A stretch of DNA of 64,000 nt from Lysinibacillus fusiformis (GTDB taxonomy: Bacteria; Bacillota; Bacilli; Bacillales_A; Planococcaceae), in the NCBI RefSeq assembly GCF_007362955.1, contig NZ_CP041696.1:124001-188000 (forward strand), given 5' to 3'. The notes below the pieces were generated by a model. That model saw only the letters and a program-made list of their open reading frames with translations. It searched no databases and was not told the DNA's origin. The first letter of the stretch is position 1. The number at the start of each line of letters is the position of its first letter. Of the stretch, positions 1-64,000 are shown piece after piece. Both the position numbers and the translations under genes were made by a program.

Positions 1-423
1 CTGTGCAAGTCGGAGTACGGCTGGTGAATAGCGAACTTTATCTTGTCGTACTGGTTTTTCAGCAGTTATAGTAGCCGGAGTTACCTTAGGCGACTCTTGT
101 TTTTTTTGTACACCCGCATTTAAAATCGCAGTGCTTACTGCTGATTTTTTCGCAGGCGGTGGCGGAGGTAACTCACTGTCACCCGCTATTTCAATCGAAC
201 AAACAACCGCCCCAACAGGTAAAGTTTGCCCTTCTTCTGCAAGCAGCTCCGTTATAACCCCTTCAAAGGAAGATGGGACTTCTGCATTTACTTTATCGGT
301 TACAACTTCTGCTAATGGATCATATTTTTTTACCTTATCGCCTGGTTGGACGAGCCATTTTTCAATTGTGCCCTCTGTCACACTTTCACCAAGCTGTGGC
401 ATCGTAATATTTTGAATCGCCAT
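1..423 (-). CDS. bkdB: Branched-chain 2-oxo acid dehydrogenase E2 (lipoyl acyltransferase), N-terminal part
   Basis: The gene runs off the left edge; 141 codons are present. Residues 1-75 form a lipoyl domain with the lipoylated lysine in the DKVNAE motif (about residue 43), followed by a Pro/Ala/Lys-rich linker and the start of the peripheral subunit-binding domain (RYSPAVLRLA). E2 transfers branched acyl groups from E1 to CoA. The upstream GGAGG favours the second of two adjacent ATGs, giving MAIQN as in B. subtilis BkdB. It follows bkdAB after a 190-bp gap containing a dispersed repeat. A generic pyruvate or oxoglutarate E2 is excluded mainly by the neighbours. Confidence 0.93.
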   Translation of the reverse strand, partial: MAIQNITMPQLGESVTEGTIEKWLVQPGDKVKKYDPLAEVVTDKVNAEVPSSFEGVITELLAEEGQTLPVGAVVCSIEIAGDSELPPPPPAKKSAVSTAILNAGVQKKQESPKVTPATITAEKPVRQDKVRYSPAVLRLAQ

Positions 424-437
424 CATCTATTCCTCCC

Positions 438-526
438 ATCAATTACGCCTCGGTGTTTTTCTAGTCCAAATTTTAAATTGTACAGATACAATTCAAAACT
501 CATGACATCCGCCAAAGGCTTTAACC
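438..526. repeat. Dispersed intergenic repeat, copy 1 (short)
   Basis: Starts with a module close to ATCAATTACGCCTCGG and ends with a module close to GACATCCGCC(A/G)AAGGCTTT. The same two modules bound related sequences at 2712-2922 and 62503-62722. It lies between bkdB and bkdAB. Judged by eye; not a coding region. Confidence 0.6.
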
Positions 527-613
527 TTTTCAGTAAACGCCCCTTACGCCCACTGAATAGTATTTATTCATCTCATCATCTATAGAGGTGTAAGACTATT
601 CAACTGAATATAG

Positions 614-1597
614 TTAAAATGCAGCTAGCTCTCGCATTGCCTTTTCTACTTTTTCAGGACTAATCATGAAAAACTTTTCCATCGTAGGTGCATATGGCAT
701 CGCAGGAACATCCGGACCTGCTAACCGTTGGATTGGCGCATCAAGATCAAATAAGCAATGCTCTGCTATAATCGCTGCAACCTCACTCATAATGCTACCC
801 TCTTTATTATCCTCAGTGACTAGTAATACTTTACCTGTTTTACTAGCTGCTTCAATGATAGCTTCTTTATCTAGTGGATATACCGTACGTAAATCAAGAA
901 TATGCGCAGAAATACCATCTGCCGCTAATCTTTCTGCCGCTTGTAGCGCAAAATGAACAGCAAGCCCATACGTAATCACCGTAACATCATCACCTTCGCG
1001 CTTAACATCTGCTTTACCTATTGGAAGGGTATAGTCATCTAATGGCACTTCACCTTTTATCAGTCGATACGCACGCTTATGTTCGAAAAATAATACAGGG
1101 TCTTCGTCGCGAATGGCTGCTTTTAATAAGCCCTTGGCATCATAAGGTGTTGATGGAATGACAATCTTCAAACCTGGAGTGCCTGCAAAAAGTGATTCCA
1201 CTGATTGCGAATGATAGAGTGCTCCGTGAATCCCACCACCAAATGGTGCACGTACTACAATTGGACAAGTCCAGTCATTGTTTGAGCGATAACGTATTTT
1301 CGCTGCCTCCGACACAATTTGATTAACAGCAGGCATGATAAAGTCGGCAAATTGCATTTCTGCAATGGGGCGCATGCCATACATCGCTGCGCCAATTCCA
1401 ACTCCTGCAATCGCACTTTCTGCCAGTGGTGTATCAAGTACTCGATACTCACCAAACTGCTCGTAAAGACCGGTTGTTGCTTTGAAAACGCCGCCTTTAC
1501 GACCAACGTCCTCACCTAAAATGAAAACACGCTCATCGCGTTCCATCTCTTCCTTCATCGCTAATGTAATCGCATCTATATAAGACATTACTGCCAT
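614..1597 (-). CDS. bkdAB: Branched-chain 2-oxo acid dehydrogenase E1 beta
   Basis: 327 residues, the usual length for this family. It has the transketolase-type pyrimidine domain in the first half (EDVGRKGGVF, FGEYRVLDTPLAE) and the transketolase C-terminal domain after about residue 200. With E1 alpha it decarboxylates the 2-oxo acids of valine, leucine and isoleucine using thiamine diphosphate. Its ATG overlaps the end of bkdAA by one base (TAATG type), so the two subunits are translationally coupled. The neighbours lpdV and bcd make branched-chain substrates far more likely than pyruvate. Confidence 0.95.
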   Translation of the reverse strand: MAVMSYIDAITLAMKEEMERDERVFILGEDVGRKGGVFKATTGLYEQFGEYRVLDTPLAESAIAGVGIGAAMYGMRPIAEMQFADFIMPAVNQIVSEAAKIRYRSNNDWTCPIVVRAPFGGGIHGALYHSQSVESLFAGTPGLKIVIPSTPYDAKGLLKAAIRDEDPVLFFEHKRAYRLIKGEVPLDDYTLPIGKADVKREGDDVTVITYGLAVHFALQAAERLAADGISAHILDLRTVYPLDKEAIIEAASKTGKVLLVTEDNKEGSIMSEVAAIIAEHCLFDLDAPIQRLAGPDVPAMPYAPTMEKFFMISPEKVEKAMRELAAF

Positions 1598-2613
1598 TAC
1601 ACGTCACCTCCGTCCACTGGTGCATATACGTATTTCAAGGCCTCTTCTGGCTTAGCATAAGGTGCAGCTTCGGCATAATCTGTCGCTTCATTCACCTCTG
1701 CCATAACACGTTCCTCTATTTCAGTACGCAACGTTTCTGTCATAACACCCACATCTTGTAAGTACTTTTCAAATAATACAATAGGATCTTTAGCCTTTCC
1801 TTCAGCAATATCTTCAGCCGTTCGATATTGACGATCATCATCATCTGAAGAATGTGCGGTTAAACGGAAAGTCACTGTTTCAATTAAACTTGGACCCCCA
1901 CCGCTGCGTGCACGATCGGCAGCCTCTTTAATCACTTTGTATACTTGCAATGGACATTTACCGTCGACAGTCACACCTGGCATACCATAGCCAATGCCAC
2001 GATCAGATACTTTTGCACAGCCTAACTGACGCTCTACCGGTACAGAGATTGCGTATTGATTATTTTCTACCATAATAATAACCGGAAGCTTATGCACACC
2101 TGCAAAGTTGGCACCTTCATGGAAATCCCCTTGGTTTGAAGAGCCCTCACCTAAGGTAACAAAGGAAATGAAATCCTCATTTTGTAAACGTCCTGCAAGC
2201 GCAACGCCCACTGCATGCGGGACTTGCGTTGTAACAGGTGAGGACCCCGTCAATATACGATTTTTCTTCTGCCCAAAATGTCCAGGCATTTGGCGACCAC
2301 CTGAGTTTGGATCCTCTGCCTTAGCAAAGGCGGACAACATTAACTCTTTTGGTGTCATGCCGAAATGTAACACAACGCCCATATCTCGATAATATGGTGC
2401 AATATAATCTTTATCCTTATCAAGGGCAAAGGCTGCCCCTACTTGTGCTGCCTCCTGTCCCTGACAAGAGATAACAAACGGAATTTTACCAGAACGATTT
2501 AACAACCACATACGTTCATCTAGCCTTCTAGCCATTAACATTGTTTCGAACATGGCAAGTACATCTTCATTGGATAAACCTAAATCTTCATGTTTTATTT
2601 GAACATCTTGCAT
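1597..2613 (-). CDS. bkdAA: Branched-chain 2-oxo acid dehydrogenase E1 alpha
   Basis: 338 residues from the ATG at 2613, which has an AGGGGTG ribosome site; an in-frame upstream extension to 2667 has no such support. The thiamine-diphosphate motif is seen as GEGSSNQGDFHEG with NNQYAISV following. The serine-containing phosphorylation-loop region (TAHSSDDDD) is typical of the family. It forms the E1 heterotetramer with BkdAB in the cytoplasm. A long gap (2614-2944) with a dispersed repeat separates it from lpdV, unlike the tight B. subtilis operon. Confidence 0.95.
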   Translation of the reverse strand: MQDVQIKHEDLGLSNEDVLAMFETMLMARRLDERMWLLNRSGKIPFVISCQGQEAAQVGAAFALDKDKDYIAPYYRDMGVVLHFGMTPKELMLSAFAKAEDPNSGGRQMPGHFGQKKNRILTGSSPVTTQVPHAVGVALAGRLQNEDFISFVTLGEGSSNQGDFHEGANFAGVHKLPVIIMVENNQYAISVPVERQLGCAKVSDRGIGYGMPGVTVDGKCPLQVYKVIKEAADRARSGGGPSLIETVTFRLTAHSSDDDDRQYRTAEDIAEGKAKDPIVLFEKYLQDVGVMTETLRTEIEERVMAEVNEATDYAEAAPYAKPEEALKYVYAPVDGGDV

Positions 2614-2711
2614 ACGAACACCCCTCTCGTATAAAAAAAAATGCTTTAGCGCTTTAAACCCCCACATAAATTGCGCTTTAGTCTTTTGTCTTTTGTCTTT
2701 TGTCTAAACAT

Positions 2712-2922
2712 ATCAATTATGCCTCGGCATAATTGCGTCCGGATTCGGCTTTGTGCTTAGGCCTGCACGATGCAGATTAGTTAGCCGTTGTCGCATGAAT
2801 GCGACGAACTTAGGCTAACATCCTAAATTCACTCCTTTCCGATTCCGTGCCATCCGCCGGAGGCTTTAGGCCAACATGACGTTGGTCACTCAGTCATGTT
2901 GCTGTCGCTACGCTTGCGGTAC
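2712..2922. repeat. Dispersed intergenic repeat, copy 2 (long)
   Basis: Fills most of the 2614-2944 gap between lpdV and bkdAA. It begins with ATCAATTATGCCTCGGCAT, includes a GTCGCATGAATGCGAC palindrome, CATCCGCCGGAGGCTTTA, and a TGCTGTCGCTACGCTTGCGG module. These modules recur at 62503-62722 in a different order. No ORF with a ribosome site is seen. Confidence 0.6.
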
Positions 2923-2944
2923 AAAAAATATTTGCTGAAAGAAA

Positions 2945-4372
2945 CTAAAAGTGAATTGCACGATCATCGACTGCTAATGCAGACTCCACCAACACCTCAT
3001 TCAGTGATGGATGTGGATGTATTGCTTGACTAATTTCCCACGGCGTCGCGTCAAGTAATTTAGCAAGAGATGCCTCTCCGATTAAATCTGTCACATGCGG
3101 TCCCACCATATGAATACCCAAAATATCATTTGACTGTTCATCAGCCACAATTTTTACAAAACCATCTGTTTCCCCATTAACAAGTGCCTTTCCGATTGCC
3201 TTAAATGGAAACTTACCGACCTTTAACGTATAACCCTGCTCGCGAGCAGCACTTTCTGTTAAGCCAATACTTGCAACTTCTGGATAAGAATAGACACACT
3301 TCGGTACCTTAAGTACATCAAGTGCTTCTGTTGTCCCTGTTGCAATGTGTTCAATAGCAGATAATCCTTCATGGGAAGCCACATGCGCCAATTGCAAGCC
3401 GCCGATAACATCCCCTATCGCATACATATGTGATTCTTTAGTTTGGTAAGTATCTCGTACGAGGATAAAACCATTTTCAATTTCAATTTCTGTATTCTCT
3501 ATACCAATACCTTGTGTATTTGCTTCACGACCTACACAAAGCAATAATTTATCTGCCTCAAATAACTCTTCTTTGTCATTAAGGTTTGCCGAAATGAAAA
3601 CGTTATCATTTTCAATTTTAAAGGTTGCTGGATTTAGCCTAGCATTCGTCACAATGCGGACGCCTCTTTTTTCAAGTTGCTTCGTTACTTCTTTGACGAT
3701 ATCTGCGTCTTCCGCAGGTAAAATGGATGGCCCATATTCAATCACCGTTACATAAACACCAAAATCACAAAGCATCGAAGCCCACTCTATACCAATAACA
3801 CCGCCACCAACAATTAATAATGACTTTGGTAATTGCTCCATTTGCAACGCATGATCCGAGTTCAAGACGTAATTTCCATCAACAGTTAGACCAGCCAAAC
3901 CTCTAGGTTTAGAACCGGTTGCAATTACAACATTTGTCGGCACAAGCATTTCATTTTCTTCGCCATTGTTCATCTCAACCGAAATGGTACCAGGCATTGG
4001 CGAGAAAATGGACGGTCCTAAAATTCGTCCTGTTCCTTCATAGACATCGATTTTCCCTTTTTTCATCAGTGTATTCACACCTTGACTTAATTGCTCAACG
4101 ATGGCTTGTTTTCTTGCTTGCACCTTATCAAATTGCAATGTAACGCCTTCAATTTCTACACCAAATTCGCTTGCTGTTTTATTGGCCATACGGTATACTT
4201 CAGCACTTCGAAGTAACGCTTTACTAGGAATACAGCCTTTATGCAAGCATGTACCTCCAAGTCGCTCTCGTTCAACAATGGCTGTTTTCAAGCCTAGTTG
4301 TGCCGCACGAATTGCAGCTACATAGCCGCCTGTACCTCCGCCTAAAATGACAACATCATAATTTTGAGCCAT
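2945..4372 (-). CDS. lpdV: Dihydrolipoyl dehydrogenase (E3) of the branched-chain complex
   Basis: 475 residues. N-terminal FAD-binding GGGTGGYVAA; the redox-active disulfide in GGTCLHKGC; an NAD-binding GGGVIGIEWAS near residue 190; and the C-terminal dimer interface with the catalytic HPHPSLNE histidine. It reoxidises the lipoyl arm of E2 and reduces NAD. Position next to bkdAA and bcd identifies it as the branched-chain E3 rather than the pyruvate dehydrogenase E3. Confidence 0.95.
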   Translation of the reverse strand: MAQNYDVVILGGGTGGYVAAIRAAQLGLKTAIVERERLGGTCLHKGCIPSKALLRSAEVYRMANKTASEFGVEIEGVTLQFDKVQARKQAIVEQLSQGVNTLMKKGKIDVYEGTGRILGPSIFSPMPGTISVEMNNGEENEMLVPTNVVIATGSKPRGLAGLTVDGNYVLNSDHALQMEQLPKSLLIVGGGVIGIEWASMLCDFGVYVTVIEYGPSILPAEDADIVKEVTKQLEKRGVRIVTNARLNPATFKIENDNVFISANLNDKEELFEADKLLLCVGREANTQGIGIENTEIEIENGFILVRDTYQTKESHMYAIGDVIGGLQLAHVASHEGLSAIEHIATGTTEALDVLKVPKCVYSYPEVASIGLTESAAREQGYTLKVGKFPFKAIGKALVNGETDGFVKIVADEQSNDILGIHMVGPHVTDLIGEASLAKLLDATPWEISQAIHPHPSLNEVLVESALAVDDRAIHF

Positions 4373-4592
4373 TCGTTATTCCCCCTTATGAGAAAGTGCT
4401 ATTGCATCCCCTACCCAAGACAAGGATTTAGGACAACCGTCCTAGTCAGAGAAACCAACGTAAAAGTAAGTATTCACTTCACTTGAGAAAGGATGACTCT
4501 TTAGCCCAGACATCATTTAAAGCTGATATTTTTTATTCTTTATATAATAGAAGAAGTCGACAAAGCGACTTCTCTTAGCTATTAGACGACTA

Positions 4593-5687
4593 TTAACGAC
4601 CGTGCAATATATTTTTTTCATTTTTTAAAAATTGGCTTCGAGACTTCGCTACACGCGCAATACGTTCTTCTGCTAAGCGATTGGCTGCAACATATGTTGG
4701 CACTCCATCACGTTTTGAAATGGCAAAGATTCTTTCAATGCTGTCATAAATACCATCTACACGCTTCATCGCACGTTCACGATTATAACCGTATAATTCA
4801 TCAGCAACGTTGATTACTCCACCTGCGTTAATAACATAATCAGGTGCATACGCAATACCTAGTTCATGTAAGTAATCTCCGTGGCGAGAGTCTTGTAACT
4901 GGTTGTTTGCAGAGCCAGCAATAACCTTCGCTTTTAACTGTGGAATCGTATCATCATTTAAAATTGCCCCAAGTGCACATGGTGAGAAAATATCAACTTC
5001 TTGTGAGTAGATTTCCTCTGGCGCTACTGCTGTTGCACCAAAGTCATTTACAACACGGTCAATGGCTGCTTGGTTAATATCTGTTACAACAAGTTTTGCT
5101 CCTTCATTATGTAAATACTCGCAAAGCTTGTATGCTACATTTCCTAATCCTTGTACAGCAATTGTACGACCCTCTAGCATTTCCGTACCAAAGGCTTCCT
5201 TTGCAGCTGCTTTCATGCCACGGTACACACCATAAGCAGTTACTGGCGATGGATTTCCTGATGATCCAAATGCTGGAGAAATCCCTGTTACATAATTTGT
5301 CTCCTCATGAATTAAATCCATATCTGATACTGTAGTACCAACATCTTCTGCCGTAATATAGCGACCGTTAAGTCCTTGAATGAATCGACCTAATGCTCGA
5401 AACATTTCTTCATTTTTATCTGTAAATGGATCACCGATAATGACCGTTTTTCCACCGCCAAGGTTTAGACCAGCAGCTGCGTTTTTATATGTCATTCCGC
5501 GTGCCAAGCGCAATGCATCTTCAATCGCATTTTCTTCTGTTGCGTAAGTCCACATACGCGCTCCGCCTAGTGCTGGCCCAAGTGTTGTGTCATGGATAGC
5601 GATAATCGCTTTTAACCCTGATGCTTCATCTTGGCAAAATACCAATTGTTCATAATCATACTTTTCCATATACTTGAAGATTTCCAT
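4593..5687 (-). CDS. bcd: Leucine dehydrogenase
   Basis: 364 residues from the ATG at 5687 (AAAGGGG upstream), equal to B. subtilis Bcd; an in-frame extension to 5738 is unlikely. The Glu/Leu/Phe/Val dehydrogenase active-site segment [11 protein letters not shown] and the Rossmann loop [15 protein letters not shown] are present. It oxidatively deaminates leucine, valine and isoleucine to the 2-oxo acids used by the Bkd complex. In B. subtilis buk lies between bcd and lpdV and ptb upstream; both are absent here. A CodY-like box lies upstream. Confidence 0.95.
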
Positions 5688-5856
5688 GAAAACTCGCCCC
5701 TTTGCTTTGAAAAGTGCATCCCCAAATGCCCATTCCAATCAAGTTATAAATAGTGATAAAACTATTTTGTAATGGATAATATTGTTCCATTTAATTTTAC
5801 AATACTGACAATTTCACAATTTCGCAACTATTATTACACTTTCTCTATTAAGAAAG

Positions 5857-5871
5857 AATTTTCTAAAAATT
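5857..5871. promoter_or_regulatory. CodY-box-like site upstream of bcd
   Basis: AATTTTCTAAAAATT matches the CodY consensus AATTTTCWGAAAATT at 14 of 15 positions. It lies about 170 bp upstream of bcd and 125 bp upstream of the divergent DUF2627 gene. CodY senses branched-chain amino acids, which fits control of leucine catabolism. The role is inferred. Confidence 0.5.
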
Positions 5872-5995
5872 CAGTTCCTATTACTAATTTTCTATACACG
5901 CATTCTAGTGCTTGCAAACTATGACTGGTACATAGGCATTCTTGACATTCCATCATCCACAGGTACAATTAAACTAGGTATGAGGAGGGATATGC

Positions 5996-6232
5996 ATGGC
6001 TCGTTTTGCTGCATTCATTGTAATGCTTATTCCAGGTCTGATGGCTGCGGGAGGCATTAAATTTATGCGTGATACATTATTCGGTAAGCTCATCTCACCT
6101 TTCCCATTTTTATGGCTACAATTTGTTGTTGGCATCATTTTCTTTGTTGTCGGCTTTGGCTTTTTCGCAGGCTTTTTACTTCACCGCGATCGAAAAAAAG
6201 GAAAAGTGGCTCCGCGCTTCCAAAAAAAATAA
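5996..6232 (+). CDS. DUF2627 family small membrane protein (YqzF-like)
   Basis: 78 residues with two hydrophobic segments (about 4-22 and 34-58) and a basic tail (HRDRKKGKVAPRFQKK). Length and position match B. subtilis yqzF. The ribosome site is GAGGAGGG before the ATG. It is divergent from bcd and convergent with the phosphodiesterase gene, sharing a bidirectional terminator. Function unknown. Confidence 0.8.
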   Translation: MARFAAFIVMLIPGLMAAGGIKFMRDTLFGKLISPFPFLWLQFVVGIIFFVVGFGFFAGFLLHRDRKKGKVAPRFQKK

Positions 6233-6281
6233 AAATAGCTATCCAAATAAGTCAATTTTACTTATTGGATAGCTATTTTTA
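6231..6281. terminator. Bidirectional terminator between DUF2627 gene and GDPD gene
   Basis: A hairpin of about 18 bp (ATAGCTATCCAATAAGT-type arms around caatttt) is flanked by A and T runs on both sides, serving the convergent genes. Confidence 0.85.
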
Positions 6282-7007
6282 TTGACGTTGCTGCATCGAG
6301 ATTACCTTATCTGGAAAATCTGTAATCCAACCAATTACAGATGAATGAGGATTCGTCAAAAATTTTTCATTTCCATCAATAGCATAAAAGCGACATGCTT
6401 TAGCCCCTGCTACACATGCCTCTAAGTAGCGGGGCTTATAATATTTTTTATGCATATGCACGCTATCAATTGCTTGGTAATCATCTAACAAATCCCATTT
6501 CAATTTTTTGGTTGCGATAAGTGCTGTCTCATATTGTGGCATATGCTGTTTCACAATTTCTAAAAGCTCATAGTGAAACGATGAAAAATGGCTGCCTTGA
6601 GGTAAAATTAGTCCTTGAAGCATTTGGACAAGGGCATCTCTATTGTCAAGGATGGTGGATTTTAATTCGATATTAAGTGGGAATTGGTGCGTATTTGCCC
6701 ACACTAAAACTGCATCAAATACTGGAATTTTATACGATGAAAATAGTCGTCTCCACGGCTTTCCAAGTTTAAAATGCTGTAGTTCGTCTATCGTACATTC
6801 ATTCACACGCTTTTTGATGCCCACGAGTCTTGATAATTGTGGATCATGATACACGACCGGAATCCCCTCTTTTGACAGTTGAATGTCTATCTCAATACCG
6901 TCAGCGCCAAGCTCAAGCGCTTTTTCAAAAGCTTTGAAACTATTTTCAAGTGCATACGCCGAAGCTCCCCGATGTGCAAAAACAGGGACGAATGATTCGT
7001 TATACAT
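6279..7007 (-). CDS. Glycerophosphodiester phosphodiesterase (GDPD), cytoplasmic (YqiK-like)
   Basis: 242 residues, no signal peptide. GDPD signatures are visible: the N-terminal FAHRGASAYALENS with the catalytic His-Arg, then the metal-binding EIDIQLSKEG and VVYHDPQL with the second catalytic His. It should hydrolyse glycerophosphodiesters to glycerol 3-phosphate and an alcohol. The ATG overlaps the end of the FapA-like gene by 8 bp (ATGTATAA), so they are coupled. The homologous position next to spo0A in B. subtilis holds yqiK. Confidence 0.88.
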   Translation of the reverse strand: MYNESFVPVFAHRGASAYALENSFKAFEKALELGADGIEIDIQLSKEGIPVVYHDPQLSRLVGIKKRVNECTIDELQHFKLGKPWRRLFSSYKIPVFDAVLVWANTHQFPLNIELKSTILDNRDALVQMLQGLILPQGSHFSSFHYELLEIVKQHMPQYETALIATKKLKWDLLDDYQAIDSVHMHKKYYKPRYLEACVAGAKACRFYAIDGNEKFLTNPHSSVIGWITDFPDKVISMQQRQ

Positions 7008-8571
7008 TTAATTCTCCAAATTCAAGCAAAAATTTTCCATTTGTCATTTTTGTTAATAATGATGATTTTTTGCCAATTTGAATATACGTACCTGGATGTG
7101 CTTCCTTTGTCACGATAATTTCTTCTTTTCCAGCATGGCGCATCTCATCCATCATTAACTTAATTTCACGGTCCACAGTCACTGCATCAGCCTTCATTTT
7201 TGATAAGCTCTGCTTGGTTTGCTCAAAAATAGCAATTTGTTGCGTAGTCATTTGATTAAGGATTGGTAATAAGCTCTTAATCTTCGCTTCATAAACTGAA
7301 ATTTCAGATTGCAGTTGTTTGAGCAGAGCTGCCTTCTCTTGCATCAAGGAATAGCTCTCCTGTTTATTGACACTTTCAATGATTAAATCTGTTCGACGTT
7401 CTAATCGATTACCAGAAATGGCGGTTACAATAGCACTTTTCGCAACAGCTTGACCACCAATGATTTTACCCTTTCGTTCATCTACAAAAATAGAATGTGC
7501 TGAAAGTTGCGAGCCCAGTGAATAAAAACCTATATGAATACTGTCAGCCGCTACTAAATTCGCTTCATTTACATGTTTTACGAATATGTTGCCACCCGCT
7601 TCTACAAGCGTTGAGCCAAGACCAAAAATGCCTCCACGAATATACACATCACCTTCAATGGATTTGATGAGTTTCGCGCCACTTACGCCTTCTGCCCCTT
7701 CAATCGATATATCACCTGTCGCAATAACTGTATATCCGCTTGTAACTGTCCCTTTAATGCTTAACGAACCATTAAATTCTAGATTTCCTGTTTCAATACC
7801 AACATCTCCGTGTATCGGTAAATGTCGATTGACACCTATCATGCCTTTGACATCGTCCAAAACACCAGCTATTTTCGAACGAATCACAGTCTTTCCATCT
7901 TCCTCCACTTCATACGCAGACTTTTTGTCATAGCGAATGGGGAAATCACGGCCTGGTGGTGCAGCTAGTATATCACCACATACATTCTGGCCTGACTTAC
8001 CTAATGTTGCAGGAATTTTCTCGCCTAGCCAAGAACCTTCGGAGATTTCTGATATAAAGTTCATATCATAGTAATCGGCTTTCCCATCGTCAAGAATAAC
8101 GGGTCTTCTCTCTGGTTTTGGTAAATATGTAATTTGTGCATCTGTTCCTGTAACGGGTGGCGTTCCTTGAGCAATTAAAAATGCTTTTCCCGGCTCAATC
8201 TTAGTAATATCAAAATCTAAAATTCCATGTGTAATTCCTTCATTTGCTAGTGTATCGAGAATTTGTTGATTTAGCTTGTCTTTATTCTTATGAACGTAGT
8301 CCGTTGTTTCATATATAAATATAGAGGCAGACATTTTATCTCGTGCAATTTCAGCTTCTACATTTGGAAGCCAGCGTCCAATTTCAACTGGACTTGTGCT
8401 TTCTGTCGCTAATACAGTTTTCAATATAGAAAAATTAGACAGCTTTAGTCTTGGATGACTACGTAAGATGCTATCAAATTCTTTTAATGGAAAACCGGCA
8501 CTGTATGTAAGCATAAATACCTTTCCGTTTTCTTCCGATATTTCGAAGTTATCATTTCGAACTAGAATCAC
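7000..8571 (-). CDS. FapA-like (DUF342) polymer-binding protein
   Basis: 523 residues starting at a GTG with a strong AGGAGG site. The central region (about 150-370) is the FapA/DUF342 right-handed beta-helix with repeated G-D-I and GNI turns (GDISIEGAEG, GNIFVKHVNEAN). It is followed by a coiled coil (about 375-460) and a short beta C-terminus. The family is widespread in Firmicutes, and function is poorly defined. It forms a two-gene unit with the GDPD gene. It is the last host gene before the spo0A-associated insertions. Confidence 0.75.
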   Translation of the reverse strand: MILVRNDNFEISEENGKVFMLTYSAGFPLKEFDSILRSHPRLKLSNFSILKTVLATESTSPVEIGRWLPNVEAEIARDKMSASIFIYETTDYVHKNKDKLNQQILDTLANEGITHGILDFDITKIEPGKAFLIAQGTPPVTGTDAQITYLPKPERRPVILDDGKADYYDMNFISEISEGSWLGEKIPATLGKSGQNVCGDILAAPPGRDFPIRYDKKSAYEVEEDGKTVIRSKIAGVLDDVKGMIGVNRHLPIHGDVGIETGNLEFNGSLSIKGTVTSGYTVIATGDISIEGAEGVSGAKLIKSIEGDVYIRGGIFGLGSTLVEAGGNIFVKHVNEANLVAADSIHIGFYSLGSQLSAHSIFVDERKGKIIGGQAVAKSAIVTAISGNRLERRTDLIIESVNKQESYSLMQEKAALLKQLQSEISVYEAKIKSLLPILNQMTTQQIAIFEQTKQSLSKMKADAVTVDREIKLMMDEMRHAGKEEIIVTKEAHPGTYIQIGKKSSLLTKMTNGKFLLEFGELNV

Positions 8572-8902
8572 GCTACCTCCTCCTTCCCTCTATCTGTAAG
8601 TATATACAATCTATTTACATTTGTTTAGAGACAATTGTCACTACTCACAAAGAAAATACCCATACTTTATCAGTAATCCTCACTGCCCATTTAAGCATTT
8701 TTGTTTTCAACAATAGCCGATTTATACTATAAAAAAGCACACTTTACTCCTTTTAAAAGTTGAACCTATCATTATTGTATAAAATTTCCGAAAAAAAAAC
8801 AGGTGAGCTACATTTCTTTTCTTCCAAATTTACCAATAGGAATGTCCTACTCCCCATTTCTTCTATCAGCTAATAGGTCTTGTCTACTAAACAACAAAAA
8901 AT
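8572..8902. other. Intergenic region upstream of the FapA-like gene
   Basis: AT-rich stretch that should hold the promoter of the FapA-like gene. I see no ORF with a ribosome site, no RNA gene and no clear repeat. Confidence 0.5.
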
Positions 8903-8943
8903 ACGCCCCTCAAACAGTCGGCGCAAACTGTCTAAAAAGGCGT
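8903..8943 (-). terminator. Probable original spo0A terminator, displaced by the insertions
   Basis: On the minus strand, ACGCC...GACAGT/ACTGT...GGGGCGT folds into a two-part hairpin followed by a T run. It lies just beyond the diverged spo0A tail (9037-9133) and is nearly identical to the hairpin at 28660-28701 behind the working spo0A gene. I read it as the host terminator left at the far end of the inserted DNA. Confidence 0.75.
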
Positions 8944-9036
8944 TATAAAATATGAAATATAATCGTCATTGATAATAATATGTCTAAAGTGCATTATCTG
9001 CTAAGCTATACACTCAAAACTCAGTGATATCAGCCT

Positions 9037-9133
9037 TTAGCTTGCCATCATATCGATGCGAATCTTGTCCGCAATCATGGCGATAAATTCTGAATTTTTC
9101 GACTTTGACTTTAAATGATGTACTGTATAGCCG
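9037..9133 (-). pseudogene. spo0A': Displaced 3' end of spo0A (diverged copy, distal att site)
   Basis: Encodes the last 31 residues of Spo0A plus stop ([10 protein letters not shown] through RIDMMAS). It has 11 differences in 97 bp from the working gene by manual count, and no indels. An in-frame stop precedes it, so it is not expressed as protein. The codon pair PT of the working gene reads SK here. It marks the outer end of the insertion, probably the host's original tail. Confidence 0.8.
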
Positions 9134-9264
9134 TTGATATATCAATGTTTTAAAAAAACTATTTAACTAAATAATCCGTTCATTTATTAGTTTACCAACG
9201 TCAAATTTGTTGGTAACCAATTTTTCCTAATAATCAGTATATGCTCACTTTTGACTATATGCAA

Positions 9265-9294
9265 TAGAAAAAGAGAGCAAGTTTCTGCTCTCTA
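9265..9294 (-). terminator. Hairpin with minus-strand T run
   Basis: AGAGAGCA and TGCTCTCT form an 8-bp stem with a 6-nt loop and TTTTTC on the minus-strand side. It lies 320 bp past the hydrolase gene in a stretch without genes. The remainder of 9134-9572 shows no supported gene. Confidence 0.5.
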
Positions 9295-9572
9295 GCATGT
9301 AACATTATTCGATTAGTTTAAACGATTTTCTCCACTAAGGAGTATTACAATTTCACGAACTTGGTTCAAATACCTTACTAAACCTATTGTATATCAATTA
9401 TCACCTATCTACAATTAACTAGGAGACTCACATTATGTTCCATTGAAAAAACAGTCTATGCTAAATCTATCTAACGCTCACAGTCTCTATAAATGGCTCT
9501 GTGAACTTGTTACAATTATTACGGTAAGCTAATTCAACTTAGGCTCCTATTGAATTGCATCAGCCGTAAAAT

Positions 9573-9607
9573 CAAAAAAAAACGATTGCAATGAACGCAA
9601 CCGTTTT
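9573..9607 (-). terminator. Terminator of the SLT-SH3-SLH gene
   Basis: Minus-strand hairpin AACGGTTGC / GCAATCGTT with a run of about 9 T, ending 11 bp past the stop codon. Confidence 0.8.
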
Positions 9608-9617
9608 CTAAGTTCAA

Positions 9618-11108
9618 TTATTTTTGCTTTGATACGAATGATTCATATCTTTGAATAAACGCTGATATTTGAGAACGAGTTAAAATTTGGTCAGGGTTAT
9701 AGTCACCGATTGATGTAGCTGTAGTAATCCCATTATCCATGAAAAATTGAATAGCTTCGTTTTGACTTACTGTTTTCCCATAGTAATAAGATGCCATCAG
9801 TTGTGCCAATTTACCACGTCTAATGCCTTTATCCGCTAGATCTTTAGAAGCTGTAGATTCTTCATTTGCTAGTACAGGCATTTTGTACTTTTTCGCCATG
9901 TTGTATAAACCACTTTTGTTCCATGACGATGTGTTTTTTACACTTGCTAATTCATCGTTTTGAGCGAAACGGAAGAAGATTGTTAGGAAGTGAGCTTCTG
10001 TTAATTGTGTGTTCGGTTGTAACTGTGTTTCGTATTTCTTTGTTTTTGCGTTCCATACGTTACCGTAACCACTAATTAAACCTCGGTCGATTGCCCAAAT
10101 CATATCATCTCTCCACCAAGCTGTAGTGCTGAAGTCTGCAAACTTTTTAACGTAAGCTGAGTAGTCCTGTGAAGCTAAGTAGTTTAAATAACTTGATGCT
10201 ACATACCCCTCTGTCCCGTCACTTCTTTTCACAGGATACCAAACAAAATGGTTTTTCTTCGTTGATACTTCTTCATATTCAAAAGGACCCGTAATGGTAA
10301 CAATTTCGCCTTCACGTAAAGTACCCATAGAAGGACTATCCGTAGTAGGTCTTGTCCTAAATGTTACATTCGTTGTTGCACTAACTTTTTGATTTGTTTC
10401 AAAAAAATACTTTGATTTTTTTAATGGTAAATCAAAATCATAGTTCATCGCTGAAAATTTAATATTTTCCCTGCTGTTAGAGTCATATTGAAAATGTTCG
10501 CGTGAAAAAGGCAGCTCTGTTAAGTCTATTAATTCCAATTTCTCAATAATCCGGAGAATTCTTTCTTGATAGGCATTTGCATTTCTTTCACCAGTTGCTT
10601 GGACAATTGGACTATTTACTGGCTTAGTACCGTTATAAGCCATGATAGCGAAGTACCAATGTTCCAGTACAGCTCTTTCCCCACCGTTGATGCTAGGTAA
10701 ATCCTTCCGCTTAAACATATCATCTAGAGTCTCTACACCAGCTTGAATATTATAGACAATATCGCTTTTTAGTCTATCTTGATTGTAGCCGGCTTGATTT
10801 GTAATTTGCATAATGCCAATTCCATTATCAGCCGTCACAATCGCTTCACCATTCATATCGAAATGACGCCAATTTCCACTTTCACCTTCCGCTATTGCCT
10901 TCACAATTTCAGGAGGAACATCATAAATCAGTGCTGTTTCGGTTAACAAACAGTTCATTGTGGAATAATCAGGGTTTACTTTCGATGCCGAATCATACTC
11001 ACATGTATTTGCAATATTATTAGCTAATACATGTTTATCTATATTTATAGATAGAGAGAGGGCACCAATGGCAATAACACTAATCAATGGTTTCAATATC
11101 TTTTTCAT
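9618..11108 (-). CDS. Exported lytic transglycosylase-like protein with SH3 and S-layer-homology domains
   Basis: 496 residues. A signal peptide (about 1-29), then an SLT-type domain (about 40-190) with the probable catalytic Glu in AIAEGESGNW and a GIGIMQIT segment. A bacterial SH3-like domain (about 245-310, VTFRTRPTTDSPSMGTLREGE) and S-layer-homology-like repeats follow. It should cleave peptidoglycan and stay anchored in the wall. It is the only intact gene of the 3.4-kb element B remnant, so it is either cargo or a lysis/entry function. The exact glycan cleaved is unknown. Confidence 0.75.
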   Translation of the reverse strand: MKKILKPLISVIAIGALSLSINIDKHVLANNIANTCEYDSASKVNPDYSTMNCLLTETALIYDVPPEIVKAIAEGESGNWRHFDMNGEAIVTADNGIGIMQITNQAGYNQDRLKSDIVYNIQAGVETLDDMFKRKDLPSINGGERAVLEHWYFAIMAYNGTKPVNSPIVQATGERNANAYQERILRIIEKLELIDLTELPFSREHFQYDSNSRENIKFSAMNYDFDLPLKKSKYFFETNQKVSATTNVTFRTRPTTDSPSMGTLREGEIVTITGPFEYEEVSTKKNHFVWYPVKRSDGTEGYVASSYLNYLASQDYSAYVKKFADFSTTAWWRDDMIWAIDRGLISGYGNVWNAKTKKYETQLQPNTQLTEAHFLTIFFRFAQNDELASVKNTSSWNKSGLYNMAKKYKMPVLANEESTASKDLADKGIRRGKLAQLMASYYYGKTVSQNEAIQFFMDNGITTATSIGDYNPDQILTRSQISAFIQRYESFVSKQK

Positions 11109-11393
11109 ATCTGATTATTACACTTCCTTTCATATTTTCTAAAGTTAAAAGATTCAGATATATGTTATCATAAACCCAATATTTGAGATAGGGGTAATAT
11201 TCAATATTTCTTTTATTTAACAGTATTGAGTGATAAATGATAGCCCTAACATATATTGTTTAATATTGATTTGATGAAAGGGTTGTAAATAGTGATTGTT
11301 GGATTTTCACCTTTTTGTGAAATAAGTTCTCGTGAATTACTTTCTTCATACAATTGTCCTCTCTCATATATCTAGGTTATTAAGTGGTGAATG
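11109..11393. other. Intergenic region between hydrolase and integrase relic
   Basis: AT-rich, no supported ORF. It presumably carries the promoter of the hydrolase gene. Confidence 0.4.
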
Positions 11394-12361
11394 TTATTGA
11401 TATTTTCTTCCAATCTCTCTATCTGTAAAATCAAGATAAGCCTTCATAGTCGTTTCCACTGTGGCATGATCTAAGATTCTACTCAAAGTAACAAAATCTT
11501 CATTCCCATTAATTAGATAGTATTTCGCAAAGTTGTTACGTAACAAAGTGGATGTACATTCAATCCAACACTCTTTCCTTTTCTTCTTACAGTACCCTCA
11601 AAATTCGTCACAGCTAGTGCTGTTCCTCTAGTTGTTGGGAACAGGTATAGGCTATCGCTGTATCTATCGCTGTGACTTATCCAACGCTTTAAGTCGACAG
11701 ACATTTTATGACCAAAAAACACATAGCGCTCATGACCATTTTTAGCATTTTTCACAAGAATTGATTTTGTTCTAAAATCAATATCCTCAGGCATTAGTAA
11801 GCAACATTCAGTGGCTCGTATCCCTGTATCAAGAATCAATCGTAGTTGTATCCACGTTCTATACTTATGGAAAAGCGTTACATCGCAAGCCCCTAGCATC
11901 AATTTCAATTCCTCAGGTGAAAGAAGCTCCTTCTGTTTACGCTTTGGTTTAATCTGCGCCACTATTTTCATAGGATTTTCTGAAATCTCATTCTCTACCT
12001 TCAAGAAATTGAAAAATACTTTCATATTGCGTGTGTAGTTCGCAATGGTCGTATCAGAAATAGGATTTTTATAATCTGTTTTCCTATCAGGATGGTTATC
12101 CGAAGCTGTGACAGTGTATTTCCCACGCTCTCTTAGATACTTGATGTAATGTCTAATATGACTTGATTTCACCTTTGAAGCGTCTGTGATATTAAGCTCT
12201 TGTTTCAAGTAGTTCTTAAAGAGCGTTAAAGTTTGTTCATATGACTTCAAGGTCTTTGGTGACAAATGTTTAGCGTCACAATGCAACATAAAGGAATCCA
12301 ATTGTAAGTCTAATTCAGTAATCTTACTTTCTTTTGAACGAAAAAAAAGACACCCTCTCAA
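11394..12361 (-). pseudogene. Frameshifted tyrosine recombinase of element B
   Basis: Clearly homologous to the intact integrase at 27681-28652 (shared LSPKTLKSYEQTL, TTIANY, KNG, DRYSDS). The core-binding domain and the first catalytic Arg (LDTGIRATE) read through, but one base is lost near 11557. The frame then ends early at 11513 with a nonsense tail. In the shifted frame the sequence continues as LLRNNFAKYYLINGNEDF and on through the catalytic HAT and Tyr (KAYLDF), to a stop at 11394. The enzyme is therefore inactive unless the frame is recoded. It lies next to a spo0A tail copy in the same arrangement as its intact relative. Confidence 0.85.
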
Positions 12362-12399
12362 TTTTGATTTTCTAGGAAACCAATAAATGAAGGCGTGTC
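12349..12399 (-). terminator. Terminator-like hairpin at the start of the element B integrase
   Basis: Minus-strand arms GACACGCC and GGGTGTC, with a long loop, followed by 8 T. It occupies the same position (between spo0A tail and integrase) as the 28660-28701 terminator in element A. The long loop makes termination uncertain. Confidence 0.4.
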
Positions 12400-12477
12400 A
12401 AAATTCACACGTTTGTATTTAGTTAATTATAGGTTTTAAAAAGTAGATAACTACTGTAAACGTTTATATACCAAAGA

Positions 12478-12633
12478 TTAGCTTGCCATCATATCGATGC
12501 GAATCTTGTCCGCTATCATGGCGATAAATTCACTATTTGTCGGTTTCGACTTTAAATGATGGACCGTATAACCGAACATTGACGAAATGGATTCATAATT
12601 GCCACGATTCCAAGCAACTTCAATGGCATGACG
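12478..12633 (-). repeat. Direct repeat of the spo0A 3' end (junction of elements A and B)
   Basis: 156 bp identical to 28791-28946, exactly the last 51 codons of spo0A plus stop. Identity stops abruptly at both ends. It represents the att site on the far side of the 16.3-kb element A. An ORF running in from 12672 ([14 protein letters not shown], then the Spo0A tail, 64 residues) has only a weak GAAGG ribosome site and is probably not a gene. Confidence 0.92.
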
Positions 12634-12636
12634 CTT

Positions 12637-12675
12637 TAGATAACTTTTATATAGCGAAAGTTTACCGGTCATTCT
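12637..12675. promoter_or_regulatory. Candidate integrase/Xis arm sites, left end of element A
   Basis: The 22-bp segment at 12637-12658 recurs inverted at 28709-28730 with 20 of 22 matches. TTTACCGGTCATTCT at 12661-12675 recurs in direct orientation at 28738-28752. Both pairs sit just inside the two att copies, as expected of recombination-protein sites. Role inferred. Confidence 0.5.
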
Positions 12676-12748
12676 ACCGGAAGCCTTCGCAGTTTTACAC
12701 GACTTAGATTTACCGATAATATTACACTAGATTAGATAGGAAGTAAAC

Positions 12749-13024
12749 TTAAAATGGGTCGTTATTTACTATAGTATTAATACGTGCTAAAACTCGCTGT
12801 CTCTCCATATATTCAATTAAAGCACGAATCCCATATTTAACGTTATTAGTCTCCTCAATAGTCCGAATCATCACATAATACGCTTCAGCTTCAATTGGCG
12901 TAAAGTAATTATTTCCTCTGCGATTCAGAGCAAAGCCCTGAATTGACAAACGTACATCTTTCAAATGATTTTGAATAGTACGCTCACTAACCCCAGTTTT
13001 TTCACTCATAGCTTTTGTATTCAT
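12749..13024 (-). CDS. Small helix-turn-helix protein; candidate recombination directionality factor
   Basis: 91 residues, with an N-terminal helix-turn-helix (MSEKTGVSERTIQNHLKDV) and a helical C-terminus. The ribosome site is GGAGAG. Directly upstream is a perfect 14-bp palindrome centred on ACCGGT, the same core found beside both att copies. In a circularised element this gene would read towards the integrase. Excisionase function is an inference; a plain repressor is the alternative. Confidence 0.6.
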   Translation of the reverse strand: MNTKAMSEKTGVSERTIQNHLKDVRLSIQGFALNRRGNNYFTPIEAEAYYVMIRTIEETNNVKYGIRALIEYMERQRVLARINTIVNNDPF

Positions 13025-13037
13025 TTTCTCTCCAATT

Positions 13038-13051
13038 CTAACACCGGTGTT
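13038..13051. promoter_or_regulatory. Palindromic operator TAACACCGGTGTTA
   Basis: A perfect 14-bp palindrome 14 bp upstream of the small HTH gene; a second CACCGGTAA lies near 13084. The position suggests autoregulation. Confidence 0.55.
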
Positions 13052-13141
13052 ACATTTTAATTGCGCTGAAATTAGAGTACATCACCGGTAAATAAAAAAC
13101 TAGTGGTAATATAAGGTAAACCCTTGAGGCTCTAAGGCTCA

Positions 13142-13348
13142 TGCGTCATTTCTGCGTCAATCTCCACAACTATTATTACTTAATAATTGGACAAATACCA
13201 CTACACTAAGCTTCCTGTATAATATTTGACTTATTATATTTGCGTTAGTTTTGCGTTGGTTTCTATTTATATAGGAAGAAACTCGAATTGGACGATTCCA
13301 CCCGCACAACTACCCTACTTTGCGAATGTCGATGCGTTAGAATTGCGT
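13142..13348. repeat. Three TGCGT-N6-TGCGT motifs (iteron-like)
   Basis: Found at 13142-13157, 13241-13256 and 13333-13348, each with half-sites exactly 11 bp apart (one helical turn). They lie in the 486-bp gene-free stretch 13025-13510, which otherwise has no supported ORF. Candidates for initiator or regulator binding. Confidence 0.55.
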
Positions 13349-13510
13349 CTGACAGCGCAGAATACCGCAGTTTGCGATTGACTACCCGAGTTTGAAAAAT
13401 TGTAGCGAAATTTTTACGAGGTCAAAGTGATTTTTTGATATGGCGAATATTATTCTGAATTCATAAACCTAATATTTAACTAAAGCCCTTGTTAGCTTAA
13501 GTACATTAGT

Positions 13511-13798
13511 TCACAAAGACTCTTTATAAGTAACAAGAAAAGGTGCCAACAAAGAACCAATTATAAAAATAAAAATAGCTATGCCAAGTGTCACAAGACC
13601 ATTGCTAAAAGGGGACAGAAAATAACCGAAGGTGAGCATTGGAAGAATAGTAAAAGAGACAAAAATTAATCTGCTTGGTACTGTTATCTTATGTGTTGTA
13701 TCGCATTCGTTACATTTAATAGGTTTATAATTCCGCCAAAAGGATTTATAGATTTCACTCCAACTAAAATGTGCATTGCATTTCTCGCATTTTTGCAA
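13511..13798 (-). CDS. CXXC-X20-CXXC zinc-ribbon membrane protein
   Basis: 95 residues. The N-terminus has Cys4-X2-Cys7, then exactly 20 residues, then Cys28-X2-Cys31, the pattern of the TIGR04104 (cxxc_20_cxxc) family. Two membrane helices follow (about 45-62 and 67-88). The zinc ribbon should lie in the cytoplasm. Function unknown; cargo of element A. Confidence 0.7.
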   Translation of the reverse strand: MQKCEKCNAHFSWSEIYKSFWRNYKPIKCNECDTTHKITVPSRLIFVSFTILPMLTFGYFLSPFSNGLVTLGIAIFIFIIGSLLAPFLVTYKESL

Positions 13799-13860
13799 AG
13801 CTAATCACCCCCATTATAATTTCTAAATTTTCTAAGGCGTTGATTTATTAACCTGCACCG

Positions 13861-14010
13861 TTACTTTAATAAAACGACTCCCCAGTAAAGAAAACTCATA
13901 GTAAGAAAAACAAACGCAAATGTAGTTATTGCTTTTGGTAATTTACGATAAAAGTATATTAATGCTAATCCTATGAGTATGTGAATGAAAGCAAAAAGAA
14001 TAAAACTCAT
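13861..14010 (-). CDS. Small membrane protein, 49 residues
   Basis: MSFILFAFIHILIGLAL start, two hydrophobic helices separated by YRKLPK. An AGGTGAGG ribosome site lies 3 bp from the ATG. No family recognised. It precedes the zinc-ribbon gene on the same strand and may be cotranscribed. Confidence 0.55.
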   Translation of the reverse strand: MSFILFAFIHILIGLALIYFYRKLPKAITTFAFVFLTMSFLYWGVVLLK

Positions 14011-14210
14011 TTACCTCACCTCTTACCTAAATTGTACCATTATCTGCAATGGAAAATAATCCATTCTTTCACTAACCGTTAGTTGAATAGTAACAATATT
14101 TTAGAAAAACATCCATTATTTTTCAAAACGAAAAAAAGTTGTGCGTAAGGTTCGATGGTCAGTCGCGCCATATCGGAGTGTGTCCTTTGGGGGTCACGCA
14201 CTTTCAACGC

Positions 14211-14260
14211 AAAAAAAAAAGAAGCGACCAACAACGAAGTTTAATTCGTTCATTGATCGC
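14211..14260 (-). terminator. Terminator of the second recombinase gene
   Basis: Minus-strand imperfect hairpin of about 15 bp (GCGATCAATGAACGAA / TTCGTTGTTGGTCGC) followed by 10 or more T. Confidence 0.85.
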
Positions 14261-14265
14261 ATTTA

Positions 14266-14850
14266 TTAAAAGAATGAAACGTTTTTAATACTTTGTTTAA
14301 TTCGCTCGTCAGTCATTCCGATGTAACGAAGCGTTGTCTTTTGCGAACTATGATTAAAGATTTCCATTAGCGTTGCGATGTCGTTAGTCGCGTTGTAATA
14401 AGTGTAACCAAACGTTTTACGCATAGTATGTGAGCCGACTGAATGATTGCCGATTTGATCGCCAGCATCAGTAATAATACGATAAGCTTGCGTCGTGCTA
14501 ATATGTGCGTCGCCTTTGCGTGATGGGAATAAGTACGTTGTTCCTAGAGGCAAAGTATCGATATAGTCCGCAATATCAACCATCAGCTGATCGAGGTGTA
14601 CAGTACGCTCCTTCTTCGTCTTTCCTTCTCGAATCTTAAACGATGACTTCCCCTTTACTTGTTCGACTTTAAGCGCAACTAAATCACCGCACCTTAAACC
14701 GGTAGATATGCCGAGCTTGAAAAGAAGTTGATTGCGTAATCCAAATTCCTTCGTCCTGCCTAACGCTTCTAACATCTCGCTTATTTCTTCCTTTGATTTC
14801 AACGGTTGTACATCGATTAACATGCCTTTTTTCTCGTTAGGATTAGCCAT
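14266..14850 (-). CDS. Short phage-type tyrosine recombinase
   Basis: 194 residues from the ATG at 14850 (GGGGCG upstream); a longer reading to 14979 is less likely. It is essentially a catalytic domain: Arg in STGLRCGDL, Lys in the EGKTKKERTVHL beta-turn, HTMRKTF, His in IFNHSSQKTT, and the Tyr in LRYIGM. All catalytic residues are visible. The N-terminal core-binding domain is minimal. It is distinct from the element's own integrase at the spo0A end. Such short recombinases are common in Bacillus phages. Confidence 0.8.
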   Translation of the reverse strand: MANPNEKKGMLIDVQPLKSKEEISEMLEALGRTKEFGLRNQLLFKLGISTGLRCGDLVALKVEQVKGKSSFKIREGKTKKERTVHLDQLMVDIADYIDTLPLGTTYLFPSRKGDAHISTTQAYRIITDAGDQIGNHSVGSHTMRKTFGYTYYNATNDIATLMEIFNHSSQKTTLRYIGMTDERIKQSIKNVSFF

Positions 14851-15273
14851 AATTACGCCCCTTTTGAATGTATCCTTTTTATCATTATATCTAAAATAGC
14901 ATACATTCGTTAGATGCACAATTATTAAATAGCTATTTAACAGCGTTTTATATGTATCCTTTTCATAAAAAGCATACATTCATTCCCGCGGATTATGTGC
15001 GATCTTTCTGCGTCAAAACAGCGTTAATTTGAACCCCATGAGTTTCGAAGTGCTCCGTCCAATCTAGCGTTCTCCCCGATACATTACCGTGTATTACCTA
15101 TGTAAACCGCGCTAAATCGCTACTTTTACGCCTTCAAAGTGTTTGACCCACGTGTCCAAAAACGACGTCTCCCCGATAAATCTATCGTCCAAAACGTTGC
15201 TAAAAGGGGCAAAATGTAACATTAAAATGCGTTAATATGAACGTTTATCCCAAGTTTAGAATTGCCACTCACG
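14851..15273. other. Gene-poor stretch with two related coding-like fragments
   Basis: On the minus strand, 15112-15222 reads as a 36-residue ORF containing FLDTWVKHFEGVKVA, and 15000-15100 contains, in another frame, LDWTEHFETHGVQINA. The two look like copies of one decayed segment. Neither has a ribosome site. The promoter of the short recombinase gene probably lies near 14880-14960. Confidence 0.4.
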
Positions 15274-15627
15274 CTAATTGCTAAGTCCAAGCGCCATTCG
15301 TAGATAGGCTGCATCGCCTAAAATTTCGGATGCACTAACGCGTCGTCTATCTGAAAGTTTGCGATATTCTCTACGGTAATGCTCCGACCTTAATTCATGC
15401 TGTCGCTCTAACTCGTATTCAAAAATATAGTCATAAACTTTCCAGCGATACAGCGTCATACGCGTGATTCCTAGTGCATCCGCCATCTGTTGTTGCGTGA
15501 GTTTCCCGTAATGCTCTACGTCTAACTTTATCGCCAATACCTTCGTCATATTCCCTTTTAACTCTCGTTTCAATCGGTCCATTTCCGCATCTTTTATTTC
15601 AAAAGGTTTAATGCTGATTCGCACCAT
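15274..15627 (-). CDS. phBC6A51-like helix-turn-helix phage protein
   Basis: 117 residues from the ATG at 15627 (AGGAG, 7-bp spacing). The centre (LTQQQMADALGITRMTLYRWK) is a clear helix-turn-helix; the flanks are charged and helical. It resembles the phBC6A51-type HTH proteins of Bacillus prophages, which sit near terminase genes. Here no terminase is present. DNA-binding regulator or orphan packaging protein. Confidence 0.6.
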   Translation of the reverse strand: MVRISIKPFEIKDAEMDRLKRELKGNMTKVLAIKLDVEHYGKLTQQQMADALGITRMTLYRWKVYDYIFEYELERQHELRSEHYRREYRKLSDRRRVSASEILGDAAYLRMALGLSN

Positions 15628-15687
15628 CTTATCACTCCTCATAAAAAAATAGGCAAGCACGCTATAAAAGCCATGCCTGCCGTTTGT

Positions 15688-15774
15688 TTACTTGACGGAA
15701 ATGCCGTTAGGATTAACTGGCAACCGCATACGCTCCGCATTATTGTTGTATGATATCCAAAACTCTACGCTCAT
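15688..15774 (-). pseudogene. N-terminal stub of an XkdP-like tail protein
   Basis: 28 residues (MSVEFWISYNNNAERMRLPV and then NPNGISVK) and a stop. The ATGA overlaps the stop of the tape measure gene. In PBSX-like phages the gene after the tape measure is a LysM tail protein with this type of N-terminus. Only the first 28 residues remain, so the tail module appears deleted at this point. Family assignment is by resemblance. Confidence 0.55.
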
Positions 15775-18494
15775 GCCGTCGCCCCACGTCTCTCTAGTAT
15801 TTTAGTTACAAGTCCGTCTGCAATCCGGTTAATATCCGCATCTTCATGTACTATGATTTGGTCCGCTAATTTCGCAATTGAAACGCTTGGGGCGCTACCT
15901 TGCGTCGGATTAGCGTTACCATTATTAGACGTAGTATTATTAATCGTATTATTCGTAATAGACTGCGCTGACCCTGCGTATTTAAAGTCAGATACGCCAG
16001 CACCCCGCATCTCTCCGCCCATAATCGCGTCATACTGGTCAGCTTCGAATCGGTTTAATACGCGTTCTCCAACGTGCAAGGTTGCGAGATAATTGTCGAA
16101 GGGAATACGTCCAATACCGTTGAAGTGGGAACCGTCTTTCTTGCCTCCGCCAAATATATTAGTTGCAAAGTTCATTGCGCCACTTCCAATTTTCCCTACC
16201 CAATCCGGAATCTTAACGCTACCTAACATAGATACGAAATCCTTAACGTGCCCATATGCTGTCGATATCCAACCGCTTAGAGTCTCGAACCAACCTTGTA
16301 CGGTCGCTAATGCACCTGAAAATATATCAAACGCATTTTTGACGCCATTTAAGATAAATTCGACCAACGGCGCTAAGACGTTATCCCACAAGAATTTAAT
16401 TACGCCGGAAAGCCATTCGAACCCTGCAGCTAATGCGCCAAGAATCGGCTGTGCAACCGACCATAAAGTGGAGAATAGTTGTACTAAGAACGAAATGGCT
16501 GGCGCAATCACGTTATTAAATACGATTACAGCGATATCTCCGATAATTTGAAGGATGTTCCAAAGACCGCTTAGGTACGGTTCAATAATCGACCAAGCAT
16601 TCGTAATAATCGAAGATACTGTTGTGAAGGCTTGCGAAAATGCTTCTTTTAGCCGCTCAAATCCAGGCTGTAATTGCGTTATTTTTTCGGAAATGTACTC
16701 TTTGACCTCGCCGAATTTGGTTTTAACGTTGGATATAAATGCTGATATATTAGATTTCATAGTGCTTACGAAACCGCCTACCTTCGCAGCCGTATCAGGC
16801 GAGAATCCTAACGCAGTTACCAAATCCTTCGAACCACCACCAAGCAACATCTTACCTACACCGCTGATTACGTTTTTAACCTTATCGAATGCTGATTTTA
16901 GACTATATCCGAATTTACGAATAGTATCTACCTGCACTTTCGAGAATCCAGCACTTTCTAATACGTCCATAGATGCCTTATGCTCGCCATTAAAGATGTG
17001 CGTGATACTTTTAAAAGCGCCTTTCACTTTATCGAACGCATTTTTTAGAGAGTACGAGAACTTTATAACTAGTCTAATTTGTTCTTCACTAAGTCCGGCT
17101 TTTTCGAGAATATTTCTAGCTCCACCGTACCCACTTAACCCTTCGTTAAATATTTTTACGACTGCTTTAAATGCGCTGCCAATACTGTCGATAGTATTTC
17201 TAAACGATTCACTTTTGTCATAAAGCGTTTTAAATCCGAAGATAATGCCAGTTATTGCTCCTGCGACTAATCCGATTGGACTTGTGATAAATAAGAACGC
17301 AGCACCGACTAATTTGACGGTTCCTATGATAGCGAAAATACCCCCCACCACTGATACAAACGTTCCTATTACCTTTGCTACTTTGGTGACTACCGGCGAT
17401 ATCGACTCCCAAACTTTGTACACTGACTTAACCGCGCTAAATACTCTCGATAAACCGTTGGCGGTTTTTTGTACGAAGCTAAGCGCCTTGCTTTCAAGTT
17501 TCTCAAAGGTTTTTGAGTTAACGAAGCCGATAAACTGATTGAATAGCGGTTCAAACACTCTCTTAGCGCTACTCTTAAATAACGTCATAGCCTGCGAGAA
17601 CGTCATAGGCATGTTTCCGAATTTCTCCTCTATTTCCTCGGCTGCGTTGAATAAGGATCGCTTGATTAAATCCGAAGTAATCGTACCTTCCGAACTCATT
17701 TCCTTTAACGCTCCCATACTGACGCCTGCCGTCTTAGAGATTGCTTGCGCTAATAATGGGGCGTTTTCCATAATGGATCGGAATTCATCGCCTTGTAACT
17801 TACCGGCTGCCATCGCTTGTGTTAATTGATACATACCCGATTCCATTTCCTGCGCTCCCGCACCGCTGACAGCAAAGGACTTAGTCATTAACTCCGTAAA
17901 CTTAATAGCTTCGTTGTTACTTGAAAACGCATCTTTTGCGAGAAGGTTCAATTTCGCTACACTAGACGCCATGACATCGTATGATGATCGACTTCGTTGG
18001 GATGCTTTGAATATCTTGTCTTGTAATTGCGCCTGTGTTTGCAAACCATCATTAACGTTCGCTAATCGAGCGCTTATATTAGAGTAAGAATCTGCCGCAT
18101 CTGTAAAGTTACCGAATCCACTCGCTAGTCCTTGCGCTGACAGGTATGCTGCGCCAATTCCTAATAACTGCGATTTCAAGCCATTTACCGCTGACGACTG
18201 CGATTGAATACTGCTTGTCATCCGACTAGCTGCGGAGCTGTATCGATTAATATGCGTAACATTGTTAATAACCGCGCTAGTATTCGAATTTACGATGTTT
18301 GTGTTACGGTTAATCGTGTTAGACGTGTTATTAATCACGCTAGAAGTACGTTGCTGAGCGCTATTCATCGTACTTGTCGCACGCTCGACCTGTCTCATTA
18401 CGTTATTTAGCTGTTGCATTTGACGCGTAATGTTGCGAATTTTGCCGGAAATTCGATCCTCTAAGCTAAAGACCGCCTTTAAGTCATATGCCAT
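15771..18494 (-). CDS. Phage tail tape measure protein
   Basis: 907 residues. N-terminal coiled coil rich in Asn/Ser/Thr; the conserved tape measure domain about 140-310 (GAGAQEMESGMYQLTQAMAA, KLQGDEFRSIMENAPLLAQA). Hydrophobic helices occupy about 365-430. Three related 60-residue repeats follow (GYGGARNILEKAGLSEEQI, HKASMDVLESAGFSKVQV, KDLVTALGFSPDTAAKV). The C-terminus (IPFDNYLATLHVGERVL) is also typical. It would set tail length and help DNA entry. No other complete structural gene is present in the element, which is very unusual. Confidence 0.9.
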   Translation of the reverse strand: MAYDLKAVFSLEDRISGKIRNITRQMQQLNNVMRQVERATSTMNSAQQRTSSVINNTSNTINRNTNIVNSNTSAVINNVTHINRYSSAASRMTSSIQSQSSAVNGLKSQLLGIGAAYLSAQGLASGFGNFTDAADSYSNISARLANVNDGLQTQAQLQDKIFKASQRSRSSYDVMASSVAKLNLLAKDAFSSNNEAIKFTELMTKSFAVSGAGAQEMESGMYQLTQAMAAGKLQGDEFRSIMENAPLLAQAISKTAGVSMGALKEMSSEGTITSDLIKRSLFNAAEEIEEKFGNMPMTFSQAMTLFKSSAKRVFEPLFNQFIGFVNSKTFEKLESKALSFVQKTANGLSRVFSAVKSVYKVWESISPVVTKVAKVIGTFVSVVGGIFAIIGTVKLVGAAFLFITSPIGLVAGAITGIIFGFKTLYDKSESFRNTIDSIGSAFKAVVKIFNEGLSGYGGARNILEKAGLSEEQIRLVIKFSYSLKNAFDKVKGAFKSITHIFNGEHKASMDVLESAGFSKVQVDTIRKFGYSLKSAFDKVKNVISGVGKMLLGGGSKDLVTALGFSPDTAAKVGGFVSTMKSNISAFISNVKTKFGEVKEYISEKITQLQPGFERLKEAFSQAFTTVSSIITNAWSIIEPYLSGLWNILQIIGDIAVIVFNNVIAPAISFLVQLFSTLWSVAQPILGALAAGFEWLSGVIKFLWDNVLAPLVEFILNGVKNAFDIFSGALATVQGWFETLSGWISTAYGHVKDFVSMLGSVKIPDWVGKIGSGAMNFATNIFGGGKKDGSHFNGIGRIPFDNYLATLHVGERVLNRFEADQYDAIMGGEMRGAGVSDFKYAGSAQSITNNTINNTTSNNGNANPTQGSAPSVSIAKLADQIIVHEDADINRIADGLVTKILERRGATA

Positions 18495-18496
18495 CG

Positions 18497-18817
18497 CTAG
18501 TCACCAGCCTCTCGACGTGCCTTGGAATATAACTTTTCAGTTAGCGCGCTCGCTTGCCTACTTGCTTGCCTATATTTTACTTGCGCTGATTTATCACCTT
18601 TTGCAAACTCAATAGCGAATGTTAGTGCATCGAGTGTTTTCTGTGCTACTGGCTTCATATCTGCGTTATTAGCAATCACGCGTAGTAAAGGCATTTTTAA
18701 CGCTTCTGCCTGTGCGATTTGAGCGCGTGTGATATAGCTTTGCGTATCAATCGTATTGATGGCATAACCCGCGTTCACTAGCGCGTAGCTGTCGTCTAAA
18801 GTTTTAAATGGATTCAT
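18497..18817 (-). CDS. Possible tail assembly chaperone-like protein
   Basis: 106 residues from the ATG at 18817 (AAAGGA upstream). Largely helical, no recognised motif. Position directly before the tape measure gene, with a 2-bp gap, is where siphophage tail chaperones lie. The open frame extends upstream to 18967 and overlaps the preceding gene, but no slippery heptamer is seen. Assignment rests on position only. Confidence 0.5.
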   Translation of the reverse strand: MNPFKTLDDSYALVNAGYAINTIDTQSYITRAQIAQAEALKMPLLRVIANNADMKPVAQKTLDALTFAIEFAKGDKSAQVKYRQASRQASALTEKLYSKARREAGD

Positions 18818-18847
18818 TTGCATCAATTCCTTTCGTTTTTGTACATA

Positions 18848-18883
18848 GAAAAAAGACACGAGGCCCAAAACGGACATCGTGCC
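18848..18883 (-). terminator. Intra-operon terminator
   Basis: Minus-strand GCACGA-t-GTCC / GGGC-c-TCGTGT hairpin followed by TTTTTT. It lies between the 75-residue gene and the gene before the tape measure, so it could attenuate tape measure expression. Confidence 0.75.
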
Positions 18884-18899
18884 TTGCGTTGAAATTTCG

Positions 18900-19127
18900 T
18901 TATTTAGTTTGTTGCTCTGCCGCACGTTTAACGTTTGCGTATAAAACCCGCGATTCCATTGAGCCAAGCGCTCTTGCAGTTTGCATCGCGATTTGTACGT
19001 CTTGTTGCTCGATTTTACCGTCCATCAGTTTTTGCTTTAATCCCGATTCTACGATACGGAAGTTAACACCTTTTCCCTTCGCTTGTTGTGCTAACATTGC
19101 TTCTACTTGTTCGTTATATCTACTCAT
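18900..19127 (-). CDS. Small phage protein, 75 residues
   Basis: Helical, basic and glutamine-rich; AAGGAG ribosome site. No family recognised. It lies in the run 18497-21000 and ends just before a terminator. It could be the first half of a split tail chaperone pair. Confidence 0.55.
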   Translation of the reverse strand: MSRYNEQVEAMLAQQAKGKGVNFRIVESGLKQKLMDGKIEQQDVQIAMQTARALGSMESRVLYANVKRAAEQQTK

Positions 19128-19129
19128 TA

Positions 19130-19807
19130 TTATTTCGCTCCTTTAGTCTTAGTTGGTGCTTCTGCGATATATTCAAAATCGTTCGGTTGATGTCCGTTTG
19201 TGAATAAAGATACTTGACTAAGTACCTCGCGTACGCCGCTCAAAGCCCCTTGTCTGCGCATAACATTTGCAGAGCCGGTAGGATGTGTTGCTGGCGAAAT
19301 CTCTCTCGTTTTACCTTGCGAACGATTTGCCCTAGCGATCTCTGCAATCTCCTCACGTAATTCTCCGTATGCTGCTTCGCCTTCTCGATGATCGATAATA
19401 CAACTTAGGAGTAAGTCCCTCGCCATTTTTAATTTCGCTTCTACAATAGGCTCGAAATCCGCTCGAATCATAGGTACAAATGCGTTTTGGTATTCGTTTA
19501 CTACATCTACAGACGTAATTAACCTATCAGGCATAGCTGATTGTGCTAATCGTGCATCACGCTCTCTGCGTGCGATAACCTCTTTCTGTAATGTTATATC
19601 TTCGTCAAGTTTAGCGAGTTGCTCTGTTGCATCTGTCCCATGTTTAACACTCTCTGTAAACATAACTTCGTATTGTGTCTCCAACTCTTTTAAACGTGCG
19701 TGCGCACTTTCTGCATCTTGTTGGTATTGTATTGATTTTGTAGCACGTTCTAATCCTTCCTTTTTATAATCTTCTAATAGTTGAAATTCGTATACTTTAA
19801 TTCCCAT
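19130..19807 (-). CDS. Coiled-coil phage protein, 225 residues
   Basis: Residues 10-90 are a predicted coiled coil (EGLERATKSIQYQQDAESAH). The rest is helical with a polar C-terminus. It overlaps the upstream gene by 11 bp and is 2 bp from the next. No recognised domain. A scaffold or tail role is possible but unsupported. Confidence 0.55.
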   Translation of the reverse strand: MGIKVYEFQLLEDYKKEGLERATKSIQYQQDAESAHARLKELETQYEVMFTESVKHGTDATEQLAKLDEDITLQKEVIARRERDARLAQSAMPDRLITSVDVVNEYQNAFVPMIRADFEPIVEAKLKMARDLLLSCIIDHREGEAAYGELREEIAEIARANRSQGKTREISPATHPTGSANVMRRQGALSGVREVLSQVSLFTNGHQPNDFEYIAEAPTKTKGAK

Positions 19808-20222
19808 TTGATTCTATCCCCTTTGTTTTTAGAATTTGAATAATTTTTTCTAGCTTGATAATGCACCACAACCGCCATACCGGAATAACTGGCGCCGGCT
19901 GTTCGTCTTGCTTGTCCAACTCGAATAATTCGACTAACATTTCCTTGTTGCGGGTAATCTGCTCGCGTGTACCCTCTATTTCCTTGCGATAAATCACCGG
20001 ATGCTGAACGTTCATTAAGTCTCGATACAACTCTTTGCTATCCGTCTGTAACTCGTTAATTTTATACGCCGATAAATCGTCCAGTAAGTCGATTACATCA
20101 CCATAAGGCTTCGTAATTTCGCCAACTACTGTAGAAATACCGCGTTCATCTGTTTCGTAAATTAGCAGTGAAATAAACGGAACATCTCGCAATGGAACAA
20201 TTGATAGTAAGGCGAAGCCCAT
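19797..20222 (-). CDS. Phage protein of unknown function, 141 residues
   Basis: The start codon overlaps the HNH gene's stop (TAATG). N-terminal beta-like segment (MGFALLSIVPLRDVPFISLL), then helical. It resembles small phage proteins encoded near tail genes, but I do not recognise the family. Confidence 0.55.
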   Translation of the reverse strand: MGFALLSIVPLRDVPFISLLIYETDERGISTVVGEITKPYGDVIDLLDDLSAYKINELQTDSKELYRDLMNVQHPVIYRKEIEGTREQITRNKEMLVELFELDKQDEQPAPVIPVWRLWCIIKLEKIIQILKTKGIESNGN

Positions 20223-20779
20223 TAACTCACACCTTCTCTTCGCAGTTCACTCGCTTCATCTGCAAAGCCTTGTTTCCACGCTTCGATTTCTGCTGGCGTA
20301 GGCTCATGTTTTAATAAACGACTAGCAAACTGTTTAACAAATTCATGCCATACCTCGTCAGTAAATTTCTCGCTAGACTGATAGAAGTCGTATACATGTG
20401 AGTTACTTTTAGCTGCGTTACAGCCTCGGCAACAAACAATGACATTTTCATCGATATTGATTCCTAAAAACACATGATCGATAGTTGCTTCTGTCGTAAT
20501 CTGTGAACCTCGCGTCAGCTCTACGTCACAATAGGCGCAATTTGTGGCGTTTAGTACGTCTTGAAGTGTCGCTTCCGTATAACGAATAGCTGCTTTGTGT
20601 CTGTATCCATGCTTTCTTATGCGTTCTAATAAGTACGCACCATTTTTATAGCGCTCTTTACTCCGACATGTTTTACATTTTGTCATTCGACCATTCTTAG
20701 ATGGTGCGTGTTTATGGAAGTCTGCCAATGGTTTAACTTCGCTACATATCCTACATTTACGTTCTGTTTCGATTATCAT
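20222..20779 (-). CDS. HNH endonuclease with zinc-binding cysteines
   Basis: 185 residues. N-terminal CRICSE...CKTCRSKERY zinc knuckle, then the HNH core: CAYCDVEL, TIDHVFLG (the His of the motif) and CCRGCNAAKSN. This is the full CxxC-DH-CxxC-N arrangement. HNH proteins in phages serve in packaging or as free-standing homing nucleases. The ATG overlaps the end of the XRE gene by 4 bp. Confidence 0.82.
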   Translation of the reverse strand: MIIETERKCRICSEVKPLADFHKHAPSKNGRMTKCKTCRSKERYKNGAYLLERIRKHGYRHKAAIRYTEATLQDVLNATNCAYCDVELTRGSQITTEATIDHVFLGINIDENVIVCCRGCNAAKSNSHVYDFYQSSEKFTDEVWHEFVKQFASRLLKHEPTPAEIEAWKQGFADEASELRREGVS

Positions 20780-21000
20780 TTCATTTCGTCCCCTTCTTTT
20801 TCTTCATATAAAAAACGGTCAAACGCTTCATTCCGAGGAAATTCACGTCTAACCGTTGCTTTAAATTTATCTGATGCAGTTTTTCTCTTTTTCTCAATAT
20901 CGTTAATATGTCCGATTGAATATTTAATTCGTTCGGATAATTGACTAAGTGTTAAACCATAGAAAAATCTCGTTTTACGTAAGAAATCGCTAAAATCCAT
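20776..21000 (-). CDS. XRE-type helix-turn-helix protein
   Basis: 74 residues from the ATG at 21000 (GGGGA upstream). LTLSQLSERIKYSIGHINDIE is a Cro/CI-type helix-turn-helix, unusual in that the recognition helix is followed by KKRKTAS. The position inside a late-type operon suggests a late regulator. Target unknown. Confidence 0.7.
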   Translation of the reverse strand: MDFSDFLRKTRFFYGLTLSQLSERIKYSIGHINDIEKKRKTASDKFKATVRREFPRNEAFDRFLYEEKEGDEMK

Positions 21001-21050
21001 AGTAGAGTCCCCTTTCATTTTGTTGTCTTTTGTTGTTATTTACGCTAATT

Positions 21051-21086
21051 GTCTAAATAAAATAGCCGACTTTTCCGTATCGGCTT
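21051..21086 (-). terminator. Terminator downstream of the zinc-finger phage gene
   Basis: Minus-strand AGCCGA / TCGGCT stem with ATTTTATTT following, 28 bp past the stop of the 21114 gene. Confidence 0.65.
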
Positions 21087-21113
21087 CCTCATATATAGCT
21101 GAGTTGGTCGTAC

Positions 21114-21854
21114 CTAAATTTTATATCCCCCTAATGCTGCCATTTGGGCGCGAATCCGTTCTTGTTGTAGCTTTTTAGGTCCATAACGCGCAAGCAAGTC
21201 CGCCTCAACTTCGCCATGGCCTTTTTTTATTACAGTTACTTTTCCGTATCCTACATGTCCGCCTATCTTAACGTGAATATTACGAGGAACATTGTACCCG
21301 TCATAATCAATTTGTTCTGCAGTTTTACGCTTACCGCCCATTTCTGCCTTACGTTTTTGTTGGGCTACATATTGCTCGAAGTCGTCTCCAAATGAATAGA
21401 CTTTACGTTTGCGGTCATACTCGAACATGTGCCAATCAGAACTCCAAAACGGATACTCTAGCGGTTTTCCTTGATAAGATGACGCATAATGTAAATCTAA
21501 CCACGACAAACGGCGTACTTTACCGACTTTACGGACTTCTCGCCTCCAGGCTTTTAACACGATGTCCTTACCTGTACCGCACTCTTTACTACATGTTACT
21601 GAACTATTATTTTTCGTCTTATCTCGATAGTAGTAACCACAGTGAGCGCAACGGCGTACTTTTGGATCGTCAACACCCTCAAAATGACCATCTATTACTG
21701 CTGCAGCTATTTCTAATGCGTCATGATACTCCACGTTTATCGGAAAATATCTACGTGCAAACTCGACTGCTCCTTCGCCTGGTCTAACTTTAAAAAACGT
21801 ATGTTTTAATACGTCACCTTTTTTTAATTTAATTTTCGTATTGATAGCTGTCAT
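21114..21854 (-). CDS. Phage protein with a zinc-finger-like segment
   Basis: 246 residues from the ATG at 21854; an ATG at 21860 is too close to the AAAGGGG site. CAHCGYYYRDKTKNNSSVTC followed by SKEC gives four cysteines in a zinc-finger-like spacing (about residues 70-95). The rest is basic and aromatic. It overlaps the end of the helicase-like gene's open frame region and probably belongs to the replication module. Family not recognised. Confidence 0.6.
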   Translation of the reverse strand: MTAINTKIKLKKGDVLKHTFFKVRPGEGAVEFARRYFPINVEYHDALEIAAAVIDGHFEGVDDPKVRRCAHCGYYYRDKTKNNSSVTCSKECGTGKDIVLKAWRREVRKVGKVRRLSWLDLHYASSYQGKPLEYPFWSSDWHMFEYDRKRKVYSFGDDFEQYVAQQKRKAEMGGKRKTAEQIDYDGYNVPRNIHVKIGGHVGYGKVTVIKKGHGEVEADLLARYGPKKLQQERIRAQMAALGGYKI

Positions 21855-21898
21855 ATCCATTTCCCCTTTGCAGAATAATTTTTGGTAGAATTTTAACT

Positions 21899-23116
21899 TT
21901 AGATTTCGTATCGGGTCCACTTATCTAACAACTCACGCATACGTTCTGACGGGATATATGCGTGGATCGGTTCGCCATTCCTAATACGCGAGCGCCATAA
22001 CCATTGAACAAGTTCACTCAACGCGTATAAATCTTCGTCTACACTCACGCAATTGTCTTGAAAAAAGGACATTTTGTCTTTATTCATAAATCGATTAATT
22101 AAATACGCAACTGCTCGGCGGTTCGCATATTCATTTGTAGCGCGAGCATTGTGAGGAATAAAGCAGTTTTTCACACTAAAACCCCGTGGTGCTAAATATG
22201 GCTCTACCTCTTTTAATGTCGAAATATACACGTCAGCAACCTTTGCGTTATCTGCGTAGTGTTTGAAAAAATTCACAGTATTCTTTTTAATTTGATCGAG
22301 CGTATCAATATCGTATTTTTTTAACTTCGCTTGACTTAGTGCATACTTGCCTTTGCCTACCGCATTTAACTTCTCATTGTCGGTCACATTTATTAATTCG
22401 CGTAGTTTTTCCCGACCTTCTGCTTTTACGTCATAATCACATAATTCGTACTTATCGCCGTTCTTTTGAACACTCTTAAATTCATACTCTAGTCCGAACA
22501 TATCGAAGTAATATCGTTGCATTTGGCACTTAAATAGATACGTCAAGACAATCGCTTTAGGGAACGCCTTAAAAACGGCTGGAGGAAATGTCCAAACCAT
22601 AAATGAACCTCGGAATAAATACAGATTCCCCGCTTGTGCTAATTCGCGAATATCTTTATAGCGACTGTTATCATTCGGGTCGCCAGTCCAGTCAACGCGC
22701 ATAGTATCTTCATTAATTACGATGTCACCATTTGATTGCAACCGTTTTATATCTGCGGATTTAATCGGCACACTCTCAACAATATCCATAACCTCGTCAA
22801 GAATTAACGTGTATCCCGACTGCTCTAACAACTCGATAAGCTCCTCGTCAGCCTTCGCAAATAAAGCGTGTGTACTCACGATATTGCGATTATTGGCGAC
22901 TAAGCGCTTTAAATCTTCGAGTTTAGATGTGCCATTGTAGATTGTAGGTTCGACGAAGCAATGTTCTGTCACACTTGTTTTGATACGCTCAACCTCTGAT
23001 AAAAAAGGAGTAATAAAGATGAAACTATCCAGCGGGCTTGCCTCATTCATGTGCTGTATTGCGTATTGCGTTTTTCCTTTTCCCATAATTGCGTCCACTA
23101 CTAAAATTTCCGTCAT
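21899..23116 (-). CDS. Superfamily 2 helicase-like phage replication protein
   Basis: 405 residues. Walker A AIMGKGKT near residue 10, Walker B LILDEV (about 104-109), TPF and STHA motifs between them, and a C-terminal Arg-rich segment (QWLWRSRIRNGEPIHAYIPS) typical of phage DEAD-like replication or origin-binding proteins. Likely ATP-dependent DNA unwinding at the element's origin. No origin was identified. Ribosome site AGGGGGAA before the ATG. Confidence 0.72.
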   Translation of the reverse strand: MTEILVVDAIMGKGKTQYAIQHMNEASPLDSFIFITPFLSEVERIKTSVTEHCFVEPTIYNGTSKLEDLKRLVANNRNIVSTHALFAKADEELIELLEQSGYTLILDEVMDIVESVPIKSADIKRLQSNGDIVINEDTMRVDWTGDPNDNSRYKDIRELAQAGNLYLFRGSFMVWTFPPAVFKAFPKAIVLTYLFKCQMQRYYFDMFGLEYEFKSVQKNGDKYELCDYDVKAEGREKLRELINVTDNEKLNAVGKGKYALSQAKLKKYDIDTLDQIKKNTVNFFKHYADNAKVADVYISTLKEVEPYLAPRGFSVKNCFIPHNARATNEYANRRAVAYLINRFMNKDKMSFFQDNCVSVDEDLYALSELVQWLWRSRIRNGEPIHAYIPSERMRELLDKWTRYEI

Positions 23117-23398
23117 ATTCGTTCCCCCTATTTTTCAAATTAGTACGGTTAAAATTCTACGATTCCGTAGAAAAAAATCACAGAAACGTTGATATACCGC
23201 GGTTTATAGCGTGTCTCCCTTAAATAAAAAGAGACGTAAAAAGTTACTCGTTATGCAAGACAGCGATAGCTGGCTTAAATGTTTTGGTACTTTGTATAGC
23301 GTTTATAAAAGATAAAACCTTTGCGTCGGCTAAAGCCTCCGCAGCTATCAATCTATTAATTGATTACGATAGAAATAATCGATAGATATTGATACGGA
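23117..23398. other. Intergenic region with a hairpin
   Basis: Contains a TGCGGAGGCT / AGCCGACGCA stem near 23318-23342, placed to terminate the 23399 gene, and the promoter region of the helicase-like gene. No ORF supported. Confidence 0.4.
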
Positions 23399-23593
23399 TT
23401 ATTGCGTCTGTTGCGTTCTTTTACTTTTGGCGAGAATCTCGTTAATTAGTTGTGATCGTTCAAACACAAAGACGAGTTTGCCCCACCTATGACGACTCGG
23501 CTCCGTTTTAATTAAGGCTTGTCCAGCGTCCATAATTGATTGTGCTACTTGTCGAGAATGAATTACGATAAATTTTTCGTTTTTCGCTTGCAT
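23399..23593 (-). CDS. Small phage protein, 64 residues (DUF5659-like)
   Basis: FIVIHSRQVAQSIMDAGQAL, then KLVFVFERSQLINEIL. This beta-helix-beta-helix pattern resembles DUF5659 phage proteins. Good GGGAGATGG ribosome site. The coding sequence also contains TGCGTctgtTGCGT. Function unknown. Confidence 0.55.
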   Translation of the reverse strand: MQAKNEKFIVIHSRQVAQSIMDAGQALIKTEPSRHRWGKLVFVFERSQLINEILAKSKRTQQTQ

Positions 23594-23788
23594 TGTTGTC
23601 CATCTCCCTGTATAATGACATTATAAATCTAAATTTGATAATATAGGTTTAGTCTAGGTGAAAATAGACAGCCCAACTTATAGTATATCGTCAGTGCTTA
23701 CAAATTGTAAAGCGCTTTTTTGCATTTTATTTAAATATTTTTCCAGTATTCGGACGATATTAACGTTAAGCCTTACGGAGAGTAAGCT

Positions 23789-24361
23789 TCAATCCGCTTT
23801 CGATAGGCGCCGTTCACTTGGCGACGTCGCCAACTTTCCAAATACTTGCTCGATTCGCAATGCTTTTTCCTCGGCTATTTGTCGGGCATATTCGGCTTGC
23901 TCTGCTTTTTCCGTAGCCTGTTTAGCATGTGATTCTAATTCGATAATTCGCTCACGGTACTCCTTTAATGTATCGATATCGCCGTTCAGGACTTCCAACT
24001 TTGCTTGCGCCTTTGATGGCGTTGAATCCGCGGAAGGCTTTGCGACTTCATACGTAAGTGACACTGGCAAATCTTCGAGAAGTTCTTGTTCGTGACAATT
24101 TGTCACAATCAAATCGTAGCGTTGGATTAATCGACTGACCATTTTACGGTTCATGCCGAGGGCTTTCGTATACCATTCCTCGAAACATCCGTAACCGTTC
24201 TTCGCTAAAGTATCTTGGGCCTCTTTTAACTCCTTCCCTAATGCTGTGTACGCCTTGCCGACAATTTCGCGCATATTTAACTCTTTCCTACGTAAGTAGT
24301 CCGCAGTAGACTCGTCTAGCGTCTCATATTGAAACGTGGTTAATTCGTTCACTTGTGCCAT
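23789..24361 (-). CDS. DUF3102-like phage/plasmid protein
   Basis: 190 residues. Residues 30-85 (KAYTALGKELKEAQDTLAKN, FEEWYTKALGMNRKMVSRLI) match the DUF3102 pattern, a helix-turn-helix type fold common next to replication genes. A coiled-coil tail follows (about 125-175). Probably DNA binding; may act in replication or partition. GGGAG ribosome site. Confidence 0.65.
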   Translation of the reverse strand: MAQVNELTTFQYETLDESTADYLRRKELNMREIVGKAYTALGKELKEAQDTLAKNGYGCFEEWYTKALGMNRKMVSRLIQRYDLIVTNCHEQELLEDLPVSLTYEVAKPSADSTPSKAQAKLEVLNGDIDTLKEYRERIIELESHAKQATEKAEQAEYARQIAEEKALRIEQVFGKLATSPSERRLSKAD

Positions 24362-24586
24362 TCCGTTAATTCTCCCTTCGTTATAGGCGTTCTAGCCTTC
24401 GTATGATAAATACTTCGACTTGCGATTTAAAACCGTTTCTAACCTTGTTTAGGATGGTGAAACGATGGTGCTATGTTTCCCAACTATCTATACCAGAACT
24501 CAAACGCCTTCCTGGACACACCAACCCTTAAAAACACAATTTTTACTATAAATGGTGATATACTATATTAAAGGAGGGAATAAAAA
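24362..24586. other. Divergent intergenic region
   Basis: Separates the DUF3102-like gene from the plus-strand membrane protein gene. It must hold both promoters. No clear consensus pair was found. Confidence 0.4.
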
Positions 24587-24919
24587 TTGGAATTTAAATT
24601 TGGTGGTGGTTCTATTGTTCTACCGCCCTTACATATTACGATTATCGCAATAATCGTTATTTTCCTTTTAGTAAAGTGGAGCAAGGAATTAGAAACAAGA
24701 CGTTTTACTATTTACTTTTACTTTCTAATTAGTACTTACATTGCTCCAATCTTTTCTAGCAGCACAAAAGATGGTATCTTTCAGCTTTGGATTCCTTTAG
24801 GATTTATAGTAGTATTCTTTTACTTGTTTCGTAGCGATAGAAATCATCCAGCTAAAATGAAAGCCTGTATTCTAGGTCTTTCCATAGCAATATATCAGTT
24901 AATTCTGCAATATTTCTGA
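24587..24919 (+). CDS. Plus-strand membrane protein of element A, 110 residues
   Basis: Starts at TTG with a strong AAGGAGGG site 8 bp upstream. Four hydrophobic segments (about 12-28, 42-55, 66-80, 92-108). One of only two plus-strand genes in element A, so likely expressed in the dormant state. Its 3' untranslated region would carry the four-hairpin array at 24966-25099. Family not recognised; a moron-type cargo or immunity protein is possible. Confidence 0.65.
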   Translation: MEFKFGGGSIVLPPLHITIIAIIVIFLLVKWSKELETRRFTIYFYFLISTYIAPIFSSSTKDGIFQLWIPLGFIVVFFYLFRSDRNHPAKMKACILGLSIAIYQLILQYF

Positions 24920-24965
24920 CGGATTTTTCTATCCCATTAACGGACGCTCTGGTTATAAGATTAGA

Positions 24966-25099
24966 AAAGCTAGGCGTTGGCGCACCTAGCTTTCAACGAC
25001 CATTGTTGGCGCAATGATCTTTCGTATATGTTTGCTAAAGCCAGTTGGCGCTGACTCTAGCGAATATTTGACGACTCGACTCGTTGGCGCGAGTGAGTT
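24966..25099. repeat. Four stem-loops with invariant GTTGGCGC loop
   Basis: The octamer occurs at 24976-24983, 25005-25012, 25044-25051 and 25083-25090. Each is enclosed by its own inverted repeat: 9 bp perfect (AAAGCTAGG / CCTAGCTTT); 6 of 7 bp; 8 of 10 bp; and 4+5 bp around a one-base bulge. Stem sequences differ while pairing is kept. No T run follows any of them, so they are not simple terminators. The strand of any transcript is unknown. The array lies between two convergent genes. Confidence 0.8.
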
Positions 25100-25134
25100 C
25101 ACTTTTAGTATTCCCTTAATATACCACCCGGTGA

Positions 25135-25497
25135 TTAATTAGAAGCCGTTATTACTTCCTCTAAAGTAAGCGTCATCTTAAAATCTCTTTTCCAGCGTTT
25201 ACTTACCTTTTTACGATAGTTTACCGACGTTTCAATTTCCCCTGTTACATTACGTAGTGGATTTAAAACAGCATCCAAGCGAGCCATTTCATCCTTCACG
25301 ACTCTGCGCTTTTTAAGTGTGTCATGTAATTGAGTGACATAGCTTACCGCGTATTCTTCGCCTGGATCGATTCCCTCTAAGTCGTGATACATCTTGCTAA
25401 CAAACTTATCTAAGCGCGACAACTCTTTACTTAGTACGCCTCGTTGAGCGTTTAATTCCGACATGAACTCGTTAAACTTTGAATGATATTCGCACAT
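25135..25497 (-). CDS. Helical phage protein, 120 residues
   Basis: Coiled-coil rich (LSKELSRLDKFVSKMYHDLE), with a GGGGGAAC ribosome site. Second gene of the early leftward unit after the repressor-controlled promoter. No family recognised. Confidence 0.55.
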   Translation of the reverse strand: MCEYHSKFNEFMSELNAQRGVLSKELSRLDKFVSKMYHDLEGIDPGEEYAVSYVTQLHDTLKKRRVVKDEMARLDAVLNPLRNVTGEIETSVNYRKKVSKRWKRDFKMTLTLEEVITASN

Positions 25498-25608
25498 AAC
25501 CGTTCCCCCTTACGTTTTCATCTGCAAATTTATGAATTCCGTATAATCTACCGTATCAAATACCTGTATCAGCTGACGATACCGTAGTTAAATACGGAAA
25601 ACTACGTA
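25498..25608. other. Spacer with TACCGTA motifs
   Basis: CTACCGTATC and GATACCGTAG form a nearly inverted pair, and CCGTATAATC lies beside them. Possible regulator sites between the first two early genes. Confidence 0.35.
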
Positions 25609-25857
25609 TTAAGCAATCTTCGCTGTAAGTAAACGCAGATAACCTTTTAGCATATTGCGTTTTATATCACCACTAGCGCATTTTAGAATGTCTGTAGCGT
25701 CTGCGTAATCTAAGCTGTAATCTTCATCGTCGATAAATAGCGTTGCTTCACGCGCCTGCTCGCATGTTACGAGTTGAATGTCTTCAGTTAAATGTGTACT
25801 GATGATTGATACTACTTTACTGTCGTCTATTGCTACGTGTTCAATCGTTTGGTTCAT
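25609..25857 (-). CDS. First early leftward gene, 82 residues
   Basis: Acidic protein, GGGAGG ribosome site, directly under the promoter/operator region at 25883-25950. Position corresponds to a Cro- or antirepressor-type early gene, but there is no helix-turn-helix pattern. Function unknown. Confidence 0.55.
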   Translation of the reverse strand: MNQTIEHVAIDDSKVVSIISTHLTEDIQLVTCEQAREATLFIDDEDYSLDYADATDILKCASGDIKRNMLKGYLRLLTAKIA

Positions 25858-25882
25858 TTGTAAAACCTCCCGTTAAATTTTT

Positions 25883-25976
25883 GACTACGGATTGTAGTCG
25901 TTAAACATATAATATATCAACTACGTTCCGTTGTCAACTACATTCCGTTGTCAAAATTAAATAAGTTTTATATAAT
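25883..25976. promoter_or_regulatory. Divergent promoters with repeated operators
   Basis: Leftward promoter: TTGACA (25937-25932), 17 bp, TATTAT (25914-25909). Rightward promoter: TTGTCA (25948-25953), 17 bp, TATAAT (25971-25976). Two head-to-tail 17-bp units, TCAACTACGTTCCGTTG (25917-25933) and TCAACTACATTCCGTTG (25934-25950), cover both -35 regions. A palindrome GACTACGGATTGTAGTC lies at 25883-25899. This is a classic lysogeny-type switch layout. Confidence 0.8.
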
Positions 25977-26004
25977 CAATTCAAAGGGAGAGTGGGATAA
26001 TCTT

Positions 26005-26226
26005 ATGCGCGTGAAATCAACTTTAAAGCAAGTATTAGACGAACGAAATCTATCTATTTCAAAGTGTGCTGAAATGTGTAGCCTACCAAAAGAGACTGTT
26101 CGACGCATGTACAATGACACTACAATGCAATATCAACGAGATACTTTAGGTACATTATGTAAAGTATTGAATGTAAGTATTTCCGACATCTTAGCATTAG
26201 AAGATAAAAAAGACGACGGCCAATAA
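26005..26226 (+). CDS. Cro/CI-type repressor
   Basis: 73 residues from the ATG at 26005. The helix-turn-helix is LSISKCAEMCSLPKETVRRM, followed by the typical LGTLCKVLNVSISDIL. Its own promoter is overlapped by one of the 17-bp operator units. A compact single-domain repressor of the YozG/Xre-small type. It should hold the leftward early genes off. Confidence 0.8.
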   Translation: MRVKSTLKQVLDERNLSISKCAEMCSLPKETVRRMYNDTTMQYQRDTLGTLCKVLNVSISDILALEDKKDDGQ

Positions 26227-26273
26227 CGGCTATCGTCTTTTTACTTAAAGGTATGTACATCTAATCTCTTTTA

Positions 26274-27008
26274 CTATAAAGGCGAAATATACACCGTAAC
26301 TCTCATATTTTCATCACTCAGCTTTTCTAGATCAGTAATAAGACCGTGAGGGTTTCTAATATGCGAATCTTTGTCATACACGAAACATATCAAATGAGAG
26401 TAGTCTTTAAGTTGTTTATATCTCTCAAAGTCAATAATTAATTGCTCTCCAATTTGTTTATCCGAGAGATTTTTATTTGTCATTTTTGTCTCTATTACTA
26501 TTCCATGTAATGGCAATAAAAAATCTACCCTTGAATTACCTCCTGCATAACTAGGAACATAATCCTCAGGTCTAATATCATTGATAAATAATTTTAAAAT
26601 AGACAGCATAGAATCTTGTACATCATATTCATCTTTAATTGTAATAGTTTCCCTATTTGCGTATCTTCTTTTAATATTTACATCAAATTTATTAAAATTA
26701 AGACATACATTACTTATTATTGGTAATATATCATCGTTTTGCGGAGTGGGTGGTAATTTTTCGAACGCTTTAAGTATTGCTATTAAGGGATGATATACCT
26801 CATTACCAAAACCATTAGCATTTTCTGCTAACTCTCTAAATCTTAAGGTATCGGTATCTCCTGGAAAATTAGAATCCATAAACCTAATAGCAATAGCAAG
26901 CCAATTTTGGTATTCATCACTTGAATAAAATATATCCCCATACAAACCAGACTTTTTACTATTTCCTGCTACTTCTTCTCCCATAGAAATAAGTTCTCCA
27001 ATTTTCAT
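26274..27008 (-). CDS. DpnII/MboI-like restriction nuclease domain protein
   Basis: 244 residues from the ATG at 27008 (GGAGGC). C-terminal half carries SRVDFLLPLHGIVIETKMT, a PD-(D/E)XK core with D...ExK, followed by KQIGEQLIIDFERYK and HLICFVYD. This matches the REase_DpnII-MboI domain pattern. The N-terminal half is helical. No methylase gene is adjacent, so it is not a standard restriction-modification pair. It is more AT-rich than its neighbours and lies next to the integrase end, a typical cargo or defence position. Confidence 0.68.
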   Translation of the reverse strand: MKIGELISMGEEVAGNSKKSGLYGDIFYSSDEYQNWLAIAIRFMDSNFPGDTDTLRFRELAENANGFGNEVYHPLIAILKAFEKLPPTPQNDDILPIISNVCLNFNKFDVNIKRRYANRETITIKDEYDVQDSMLSILKLFINDIRPEDYVPSYAGGNSRVDFLLPLHGIVIETKMTNKNLSDKQIGEQLIIDFERYKQLKDYSHLICFVYDKDSHIRNPHGLITDLEKLSDENMRVTVYISPL

Positions 27009-27157
27009 ATATAAGCCTCCTATTTTAACTTTATACATAACTTATCATATAATAGGGTTTTATTTGAAGTATCTTACATAATCAATCAGTATTTCCTCTT
27101 GACAACCGAACCCGATTTTTCAACAGAATGGCTGATGAAATTAGGAAATTGGCGAAA

Positions 27158-27213
27158 CGTAGTTACCTTATATCTAAAACTCAAAAAAGAGTAATAGACA
27201 TAAAGTAACTACG
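27158..27213. repeat. Long inverted repeat
   Basis: Arms CGTAGTTAC-c-TTAT-a-TCTA and its complement pair at 17 of 19 positions, with an inner ACTC/GAGT stem around AAAAAA. It lies in the 27009-27555 region, which has no well-supported gene. Confidence 0.6.
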
Positions 27214-27298
27214 CGATTATTCAACGTCATGGAGTTTCATTGAGGTTGCTCGTCGCCTTGTTTCGTAGCAGACTTTCGCCCGTCACACTCTTACGCAA

Positions 27299-27478
27299 TT
27301 ATCGTCCTGCGTATGCGGTTGTCGTGAAGCTTGTCCGCATGAGTGCGATTACCCTGCCGTAACAGCCGATAATCCACCGCACCTTTTCAATTGGCAGATG
27401 CGCGCCATTCATCACTTCCGTAAACAAGGAAACGGTTTGACCTGTGATATATCCGATTTTTTTGCAACGGTTCGGCAA
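27299..27478 (-). pseudogene. Small phage-like ORF without a good start
   Basis: 59 codons from a TTG, reading RCKKIGYITGQTVSLFTEVM and ending TTTAYAGR. The composition looks like real coding sequence. A stop lies three codons upstream of the nearest GGAAAGG, which abuts the TTG with no spacing, so translation is doubtful. Probably a decayed or truncated small phage gene; family not recognised. Confidence 0.4.
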
Positions 27479-27555
27479 CCTTTCCAGGTTAGATTAACGA
27501 CGAATTAGTGGGCTACCTCGTCGCTACTACTAAAAAAGGGTGCACTTAATAGAAG

Positions 27556-27677
27556 TTGCATCATCGAATTTTTTTCGATATAATGAACCTTAAGTAAACG
27601 CAATTGCTACCAGGCAATTTTTAGCGTAGATATTAAGTTGTAAAGCCGTTAGTGCGTCAACACTAGCGGCTTTTTTC
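27556..27677 (+). ncRNA. Candidate small RNA with its own promoter and terminator
   Basis: TTGCAT (27556-27561), 17 bp, TATAAT (27579-27584), expected start near 27591. A TTGC/GCAA mini-hairpin follows, then a strong terminator AGCCGTTAGTG / CACTAGCGGCT with TTTTTT (27644-27676). The transcript would be about 85-90 nt with no ORF. The promoter spacer is a palindrome ATCGAA-TTTTT-TTCGAT, a possible operator. The same hairpin can end the oppositely oriented integrase transcript. Confidence 0.55.
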
Positions 27678-27680
27678 TAT

Positions 27681-28652
27681 TTAAATATTTAAGTTCTCTA
27701 ACGGACTATGCTGTCGGTACTTCTTCATCACTTCCTTATCAGCAAAATCTAAATAAATTTGAGCAGTAATATCAACGTTTGCATGTCCCAACAATCGAGA
27801 TAATGTTGCCAAATCACCGCCATTAACCAAATACCTTTTTGCAAAATTATTTCTAAGCAAGTGAGGCGTCACCTGTAACCCGACGTCTTTACTACGAAGT
27901 CTAAATGAACGCTCTACTCCCTCGATTCGTAATTTTGATCCTCTATTCGTCGGAAATACGTAAGAACTATCTGAATAACGGTCCTTGTACGCTAACCATG
28001 ACCTAAGATGTTTTCGCGTCTTTTCTGAATAGTAAACGAAGCGTTGCTTTCCGTTTTTGGTTTTGCGTAATAACAATGCATTACCTCGCAAATCTATATC
28101 AGATGCTACAGCTTCCAACAATTCTCCTATTCTTGCTCCAGTATCAAAGATTAATCGAGCTATTACCCAATCACGATATTGATCGAATTTCGTAACGTCG
28201 AAAGAACGGAAAAACTGCTTTAGTTCATTATCTTCGAGCATAACTTTAATTTTTCGCTCCGGTTTAACATTCTTTAAATCCCTCAAAGGATTGCTGCGAA
28301 GAAGTTGTTCTGAATATAAATGCGAATAAAACGCTTTTATGTTACGCACGTAATTCGCAATTGTCGTTTTACTAACTGGCTTGCCAAAATCGCTGCGTCG
28401 TTCCGGGTAGTTTACAGGCGTTTCATCGGCACTTACCTCAAACTTACCTCTCTCTTCGATTGAACGAATATAGGCTCGTACATGCTCCGTTGTGACGCTT
28501 TTAACGTCATCTATTTCAAAGTTATCCAAAAGATACCTTGCGAATAGTTTAAGCGTTTGCTCATACGATTTTAGCGTTTTAGGCGAAAGACCTTTTGCCG
28601 AACAATCTAACATATAACGGTCAATTTCGATTAAAAATGGACTTATAGACAT
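27681..28652 (-). CDS. Tyrosine integrase of element A
   Basis: 323 residues. N-terminal SAM-like core-binding domain (about 5-130), catalytic domain after 150 with Arg in DTGARIGEL, Lys in KTKNGKQRF, HLLRNNF, the His in LLGHANVDI and the Tyr in QIYLDF. All catalytic residues are intact. It lies 138 bp from the spo0A att site and is read in the same direction as spo0A. Its apparent ribosome site (GGGGGCG) is inside the 3' arm of the copied spo0A terminator, with the T run between it and the ATG. Confidence 0.9.
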   Translation of the reverse strand: MSISPFLIEIDRYMLDCSAKGLSPKTLKSYEQTLKLFARYLLDNFEIDDVKSVTTEHVRAYIRSIEERGKFEVSADETPVNYPERRSDFGKPVSKTTIANYVRNIKAFYSHLYSEQLLRSNPLRDLKNVKPERKIKVMLEDNELKQFFRSFDVTKFDQYRDWVIARLIFDTGARIGELLEAVASDIDLRGNALLLRKTKNGKQRFVYYSEKTRKHLRSWLAYKDRYSDSSYVFPTNRGSKLRIEGVERSFRLRSKDVGLQVTPHLLRNNFAKRYLVNGGDLATLSRLLGHANVDITAQIYLDFADKEVMKKYRQHSPLENLNI

Positions 28653-28659
28653 AAAAAAT

Positions 28660-28701
28660 ACGCCCCCTCAAACAGTCGGCATAAACTGTCTAAAAAGGCG
28701 T
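28660..28701 (-). terminator. Element-borne copy of the spo0A terminator
   Basis: Minus-strand ACGCC...GACAGT / ACTGT...GGGGGCGT, then ATTTTTT. About 94% like 8903-8943 by eye; the 85 bp between it and the spo0A stop is also recognisably related to 8944-9036. It would end the spo0A transcript in the present arrangement. Confidence 0.8.
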
Positions 28702-28708
28702 TATAATT

Positions 28709-28752
28709 TTCGCTATATAAGCGTTATCTAATTTAGATTTACCGGTCATTCT
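28709..28752. promoter_or_regulatory. Candidate integrase/Xis arm sites, right end of element A
   Basis: 28709-28730 is the inverted counterpart of 12637-12658, and TTTACCGGTCATTCT at 28738-28752 is the direct counterpart of 12661-12675. Confidence 0.5.
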
Positions 28753-28790
28753 CCGCTAACCTACACGCTAAAAACCTTGATATAGCGCCC

Positions 28791-28946
28791 TTAGCTTGCC
28801 ATCATATCGATGCGAATCTTGTCCGCTATCATGGCGATAAATTCACTATTTGTCGGTTTCGACTTTAAATGATGGACCGTATAACCGAACATTGACGAAA
28901 TGGATTCATAATTGCCACGATTCCAAGCAACTTCAATGGCATGACG
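28791..28946 (-). repeat. Proximal att copy inside spo0A
   Basis: Identical to 12478-12633 over 156 bp. The repeat unit begins at the Arg213 codon of spo0A. The crossover point cannot be placed more precisely from the sequence. Confidence 0.92.
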
Positions 28947-29582
28947 AATGGCACGTTCTACACGTGACGGTGTTGTATTAAACTTTTTCGCGATTTCTGG
29001 ATATAGAATTTTCGTCACAGAACCTAATAACTCGATATCTTCATACACCATTTGAATCGCTTCTCGTAAATAAGAGTAACCTTTAATATGGGCAGGAACA
29101 CCGATTTCTTTAATAATAGCTGTAATCGTACTATCTAATTGATGTTGATTTAATTTCTGAGGAGCTGCTTGTTGTAAAACACTTGTCTTTTTCGGTAATG
29201 TCGCCTTTTGACCTGCACAATGCAAGATCTTCTGAACCAACTGATCAAACTCAAATGGCTTTAGCATAAAATAAGAAGCCCCTAGATCTACTGCTTGTTT
29301 CATAACATCCTCTTGTCCAAATGCAGTTAACATAATTACTTGAATAGATGACATGCGTTCATTTTGATACATTGCCTCTAATACCGCTAACCCATCGAGA
29401 TGAGGCATGATAATATCTAACAATAAAATATCTGGTGTAAACTCTTCAAGCATTTGAAGGCAAATTTTCCCATTTGAAGCAGTTGCAATTATTTCGATTT
29501 CCGGATGTCCTTGAAAATAATGCTCCATTGTTTTTAATAACTCACGATTATCATCTGCTATCGCCACTTTTACTTTTGTCAT
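28791..29582 (-). CDS. spo0A: Sporulation master regulator Spo0A
   Basis: 263 residues. Receiver domain with phospho-acceptor Asp in [10 protein letters not shown] (about residue 56), acidic ADDN at 9-12, and Lys in FMLKPFEF. C-terminal Spo0A DNA-binding domain after residue about 145, with [21 protein letters not shown]. Codons 213-263 plus stop are the 156-bp repeated att segment, so the present tail was probably supplied by the integrated element. The part that contacts sigma-A in B. subtilis (GNxxSISSxFGYTV) lies in this tail. The protein looks fully functional. Confidence 0.97.
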
Positions 29583-29668
29583 TTCAATTCCTCCTTCTGG
29601 ACTTCGCCTTGAATCATCAAAGCGTTAAACCTTTTACCCCTTATGCCTTTTTGACACACTGTGGAATT

Positions 29669-29675
29669 TTCGACA
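29669..29675 (-). promoter_or_regulatory. 0A box upstream of spo0A
   Basis: TGTCGAA on the minus strand, the consensus Spo0A~P site, about 90 bp upstream of the start codon. Fits known autoregulation of spo0A. The 29583-29904 gap otherwise shows no gene. Confidence 0.55.
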
Positions 29676-29904
29676 TTTTTGTGTTAAAAACCTTTTCTAT
29701 TTCCAAAAATGAGTATGTAGTCCGATACTTTCTTTTTATATCGACAATTTACGATATTTCCCAGGGAAAATTAAGCGTTCGTTATGTCTATTTTAGTGAA
29801 AAATACCATATAAAACTACACTTTTTTTTAAGTATCGATAAATCCTTCTTTATTTGGTATGAAATACTTGGTGAACGAGATAATATATTGCATAAACTAT
29901 AGAG

Positions 29905-29931
29905 AACGGAGCTACCAAAGGCAGCCCCGTT
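29905..29931 (-). terminator. Hairpin downstream of spoIVB
   Basis: AACGGGGCT / AGCTCCGTT stem 7 bp past the spoIVB stop. There is no strong T run, so termination is less certain. Confidence 0.45.
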
Positions 29932-29937
29932 ATTAAG

Positions 29938-30885
29938 TCATGAGGATTTTTTCAACATTTCGGCTACTGTAATTGCTGCTCCCTTTTTAGGCTCTTCCAC
30001 AAACATATGCGTTACTGCACCGACAAAACGACCGTCTTGAATAATTGGGCTGCCACTCATTCCCTGTAGAATGCCACCTGTTTTTTCAATGAGCTTTTGG
30101 TCAGATACTAAAAATTCAAGTCGTCCATTTTCAACCTTTGTGATTTCAATCGTAAATGTTTCCACCTTGCTGCCTTCAATTGCCGTATAGATTTCAGCTT
30201 TCCCCGTTTTTATATCTTTTTCATGCATAATTTCAATTGCTTTTGGCAATCTTTGTTGATAACCTTCTTCCCAACGTCCAAAGATACCATAAACTGTATT
30301 TTTATCAATGCTACCTAGTCGCTCTTGGTGTTTTTCAATGGAAGAAATTTTATAGCCTGGTTGTCCAGGTGTGCTTTTACGGATTTGTTGGATGGAAGCT
30401 AAAAAAATGGAGCCAGCTCGAAAGACAGGGGCTTCTTGTAAGGTTGAGTCAATAATTTGATGGCCTAATGCACCGTAATTTTTTGTCTCTGGATCAATGT
30501 ATGTCAATGTCCCTACTCCATCTGTTTCATCTTTTAGAAAAGAAATGACATGTTCTGCTTCTTGTTCCTTTAATTCAACAGTTACTTGTTTTCCTTCACT
30601 TTTCATCGTCCATGTCTGTTGCCCCTGTTGCGCAATAGCTTGTTTGGCATCATCAAGTGTTTTTACAGTGGTATCATTTATTTTTTCAATGACAGCACCG
30701 CCTTTCATCCACTGATTGGAAGCTAACAACACATCATGAGCAACAAATACATGAGATAACTGAAGCTGAATCCCAATTGCTTCGCCCATCGGAATAAGCT
30801 TTTTGGCCGCAAAAGCTTGAATAGGTAAACATAAGAACACGATGAGCATAGGCAAAATGACAAATTGACGCCAACGACGATTCAT
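29938..30885 (-). CDS. spoIVB: SpoIVB serine peptidase (S55 family)
   Basis: 315 residues from the ATG at 30885 (AAAAGGAGGTG); an upstream ATG lies inside the ribosome site itself. Signal anchor at about 7-27, a PDZ-like region (about 50-110), catalytic His in GALGHQI and Ser in GMSGSPII. It is secreted into the forespore intermembrane space and triggers pro-sigma-K processing. It is about 110 residues shorter than the B. subtilis protein, mainly before the peptidase domain. Its place just upstream of spo0A is conserved. Confidence 0.9.
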   Translation of the reverse strand: MNRRWRQFVILPMLIVFLCLPIQAFAAKKLIPMGEAIGIQLQLSHVFVAHDVLLASNQWMKGGAVIEKINDTTVKTLDDAKQAIAQQGQQTWTMKSEGKQVTVELKEQEAEHVISFLKDETDGVGTLTYIDPETKNYGALGHQIIDSTLQEAPVFRAGSIFLASIQQIRKSTPGQPGYKISSIEKHQERLGSIDKNTVYGIFGRWEEGYQQRLPKAIEIMHEKDIKTGKAEIYTAIEGSKVETFTIEITKVENGRLEFLVSDQKLIEKTGGILQGMSGSPIIQDGRFVGAVTHMFVEEPKKGAAITVAEMLKKSS

Positions 30886-30966
30886 ACGACACCTCCTTTT
30901 CATTTTAGTCTTGTTACTATGTGTTTTTGTGTCATTCTTATAAGCGGTAAATATTTGCGCAAAATG

Positions 30967-31010
30967 AAAAAAACCCAGAAACAAATTAAAACCGTTTCTG
31001 GATATTTTTT
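30967..31010 (-). terminator. recN terminator
   Basis: CCAGAAAC / GTTTCTGG stem with T runs on both sides, just past the recN stop. Confidence 0.8.
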
Positions 31011-31016
31011 ATCATC

Positions 31017-32708
31017 TTAGCGCATTTGTTTTTTTCGCGCTTTCGCCATATTTAATAGCTCTGTTGCATGCTGTAAAGTTAAGGCTGTAATTTCTGCACC
31101 TGACATCATGCGACTCACTTCTTCAATACGAGCACGTGTATCTATTTCTGCCAATGACGTAAACGTACGATCATGCTCGACTTCTTTTTTTATAAAATAA
31201 TGATGATCTGCCATTGCAGCCACTTGCGGTAAATGTGAAATACATAAAACTTGGGAATTAATAGAGATTGCGGCAATTTTTTCAGCAATTGCTTGTGCCA
31301 CTCGACCACTCACACCTGTATCAACCTCATCAAAAATAATGGACGTTACACCATTTGAAGAAGAGAAAATAGTTTTTAACGCTAGCATCATTCGTGATAA
31401 TTCTCCACCAGAGGCGATTTTCGGTAAAGATTTCGGGGGCTCGCCCACATTCGTTGAAATATAAAAAGTGACTTGATCTTTACCATGTGCATCAAAATAA
31501 GGTAATGCATCAAAATTCACGATAAACTTTGCTTTTTCCATATGTAATTCACGCAGCTCAGCCATAATCGCTTCACTTAATTCATGTGCAGCTACTTTAC
31601 GTACATTAGAAAGTTCAGCTGCAAAATCATTTAAAACTTCTTCCATTGCATGAACTTTCCGTTCTTTCACCTGTAAAATTTCGTCACGATTTAATAACTC
31701 GTTTAACTCTGTTTTAATTTTTTCATAATAGGTTAAAATATCTTCAACAGTTGCCCCATATTTGCGCTTCATGTTTTGTAAAAGTGCAAGTCGTTGCTCC
31801 ACCTCGTTTAATCGGGCTGGGTCAAATTCTAGCTCATCTAGTACATTTTTCACCTGATAGGCTGCATCCTGCAAAGCATAAAATGCAGTTGTAACAGCTT
31901 CAGAAGCCTCTTTGAATTGTTCATCAATCGTTGCTGCATCCTCTAATGCGCCCATTGCATTGCCAATCCAATCCAGGCCTTTGGTTTCACCTTGGATGGC
32001 TTCATAGGCTGCACTAGATCGTTCAAAAATTTTATTGAAATTCATCAGACGACGACGCTCATCTAGAAGCTCGTCTTCCTCACCCAACTTTAAATTTGCA
32101 TCCTCCAGCTCTTTCATTTGAAACTGGTATAAATCAATACGTTGTGCCATTAACTGCTCATCAATAGAAATTGATGCCAATTCTTTTTTCAAGGCACGAT
32201 ATTCATCATATTGCTTACTATACATATTTTGAATCGGTGTAAGCTGTTCCTCCGCAAATTGATCGAGTAAATGAATATGTTGTTTTTCATCCATTAATTC
32301 TTGGTTTTCATGCTGTCCATGAATGTCAATAAGACTCGCACCTACATCACGTAATACAGATAATGGAACAAGCTTGCCATTCACACGACAGATACTTTTT
32401 CCTGTATCATTTAAATCACGGCGCAATATGATGGTATCTTCTTCTATTTCAATACCTGCTTCTTCTAATTTTTTATATACAGGGTGTGCAGGACTAGAAA
32501 TTTGGAATAATCCACCTAACTCTGCTTTTTTAGCGCCATGGCGAATGAATTCTGAATTTCCTCTACCTCCGGCAAGTAAATGCACTGCATCAATAATAAT
32601 CGATTTCCCTGCTCCTGTTTCCCCCGTTAACACCGTTAAACCATCTGAAAAACTGACTGTTAGATCCTCAATGATGGCAAAGTTTCGAATACTAAGCTCT
32701 CTTAACAC
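31017..32708 (-). CDS. recN: DNA repair protein RecN
   Basis: 563 residues, SMC-like. Walker A GETGAGKS at about 30-37, long coiled-coil centre, signature SGGELSRMMLALK at about 435 and Walker B IIFDEVDTGVSG. It acts at double-strand breaks. ATG follows the argR gene by about 150 bp. Order recN-argR-tlyA-dxs is as in B. subtilis. Confidence 0.96.
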   Translation of the reverse strand: MLRELSIRNFAIIEDLTVSFSDGLTVLTGETGAGKSIIIDAVHLLAGGRGNSEFIRHGAKKAELGGLFQISSPAHPVYKKLEEAGIEIEEDTIILRRDLNDTGKSICRVNGKLVPLSVLRDVGASLIDIHGQHENQELMDEKQHIHLLDQFAEEQLTPIQNMYSKQYDEYRALKKELASISIDEQLMAQRIDLYQFQMKELEDANLKLGEEDELLDERRRLMNFNKIFERSSAAYEAIQGETKGLDWIGNAMGALEDAATIDEQFKEASEAVTTAFYALQDAAYQVKNVLDELEFDPARLNEVEQRLALLQNMKRKYGATVEDILTYYEKIKTELNELLNRDEILQVKERKVHAMEEVLNDFAAELSNVRKVAAHELSEAIMAELRELHMEKAKFIVNFDALPYFDAHGKDQVTFYISTNVGEPPKSLPKIASGGELSRMMLALKTIFSSSNGVTSIIFDEVDTGVSGRVAQAIAEKIAAISINSQVLCISHLPQVAAMADHHYFIKKEVEHDRTFTSLAEIDTRARIEEVSRMMSGAEITALTLQHATELLNMAKARKKQMR

Positions 32709-32861
32709 AAAATGTCACCTCTGTATCAAATTCACCCTGTTAGTTTACCCGTTACAAATTGGTGCAAACACTAAGTCTTCCATTTCAAAACGAAGAAAAT
32801 GGAAAGTCATGCACCGATTCGTTCAACTAATAATCAGGGTACCAGCGATTAAAGTTGCACT

Positions 32862-33320
32862 TTATAGCATTTCTAACAAGCGATTTTTTGTATTTTCACG
32901 CTCATTTTCGTCACGACAAATGATTAAAATTGTATCGTCCCCAGAAATAGTTCCTAAAATTTCTGGCCAATCTAAATGGTCGAGAAGCGACGCAATGGCA
33001 TTGGCATTACCAGGAAGTGCCTTCATGACTAAAAAATGAGAAGCGCCATCAATACTAATAAAAGCATCTGCTAATGCACGATGTAATTTTTGCACAGGAT
33101 TGAATCGTTGGTCTGCGGGTAAGCTATATTTATAGCGTCCATCTTGCAATGGCACCTTTACAAGGTGTAGTTCTTTAATATCTCGTGATACTGTTGCTTG
33201 CGTCACATTATAGCCTGCATCCTTTAAAAAATCGACTAAATCATCTTGTGTTTCAATCTCATGATTGGCGATAATATCCCGAATTCGTATATGTCTTTGA
33301 CTTTTATTCATATCCGTCAC
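32862..33320 (-). CDS. argR: Arginine repressor ArgR/AhrC
   Basis: 152 residues. Winged helix-turn-helix N-terminus ([34 protein letters not shown]) and the C-terminal arginine-binding oligomerisation domain ([11 protein letters not shown]). It represses arginine biosynthesis and activates catabolism. Length agrees with the family. Confidence 0.95.
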
Positions 33321-33370
33321 CTCTTATAAATAATTAAGTATTTGTATATTTACACTACCATCTAAAACAT

Positions 33371-33409
33371 AAAAGCACAAGAAAAAACACGGCTCTACTA
33401 ACGAGCACG
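33371..33409 (-). terminator. tlyA terminator
   Basis: AACACGTGCTC / GAGCCGTGTT stem followed by TTTTTTC, just past the tlyA stop. Confidence 0.85.
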
Positions 33410-33411
33410 TG

Positions 33412-34230
33412 TTACTTTAGTGCACTATGCGCTTCTTCAACGAGTGCATTAAAAGCTGTATATGCAGCAATTTCTTGTGCGTCAACTGGATTCACTAAAT
33501 GGAATAAAAATTCAATATTACCTTCGCCACCTGTAATTGGGGAGAAAGATGCATCCTTGACAACAAAACCAACCTGAGTTGCCATTTTAGCAGTCTTTTC
33601 TAAGACCTCAAGGTGTACCTTTTTATCACGAACAATACCTTTTTTGCCTACATTTTCTTTTCCCGCTTCAAACTGGGGCTTCACGAGTGCCATTACATCG
33701 CCGCCAGGCATCAATACCGTTTTTAAAACTGGTAAAATTAACGATAATGAAATGAAGCTGACATCTATTGTCGCAAATTCTGGCAATCCTTGTGTTAAAT
33801 CAGCTGGCGTCGTATAGCGGAAATTTGTTTTTTCCATAACGGTTACACGTTCATCAGAACGAATTTTCCATGCCAGCTGATTCGAGCCAACATCAAGTGC
33901 ATAACAATGTCTTGCGCCATTTTGCAAGGCACAATCTGTAAAGCCACCTGTAGAAGAGCCGATGTCGAGCATCAGCTTACCTTCCACAGACATATCAAAA
34001 ATTTGAAGCGCTTTTTCTAGTTTCAAGCCACCACGGCTGACATATTTTAAATCAGAGCCTTTTACTTGTAGCGGCGCATCAATCGTAATTTTTTCGCCTG
34101 CCTTATCAATGCGAATTTCATTCGAAAAGACAAGTCCCGCCATAATAGAGCGTTTCGCCTTTTCTCTTGTTTCACATAGTCCACGCTCTACAAGTAAAAT
34201 GTCTACACGTTCTTTCGGTTGTTTTGTCAT
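33412..34230 (-). CDS. yqxC: TlyA/YqxC family rRNA methyltransferase-like protein
   Basis: 272 residues. N-terminal S4 domain (VDILLVERGLCETREKAKRS) and a FtsJ-like Rossmann methyltransferase domain with the SAM motif LDIGSSTGGFTDC. The family methylates rRNA 2'-O in some bacteria. Start overlaps the dxs stop (TAATG), coupling the two. Confidence 0.9.
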   Translation of the reverse strand: MTKQPKERVDILLVERGLCETREKAKRSIMAGLVFSNEIRIDKAGEKITIDAPLQVKGSDLKYVSRGGLKLEKALQIFDMSVEGKLMLDIGSSTGGFTDCALQNGARHCYALDVGSNQLAWKIRSDERVTVMEKTNFRYTTPADLTQGLPEFATIDVSFISLSLILPVLKTVLMPGGDVMALVKPQFEAGKENVGKKGIVRDKKVHLEVLEKTAKMATQVGFVVKDASFSPITGGEGNIEFLFHLVNPVDAQEIAAYTAFNALVEEAHSALK

Positions 34231-36131
34231 TATTTATTCAAACCTACTTGCTGTTTTTGTTGTAGTAACACATGCATACGTGCTACTGTATCTTCTGCCG
34301 TCATATGAATTTCTGCGAGCAATTGGTCTACATTTCCATGCTCAATAAATTGGTCTGGAATACCCATACGATCGATAAGTGCATTTAAATAGCCATGGTC
34401 ATGCGCAAATTCGAGAACACCACTACCAAAACCACCTTGTAATACCGCCTCTTCAATCGTAAGCACAGGCATGTGATTCGTTAATATACGGTGAAGCATA
34501 TCTTCATCCATTGGTTTAATAAATCGTGCATTCACCACTTCGACTTCTATACCTTGTTGCGCTAAAATATTTGCCGCTTCCATCGCCATAGGAATCGTCG
34601 TGCCAAATGTTAAAATAGCCGCATGCTTTCCTTCTCGTAGTACTTCCCAGCTGCCAATTGGTAAACTCATTAGTTCTTCATCCATCTGCACACCTAAGCC
34701 GTTCCCACGTGGATAGCGAAGCGCAATCGGTCCACCATCATAATCGATAGCAGTTTTCACCATATGCTGCCCTTCATTTTCATCCTTCGGCATCATAATT
34801 GTCATATTTGGCATATGGCGTAGGAACGCAATATCAAATACACCTTGGTGTGTTTCACCATCTGCACCAACTAGGCCAGCTCGATCAATACCGATAAAAA
34901 CATTTAAATTTGGACGTGCAATATCATGGAGAACCTGATCATAAGCACGTTGTAAAAACGTTGAGTATATGGCTAAAAAAGGCTTCATTTTCTGTGTCGC
35001 AAGACCTGCCGCCATCGTAGCAGCATGTTGCTCGGCTATCCCTACATCAAAGAAGCGTTTAGGGAAATCTTGCTGAATCCCTTGTAATTTTGAACCAACT
35101 GGCATTGCAGGAGTGATCGTTACAATACGTTCATCTTCATGTGATACTTTACGAACTGTCTCAGCGATTAAACTACTCCAGGCAGGGCCTTTTGTCTCTG
35201 ATTTGACAAATGCGCCAGTCTCCATTTTATACGGACCTGTCCCATGCCAATTACCAATCGTATCATCCTCAGCTGGTTTGTAGCCTTTGCCCTTTTTCGT
35301 AATAACATGTACAAGGACAGGGCCTTTTACTTTCTTAGCATACGATAAAGTCGTTTCAAGTGCCTCAAAATCATGTCCATCAATGGGTCCTAAATATTTA
35401 AAACCTAATTCTTCAAAGAACACACCTGATACAACTAAATATTTCAAGCTATCTTTTAAACGTTCCGCTGTTGAAGCTAGCTTACCACCCAGAACAGGGA
35501 TTTTATTGATTAATGATTCTAATTCTTCTTTTGCTTTTGAATATTCTTTGGCCGTGCGCAGACGACCAAGTACATTATGCAAAGCACCAACATTTGGTGC
35601 AATTGACATTTCATTATCATTTAAAATGACAATCATGTTTGTTTTTGCGTGGCCGATATGATTTAAGGCCTCAAGCGCCATTCCGCCTGTTAAAGCACCA
35701 TCCCCAATAATAGGCACAACAAAGTTTCTTTCGTTTTTTATATCACGTGCTGCTGCCATACCCATGGCTGCTGACAATGAAGTCGAGCTATGACCTGTTT
35801 CCCATTCATCATGTTCACTCTCCACAAGCTTTGGAAATCCACAAAGCCCTTTGAACTGACGTAATGTATCAAATTGACTAGCGCGACCTGTCAAAATTTT
35901 ATGCACGTAAGCTTGGTGGCCAACATCCCATAAAAACTTATCTTTTGGACTGTCAAACATTTTATGAAGCATAATTGTAAGCTCCACAACGCCTAGATTG
36001 GGCCCGATATGGCCACCTGTGACAGAACATTTTTCGATTAAGAAGGTACGAATTTCGTTTGCAAGCTGTTCAAGTTCCTTCTTATTTAAGTTTTTTAAAA
36101 AGGATGGACTAGAGATCTTGTTTAAATCCAC
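34230..36131 (-). CDS. dxs: 1-deoxy-D-xylulose-5-phosphate synthase
   Basis: 633 residues from the GTG at 36131, equal to B. subtilis Dxs; the AAAAGGTG site is 10 bp upstream. The open frame extends to 36164 but that extension is not conserved. Thiamine-diphosphate motif [19 protein letters not shown] and catalytic His in VGHQAYVHK are visible. First step of the MEP isoprenoid pathway. It sits downstream of ispA and xse genes, with a 165-bp gap. Confidence 0.95.
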
Positions 36132-36295
36132 CTTTCTCACACACCTTTTCAATAAATTATTCACCGCAATCGTGTTTCCACCATTATAACAGTGTTATCA
36201 TTATGCTAAAAGTACGAACACTTTATTGTTTACACATCGGCAAACGTACCCACCTATTCTAGCATATTCTTTCCCTTTAACGTCTTGTTTTTCTC

Positions 36296-37177
36296 TTAGT
36301 TTTTACGATGAACAATATACGTTGCCAATTCGTGTAATAAGCTACCATCTACTTGTAATTTCTCTAGTGCTGTAATAGCAAGTTGATAATGCTCGTCAAG
36401 TTTCTCTTTAGCTCCATCTAACGTTAACAATGCCGGATATGTGCTTTTATCACTTGCTACATCTTTACCTGCTGTTTTACCTAGTTCCTCTGTTGTTCCC
36501 TCAATATCTAAAATATCGTCTTGGATTTGGAAAGCAAGGCCGATATGATGCGCGTATTCCTTTAAAGTATTGCGTTCTTCTTGGGATACATCAGCTAGTA
36601 CTGCTCCTGATTCAATGCTAAATCGTAATAATGCACCTGTTTTATTGACATGGACATGCTCTAACTCTGTTAGGTTTAACTGACGTTGCTCACCCTCCAT
36701 GTCCAGTACCTGACCACCGACCATGCCTTCTGCGCCAGCTGCTACACTTAACAGATTCACGAGTTCAATTCGTTTTTCCGCAGATACATTCATACGTGCT
36801 AAAATACCGAAAGCTAATGTATTTAATGCATCACCTGCAAGTGTTGCAAGTGCCTCACCATATACCTTATGATTCGTTGGTTTACCACGACGGAAATCAT
36901 CATTATCCATACTTGGTAGGTCATCGTGAATTAATGAATACGTATGAATCATTTCAATAACTGCACCTACAGTGAGTCCATTCTTTTTGTCTTTTGCAAA
37001 CAGTTCTAATACTGCTAATACGAAAAGTGGACGAATGCGCTTGCCTCCTGCTTTTAATGAATAGAGCATCGATTCCTTTAAATCGGCCGGTGCCTCAATT
37101 TTTTCAACAAGTGCGAACATTTCAGCTTCTACTTGTGGTGTATTGCTTTCAATAAAATGTTTTAATTGCTCGTTCAT
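36296..37177 (-). CDS. ispA: Farnesyl diphosphate synthase
   Basis: 293 residues. First aspartate-rich motif IHDDLPSMDNDD and second QIQDDILD, with GKRIRP and GGQVLD motifs. Makes farnesyl diphosphate from IPP and DMAPP. It is 3 bp after xseB in the xseA-xseB-ispA run. Confidence 0.95.
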   Translation of the reverse strand: MNEQLKHFIESNTPQVEAEMFALVEKIEAPADLKESMLYSLKAGGKRIRPLFVLAVLELFAKDKKNGLTVGAVIEMIHTYSLIHDDLPSMDNDDFRRGKPTNHKVYGEALATLAGDALNTLAFGILARMNVSAEKRIELVNLLSVAAGAEGMVGGQVLDMEGEQRQLNLTELEHVHVNKTGALLRFSIESGAVLADVSQEERNTLKEYAHHIGLAFQIQDDILDIEGTTEELGKTAGKDVASDKSTYPALLTLDGAKEKLDEHYQLAITALEKLQVDGSLLHELATYIVHRKN

Positions 37178-37180
37178 CGA

Positions 37181-37414
37181 TTAGTTCTCTCCCTTTAGCG
37201 GATCAAATGCTGTCGTTTCACCTGTCTCTTGGACAATTGAAATTAACTGTTCTTCTGCATGCTGAAGCTTACTATGGCAAAATTGTGATAACTCCATGCC
37301 TTGCTTATATAAATCAATCGCATTCTCTAATGGTACATCCCCTTGCTCTAACTGACGGACAATTTCCTCAAGTGTCGTCATTGCTTCTGCGAATGTTTGT
37401 TGTTTCTTCACCAC
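37181..37414 (-). CDS. xseB: Exodeoxyribonuclease VII small subunit
   Basis: 77 residues with the typical FAEAMTTLEEIVRQLEQGDV and LYKQGMELSQFCHSKL. Two bp after xseA. Confidence 0.95.
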   Translation of the reverse strand: MVKKQQTFAEAMTTLEEIVRQLEQGDVPLENAIDLYKQGMELSQFCHSKLQHAEEQLISIVQETGETTAFDPLKGEN

Positions 37415-37416
37415 TT

Positions 37417-38769
37417 CTATTCCCCCTCATTATTTGGCAAGACACTTGTCACTTCGGCAATCACTTTTCCATCATGGAAAGTAAGTGTTAGCTGATCTTT
37501 CTGCTTTAAGTTAGCGGACGATTTCAACATTTTGTCATCTTTATACGCAACAGTAAAGCCCCTTGTTAAAATAGCAAGTGGATTTAATGCTTCAAGTGTT
37601 CGAACAGATGCCTCAAACTGTTGCTTTTGCTTCGTTACAAAATATGTTGCTGAACGTGTTAGCTGACGGACGCGTGTTTCCAGTTCTTTTTGATGGAATG
37701 CTAATGCTTTTTTGGGTGATTGTTGTTCCACAGCACTGTGCAGTTTTTGAAGCTGTGCGGCTTTTTTCATTAAGTCAACCTGCATTGCTTTTTGCAATCC
37801 CAACTCAAGCTGCGCTAGTTTTTCAGTAAATGGACGATATAATCTGTCTGGCATCGATAGCGGATACGACTGTTGTAGCTTATTTAGACGTTGTCGTTCT
37901 GCCATAAGTTGCGCTCGCACAATTTGATGAAGTTGCGACTTTTGTGCGAGTACACGCTGGAATAGTTCCTGCTGATCTGGCACGGCCATTTCAGCTGCTG
38001 CAGTGGGTGTAGGTGCCCGTAAATCTGCGACATAGTCAGCTATAGTCGTATCGGTTTCATGACCAACTGCACTTATGATAGGTATTTGGCTTCCAAAGAT
38101 TGCACGAGCAACCACTTCCTCATTAAATGCCCATAAATCCTCTATCGACCCACCACCACGACCGACTAACAATACGTCACAGCCAGCATCACGATTAGCA
38201 CGCTCAATACTTTGTACGATGCTTGGTGCTGCCTGCGCTCCCTGCACAAGTGTCGGATAAATCAAAATTTCAGCAAGTGGATATCGACGTTTTAATGTTG
38301 TGCAAATATCGCGAATCGCCGCTCCAGTTGTTGATGTTAAGATACCAATTTTTACTGGGAATTTCGGTATCGACTGCTTCCATTCAGTTTTAAAAAGTCC
38401 TTCCTTTTGTAACTGCTCCTTCAGTTGGTTAAAGGCAACGAACAAGCTGCCAATTCCATCTGGTTGCATTTCCTGCACATATAATTGATATGTACCATAA
38501 CCTTCGTAAACGTTTACATCTCCTCGGATAAATACCTGCATGCCATCCTTTGGCTCGAATGCTAGTTTTGACGCTGCTGTTTTAAACATCGTTGCCGCAA
38601 TACGTGCACCGTCATCCTTTAACGTAAAGTAAATATGCCCTGATTGATGTATCTTGACATTTGATAGCTCTCCCTTAACATAAACCTCACGTAAATGCGG
38701 GTCAGCATCAAATTTTCGCTTAATATATTTTGTTAATGCTTTTACAGTTAAATAAGAAGCTGATGACAT
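37417..38769 (-). CDS. xseA: Exodeoxyribonuclease VII large subunit
   Basis: 450 residues from the ATG at 38769 (AAAGGAG, 9 bp). N-terminal OB-fold (LREVYVKGELSNVKIHQSGH) and catalytic region with GRGGGSIEDLWAFNEE and GHETDTTIADYVAD. Long helical C-terminal half. With XseB it degrades single-stranded DNA from both ends. Confidence 0.95.
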   Translation of the reverse strand: MSSASYLTVKALTKYIKRKFDADPHLREVYVKGELSNVKIHQSGHIYFTLKDDGARIAATMFKTAASKLAFEPKDGMQVFIRGDVNVYEGYGTYQLYVQEMQPDGIGSLFVAFNQLKEQLQKEGLFKTEWKQSIPKFPVKIGILTSTTGAAIRDICTTLKRRYPLAEILIYPTLVQGAQAAPSIVQSIERANRDAGCDVLLVGRGGGSIEDLWAFNEEVVARAIFGSQIPIISAVGHETDTTIADYVADLRAPTPTAAAEMAVPDQQELFQRVLAQKSQLHQIVRAQLMAERQRLNKLQQSYPLSMPDRLYRPFTEKLAQLELGLQKAMQVDLMKKAAQLQKLHSAVEQQSPKKALAFHQKELETRVRQLTRSATYFVTKQKQQFEASVRTLEALNPLAILTRGFTVAYKDDKMLKSSANLKQKDQLTLTFHDGKVIAEVTSVLPNNEGE

Positions 38770-38935
38770 TTTATTCGGCTCCTTTACTAAAATCGAGTTT
38801 TTCACAAAACTACACCTATCATAACATTTTTTATTGTGCCTGACCTGTAAAAATGCAGTTTCGTATGAAAAAAGGCCAGTCTTAAAAGCAAATAATAAAG
38901 CATTTTATAAAAATCTACTGGCGAACGGATACAAA

Positions 38936-38972
38936 AGACCACATAACGAAAGTATCGTCATGTGGCCCATTT
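38936..38972 (-). terminator. uppP terminator
   Basis: CCACATGACGATA / CGTTATGTGG-type stem ending in TCTTTT, directly after the uppP stop on the minus strand. Confidence 0.75.
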
Positions 38973-38973
38973 T

Positions 38974-39789
38974 TTAATAAAAAATCAACAATAACGTACC
39001 AACAATAAAACAATAATAGGTAAAGTAGCTAAGCTTGCCACTTTTCATAATGCCCATAAACCAACGCATTGCAAAATAGGTCATAAATAATGTGGCAATA
39101 AATGTGGCAGCATATGGAACTGCTAGAGCACCCTTATTTGGCTCATCTAAAAAATCTGTAATCCCAAGTACAACACCACCGAGACTTACTGGAATATAAA
39201 GCATGAATGAGAAGCGTAATGCTGTGTCCTGCCTCATGCCAACTGCAATGGCTGAAATAATCGTTGCACCTGAGCGACTAATGCCAGGTGTTAATGCTAC
39301 CGCTTGACCAAGCCCTACTATTATTGCATCTTTCGCGCTTAAATCAGCATCCTTTTTCGTACCGCGCATATTACGAATTAACCAAAGTGCAATTCCCGTT
39401 ACAAATAACATCATAGCGATTGTCGTCATACTGATATTATCTGCAATGACATCACTTAGTAAAACGCCTAATACACCGGCTGGTATGGAACCTAGAACAA
39501 TGTATAAAGCAAATCGAAAATCCGCTTTATATCGTCTTTCACGCGTTTTGATATAAAGAGAAAAATTCGTAATCAGTCGGACGATATCTTCCCGATAAAT
39601 ATAGACAATGGCTAACAATGAAGCTGTGTTCGTTAAAATGGCGAAAGTAAAGCCCTGATCACCTAGACCTAGAATTTCACTAGCAATCATGACATGACCA
39701 CTCGATGATACTGGAATAGGTTCTGTGAAACCTTGTACAAGTCCAATAATAATATGCTTCAAAATAAGCATTATATCTAAGTTCTCCAT
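38974..39789 (-). CDS. uppP: Undecaprenyl-diphosphate phosphatase (BacA type)
   Basis: 271 residues, about eight membrane helices. Family motifs GFTEPIPVSSSGH and PGISRSGATI are present (TEPIPVSSSGH replaces the usual TEFLPVSSTGH). Recycles the cell-wall lipid carrier and gives bacitracin tolerance. It is an addition relative to the B. subtilis order, placed between folD and xseA. Confidence 0.92.
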   Translation of the reverse strand: MENLDIMLILKHIIIGLVQGFTEPIPVSSSGHVMIASEILGLGDQGFTFAILTNTASLLAIVYIYREDIVRLITNFSLYIKTRERRYKADFRFALYIVLGSIPAGVLGVLLSDVIADNISMTTIAMMLFVTGIALWLIRNMRGTKKDADLSAKDAIIVGLGQAVALTPGISRSGATIISAIAVGMRQDTALRFSFMLYIPVSLGGVVLGITDFLDEPNKGALAVPYAATFIATLFMTYFAMRWFMGIMKSGKLSYFTYYCFIVGTLLLIFY

Positions 39790-39974
39790 GAATACCCTCC
39801 ATCATTTGTATGTATGACGAAAACTTTAAATTAGACGTTAAGACCGACTTAAAGGTTCGTAAAAAAAGCATATCTCAATTTATGAGACATGCTCTTTAAA
39901 TAGTATTTTCATTTGATAAAACTACATCATCTATTCTTAGTGTAATTTCCTAAATTGCTAGGAGATGATGAATT

Positions 39975-40841
39975 TTATTGTCGAACTTTATTGGCAAGCG
40001 TATTTTCTGCTGCCTGCACTGTGTTGAAAAGTAACATTGTGATTGTCATCGGCCCTACGCCACCTGGTACTGGTGTAATATGAGACGCAATGCCGTCAAC
40101 ATCTAAAAAGTTTACGTCGCCGCATAGCTTGTTATTTTCATCGCGGTTAATACCAACATCAATAACAACTGCACCTTCTTTTACATGTTCTTTCGTGATA
40201 AAGTTTGCTCGTCCAACTGCTGCAATCAAAATATCCGCTTGCTTTGTAAATGAAGGTAAATCAGGTGTTTTTGAATGCGTGTAAGTCACTGTTGCATCTT
40301 TTTGCAATAGAAGTTGTCCCATAGGTTTCCCTACAATATGACTTCGACCAACAATGACCGCATGCTTCCCTGCAATTTCAATTCCTGAATATTCAAGAAG
40401 TTTCATAACACCAAATGGCGTACACGGTAAAAATGTTTCTTGGCCAAGCATCATTTTACCAACACTTACTGGTGAGAAGCCATCTACGTCTTTTTCAACA
40501 GCGATTGTCGCAATAACTGTATCCTCATCAATATGTTTTGGTAGCGGTAATTGTACTAAAATACCGTGAATGTCTTCACGTCCATTTAATAACACGATCT
40601 GCGCTAGTAATTCTTCTTGCGTCGTTTCTCCTGGTAATTTCACTAGTTCAGAAAACATACCAATTGCTTCACAAGATTTTTGTTTGTTTCTTACATATGT
40701 AGCAGAAGCTTGGTTGTCCCCAACTAATACAACCGCTAAGCCTGGTGTTAATCCTTGCTCTTTTAAACGAGCTACACGCTCTGCTACAGAATTACGAATT
40801 TCTTGACCAATTTCTTTACCATTAATAATTGCACTTGACAT
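39975..40841 (-). CDS. folD: Methylene-tetrahydrofolate dehydrogenase/cyclohydrolase FolD
   Basis: 288 residues. Conserved [13 protein letters not shown] with catalytic Lys, [11 protein letters not shown], and the NADP-binding [10 protein letters not shown]-terminal [11 protein letters not shown]. Bifunctional folate enzyme. Follows nusB by 34 bp. Confidence 0.96.
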
Positions 40842-40875
40842 AAACCTTTGTTACTCCTTCCAATACAACACGTTT

Positions 40876-41256
40876 TTATTGTTCTGTAAATTTAGAAAGT
40901 ACGCCATTAACAAATTTAGACGAACCATCGTCGCCAAATGTTTTGCATAACTCGATTGCTTCGTTAAGTACTACTCTTTTTGGTGTTTCTGGCATGTATA
41001 AAAGTTCATATACAGCTAGACGTAACACTGTTCTTTCAATTTTCGGTAGACGGGCAAGTGACCACTTTTCTAGATGCTGCGCAAGGGCCGCATCAATTTC
41101 CTCCAAATTTTCAGCTGTTCCATTTGCAATCTTTTCGTAGAAAGCATTTGTCGGTTGACCTTTAATATGTCCCATTGCTTCTTCGACTGTTAGATCGGTA
41201 TTGTCTAGCTGAAACAAAACTTGCAACGCTTTTTCGCGTGCTTCATGTCGTTTCAT
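40876..41256 (-). CDS. nusB: Transcription antitermination factor NusB
   Basis: 126 residues, all-helical, with REKALQVLFQLD and the C-terminal VLNEAIELCKTFGDDGSSKF. Binds boxA in rRNA leader RNA with NusE. Confidence 0.95.
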   Translation of the reverse strand: MKRHEAREKALQVLFQLDNTDLTVEEAMGHIKGQPTNAFYEKIANGTAENLEEIDAALAQHLEKWSLARLPKIERTVLRLAVYELLYMPETPKRVVLNEAIELCKTFGDDGSSKFVNGVLSKFTEQ

Positions 41257-41623
41257 GTAAAGCTCTCCTTCTTAAGTGGCATTAAGGTTTATAATAGCAT
41301 AAATTCGTGGGAGAAACATGATTTCAAGCAAGTTTTCAATAATCTGAAACCTTTTTCAAGCAACTTTCTGCTTATTTTAACTTTCTTTAGCAATTAGTTT
41401 TATGCAAGAAAGTGAAACGGTGGCGATAAATCGATTTATGCGCGTTTGCGTAGCGGCATCTACAATGTCAATGTCATCTTTTGTAAAGTTTGACGAGGCT
41501 TCATATTTTTAAAATATCATGAATGATATAATGGAAATGATTCAATTCTAGCTTTAGAGGTATATATTACACATCATAAAGTAATGAATTAGAAATTTCT
41601 TGTTATTGCTAGGGAGGCTATCT
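41257..41623. other. Intergenic region between nusB and merR
   Basis: Carries divergent promoters. No ORF or repeat seen. In B. subtilis nusB is followed upstream by yqhZ/yqhY with no such insert. Confidence 0.4.
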
Positions 41624-42466
41624 ATGAAAGAACATTATTATACAATCGGAGAGGTAGCAAAGTTGTCGAATCTTTCTGTGCAGACACTTCGCTACTACGA
41701 TCAAATTGATTTATTTAAACCAGCTTATACTGATACCTCTAGTAATTATCGCTATTATAAAGATAATCAGATTTTTTACTTAGATCTCATTAAATCACTT
41801 AAGTATATCGGTACATCGCTTGAAGATATAAAAAAAGCACTCATGTTGACACCCGAAGAACTACTCGTTTTTTTAGAACAAAAGGAAGTACGTCTAGAAG
41901 AAAAAATTTCTCGATTAAATGAAGTGAAATATACCCTACTTAAAACAAAAAAACAAATGCAAGAGCAAATTGATATTCCTGTCTTTGGTGAGGTCTATAC
42001 ACGCTTAGAAGAAGAAATGGCGATTTTACAAGTTACTACAAACGAACTAACACCTACATCTAGCACAAATTTGTACTACGGTACATTGACCAAAATCATC
42101 GAGAATGAGGGGAGTGTACTTAATAGTCGCTATGGTTGCATCTATCCACTTGTCCAATACACAGATGTAAATGATATTATTTATGATGCAATATTTACAC
42201 CCCTGTTAACCGAACGTACCTTTTCTAAACTTTCAACTGATGTAAAACAAACAATCGTTCCCGCAGGCATGTACGTATGCATTGCCTTTATCTATCACCC
42301 CGAAACATATTTTTCATTTTATGAAAAACTTAAAGACTATGTAGATTCGCAAAAAAATGCATTCGAATCAATTGTATATGAACTCTATATGCCGGCCACA
42401 TTAATAGCAGAGCAAGAAAAAAAGTTTATTGTTGAATTGAAAATTAGGCAAAATTCCCCCGATTAA
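41624..42466 (+). CDS. MerR-family multidrug-responsive regulator (BmrR-like)
   Basis: 280 residues from the ATG at 41624 (AGGGAGG). N-terminal MerR winged helix (YTIGEVAKLSNLSVQTLRYY), a coiled-coil linker at about 80-115, and a C-terminal GyrI-like effector domain. It lies next to an MFS pump whose promoter has the 19-bp spacer and inverted repeat typical of MerR targets. Predicted drug-responsive activator. Confidence 0.85.
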   Translation: MKEHYYTIGEVAKLSNLSVQTLRYYDQIDLFKPAYTDTSSNYRYYKDNQIFYLDLIKSLKYIGTSLEDIKKALMLTPEELLVFLEQKEVRLEEKISRLNEVKYTLLKTKKQMQEQIDIPVFGEVYTRLEEEMAILQVTTNELTPTSSTNLYYGTLTKIIENEGSVLNSRYGCIYPLVQYTDVNDIIYDAIFTPLLTERTFSKLSTDVKQTIVPAGMYVCIAFIYHPETYFSFYEKLKDYVDSQKNAFESIVYELYMPATLIAEQEKKFIVELKIRQNSPD

Positions 42467-42498
42467 TGTCACTTCCTTCTTTGTTTCAAACAAATCTT

Positions 42499-42529
42499 TT
42501 GACCCTATAGTTACTATAGGGTTTATTGT
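42499..42529 (+). promoter_or_regulatory. MerR-type promoter of the MFS gene
   Basis: TTGACC (42499-42504), 19 bp, TATTGT (42524-42529). The overlong spacer contains a perfect inverted repeat ACCCTATAG-TTA-CTATAGGGT (42502-42522). This is the architecture twisted into an active form by MerR-family activators. Confidence 0.85.
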
Positions 42530-42600
42530 AATACTAGAAAATATTCTAGTAGATTGGATTTTATATATCTATGTAACGTGATGTTGAAGGAGTAAAGAAA

Positions 42601-43770
42601 ATGAACAAGAAACAAATGGTCACGTTAACTATTTTGTTAACGAATCTATTTATCGCCTTTTTAGGCATCGGCTTAGTTATCCCTGTCTTACCGACAATTA
42701 TGAACGAACTAAAAATTACGGGGTCTGTCGTCGGTTATATGGTCGCGGCATTTGCGATTACTCAGCTTATTGTTTCACCAATTGCTGGTAAACTCGTAGA
42801 CCGCATCGGTCGGAAAGTTATGATCGTTGCAGGTCTTTTTGTTTTCGGTCTTTCTGAGTTATTATTCGGGATGGGTCGTACAATCGAAGTATTATTTATA
42901 TCTCGTATGCTTGGTGGTGTAAGTGCTGCATTTATTATGCCAGCGGTTACTGCGTTTATTGCTGATATTACAACAATGGCACAACGTCCAAAGGCTCTCG
43001 GCTATATGAGTGCTGCTATTAGTACTGGCTTTATTATCGGACCGGGAATCGGTGGCTTTTTGGCGGAATACGGTACACGTTTACCCTTCTACGCTGCGGG
43101 TATACTTGGTTTCTTAGCAGCCATCTTATCATTCACATTATTAAAAGAACCATCACGCGCGGTAGATGATACTGAAGCTGCAAGTTCTATTTTGGGTAGT
43201 GCGAAACGTATTTTTAGCCCTTTATATTTCATCGCCTTTATGATAATTTTTGTCTTATCATTTGGCCTTGCTGCGTTTGAATCTTTGTTCAGTTTGTTCG
43301 TGGATCATAAGTTTGGATTCACGCCGAAGGATATTGCGATTATCATTACGGGTAGTGGCATTATAGGCGCGCTTGCACAACTATTATTATTTGATTGGCT
43401 AACAAAAAAGATGGGCGAAATTAACGTTATTCGCTACTCACTTGTTTTATCCGCTGTCCTTACGCTTGCCATGACAATCGTTAATCATTATGCTGCAATT
43501 TTATTCGTTACTTTCTTTATTTTTGTAGGCTTTGATTTAATACGCCCTGCGGCTACTTCTTATTTATCAAAAATCGCTGGCAATGAACAGGGCTTTGTTG
43601 GTGGCATGAATTCAATGTTTACCAGCCTTGGTAATATATTCGGGCCAATATTAGGTGGCATGTTGTTCGACATTAATTTAAACTATCCGTACTATTTTGC
43701 AACAATTGTATTAGTCATCGGTGTGATACTCGCATTTTTATGGAAAAAGCCAAAACATATTGAACTATAA
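42601..43770 (+). CDS. Multidrug efflux MFS transporter (Bmr/NorA-like)
   Basis: 389 residues, 12 membrane helices. Motif A as GKLVDRIGRKVMI, motif C region GPGIGGFLAEYG (drug:H+ antiporter group). Strong similarity in layout to Bmr/NorA. Likely induced through the adjacent MerR regulator. Confidence 0.88.
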   Translation: MNKKQMVTLTILLTNLFIAFLGIGLVIPVLPTIMNELKITGSVVGYMVAAFAITQLIVSPIAGKLVDRIGRKVMIVAGLFVFGLSELLFGMGRTIEVLFISRMLGGVSAAFIMPAVTAFIADITTMAQRPKALGYMSAAISTGFIIGPGIGGFLAEYGTRLPFYAAGILGFLAAILSFTLLKEPSRAVDDTEAASSILGSAKRIFSPLYFIAFMIIFVLSFGLAAFESLFSLFVDHKFGFTPKDIAIIITGSGIIGALAQLLLFDWLTKKMGEINVIRYSLVLSAVLTLAMTIVNHYAAILFVTFFIFVGFDLIRPAATSYLSKIAGNEQGFVGGMNSMFTSLGNIFGPILGGMLFDINLNYPYYFATIVLVIGVILAFLWKKPKHIEL

Positions 43771-43835
43771 TTTTGCCAGACACAGCATCTTTCTCTGTTG
43801 GTCTAGATCATCACTTTTCGACAATCGTGTCATAA

Positions 43836-43879
43836 CAAAAAACGAGGTTATCTCAAAATTATGAGATAACCTCGTTTTC
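43836..43879. terminator. Bidirectional terminator between MFS gene and Asp23 gene
   Basis: Perfect 15-bp stem AACGAGGTTATCTCA / TGAGATAACCTCGTT with A and T runs on both sides. Confidence 0.9.
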
Positions 43880-44290
43880 TTATTCTTGTACAGACACTTC
43901 TTCTTTTTCGAAATGAATGCCAGTAATATGTACATTCACTTCTGCTGTTTCAAGTGCAGTCATATTTAAAATCGCTTGGCGAATTTGCGTTTGTACTTCT
44001 TTTGCTACTTTTGGAATCGCATAACCATATTTTACAGAGCAAAATACATCAATGGCAATTTCACCACTTTCTGTGACCCCTGATTTAATGCCCTTATTGT
44101 GTACTTTTTTACCGAAGCGTTCCACAACGCCCGTTGCAATATTACCACGTGTTGCCGCGATACCTTCTACCTCGCTAACAGCAATCCCAGCGACAATTTC
44201 AATTACTTCCGCCGCTACCTCAATTTTACCAAGTTCCTCTTTTCCAGATGGTGTTGGTTGTACAAAAGATTGTCCTACTTTCTCTGCCAT
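43880..44290 (-). CDS. Asp23/Gls24 family envelope stress protein (YqhY-like)
   Basis: 136 residues from the ATG at 44290. Contains GKIEVAAEVIEIVAGIAVSE, VEGIAAT and DVFCSVKYGYAIPKV, the Asp23 signature. In B. subtilis yqhY sits next to accBC, as here, and is linked to malonyl-CoA/fatty-acid control. Cytoplasmic. Confidence 0.9.
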   Translation of the reverse strand: MAEKVGQSFVQPTPSGKEELGKIEVAAEVIEIVAGIAVSEVEGIAATRGNIATGVVERFGKKVHNKGIKSGVTESGEIAIDVFCSVKYGYAIPKVAKEVQTQIRQAILNMTALETAEVNVHITGIHFEKEEVSVQE

Positions 44291-44485
44291 GCAAATATCA
44301 TCCTTTCCCTTACGCATCGCAAGCAAATGCTGTTGTTACGTTTATTATACTATAAAAGGGAAGGTTTGGCTTCGGAAAGCCGTTATATATCGATATATTC
44401 TAAAAGTTAGGCAATAAATTCCATTACTTTCTCGACAAATCTAGAAACAGTATCGATATATTCTAAAAAGTGTCTATAAAAAGTG

Positions 44486-44520
44486 AAAGGCGAAGAAATC
44501 ACGTGGATTTCTTCACCTTT
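44486..44520 (-). terminator. accBC terminator
   Basis: AAAGGTGAAGAAATC / GATTTCTTCGCCTTT stem, 11 bp past the accC stop. Confidence 0.8.
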
Positions 44521-44530
44521 GTTTGAACAA

Positions 44531-45889
44531 TTATTTATTAGTCCCTAATACGTCGTTTTCTTCTAGGAATTTCGTATTGAATTTCGCAGATTTGAATACG
44601 TCGTTATTCATTAAAGCTTCATGGAATGGGATTGTTGTATTGATACCAGGACCAGAAACTTCAAATTCCCCTAGCGCACGATTCATTTTCGCAATTGCTT
44701 CCTCACGTGTATCTGCATGAACGATTAGCTTCGCTACCATTGAATCATAGTATGGAGGGATTGTATAACCTGCATAAACAGCAGAGTCGATACGTACACC
44801 ATAACCACCTGGCGTGATGTAAGTATCTACAGTACCAGCTGATGGCATAAAGTTTTTGTATGCATTTTCTGCGTTAATACGGCATTCAATTGCCCAACCA
44901 TTTAATTTAATATCTTCTTGCGCAAATGGCAGTTTTTCACCAGATGCAATTTTCAATTGTTGTTGTACAAGATCGACACCAGAAATCATTTCTGTTACTG
45001 GGTGTTCTACTTGAATACGTGTATTCATTTCCATGAAGTAGAACTTGTCTTCCTGATAATCATAGATGAACTCGATTGTACCAGCACCTTCATAGTTACA
45101 TGCTTGTGCTGCCTTCACCGCTGCTGCACCCATTTCAGCACGACGTTCAGCAGATAGTGCAGGAGATGGAGCTTCCTCAACTAATTTCTGCATACGACGT
45201 TGAACTGTACAGTCACGTTCGCCTAAGTGTACAACATTACCTTGCCCATCCGCTAAAACTTGAATTTCACAGTGACGGAAGTACTCGATGAATTTTTCTA
45301 AATATACGCCTGGGTTACCGAATGCTGCAGCAGCCTCTTTTTGCGTAATGTCAATGCCTTTTACAAGGTCTTCTTCTGTACGCGCTACACGGATACCTTT
45401 ACCGCCACCACCAGCAGTTGCTTTGATGATAACTGGGTAACCAATTTTAGCAGCCCATTCTTTACCTGTTTCGATATCTGGCACAATACCAGTACCTGGA
45501 ACAAGAGGAACTCCTGCTGCTTCCATTGTTGTACGCGCAACGTCTTTAATCCCCATGATTTTAATAGAATCAGATGAAGGACCAATAAATTTGATGCCTG
45601 CGTTTTCACATGCTTCAGCGAAGTCAGCGTTTTCAGATACGAAACCGTAACCTGGGTGGATACCGTCTGCACCTGTTTTCTCTGCTACACTAAGTAAAGC
45701 TGGGAAGCTAAGATATGAATCTTTTGATAGTTTCGGACCGATGCAATATGCTTCGTCCGCTAATTTCACATGTAATGCGTCTGCGTCTGCTTCAGAGTAT
45801 ACGGCAACTGATTGGATACCTAGCTCTTTACAAGCACGAATGATTCGTACAGCGATTTCGCCGCGGTTTGCAATTAAAACTTTTTTCAT
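44531..45889 (-). CDS. accC: Acetyl-CoA carboxylase, biotin carboxylase subunit
   Basis: 452 residues from the ATG at 45889 (AAGGAGTG). ATP-grasp loop [12 protein letters not shown], catalytic [14 protein letters not shown]. Carboxylates biotin on AccB. Lies 15 bp after accB. Confidence 0.97.
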
Positions 45890-45904
45890 GGTTGTGAACA
45901 CTCC

Positions 45905-46393
45905 TTACTCAGCTTTTACAAGGAATAATGGTTGACCGTATTCTACTAATTCGCCATCTTTAACAAGTACTTCAACGATTTCGCCTTTAACTTCTGCTTC
46001 GATTTCGTTGAATAGTTTCATAGCTTCTACGATACATACAATCGCTTCGTCGCCCACTTTGTCGCCCACTTGTACGTAAGCTGGTGATTCTGGGTTTGGA
46101 GCTGCATAGAAAGTACCTACCATTGGAGAAACGATTTTATGTAACGATGGGTCGTTATTTGTTGGTGCTGCTGGAGCTTCTTCAACTTTTGCTGGAGCTG
46201 CTGGAGCTGCTGCTGGTGCACTTTGTTGTACAACAGGAGCTGAAACTTCTTTTTTAGGTGCTACAGTTTCAGTAACAACAACACCATTCTTTTTTAATTT
46301 AACTTTTGCGCCATCTACTTCATAAACGAACTCGTCGATTGAAGAAGAATCTACTAATTTAATAATTTCACGAATTTCTTGAATTTTGAACAT
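45905..46393 (-). CDS. accB: Acetyl-CoA carboxylase biotin carrier protein
   Basis: 162 residues. Ala/Pro-rich linker in the middle and biotinylation motif [14 protein letters not shown] at the C-terminal biotinyl domain. Confidence 0.97.
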
Positions 46394-46496
46394 GTCTAAC
46401 TCTCCTTATGAAATAATATCTACTACACACACTATTCTATATTTTTTTCGAACGATTTGAAATAGTTAAATGAAAATTAAGTAAATATAAACAAAA

Positions 46497-46531
46497 TAAA
46501 AGGCTTTCTTTTACTAAACGAAAGCCTTTTC
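46497..46531 (-). terminator. spoIIIA operon terminator
   Basis: AAAAGGCTTTC / GAAAGCCTTTT stem with T run, about 65 bp past the spoIIIAH stop. Confidence 0.8.
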
Positions 46532-46593
46532 ATTATACTGATATATAACAACCACTAATAAATAGACAGAATATTCCTTTTTTTCACTAAGTT

Positions 46594-47151
46594 TTAGTAG
46601 TTGTTCGCACTAAACTTAACTTGCACGTCATTTGCGCCTTCCCATTCACTTTTTACCAAATAGATTATCTCATTTGCTTGTGATTTAGATAGCTCTTCTG
46701 CCATGACAGTGACAGATACTTTTTCACCTTCTGCTCGTACAAATGCATCCGAATATCCTAAAGATTTAACAAGCATTTCTAACATCGCTTCCGCTGATTC
46801 CTGTTTAATAAGCCCATCGATGTCATTGAATGCCTGATTTTTTTCTTCAGCTGTGTATTCTTCAGATGCAATTTTTTGCGTTAACTGCTGACGTAATTGG
46901 CTTCTCTCATCACTTACTTGCATACGCATTTCTTCAAACATATGACTTGGCGACGATACTTCTGTCGTCACATCTTGCTTTGAAGCCTCTTGATCTGTTA
47001 CACCCGTTATCGCTGTTTGCTGTAATGTATCATCTGAAAAAATAGTTAAACCATTAAATTGTTTTGCTGGGTCAACTAAATAGTATACTGAAATTACTGC
47101 TACTAGACTTAATAATGTCATAAACCAAACAGTTCTTCTACGCACGCGCAT
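46594..47151 (-). CDS. spoIIIAH: Stage III sporulation protein AH
   Basis: 185 residues. One N-terminal membrane helix (8-26), a charged linker, and the C-terminal ring-building domain (AMLEMLVKSLGYSDAFVRAE, VSVTVMAEELSKSQANEI). It partners SpoIIQ across the forespore membranes. Last gene of the operon, adjacent to AG without gap. Confidence 0.92.
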   Translation of the reverse strand: MRVRRRTVWFMTLLSLVAVISVYYLVDPAKQFNGLTIFSDDTLQQTAITGVTDQEASKQDVTTEVSSPSHMFEEMRMQVSDERSQLRQQLTQKIASEEYTAEEKNQAFNDIDGLIKQESAEAMLEMLVKSLGYSDAFVRAEGEKVSVTVMAEELSKSQANEIIYLVKSEWEGANDVQVKFSANNY

Positions 47152-47571
47152 TCATTTTTCCCCCTTATTTTCCATTGGAACGATAATAATTCGATGAATA
47201 GGCAATTGCATCACTTGACTGACGACAGCACGAATTTCATTTTTAACAAAAATATCCGATGCTCCCTCTGAAACAATAAGCATTCCTGTTACATCTTTCA
47301 CGCCTTGGTCAGTCCCCCTAAAATATTGGCTAAATAGATTATTTTCATCCGTCTCATTTGTCATCTCTCCATAATAAAAATAAACTTTTACCTCCCCAAC
47401 ACCTTGCATAGCTCGTAGTGTCTGTTCAAGCTTTTCCTCATTTGTAGAAGGTGTGACTCGCTCATTTGTTGAATTCGTTTGAAACATTGGAAACACGATG
47501 AAAAGTCCCACGGAGGCGGCAATGAGCATTAAGACCAAAAATGGCTTTGTTTTTTTTCGTGCCTTTTCCAC
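47152..47571 (-). CDS. spoIIIAG: Stage III sporulation protein AG, short form
   Basis: 139 residues against about 229 in B. subtilis. One membrane helix (12-30), then a ring-building domain: LEQTLRAMQGVGEVKVYFYY and VTGMLIVSEGASDIFVKNEI. The long insertion that forms the beta-barrel or crown of the B. subtilis AG ring is reduced to about 30 residues. Identification is supported by order and motifs. Confidence 0.88.
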   Translation of the reverse strand: MEKARKKTKPFLVLMLIAASVGLFIVFPMFQTNSTNERVTPSTNEEKLEQTLRAMQGVGEVKVYFYYGEMTNETDENNLFSQYFRGTDQGVKDVTGMLIVSEGASDIFVKNEIRAVVSQVMQLPIHRIIIVPMENKGEK

Positions 47572-47633
47572 ATCACTTGTACATTGCCTCCCTTCATCTT
47601 CTCTTTTTCAAGTGTATGTACGCTTGTTTCCTC

Positions 47634-47777
47634 CTATGAGTTGATAAATGGAATCTTTAATAGCAATTGCAAAAATACTAACGTAATGACAAGTTTTGTT
47701 AGTGAAATTATCTGCTTATCATCGGTTAGAAACATGAAAAGCTGACAAATAAAGAGCAACGCCAATAATAGAATCAA
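47634..47777 (-). CDS. spoIIIAF: Reduced SpoIIIAF-like membrane protein
   Basis: 47 residues from a TTG at 47777 with a GGGGGGAGA site; reads LILLLALLFICQLFMFL, then DDKQIISLTKLVITLVFLQL. Two membrane helices correspond to the N-terminus of SpoIIIAF (about 200 residues in B. subtilis). The soluble ring domain is missing; 47572-47633 holds no continuation. It lies one base past the AE stop. It could also be an unrelated small protein. Confidence 0.5.
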   Translation of the reverse strand: MILLLALLFICQLFMFLTDDKQIISLTKLVITLVFLQLLLKIPFINS

Positions 47778-47778
47778 T

Positions 47779-48690
47779 CTATCTCCCCCCAGCCATAACC
47801 TGCACAAAAACGATAAGGAAAAAACAAGAAAACATAAATGAAAAAGCAATTAGAAATGATACTGCACATAAAGTAAATAGAGATTTACTAACATGATCTA
47901 GTAATTTACAAATATCATCAAAGGCAATTGGTTCTAAAATAGCAGCTAACATCTTCAATGAATATGCACTGACAACAAGCTGTACAGTCGGAATAAACGA
48001 AATTGTGATAACGGCTATAAAAGCACTAATACTACTAATAGAAGAAGAAAATTGCGTCATATGCTGAAACATCGAAAAACTATCCACGATAAAGGACCCG
48101 ACAACTGGAATATTTTCTTCGATGAGCTTTTTCACAGGCTCTGAAACAGCTTTATTGACACTAAATGCTGCAACGCCACTTGCTGACATCAAAATGATGT
48201 AGCATACAACGGATGCCGATACGATACTCATAATTGTAAAACGAATGAGATCCGCAATTCTCGTAAAGGATATTTCTTTTACAATCACGCTGCAAACATC
48301 AAAAACAATTGCAAAAAGCACCCCAGGAATAAGCCATTTACTACTAATAATTGTTAAGACTTGTACAAAAAAGAGTAAAAAGGGCTGCCAAGAAGCGATC
48401 GCTGTAATACTACTAGATAGAAGAAAACTAGATGTTAGAATTGGATAGAATGCCGTGAATATATGCGAAAGTCCCTGCGCAATTTGATCGATTAAATTGA
48501 ATGCGTTAACCACCACAGGGCCGATTGTCGCTAATACAATAAGAAAAAACAGTATCCTTGTCCCTTTTTCAAATTCAGGTAACATCATATTGACAATAAG
48601 AATAATAATGACATAACCACACAAAATGAGTGTCATTTTGAGCAAGAGAAAAAAAGGATCTATCAAAAACGAAAGTAGTTGCTCCTGCAA
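47779..48690 (-). CDS. spoIIIAE: Stage III sporulation protein AE, short form
   Basis: 303 residues from a TTG with AAGGAG 8 bp upstream; about 95 fewer than B. subtilis AE, lacking the signal-peptide N-terminal region. About eight membrane helices. Conserved ASGVAAFSVNKAVSEPVKKL and the ENIPVVGSFIVDS segment identify the family. Polytopic component of the SpoIIIA complex. Confidence 0.9.
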   Translation of the reverse strand: MQEQLLSFLIDPFFLLLKMTLILCGYVIIILIVNMMLPEFEKGTRILFFLIVLATIGPVVVNAFNLIDQIAQGLSHIFTAFYPILTSSFLLSSSITAIASWQPFLLFFVQVLTIISSKWLIPGVLFAIVFDVCSVIVKEISFTRIADLIRFTIMSIVSASVVCYIILMSASGVAAFSVNKAVSEPVKKLIEENIPVVGSFIVDSFSMFQHMTQFSSSISSISAFIAVITISFIPTVQLVVSAYSLKMLAAILEPIAFDDICKLLDHVSKSLFTLCAVSFLIAFSFMFSCFFLIVFVQVMAGGR

Positions 48691-48702
48691 TGTATTCGCT
48701 CC

Positions 48703-49080
48703 TTAGCTTATCCTTTGTAAAATGACCGACACCTCCTGTAAAACAGCCAAAAATTCTTTCATCCAGTACAACAAGATAACAATTTTCACCGCATCAAAAA
48801 CCAATCCCCCGAGTACCTTATAGCTATGTTCAACAAGCAACATAGACACCCATTGCCCTACATAAAAAAGGCTAGCGCTCATGACAATAGCTTTTGCATA
48901 AGGCAAAAAGGCTAACATTTCGAGGAGCTGCTTCACGAGTGGCAATAGGAGTGTCGAAAACAATAAACTGAACAGTAAAAACGAAAACATTACACTAATT
49001 AGCGCATGGAGTGGTTTTATAACTTCTTTTAAAAGTAATAATAAAAGCAGCATGACAACAGCGACAAGGACAATTTCCAT
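48703..49080 (-). CDS. spoIIIAD: Stage III sporulation protein AD
   Basis: 125 residues, four membrane helices; length and order fit SpoIIIAD (133 in B. subtilis). Confidence 0.85.
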   Translation of the reverse strand: MEIVLVAVVMLLLLLLLKEVIKPLHALISVMFSFLLFSLLFSTLLLPLVKQLLEMLAFLPYAKAIVMSASLFYVGQWVSMLLVEHSYKVLGGLVFDAVKIVILLYWMKEFLAVLQEVSVILQRIS

Positions 49081-49085
49081 CTACA

Positions 49086-49295
49086 TTACCCAGACGAGGT
49101 CAACCATTGAAAGAAGGTTAATATTTCATTGAAAAATAATCTTAAAAATCGCAGTAATTCTGCTGTCATATATAAGTAGGCAATGAAAAATAAGAAAAAC
49201 GAAAACTCTTTCTTTCCTGTTTGATCAAAGAAAACATGAAGAAGCGCAACTACTAGTCCCACTCCTGCGACTCTTAATACGTCTTGTAATTCCAT
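49086..49295 (-). CDS. spoIIIAC: Stage III sporulation protein AC, first gene of the operon
   Basis: 69 residues with IAGVGxVVAxLHxxxDQxGKKE-type signature, seen here as AGVGLVVALLHVFFDQTGKK. A terminator lies 40 bp upstream, so this is the first gene of the transcript. spoIIIAA and spoIIIAB, which should precede it, are absent. Confidence 0.92.
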   Translation of the reverse strand: MELQDVLRVAGVGLVVALLHVFFDQTGKKEFSFFLFFIAYLYMTAELLRFLRLFFNEILTFFQWLTSSG

Positions 49296-49621
49296 TCATA
49301 CGCCCCCTCGTGTACAGCAATATATGTCGTTAGTAAAAAAAAAAGACCTCCATACGTTTGTATGGAGGTCTTGGAATTAAAATATTTAAGTTTCTATGTG
49401 TTTACATACGCTTTAAATAGTGTTGCACAATTGATATCCTTAAAATGCAGGATATCCTTTGGAGACTCTGAGCCAACAAGGATTACGAAAGCGTAGCCAC
49501 AGCTCCTGGCGACATTAGCCTGCATGTTTGTAATTCAACGGGGTATGATCGTTAACTGAAAATAGGTGTTTGCTGACACTAACTTTTTTTCTCTAGCACA
49601 TTTTTTTCGAATGGGATTTAA
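49296..49621. other. Gene-free stretch where spoIIIAA-AB would be expected
   Basis: Contains the terminator at 49335-49372, a possible sigma-E-like -10 (CATATATT, minus strand 49326-49319) and, at about 49465-49590, a sequence related in inverted orientation to the dispersed repeats (GAAAGCGTAGCcACAGC). No remnant of AA or AB is recognisable. Confidence 0.5.
49335..49372 (-). terminator. Terminator of the first nitronate-monooxygenase-like gene
   Basis: Perfect 13-bp stem AAGACCTCCATAC / GTATGGAGGTCTT followed by 10 T on the minus strand. It separates spoIIIAC from upstream transcription. Confidence 0.9.
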
Positions 49622-50632
49622 TTATATTAACTTTGCAATAATGTCTTTTACAGAGCCAGGTTGCACTAAATAACAATTTTCACCCATCCACATAGATACG
49701 TATTGTGAATTTCCTTGCTGTGCACTTTCCTTACGAATAGTAGACGTTAAATAATGTTGTAGTGGATACGGTGCTACAATAGCATCCTTCATACGTTTAG
49801 TAAAATCATTGGCTAAGCCACGTGCTGGTTTGCCAGTAAAAGCACGTGTAACGGTCGTCTGCTGTGCTTTTGATTGCAGTATAGCATTTTTGTACGCTGT
49901 TGAAATTTCACATTCATCTGCAACTAACAGAGCTGTGCCGATTTGTACAGCCTGCGCACCATCTGCTAGTGCCATCTTCACATCATCCTTGGAGACAATT
50001 CCACCCGTCACAATAATCGGGATGGTAATTCCTCCCACAACTTGTTGTAGTAATTCATTACGGTTGATAAACTGTATAGGCTCAATAAAGGAACCTCGAT
50101 GACCACCGGCTTCACCACCTTGTAAAACTACAGCATCCATGCCCGCTTCCTCCACACATTTCGCTTCATTCAATGTGGTTGCCGTACCTATGACATAAAC
50201 GTTATTTTCCTTTAGACGATGAATAACATCTGCTGACGGGATGCCAAATGTAAATGAACAAATGGCTACATTTTCATCAAGAATAGCTTGTACTTGTCCT
50301 TCAAAAACTTCCGATGACATCACACTTTGGACAGGTGATAACCCAAGCTCATCATAAAATGGTTGCAAAGCCATACGTGCATTTTGAAGTACTTCCACAT
50401 CAATACGTGGTTCCTCCTGCACAAATAAATTGACCGCAAATGGCTTTTGCGTCAGTTTTTTTACTTCTTGAATAAAGCTTTTTGTTTGCTCTCCATCTAA
50501 ATAGCCGGCTCCAATTGATCCTAAAACCCCAGCCTCCGCACAAGCTGCTACAAATTTTGGTGATGTAACCCCAGCCATAGGTGCTTGAATAATTGGATAT
50601 TGTATCTCAAATTTATGTAACATAGCATTCAC
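49622..50632 (-). CDS. Nitronate monooxygenase-like flavoprotein (first)
   Basis: 336 residues. TIM barrel of the NMO/2-nitropropane dioxygenase family: QAPMAGVTSPKFVAACAEAG at the N-terminus, QGGEAGGHRG phosphate loop, and GGIVSKDDVKMALADGAQAV with AVQIGTALL. FMN-dependent oxidation of propionate 3-nitronate or related compounds. It replaces spoIIIAA-AB between efp and spoIIIAC. Confidence 0.85.
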   Translation of the reverse strand: MNAMLHKFEIQYPIIQAPMAGVTSPKFVAACAEAGVLGSIGAGYLDGEQTKSFIQEVKKLTQKPFAVNLFVQEEPRIDVEVLQNARMALQPFYDELGLSPVQSVMSSEVFEGQVQAILDENVAICSFTFGIPSADVIHRLKENNVYVIGTATTLNEAKCVEEAGMDAVVLQGGEAGGHRGSFIEPIQFINRNELLQQVVGGITIPIIVTGGIVSKDDVKMALADGAQAVQIGTALLVADECEISTAYKNAILQSKAQQTTVTRAFTGKPARGLANDFTKRMKDAIVAPYPLQHYLTSTIRKESAQQGNSQYVSMWMGENCYLVQPGSVKDIIAKLI

Positions 50633-50776
50633 TCCTTACGTATATTCTAAACATTTCTTCCACTTTTGACCATCTATCTGATGATAGAAACAAATGATTT
50701 TTTATTAATAAAGGTAGCCGTTCTTCTATCTATTATCACAACTTTCAACAAAAAAGTCATATATATATTAAGAAAA

Positions 50777-50811
50777 AGTAAAAACCTACTCTTTTAGTAA
50801 AGAGTAGGCTG
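50777..50811 (-). terminator. efp terminator
   Basis: AGCCTACTCTTT / AAAGAGTAGGTT stem followed by TTTAC and TTTTTC, 13 bp past the efp stop. Confidence 0.8.
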
Positions 50812-50823
50812 GATATACGTTGC

Positions 50824-51381
50824 TTACGCGCGAGAAACGTAAGACGAATCTGTTGTATTGATAATTAAAACATCACCTTGGTTGACAAAGAATGGTACTT
50901 GAACGATAAGACCCGTTTGAAGTGTCGCAGGTTTTGTACCGCCTGAAGCTGTATCTCCTTTAATACCTGGCTCTGTTTCAGTTACTTCAAGCTCAACTGT
51001 ATTTGGTAACTCTACACCAAGCATCTCACCTTGATAAGATTGGATGTGTACTTCCATATTCTCTTTAAGGAACTTTAGCTCATACTCAATTGCAGATGAT
51101 GCTAATTCTGATTGATCATAAGACTCCATATCCATGAAGACATGCTCATCACCTTGTGCATATAGATACTGCATCTTACGATTATCAATTTGTGCTTTTT
51201 CAACTTTCTCACCGGCACGGAAAGTTTTTTCTTGTACGTTACCATTACGTAAGTTACGTAATTTTGAACGTACGAATGCAGCACCTTTACCTGGTTTTAC
51301 GTGTTGGAAATCCATAACACGGTATAGTTGGCCATCCACAATAATTGTTAGACCTGTTCGGAAATCGTTTACTGAAATCAT
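50824..51381 (-). CDS. efp: Elongation factor P
   Basis: 185 residues, three beta domains, with [17 protein letters not shown] carrying the tip Lys (about residue 32) and the C-terminal [17 protein letters not shown]. Relieves polyproline stalling. Follows the peptidase gene closely. Confidence 0.97.
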
Positions 51382-51398
51382 TTATTTTCCTCCATTGT

Positions 51399-52460
51399 TT
51401 ATAAAATGATGAGTTCTTTTGACGAATGCGTTAGGAGTTCATTACCTGTCTCTGTGATTAAAATATCGTCCTCGATACGTAGACCACCGATTCCTGGTAA
51501 ATACACACCTGGTTCAATCGTTACGGCCATGCCTGGCTCTAGTACCGTATCTGAACGCATCGATAAGCCAGGGCCTTCATGTACTTCAAGGCCAATACCA
51601 TGTCCTAATGAATGACCGAAAGCCTCGCCATAGCCCTTTTCTGTTAAGTAGTCACGTGCAATCGCATCTGCTTGAATTCCTGTTAAACCAGGACCCACTT
51701 TTTCAAGTGCTAAAAGTTGTGATGCAAGGACTGCATCGTACATGTCTACTAATTTTGCAGATGGTTCGCCAACAGCTACTGTACGTGTAATATCAGAGAT
51801 ATAGCCATTGTAAAGTGCACCATAATCTAGCGTGACAAAGTCACCTTTTTCAATTACTTTATCTGTTGCAACACCGTGAGGTAATGCTGAGCGAAGACCA
51901 GACGCGACAATCGTATCGAATGAGGACTGTGTTGCCCCTTGTTTTCGCATGAAAAATTCTAATTCATTCGAAACCTCAAGCTCTGTTTTACCTGGCTTGA
52001 TGAAGTCTATAATATGTGTAAATGCGTGATCGGCAATTTCACACGCAACCTTAATAATATTAATCTCTTGTTCCGTCTTAATCAAGCGAATTTTTTCAAT
52101 TAGTCCAGAAACCGGTACTAAATCAGCTTGAATCACATTTTTGTATAGCTCATATGTGCCATAGCTGACAGCATCTTTCTCAAAGCCCAATAATTTGATG
52201 CCCATTGCTTTTACTTGCGTCGCAATTTCCTCGAGGATTGTCGCTTCATGCTTGACGATACGATAGTCCTTGATTTGTGCAGCTGCTTGTTCTGTGTAAC
52301 GAAAATCTGTGATAAACACAGCATCGTTTTGTGACACAATCGCTACTCCCGCTGTCCCTGTGAAGCCAGTCATATAACGACGGTTGTACTCGTTCGTAAT
52401 TAAAATACCCTCGATGTTTTGTTCTTGAAGAGCCTTACGAAGCTTTTGTAATTTTAACAT
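51399..52460 (-). CDS. yqhT: Xaa-Pro dipeptidase (YqhT)
   Basis: 353 residues from the ATG at 52460 (GGGGAGAAC), equal to B. subtilis YqhT; the open frame continues upstream inside aroQ but is a shadow. M24 metallopeptidase with metal ligands in TLDYGALYNGYISDITRT, GHSLGHGIGLEVHE, TIEPGVYLPG and GLRIEDDI. Cytoplasmic. Confidence 0.93.
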   Translation of the reverse strand: MLKLQKLRKALQEQNIEGILITNEYNRRYMTGFTGTAGVAIVSQNDAVFITDFRYTEQAAAQIKDYRIVKHEATILEEIATQVKAMGIKLLGFEKDAVSYGTYELYKNVIQADLVPVSGLIEKIRLIKTEQEINIIKVACEIADHAFTHIIDFIKPGKTELEVSNELEFFMRKQGATQSSFDTIVASGLRSALPHGVATDKVIEKGDFVTLDYGALYNGYISDITRTVAVGEPSAKLVDMYDAVLASQLLALEKVGPGLTGIQADAIARDYLTEKGYGEAFGHSLGHGIGLEVHEGPGLSMRSDTVLEPGMAVTIEPGVYLPGIGGLRIEDDILITETGNELLTHSSKELIIL

Positions 52461-52461
52461 T

Positions 52462-52896
52462 TTAGTTCTCCCCTTCGATGAATGTGCGTAATGCCAGCTC
52501 ATAGCCTTTTGTACCGAGTCCGCAAATCTGGCCAATGCAAGCAGGTGCAAGATAAGAATGATGGCGGAAAGCCTCACGTTTATGGATATTTGAAATATGT
52601 ACCTCTATAACTGGCACTGAAATTCCCGCAATTGCATCATGTAACGCAATGCTCGTATGTGTATAAGCACCGGGATTAAAGATAATACCATCATATTGTT
52701 CGTCTTCTGCTTCATGCACCCAGTCCACTAGCACGCCCTCATGATTGGATTGACGAAACTCAACTGTTGCACCGAGTGTTGCCGCAAGACGTTGGACATT
52801 ATTTTTCACATCATCTAACGTTTCATGTCCGTAAATATGCGGCTCTCGTTTACCAAGCCGATTTAAATTAGGCCCATTTAAACATAATAACTTCAC
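52462..52896 (-). CDS. aroQ: Type II 3-dehydroquinate dehydratase
   Basis: 144 residues. [20 protein letters not shown], catalytic Tyr in that segment, [17 protein letters not shown] and [12 protein letters not shown] are all typical. Shikimate pathway step 3. One base from yqhT. Confidence 0.96.
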
Positions 52897-52958
52897 GCTT
52901 TATTCGCCTCTTTCTATGTACTTGCACTTTATTTTATCATACCCGTTGCATACGGCAA

Positions 52959-53384
52959 CTAATTTCCTTTTTGTGCAGTATGCTCTTTCTGATGAAAATT
53001 TGCTGTCTCAAGTAAGAACCGTAATAAGCAAATAACTACTACCATAAAGGGAATGGATAATTTTTTAAAAGAGGCAGACTGTAACGGTAAATCAAGGACA
53101 ATCCATTCTAGAGTGATCGTAAAAATAAGACCAAGTAAAAAAGATGACAGAACAGCTGGTATAATATGGACATAGCGCAGAGTAATATACAAAAAGAGTC
53201 CAAATAAAAATAGGATGAATGTTAGAAAACTCCACTGAAACAATTTAGAACTATCTTCAAATAGTTCCCATTTCTTATAAAAACCGATTGGATTCCAGTC
53301 AATTAAATGAAAGAATTGAAGCCCCCTCAAGCACAATGCTAGGACAAGTGCACTTACAATTGATGTTATAATGGCTACTTTCAA
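52959..53384 (-). CDS. yqhR: YqhR-like membrane protein
   Basis: 141 residues, four membrane helices; matches YqhR by size, topology and position beside aroQ and yqhQ. Function unknown. Confidence 0.8.
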   Translation of the reverse strand: MKVAIITSIVSALVLALCLRGLQFFHLIDWNPIGFYKKWELFEDSSKLFQWSFLTFILFLFGLFLYITLRYVHIIPAVLSSFLLGLIFTITLEWIVLDLPLQSASFKKLSIPFMVVVICLLRFLLETANFHQKEHTAQKGN

Positions 53385-53644
53385 GCGTATCCCTCCTAAA
53401 TTTGAGCGTTTTAGTTACTACCGAGGCGATCATTTTCGTGGAACCTAAGCATTTCTGACCAAGACGAGCTTTTCTGCATAGTACCTGAGCGACACTTCCT
53501 ACAAACGAACGTTACAAGCTAATAAAACAAAATTATACGTTTAGTGTAGCCATATAGAAAATTTACTATGCGTACCTCTAGAGGTTTTTCACTAAATTTA
53601 GTACAATGGTACAGTTGAAATATATAAAGAGAGTGGTGTTAGCC

Positions 53645-54577
53645 TTGAGCAATTCACCTGTATACGGGGGACAAGCACAATTAGAAGGTGTGATGTTCGG
53701 AGGAAAGGAACATACGATTACAGCCATTCGCCGTAACGATGATTCCATTGATTATTATCATTACAAAAAAGTTCAAAAACCAATTCTACAAAAACTAAAA
53801 AAAATTCCTTTAGTACGTGGTGTTGTTGCACTTATTGAATCTGCTGGCTTAGGTTCACGCCATATGCAATTTTCTGGGGATCGCTACGATGTTACACCTG
53901 GTGAAGAAGAGGATAAGGTAGAGGAAAGCTCTAAACTGCAAATGATTTTAGGGGTTGCCGTAGTTGGGATACTGTCCTTTTTATTTGGCAAATTTGCATT
54001 TACATTAATCCCTGTATTTATTGCAGACTTTTTCTCTAAATGGATAGAAGGTAAAACAGGTCAAATCCTACTGGAAAGTGGTATTAAGCTTATTCTACTA
54101 CTTACTTATTTGTACTTTATCTCATTAACCCCAATCATAAAACGAGTCTTTCAATATCACGGTGCGGAACATAAAGTTATCAATTGCTATGAAGCTGGTA
54201 AAGAAGTAACTGTAGCAAATGTACAAGCACAATCTCGTTTACATTACCGTTGTGGTAGCAGCTTCATGCTATTTACTGTGTTCGTAGGCATGTTTTTATA
54301 TTTCTTCGTACCTACTGATCCACTTTGGTTACGTCTCGTAGACCGTATTTTATTAATTCCCGTTGTACTTGGCGTATCATTTGAAGTACTCCAAGCAACG
54401 AATGCCTGCCGTAATATACCTGTGTTACGCTTCCTTGGTTATCCAGGTTTGTGGCTCCAATTACTGACAACAAGAGAGCCAAAAGACGACCAAGTGGAAG
54501 TAGCCATTGCTTCATTCAATATGCTTCGTCAGATCGAACAACAGCCAGAAATCGCTGCAACTTTAAATCATGACTAA
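53645..54577 (+). CDS. yqhQ: DUF1385 protein YqhQ
   Basis: 310 residues from the TTG at 53645; an ATG at 53606 has no ribosome site. The N-terminus SPVYGGQAQLEGVMFGG and the central HGAEHKVINCYE and RCGSSFMLF are DUF1385 hallmarks. Four to five membrane helices. In B. subtilis YqhQ sits divergent from yqhR, as here. Membrane protein of unclear role. Confidence 0.92.
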   Translation: MSNSPVYGGQAQLEGVMFGGKEHTITAIRRNDDSIDYYHYKKVQKPILQKLKKIPLVRGVVALIESAGLGSRHMQFSGDRYDVTPGEEEDKVEESSKLQMILGVAVVGILSFLFGKFAFTLIPVFIADFFSKWIEGKTGQILLESGIKLILLLTYLYFISLTPIIKRVFQYHGAEHKVINCYEAGKEVTVANVQAQSRLHYRCGSSFMLFTVFVGMFLYFFVPTDPLWLRLVDRILLIPVVLGVSFEVLQATNACRNIPVLRFLGYPGLWLQLLTTREPKDDQVEVAIASFNMLRQIEQQPEIAATLNHD

Positions 54578-54619
54578 AAAGCAAGAGAAATCATTTTGGG
54601 ATGATTTCTCTTGCTTTTC
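54577..54619. terminator. yqhQ terminator
   Basis: Perfect stem of about 18 bp (AAAAGCAAGAGAAATCAT and complement) around TTTGGG, starting at the stop codon, with A and T runs. Confidence 0.92.
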
Positions 54620-54620
54620 T

Positions 54621-55389
54621 ACTTTGTCCCGCATTAACGGTCCGTAAGACACCCACTTCTAGTGGAAAGTTAACATTGCGTACTCAATTGGGCGAGCAAC
54701 TGACCGTATATGCCCTATTGGTTCAACTAACAATCCGTGGGGGACGAAGTAAACCCCCACGGATTGAAGTTTCACTTTATCCCGCATTAACGGTCCGTAA
54801 GACACCCACTTCTAGTGGAAAGTTAACATTGCGTACTCGACTTGGGCGAGCAACTGACCGTATATGCCCGATTGGTTCAACTAACAATCCATAGGGGATG
54901 AAGTAAACCCCCACGGATTGAAGTTTCACTTTATCCCGCATTAACGGTCCGTAAGACACCCACTTCTAGTGGAAAGTTAACATTGCGTACTCGAATTGGG
55001 CGAGCAACTGACCGTATATGCCCGATTGGTTCAACTAACAATCCATAGGGGATGAAATAAACCCCCACGGATTGAAGTTTCACTTTATCCCGCATTAACG
55101 GTCCGTAAGACACCCACTTCTAGTGGAAAGTTGACATTGCGTACTCGAATTGGGCGAGCAACTGACCGTATATGCCCGATTGGTTCAACTAACAATCCAT
55201 AGGGGATGAAATAAACCCCCACGGATTGAAGTTTCACTTTATCCCGCATTAACGGTCCGTAAGACACCCACTTCTAGTGGAAAGTTGACATTGCGTACTC
55301 GAATTGGGCGAGCAACTGACCGTATATGCCCGATTGGTTCAACTAACAATCCATAGGGGATGAAATAAACCCCCACGGATTGAAGTTTC
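54621..55389. repeat. Tandem array of five 154-bp units
   Basis: Units: 54621-54773 (153 bp), 54774-54927, 54928-55081, 55082-55235, 55236-55389 (154 bp each), plus the first 7 bp of a sixth reaching the stop codon of the next gene. Each contains a hairpin CAATCC(G/A)T(G/A)GGGG / CCCCCACGGATTG; unit 1 has it perfect over 13 bp. Units 4 and 5 are near identical; unit 1 is the most different. The 60-residue ORFs inside have no ribosome sites. Confidence 0.93.
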
Positions 55390-55392
55390 ACT

Positions 55393-56301
55393 TTATTGAG
55401 GCTGTACGGCGATGATTTGTTGCTTCGCCGTATCATACTCCTCTTGCAATGTTCTGATAATTTCACGAACTGACTCTCGCTTTTCGATATTTGTAACGCC
55501 ATGACCCGCTGACCAGATATCTCGCCAAGCCTTGGCATTTACAAGATGGGTTAAATCAATATCCTCTCTTGGCTTTAACGTCGATGGATCAATCCCTTCT
55601 TTTAATAGCGATGGGATTAAGACATTAACATGCACGCCACTAAAAGCATCCGTATATAAAATGTCATCGGTCTTACTGTCAATAACCATATTTTTATAGT
55701 CTTCAGGTGCATTCCCTTCATCACAAGCTAAAAAGCGCGTTCCCATATAGGCGTAGTCGGCGCCAATAATTTGCGTAGCTAACACGTCTGCACCGCTAGA
55801 AATGGAACCTGATAAAATAATTGTACCATTATAGAACTTTTTCACCGCAGATACAAAACCAAATGGATGAAGTTGACCTCCATGTCCTCCCGCACCTGCA
55901 CATACAAGAATAAGGCCGTCTACACCTATTGCGGCTGATTTCTCTGCATGCTTGACATTAGCTACATCAGCATACACTTCACCACCATAGCCATGCACGA
56001 TTTCAATGACCCGCTTCGGATTACCAAGTGATGTAATAACAATCGGTGGTTCATGCCTTTCAATTAACTGTAAATCCTCTTCAAAGCGTGCATTCGCTAC
56101 AGGATGACAAATAAAATTAACAGCCCAAGGCTCTGTTGGTAACGCCTCTTTAATCTCCTGTAACCACTCATCACAAACCTCTACTGGTCTTGCATTCAAT
56201 AAAGGAAACGAACCAATTGCCCCTGCCTTACTTGCTTCAATCACCATCGCTGGGTTCGATACTAAAAACATCGGTGCAACTATAATTGGTAAACTCGACA
56301 T
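55393..56301 (-). CDS. Nitronate monooxygenase-like flavoprotein (second)
   Basis: 302 residues from the ATG at 56301 (GGGGGAAGG). NMO barrel: VAPMFLVSNPAMVIEASKAG, CAGAGGHGGQLHPFGFV, ADYAYMGTRFLAC. More like enoyl reductase-type NMO relatives than the first copy. It ends exactly at the tandem array. Confidence 0.82.
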   Translation of the reverse strand: MSSLPIIVAPMFLVSNPAMVIEASKAGAIGSFPLLNARPVEVCDEWLQEIKEALPTEPWAVNFICHPVANARFEEDLQLIERHEPPIVITSLGNPKRVIEIVHGYGGEVYADVANVKHAEKSAAIGVDGLILVCAGAGGHGGQLHPFGFVSAVKKFYNGTIILSGSISSGADVLATQIIGADYAYMGTRFLACDEGNAPEDYKNMVIDSKTDDILYTDAFSGVHVNVLIPSLLKEGIDPSTLKPREDIDLTHLVNAKAWRDIWSAGHGVTNIEKRESVREIIRTLQEEYDTAKQQIIAVQPQ

Positions 56302-56372
56302 AAACCTTCCCCCTTTCATTGTTTATTCTACAAAAATCATATAAATCCTACTTCAAAGTTGAATTTTCTAGT

Positions 56373-57098
56373 TTACTCTTGCATTTTCCCTTTAAATACT
56401 AAAATAGCTATAATGAAAGTAAGGGCTGTATAGCCAACGACGATAGCGAGAGATAACAGAACATCTTCATAATGTCCACTTAACACGGCACGCGCGGCAT
56501 CAGCAGCATGGACAAATGGAAGTAATTGAGCGATTGATTGAAATGCTCCTCCTATCATATCAAGCTGAAACCATGTACCACTTAACCAAGTTGTCACAGT
56601 GACAAGTATTGCAAAAATTCCACCTACCTGTTTATCTGTAAATATCGTACCTAGTAATAAGCCAAAACCAATATACAATAAGGAAATAACAATGAGTACG
56701 ATACCCATGAACAGTACAGATAGATCCAGTGACAACCCTAAGAATAGAGCAGCAAGTATACAAACACTGATCTGCAATACAGCAATTGGTAATAACGGCA
56801 GTACATAGCCTATTACGTAATCAGCTGCTGTCATAGGTGAAGCGAAAATACGCATTAAAAAGGAGGTACTCTTATCCTTGCCAAGCAACATGCCAGAAAA
56901 AAGTGTCAGAAACGAAAAACTAAAGACAATGACGCCTGGTGTTAGAGTCTCAATTTCATATAATGCAAATGGCGTATTTTTTTGCATCACTGAAAATAAA
57001 ACCATCATTAAAACAGGGAAGGCTATACCGAAAAGTAGTGTTAATGGATCACGTACGATTTCTTTATGGTTTCTTGTCGCAAATATAGCAGCCTTCAA
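56373..57098 (-). CDS. ABC-2 type transporter permease
   Basis: 241 residues, six membrane helices; conserved LTPGVIVFSFSFLTLFSGMLL, typical ABC-2 permease. Its ATG overlaps the ATPase gene end by 4 bp. Substrate unknown; drug or peptide export is common. Confidence 0.85.
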   Translation of the reverse strand: MKAAIFATRNHKEIVRDPLTLLFGIAFPVLMMVLFSVMQKNTPFALYEIETLTPGVIVFSFSFLTLFSGMLLGKDKSTSFLMRIFASPMTAADYVIGYVLPLLPIAVLQISVCILAALFLGLSLDLSVLFMGIVLIVISLLYIGFGLLLGTIFTDKQVGGIFAILVTVTTWLSGTWFQLDMIGGAFQSIAQLLPFVHAADAARAVLSGHYEDVLLSLAIVVGYTALTFIIAILVFKGKMQE

Positions 57099-57820
57099 CG
57101 TGACTCCCCCTCCGTCAGCTCTAAAAAGACATCTTCAAACGTTGGTCTTCCTGTTTGACTCATCAATTGTTGAATCGTACCAAGTGCTCGTAATTTTCCA
57201 TTATGCATAATACCAACACGGTCCGCTAACACCTCTACTTCTTCTAAATAATGAGTCGTTAAAACAATCGTTACATGCCCTTTCAATTGACGTAAAATTG
57301 ACCATAAATCACGGCGCGCACGCACATCCATACCTAGCGTGGGCTCATCTAAAAACAAAATTTTCGGAGTAGACATCATGGCCATTGCTACACTTAATCG
57401 TCGCTTATAACCACCCGATAAAGTCTTAGCCTTTTCATGCTGGCGCGTTAGCAAGCCAAATATATTCATCTGTGCAATCGCACGTTGTTCCGCTTGTATT
57501 TTTGAATAGCCATAAAGTCTAGCCATTAATCGTAAATTTTCCACAACAGTTAAATTTGGTGCAACTGCTGTTTCTTGTGGTGAAATATTAATATTGTTCT
57601 TGACGGCAATCTGATTGTGAACTACGCTTGCTCCTTCCAAATAAGCATCACCACTTGTAGGTGCAACAAGTCCGCATAGCATTTTTATGGTTGTTGTCTT
57701 GCCCGCAGCATTTTGACCAAGTAATGCAAAAAATTCACCTTTTTCAATGTTTAATGATAAGTTATCTACTGCTACTTGATCCTTATAATGTTTCGTTAAT
57801 TCTTTTATTTCAATGGTCAT
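57095..57820 (-). CDS. ABC transporter ATP-binding protein
   Basis: 241 residues from the ATG at 57820. Walker A GQNAAGKTT, signature LSGGYKRRLSVAMAM, Walker B ILFLDEPTLGMD, and the H-loop THY. Multidrug/daunorubicin-type ATPase. Overlaps the end of the DUF3021 gene by 11 bp. Confidence 0.93.
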   Translation of the reverse strand: MTIEIKELTKHYKDQVAVDNLSLNIEKGEFFALLGQNAAGKTTTIKMLCGLVAPTSGDAYLEGASVVHNQIAVKNNINISPQETAVAPNLTVVENLRLMARLYGYSKIQAEQRAIAQMNIFGLLTRQHEKAKTLSGGYKRRLSVAMAMMSTPKILFLDEPTLGMDVRARRDLWSILRQLKGHVTIVLTTHYLEEVEVLADRVGIMHNGKLRALGTIQQLMSQTGRPTFEDVFLELTEGESR

Positions 57821-58283
57821 GAAACTCACCTCTTTCAAAGATAGCATTTATTTTTTCAATATCACGCTTCGCTAGTTTATATTGCAACAACCATGTCACG
57901 ATATATGTACCGATGAAACTCGCCAGTAAGGAAAATATATTGGCCATTGTTTGAGGCATCCATAAAATCATGACAATTGGTATCCAGACAATTGCCGTCA
58001 TACAAAAATGCACGATAAATTGCTTCAACATGCTCCATTTAGCGATTTCAAAGACTAAAGCCGCTAGGGCAAATGTGACACCTATAATCCCAGTCAAAAA
58101 AATTTGCGTACAAATAGCTACTGTTTCACTTATAAATAAAGCACTAAACTCTGGAACAATCGCGATATAACTCCCTTTTCCCAGGCCAATCGATATACAT
58201 ATTTGTACGATTTGCCCAATCACGACACCACTAACAAATCCACCTACTATACGTATAAGTAAATCTTTTCGCATCTCTTTCAC
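57810..58283 (-). CDS. DUF3021 membrane protein
   Basis: 157 residues, four membrane helices; typical partner of LytTR regulators. Lies 1 bp after the LytTR gene. In such pairs the membrane protein usually holds the regulator in check (known for the class; inferred here). Confidence 0.8.
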   Translation of the reverse strand: MKEMRKDLLIRIVGGFVSGVVIGQIVQICISIGLGKGSYIAIVPEFSALFISETVAICTQIFLTGIIGVTFALAALVFEIAKWSMLKQFIVHFCMTAIVWIPIVMILWMPQTMANIFSLLASFIGTYIVTWLLQYKLAKRDIEKINAIFERGEFHDH

Positions 58284-58284
58284 C

Positions 58285-58725
58285 TCATATTCCTAATTGC
58301 TTCTTTATCTTCGAAACATATCGCCTTGAGGCATACGTTTTAATTTCACCTTTTAGGACCACTCCTATAGTTCCTGTCTTACTAATATCCATTTGTTTAA
58401 TCATGTTTCGATTGACGATTTCTGCATTTGAAATACGCAAAAATATTAGTCCATTTAGTTTCTTCTCAAGTTCATATAAGCGAAATCGCACCGTGTAAAT
58501 GCCATCTGCCGTCTGGACGAACACTTTTTTAGCTTCCGTATAAATACGCAAAATATCATTACAGGCAATCATCTCCACCCCTCTATTAGAAAATACCGCC
58601 AATGAATCAGCTGCTTTAGTAGAAACTTGTTGCATAATTTGTTCTATTTCCTCGGTCATTTTATCTGTGAGAATAATAACTTTTGGTTCTTTGTATGTCG
58701 GATTTATCGACACTTCTACTTTCAT
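58285..58725 (-). CDS. LytTR DNA-binding regulator
   Basis: 146 residues. N-terminal small domain, then LytTR from about 45: RGVEMIACNDILRIYTEAKK, VRFRLYELEKKL, FLRISNAEIVNRNMIK. First gene of a four-gene operon with DUF3021 and an ABC exporter. Likely autoregulates the operon. Confidence 0.88.
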   Translation of the reverse strand: MKVEVSINPTYKEPKVIILTDKMTEEIEQIMQQVSTKAADSLAVFSNRGVEMIACNDILRIYTEAKKVFVQTADGIYTVRFRLYELEKKLNGLIFLRISNAEIVNRNMIKQMDISKTGTIGVVLKGEIKTYASRRYVSKIKKQLGI

Positions 58726-58828
58726 ATCATCACAGTCCTTTCATTCGCCTTCACTATAAAGTTTTCAAACTACTATGTAAATGAATTTTCGATGACTGGT
58801 CGTTTTTATAGGATAAGTGGGTATACAA

Positions 58829-58874
58829 CAAAAAAGTGCCTATCCGCCTTGAGAGGCGAGATAGACACTTTTTC
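58829..58874 (-). terminator. nrdJ terminator
   Basis: AAAAAGTGTCTATC / GATAGGCACTTTTT stem with further pairing towards the loop, 7 bp past the nrdJ stop. Confidence 0.88.
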
Positions 58875-58880
58875 ATTATT

Positions 58881-61451
58881 TTATAAACCACATTTAAGCT
58901 GTGCACCGCAGTTTGTACATGTGTTACAGCCGCCCATTTCTTCGACTGTTCCTTTACGACATACTGGGCATGTATTTCCAACGTCAGAGCCAATAACTGT
59001 GGTTGACGCTAGCGCTTGAATCGTATCGACTAATACGACTGGACGCTTTGTGTGTTCCTCTACTAGTTCTTCTTCAAATGATAACTGATCCATATCATTT
59101 TCTTCTGCTTTCAGTGTAAGTACTTGTGAGTCACGGCTACCATCTACATAAACCGTACCACCCTTAGCACCACCTTTATATAGGCGCTCATACACTTTTT
59201 CTACCTGCTGTACTGTATAGCCTCTTGGCGCGTTCACCGTTTTTGAAATCGATGAATCAATCCATTTTTGAATGATACATTGTACATCTGCATGCGCTTC
59301 TGGTTTTAATTCCATCGATGATACAAACCATGAAGGTAAGTCATTCGCACTTACTTCTGGATGGCTATCTAAGTATTCCTGTACGATTTCTGCTTTGACC
59401 TCGATGAATTTACCTAAGCGTCCTGAACGGTAATATGTGAACGAGAAGTAAGGCTCAAGACCCGTTGCTACACCAACCATCGTTCCAGTTGAACCTGTAG
59501 GTGCTACTGTAAGTAAATGCGAATTACGAATACCTGTTGCTAAAATTTGCTCTTTGATATGCGTTGGCATTTTTTGCATGAAGCCTGTTTCTGTGAATGC
59601 TTTACGTAAACGTGCCGTTTCTTCCGCTGTCGCACCTACTAAGAATGGGAAGCTTCCACGTTCTTTTGCTAATTCAGTTGATGCCTCATAAGCAGTTTCT
59701 GCAATTGTTTTAAAGATTTCATCAACAAGTGCATTTCCTCCCTCTGAGCCATATTCTTTTTCACAATAGATGAGTAAATCCGCTAAGCCCATTACCCCTA
59801 AACCAACTCGTCGCTCACCTAGAGCTTGTACACGGTTTTCTTCTAGGAAATAAGGTGTTGCATCGATCACGTTATCCTGCATACGTACACCTACGCGTAC
59901 CGTTTCACGTAATGCTTCATAATCAACTGTTTGGTTTTCTTTATTAGCAAACTGTGCTAAATTCACAGCTGCTAAATTGCATACCGAATAGGGTGCAAGT
60001 GGTTGTTCCCCACATGGGTTTGTTGCAACAACACTTTGACCATACGCCTTAGCATTTGTCATGTCATTTGCATTATCGATGAAGAAGATACCTGGCTCTG
60101 CAGAGTATGTTGCACATACATTAATAAGATTCCAAAGCTCATTCGCTTTAATCGTACGGTATGTACGCACTTTGTAGCCCAACTTCTCCCATTCACGCAC
60201 ATCGCCAACCTTATGCCATTCAGTATTGTAGACAGCCATTTCTTCTTTTGAATATTCTTCAACCGCTGGGAAACGAAGCTCAAACTCAGCGTCATTTTCA
60301 ACAGCTTCCATAAATTCTTTTGTCAATGTTACGGAAATATTGGCGCCTGTTAAAAATTCTGAGTTATGGACTGTATACGTTCCACCGTCGCGTAATTTAT
60401 TTTCTGCATCACGAATAATCGCAGCGTCAAATCCGCCTAAACCTTCGATACTTTTATAATTTACAATACCTTGATACATAGCTTCATCTTGTTGCGATAA
60501 AGGCTTAAAGTTTAATTTTTCTTTAGCTAGACGGATAATAGACTCGTCCGTCGTGTTTTCGATTAAGTATCGTAGAATACGTGGGTTTTGCATTTTTGAA
60601 ATAATAAACTCCACGATATCAGGGTGCCAATCGGCCAACATAATCATTTGTGCGCCACGACGCGATCCACCTTGTTCCACAAGGTGTGTCAGTTTGGCAA
60701 TATCGTCCAGCCATGAAACCGAACCAGATGATTTTCCATTCACGCCACGTGCTAACGTATTGCGAGGGCGAAGTGTTGAACCATTTGTTCCTACACCACC
60801 ACCACGGCTCATAATTTCCATTACTTGCTTACGGTGATCACTAATACCTTCACGTGAATCCGCTACAAATGGCATTACGTAGCAATTGAAGAACGTTACA
60901 TCTGTTTCAGAACCCGCTCCATAGATAACTCGTCCAGCTGGGATAAATTTCAATGATACGAGTTGCTCATAAAATCGCTCAAACCATTCCTGGCGTTTTT
61001 CTGCTGTTTTTTCAACAGAAGCAAGCCCTGTTGCATTACGTTTTGCAATTTGCTCATAAAAAATTTCAAGAGGCTTTTCTAACACGTCAATTGAACGCGT
61101 AATCACACCCGTTTCTTGCTCTTTTGGATCATCTAACGCGCTACGGTAGTCTCCCTCAATCAAAATATCTGCAGTTTTTGTAGACATATCAATCTTTTGA
61201 ATTGTCCCTAAACCACGTGCAGGGAATTTCGGATCTGCCTTTACTGTTAAGACTACGAAATCACCAGCTTTTAGTGTTTTCTTCTCCGTATCCTTAAACG
61301 AATAGCGATCGATCATCACAAGTCTAGAAACACCTTTATGCTTAATATGCATATCAGGGGTTACGGGGTGAACCTGTGGAAATTGTTCAATATCTTTGTT
61401 TAGCTGTTCAAGTTGTTTGTTTACTTCGGGTTGATGATTTGTTAGTACCAT
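58881..61451 (-). CDS. nrdJ: Adenosylcobalamin-dependent (class II) ribonucleotide reductase
   Basis: 856 residues. Class II features: FFNCYVMPF, NPCGEQPLAPYSVCNLAAVN with the active-site Cys-Gly-Glu, and the C-terminal zinc-ribbon-like CPVCRKGTVEEMGGCNTC. No NrdB partner adjacent. It makes deoxyribonucleotides with B12, independent of oxygen. AGGGAGG ribosome site. Two NrdR boxes upstream. Confidence 0.93.
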   Translation of the reverse strand: MVLTNHQPEVNKQLEQLNKDIEQFPQVHPVTPDMHIKHKGVSRLVMIDRYSFKDTEKKTLKAGDFVVLTVKADPKFPARGLGTIQKIDMSTKTADILIEGDYRSALDDPKEQETGVITRSIDVLEKPLEIFYEQIAKRNATGLASVEKTAEKRQEWFERFYEQLVSLKFIPAGRVIYGAGSETDVTFFNCYVMPFVADSREGISDHRKQVMEIMSRGGGVGTNGSTLRPRNTLARGVNGKSSGSVSWLDDIAKLTHLVEQGGSRRGAQMIMLADWHPDIVEFIISKMQNPRILRYLIENTTDESIIRLAKEKLNFKPLSQQDEAMYQGIVNYKSIEGLGGFDAAIIRDAENKLRDGGTYTVHNSEFLTGANISVTLTKEFMEAVENDAEFELRFPAVEEYSKEEMAVYNTEWHKVGDVREWEKLGYKVRTYRTIKANELWNLINVCATYSAEPGIFFIDNANDMTNAKAYGQSVVATNPCGEQPLAPYSVCNLAAVNLAQFANKENQTVDYEALRETVRVGVRMQDNVIDATPYFLEENRVQALGERRVGLGVMGLADLLIYCEKEYGSEGGNALVDEIFKTIAETAYEASTELAKERGSFPFLVGATAEETARLRKAFTETGFMQKMPTHIKEQILATGIRNSHLLTVAPTGSTGTMVGVATGLEPYFSFTYYRSGRLGKFIEVKAEIVQEYLDSHPEVSANDLPSWFVSSMELKPEAHADVQCIIQKWIDSSISKTVNAPRGYTVQQVEKVYERLYKGGAKGGTVYVDGSRDSQVLTLKAEENDMDQLSFEEELVEEHTKRPVVLVDTIQALASTTVIGSDVGNTCPVCRKGTVEEMGGCNTCTNCGAQLKCGL

Positions 61452-61489
61452 CGTTTTGCCTCCCTTATTTTCTGCTTACAATAATAAAT

Positions 61490-61527
61490 ACACAATATCA
61501 TGTGTTGTTAAACACTACATATTGTGT
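61490..61527. promoter_or_regulatory. Two NrdR boxes upstream of nrdJ
   Basis: ACACAATATCATGTGT (61490-61505, two mismatches) and ACACTACATATTGTGT (61512-61527, one mismatch) against the NrdR consensus acaCwAtATaTwGtgt. Spacing 22 bp, two helical turns. NrdR represses ribonucleotide reductases. No cobalamin riboswitch seen between here and nrdJ. Confidence 0.8.
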
Positions 61528-61652
61528 ATGTTTCTTAACAAAAGATACTATATATAGTTTTTTAATTCAACTCTTGCAATTTCGAATAGAATCAGGACTG
61601 CTTGTCATCACAAGGTTTAAACGATAAAAAAATATTTTTCTTATACCATTAT

Positions 61653-62483
61653 TTACTTTTTGAAGTTCCAATCATCATGTGCATATTTTTTTTCTTCCAA
61701 TGCACGCACATATTCTAATTGCTCCTCAGAAAGTGTAAATGGTTTTAAATCAATTTGCAACGATTTTGCAAAACCTTCTCGGAAAGCCGTCACACATTGT
61801 TCAATTGAAACAGGTTCTTTCACAAGGCTATTAATGGCAACAGCCTTCTCTGGCAGCTTTTTACGCATGCGTTCTTTTGCCTCTTCACTAGAAAAATTAA
61901 ATACTGATAATAGTTTTTCTTCATCGAGATCAAGTAATATCGCACCATGCTGTAAAATGACACCTTTTTGACGCGTTTGCGCACTACCCGCTATTTTTTT
62001 CCCTTCTACGACAAGTTCATACCAACTTGGCGCATCAAAACATACTGCACTCTTTGGCTTCTTCAAGTCTGCTTTTTTTGCATCCGTATCGGGCACACTA
62101 AAATACGCATCCATGCCTAAATTATGAAAACCTTGTAAAATCCCCTCGCTCAGTACACGATAAGCCTCTGTTACCGATTCGGGCATATCTGGATAGCTTT
62201 CTGTAACAATGACGCTATATGTCAACTCATGTTCGTGTAAAACTGCTCTTCCACCTGTTGGACGTCGCACAAAACCTAGCCCTTGTTCACGAACAGCTTC
62301 TAAATTAATATCTCTAGTTGCCTGCTGAAAATAACCTATTGATAGTGTCGCGGGCTCCCACTCATAAAAACGAATCACAGGAGGAATTAACCCCTCACTA
62401 TGCCAATCAAGCAATGCCTCATCTAGTGCCATATTAAACGAAGGACTACATTTCCCTGAATTTAAAAAATACCAAGTTGTCAT
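61653..62483 (-). CDS. lipM: Octanoyltransferase LipM
   Basis: 276 residues from the ATG at 62483 (AGGAGATG). BPL/LplA/LipB fold: [20 protein letters not shown], and the catalytic Cys in [23 protein letters not shown] with the conserved Lys. Transfers octanoate from ACP to GcvH in lipoate synthesis. It faces yqhL as in B. subtilis. Lipoate is needed by the Bkd E2 at the left end of the window. Confidence 0.92.
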
Positions 62484-62502
62484 ACAATCATCTCCTACAA
62501 AT

Positions 62503-62722
62503 ATCAACTACGTCTCAGCGTAATTGAGTCCAAATTTAGAATTATATTTAGTCCTGCACAAAGGCTAACAAAATGTCTATCCTTTTAGTAAAACCACAAG
62601 ATGTGGTGTTTTTACCAATACAGGTCAGTTAGTGTTGCTCCTGTCGCTTCGCTTTCGGAGCAAATAAATTGTCGCATGAACGCGGAGAAGCCTTCAAAAT
62701 TTGTGACATCCGCCGGGCTTTA
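62503..62722. repeat. Dispersed intergenic repeat, copy 3 (long)
   Basis: Begins ATCAACTACGTCTCAGCGTA and ends GACATCCGCCGGGCTTTAG. Includes GCTCCTGTCGCTTCGC-TTTCGGAGC hairpin and GTCGCATGAACGCGG. Related to 438-526 and 2712-2922. Lies between lipM and yqhL; 62723-62916 beyond it holds only the yqhL promoter region. Confidence 0.6.
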
Positions 62723-62916
62723 GCTTTATTCAGCATTCATCACCAATCACATTACCTAAAACGGTAAGAAAATTTCTTGGTTGACACTACGTTTAACTTC
62801 TGCTGAATTAAGTAATATCATTTTTAGCACAATCTAGTTAATTTTATCAAACTCATTGGACTATCGCTACAGCATCTTTTATAATAATAAAGAAGATAGA
62901 AAGGGGTAAGAAAATC

Positions 62917-63303
62917 TTGGACATACTTATCACAATTGGTGTAATTTTAGTAGTTCTAATTGCATATATTGGTATCAATGCAATGCGTCTAAAAAAAGCC
63001 GTAACCAACTTAACACAAGAACAATTTATTGAAGGCTATCGTAAAGCACAGCTAATTGATGTGCGTGAGCAGAAAGAATTTGAGGCAGGTCATATTCTTG
63101 GCGCACGAAGCGTTCCTTCTACAGCACTACGTCAACGTTACAAAGAAATCCGACCAGATTTACCAGTATATTTATACTGTCAAAATACAGGTCGTAGTGC
63201 TCGTGCTGCACTATTCTTAAAAAAACGTGGCTACAACCAAATTTACCAGCTTGAAGGCGGCTTCCGTAATTGGACTGGGAAAATAAAAACAAAAAAACAA
63301 TAA
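62917..63303 (+). CDS. yqhL: Membrane-anchored rhodanese-like protein (YqhL)
   Basis: 128 residues from a TTG with AAAGGGG upstream. One membrane helix (2-22), then a rhodanese domain with LIDVREQKEFEAGHI and the active-site loop LYCQNTGRSA (Cys). Sulfur transfer or related role, facing the cytoplasm. Confidence 0.9.
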   Translation: MDILITIGVILVVLIAYIGINAMRLKKAVTNLTQEQFIEGYRKAQLIDVREQKEFEAGHILGARSVPSTALRQRYKEIRPDLPVYLYCQNTGRSARAALFLKKRGYNQIYQLEGGFRNWTGKIKTKKQ

Positions 63304-63370
63304 GAATTGCGCATTCGCACGCTTTTTGCGCTGCCGGCTAGCACCTTAAGCGCAAAATAGCTGTACACTC

Positions 63371-63411
63371 GTCAGGCGAGCGTATGATAACGCTTCATAC
63401 GCTCGCCTGAC
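63371..63411. repeat. Perfect 16-bp inverted repeat
   Basis: GTCAGGCGAGCGTATG and its exact complement with a 9-nt loop. GC-rich, no T run, flanked by GTACAC/GTGTAC. Not a standard terminator. Confidence 0.75.
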
Positions 63412-63467
63412 AAATTGAAGCGACATCGTGTGTACGGCCCGAATGCCTATACTTTCTTATATTTTTT

Positions 63468-63508
63468 ATAAAAAGCTAGCAACTTCTTTCTTTGCTAGCT
63501 TTTTTTAA
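63468..63508. terminator. Terminator downstream of yqhL
   Basis: AAAAAGCTAGCAA / TTTGCTAGCTTTTTTT stem with A and T runs, usable in both directions. Confidence 0.85.
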
Positions 63509-63548
63509 TATTCTGAGTTTCTACTATATAATAGTAGTTGTCTAACGA

Positions 63549-63827
63549 CTAACCATCTAGTTCTCTTTCACCAAGCCCTTGATCATGCATAGGGCAGAAA
63601 AAAGTAAAACAGTGTGAAGCAATATATATTTCAATATTTGAGATAATTTCTAGCTGCATATGTACTCTTCTAGCACGTTCCATACTTGCTCTTAGTCTTA
63701 ATTCTTTTTCTTCAATCTCTCCGGCAGTCCACTTAAACTCTACCACATCTACAGCAATAATCGTTTCACTTGCTCGCTTTTCCCCTTCTTTTGCCAATAA
63801 CCTTGCAGCTTTACTCGTTTCATCCAA
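63549..63827 (-). CDS. Possible CutA-like divalent-cation tolerance protein, truncated or decayed
   Basis: 92 residues. The segment KWTAGEIEEKELRLRASMER resembles the W-x-G-E-I-x-E strand of CutA, and the preceding helix and following helix fit. The start has no convincing ribosome site and the usual N-terminal strand is missing, so it may be a fragment. Low-confidence assignment; 63828-64000 shows nothing further. Confidence 0.3.
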   Translation of the reverse strand: MDETSKAARLLAKEGEKRASETIIAVDVVEFKWTAGEIEEKELRLRASMERARRVHMQLEIISNIEIYIASHCFTFFCPMHDQGLGERELDG

Positions 63828-64000
63828 TCAATGCGACCCTAATGAAGCCTGCTACTGAGCATGTCAATCAGCAATGTATAGCTTTTTTAGTATGTCTAAA
63901 AATACTAAGTTGTGTAAATAATTTATCAACCAGTACGTTATTTTTCTTTTTTCTGAAAATAGCCAATTTTTAATACTTGAATAAACGCGGAAGCACTGAT

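Follow-up and report, generated by a model that had tools for sequence, protein, structure and literature searches.

A hairpin array with a constant CGCCAA loop in an apparently phage-like element of Lysinibacillus fusiformis: a possible multivalent kissing-loop RNA

Csr loops carry GGA, and the boxB loop is GNRA-like. In antisense control the loops usually differ from one another, and several identical loops in one RNA are unusual. According to an excerpt of PMC3753616, the six-base loop TTGGCG is common to loop-loop chimeras from the plasmids pMU720, R1, and ColIb-P9, and an interior loop is required in those chimeras. A title cited in PMC10724649 places 5'-rUUGGCG-3' in the loop of the ColIb-P9 target, and an extract of PMC4485353 describes the YUNR U-turn motif, to which UUGG conforms, as ubiquitous in one recognition loop of loop-loop antisense pairs. 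The hexamer CGCCAA, which is the loop of the hairpins described here, is the exact complement of the TTGGCG loop on the target side of the plasmid systems (PMC3753616, same excerpt), and from this complementarity CGCCAA would be expected in the antisense RNAs of R1, pMU720, and ColIb-P9 themselves. Literature searches found no report tying UUGGCG and CGCCAA to antisense RNA and none on phage-satellite antisense RNA with kissing.

The octamer GTTGGCGC occurs four times in the 64-kb stretch of DNA that was analysed (the window), always on the plus strand, at 24976, 25005, 25044, and 25083. About 1.2 copies were expected from dinucleotide shuffles, and 4 of 100 shuffles had at least four copies anywhere, so the count by itself is weak evidence; the significance of the copies lies in their clustering and their stems, not in their number. 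Among the 43 TTGGCG or CGCCAA hexamers on the two strands of the window, only these four had a stem score of at least 5. A clustering test found no group of at least three hairpins with the same loop hexamer within 150 bp in 30 simulated sequences of 64 kb (first-order Markov model, one strand per sequence), whereas the real window had one cluster of four on the minus strand, three of which also pass the threshold on the plus strand. The sequence-only reading of this DNA had described the four octamers as loops of separate inverted repeats with unrelated stems and had seen no other copy in the window. Inverted-repeat and stem-score analysis bore out the first statement, and the second holds as well, since this is the sole such cluster and none of the simulated windows had even three. 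A covariance model of the hairpins found no second array in the genome itself (best match outside the array, E 3.4).

All four hairpins have the loop CGCCAA on the minus strand. Hairpin 4 (25073..25100; bulged stem; 27.8 bits in the covariance model) is the first of the array on the sense strand; it is followed by hairpin 3 (25034..25061; 11 pairs, including two wobble pairs; 31.8 bits), hairpin 2 (24995..25022; 8 pairs, including one U-G; 30.8 bits), and hairpin 1 (24966..24993; 11 pairs; 31.3 bits), which is the last. The array had been taken to end at 25099, and the stem of the outermost hairpin extends to 25100. No Rfam 15 family reached its gathering threshold; the best was FsrA, at 16.3 bits compared to the required 80, on the other strand.

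The fold of the minus strand of the array consists of exactly the four hairpins, each separate (−52.6 kcal/mol; z, −5.75), and none of 200 shuffles folded as well. The plus strand takes up another fold (z, −2.68), which 2 of 200 shuffles equalled, and its C.A mismatches within the array stems are U-G pairs on the minus strand. Consistent with this, G-U outnumbered A-C column types 9 to 1 in hairpins 1 to 3 of seven orthologous arrays (14 distinct hairpins; hairpin 4, which is bulged, hairpin 3 of the second G009 array, which has a deletion, and G003 were excluded) and 18 to 6 in representatives of 16 stem families (P = 0.011). The earliest such test, on 10 hairpins, was weak (15 G-U versus 8 A-C; P = 0.105).

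Hairpin 1 on the minus strand consists of a G+C-containing stem followed by the U-rich tail TTTTCTAA and is thus terminator-like, a likely intrinsic terminator, so that the statement of the sequence-only reading that the hairpins do not resemble terminators fails for the one at 24966-24993. A separate terminator scan with another rule did not list hairpin 1, and hairpins 2 to 4 were not listed as terminators on the minus strand. Across the 13 arrays described below, a sense-strand terminator-like hairpin ends 11 (0.33 expected from Markov sequences), compared to none at the antisense end (0.61 expected). In seven of these 11 arrays hairpin 1 itself takes this role, in the other four (G003, G029, G049, and G233) a separate hairpin does, and at the G230 and L013 arrays none was found. 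A looser scan found antisense-strand terminator-like sites somewhere in the region at 7 of the 13 arrays. Because of the fold of the minus strand, the G-U excess, and the terminator-like ends on that strand, the RNA is most likely read from the minus strand with the loop G[CGCCAA]C, the opposite of the strand and loop originally written.

These asymmetries bear on the explanation that the palindromes act as DNA, as cruciforms or as protein sites at a replication origin or recombination site. The palindromes do adjoin a replication-like module, one hairpin is inverted in a relative (G006), and the accessory genes beside the array differ. However, a DNA-level element is improbable given the strand asymmetry of G-U versus A-C and of folding, and given the terminator-like ends on the sense strand and not on the antisense strand.

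The covariance model was built from 10 hairpins chosen as such, paralogues included. In these hairpins 84.5% of the pairing cells were paired, compared to 48.2% in shuffles, and the covariation score was 0.941, compared to 0.232 in shuffles and 0.067 to 0.208 in slid versions. The number of pairs changed on both sides (10 versus 8.5 in shuffles; 98 of 500 as high) was not above chance. Alignment of the orthologous arrays of six relatives, with G003 as a whole and the reversed G006 loop excluded, gave identity to the window at 133 of 138 loop positions (96%) and 439 of 473 stem positions (93%), compared to 119 of 177 spacer positions (67%) and 160 of 320 and 206 of 354 flanking positions (50 to 58%). 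The array is therefore an island of conservation in which loops and stems are kept and spacers and flanks are not. Loop variants among the orthologous arrays were CACCAT (G045), CGCAAA and CACCAA (the second and first arrays of G009, G009b and G009a), and CGTCAA (G006). The sequence-only reading had proposed selection on an RNA or cruciform loop; selection of a loop on varying stems is supported, and of the two levels it is the RNA that is favoured by the G-U bias, the covariation, the conservation, and the terminator-like ends.

The covariance-model search that had been proposed as a check was run, and the 10-hairpin model matched at an E value of ≤0.01 in 22 of 261 genomes of the family, with ∼2.6 chance matches expected at that value across the 261 genomes. 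The order-level search covers the same 261 genomes. When an array was defined as at least two different hairpins within 300 bp, each with a stem score of at least 5, seven of the 22 matched genomes had one: the genome itself, G001, G003, G006, G009 (two arrays), G014, and G045. Four further arrays (G029, G049, G230, and G233) were found among 32 neighbourhoods of homologues of the YonV-like gene (28) or of the early-operon genes (4) described below. Searches of more than 40 genomes apply stricter filters that let arrays go unseen, and these four surfaced only through the gene neighbourhoods. With one array in a viral contig (L013), the total was 13, 12 of them in genomes of the same family. 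Conserved copies in related elements, the absence of which the earlier reading had named as evidence against it, thus exist. The other arrays have two to five hairpins each. In L013, four copies of the loop stand on other stems, and two of these hairpins form in the minimum-energy fold; the scan gave one hairpin with at least four contiguous pairs, and the other three were read by eye. The 13 arrays and a single hairpin in G297 contain 50 CGCCAA copies, 46 of them distinct; 41 have at least 5 of 8 inner pairs and form 16 stem families. The invariance of CGCCAA in this set is circular, the motif having been the search query, and the alignment of orthologous arrays is less so.

Isolated hairpins were present in 9 of the 32 neighbourhoods. 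In seven the sense-strand loop is TTGGCG, and in two, including G297, it is CGCCAA; one of the seven has two TTGGCG hairpins 3 kb apart. The remaining 19 neighbourhoods had no such hairpin. The loop is exchanged for its complement in two relatives: hairpin 1 of G006 has the loop reversed to TTGGCG inside the same stem, and in G016 the position of the array is taken, on the sense strand, by a local TTGGCG-loop hairpin, which is absent from the minimum-energy fold of its 521-base region. G011 has both early genes and no array, with a single terminator-like hairpin instead. The array is dispensable, because G011 lacks it and only 4 of the 32 related-gene neighbourhoods have one.

At the level of the class, 5 of 398 genomes had a match at an E value of ≤0.003, including the genome itself and G169; the other three had one hairpin each. 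G169 carries the same hairpin twice at a distance of 266 bases (L267) and was left out of the array count, as were L273 and L275, with two weaker hairpins each. Twelve single-hairpin loci were inspected, and some hairpins were terminator-like and some lay within coding sequence. A scan of 243 loci gave as its top other matches L177, L234, L015, L069, and L012, which were rejected as short-period repeats with similar stems; in the same scan L239, L143, and L223 had two similar hairpins each. Three octamer pattern scans returned at least 120 matches each. A 17-base core of hairpin 3 was found in eight viral contigs, all of which have a single hairpin of this kind rather than an array, and a search with hairpin 2 gave no match in viral contigs. 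A 20-base exact match in phages D6E and PK3.5 covers one arm of hairpin 1 and part of the loop, forms no hairpin, and was attributed to chance. There was no match to the array DNA in plasmids or to the related G233 array in phages. One of the upstream proteins had no match in phages and viral contigs, and neither did its relative from G233 in a search of plasmids; for the other upstream protein, a search of phages with the relative from G233 gave none.

Single hairpins of other elements were also recorded. Two phage-like loci of genus g11 (L270:1440-1600 and L285:1440-1600) show, by eye, a TATAAT or TATACT hexamer, 25 to 32 bases, a TTGGCG-loop hairpin, and a T run, oriented opposite to the neighbouring genes; these could be antisense RNAs of ∼50 to 65 nt with the complementary loop. 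The same TTGGCG hairpin (arms gcactatatgt/acatagtagtg) lies on the sense strand near a YonV-like gene in G002, G054, and G225 (L425, L428, and L431). At L302:1440-1600 (G560, another family of the class), a perfect GCGCCAAC-loop hairpin comes immediately after a promoter-like TATAAT and may lie close to where a small RNA starts.

The array lies in an element (12634-28946) flanked on both sides by an exact 156-bp repeat of the spo0A 3' end (12478..12633 and 28791..28946; Spo0A identified by NCBIfam TIGR02875), with a period of 16,313 bp. The element also has a tyrosine integrase (27681..28652, minus strand) and a divergent promoter-like pair. It may be an integrated phage satellite (PICI-like), a class of ∼15-kb elements with an integrase, att repeats, divergent early promoters, and less than a full set of virion genes; a tape measure protein and a weakly TerS-like one are present, and no capsid or portal gene was noticed. 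The early leftward operon begins with an 82-amino-acid gene (MNQTIEH...; 25609..25857, minus strand), relatives of which also precede some other arrays. The gene directly upstream of the array encodes 120 amino acids (MCEYHSKF...; 25135..25497, minus strand). Neither upstream protein had a Pfam match above the cut-off. Facing this operon is a small helix-turn-helix gene (26005-26226) with a weak NCBIfam match to RstR repressors, below the cut-off. A convergent accessory gene (24587..24919, plus strand; 110 amino acids, hydrophobic, no Pfam match) follows the array. Such a convergent gene follows the array in the window, G001, G009 (both arrays), G014, and G006; it is not the same gene in all, its place being taken by related or other genes in relatives. 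The second minus-strand module includes a phrog_1733 gene (23789..24361), a YonV-like gene (21899..23116; phrog_2467; 38.5% identical to yonV of SPbeta), and genes for endonuclease-VII-like, tape measure (15771-18494; Pfam TMP_3), and weakly terminase-small-subunit-like (TerS-like; 15274-15660; no NCBIfam match) proteins.

Several other features of the region were seen. A protein with a DpnII/MboI-type nuclease domain (26274-27038; Pfam PF18742; E, 3e-43), near the repressor-like gene, is possibly defence cargo. Just outside the left repeat, a second tyrosine-recombinase-like gene (11394-12361), the longer piece of which has an NCBIfam match, is in two overlapping frames and apparently broken, which suggests an older or tandem insertion at the same site. 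A terminator-like hairpin by the integrase (27644-27671) has the one-base loop variant GCGTCAAC, and a GCGTCAAC-loop hairpin likewise adjoins an integrase-like gene in G230 (L450). G045 carries a similar element (L252), with an 850-amino-acid protein that is tape-measure-like by eye and has no NCBIfam match of note, and a weak model match (L252:16219-16246; 19.2 bits) beside its integrase-like gene. A Bacillaceae-1 RNA (RF01690; 59.5 bits) is at 2762-2829 of the window.

A predicted early leftward promoter (TTGACA-17-TATTAT; 25909..25937, minus strand; 11 of 12 consensus matches) is divergent from the helix-turn-helix gene. The promoter scan found 8 sites compared to 6.9 in shuffles, which is not above chance as a set, and the sites are predictions only. 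A second predicted promoter (TTTAAA-17-TATCAT; 24403..24431, minus strand; 9 of 12 matches, by consensus only) lies downstream of the array, as do the same hexamers at the same spacing in G001 and G014. The 16.3-kb phage-like element integrated in spo0A appears to have a short early transcript with the array as its 3' end. Antisense promoter-like sites were seen at 7 of the 13 arrays; they match the −10/−35 consensus at 8 to 10 of 12 positions, with no chance control, and are unshared. There was none at the other six, the window included.

We considered four explanations for the array and ranked a multivalent kissing-loop RNA first, a protein-binding array second and nearly as likely, a structure of the 3' end third, and the DNA-level element last. 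The first place of the kissing-loop reading, which we hold tentatively, is due to the complementarity of CGCCAA to the TTGGCG target loop of the plasmids. The sequence of the loop suggests loop-loop RNA pairing, a reading absent from the sequence-only account, and the ligand of the array would be another RNA with a complementary loop. The array would be transcribed from the minus strand after the last gene of the early operon and would be either free after processing or the 3' untranslated region of the early mRNA. Its identical loops could then bind one ligand several times. The most likely ligand would be an RNA whose U-turn loop reads UUGGCG and is held by loop-loop kissing, in the manner of antisense control in plasmids. 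In this way the element may titrate or silence the UUGGCG RNAs of another element, a competitor or a helper, or it may adjust its own early transcript.

The main competitor is that an RNA-binding protein recognises the loops as repeated sites, either in a sponge like CsrB or RsmZ or in antitermination of the nut/boxB type before the early terminator. The sequence-only reading had proposed a loop-binding protein, an antitermination element, or a decoy, and each of these may be right. This reading, which is possible, accords with identical loops on variable stems on one strand, with the 11 of 13 arrays that directly precede or include a terminator-like hairpin, and with the small uncharacterised proteins encoded in the same operon. 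However, the exchange of the loop for its complement in G006 hairpin 1 and the G016 hairpin fits pairing better than a protein that reads one loop. Furthermore, the loop has neither the GGA of Csr loops nor a GNRA-like boxB sequence, the modules downstream carry their own promoter-like sites (by consensus, with no chance control), which leaves no evident need for readthrough, and the upstream proteins lack a Pfam match above the cut-off.

Several observations also count against a kissing-loop RNA. CGCCAA is on the sense strand in 13 of 13 arrays as counted, which a protein ligand would explain equally well. No partner turned up in the genome itself: the covariance model gave no other hairpin below E 3.4, and within this genome only the fully overlapping opposite strand could serve. 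Also against it are the antisense promoter-like sites, which are unshared, at only 7 of 13 arrays, and absent from the window; the dispensability of the array; the L013 hairpins, only two of four of which appear in the minimum-energy fold; the absence of the G016 hairpin from the fold of its region; the number of pairs changed on both sides, which is at chance level; and the repetition of identical loops, which is unusual for antisense control.

The terminator-like hairpin 1 raises the simpler explanation that the hairpins only protect and terminate the early mRNA and that CGCCAA is merely a favoured stable loop of the lineage. The near-identical GCGTCAAC loop in the terminator-like hairpins by the integrases of the window and G230 agrees with this, as do single terminator-like CGCCAA- or TTGGCG-loop hairpins in other genomes and the isolated TTGGCG and CGCCAA hairpins in 7 and 2 of the 32 neighbourhoods. 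We nevertheless consider it unlikely. Termination needs no extra hairpins, and G011 has a single terminator-like one. The strong hairpins in these loci favour no other hexaloop so much: among 202 strong hexaloop hairpins in 678 kb, GCGCCAAC occurred 16 times, GTTGGCGC 8 times, and the next unrelated loop 3 times, a count biased by loci partly chosen for this loop and in which one hairpin may count on both strands.

A narrower form of the kissing-loop reading is a satellite-borne sponge in which CGCCAA loops soak up UUGGCG RNAs of helper phages, rival satellites, or plasmids; complementary loops do occur elsewhere (G016). We regard this form as rather improbable, and, if it were true, such loops would mediate RNA-level competition between mobile elements. 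The array is a structured RNA element outside Rfam 15, carried on mobile elements, in which the complement of a target loop well known from plasmid control recurs. If the loops were confirmed to pair, kissing-loop control would extend from plasmid leaders to multivalent arrays in phage-like elements, and the array offers a short, easily mutated target for studies of RNA-level regulation or competition of such elements.

Type III toxin-antitoxin RNAs were rejected as a comparison, since they require near-identical tandem repeats and the array stems are unrelated between hairpins. The CsrB, RsmY, and RsmZ sponge RNAs share several hairpins with a constant loop on variable stems, whereas all four array loops are CGCCAA without GGA, the hairpins are fewer, and the array lies within the predicted early transcript of a mobile element. 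Lambda nutL/boxB and HK022 put are RNA hairpins of an early phage operon just before a terminator, but the array has several tandem hexaloops, no GNRA-like boxB loop, and is not known to have a cognate protein; lambda-type nut sites combine such a boxB loop with a boxA and an N-type protein. The P4 CI and P1 C4 RNAs, which act in immunity as antisense RNAs, are similar as small RNAs of a satellite or phage early transcript that act via base pairing; for the array, in contrast, no complementary target and no Rfam match was found. CopA, Inc RNA, and RNAI of R1, ColIb-P9, and pMU720 differ in that the array repeats one loop, is in sense orientation within an early operon, has no consistent antisense promoter, and belongs to an integrated element rather than the leader of a plasmid replicon. 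Such countertranscript RNAs have their own promoter and are encoded opposite their target, and the array may work in a similar way. The likeness to these RNAs is that the array loop complements their TTGGCG target loop (PMC3753616, in the excerpt cited above) and that some stems, for example in G233 and G049, are interrupted by an internal loop beneath their upper part.
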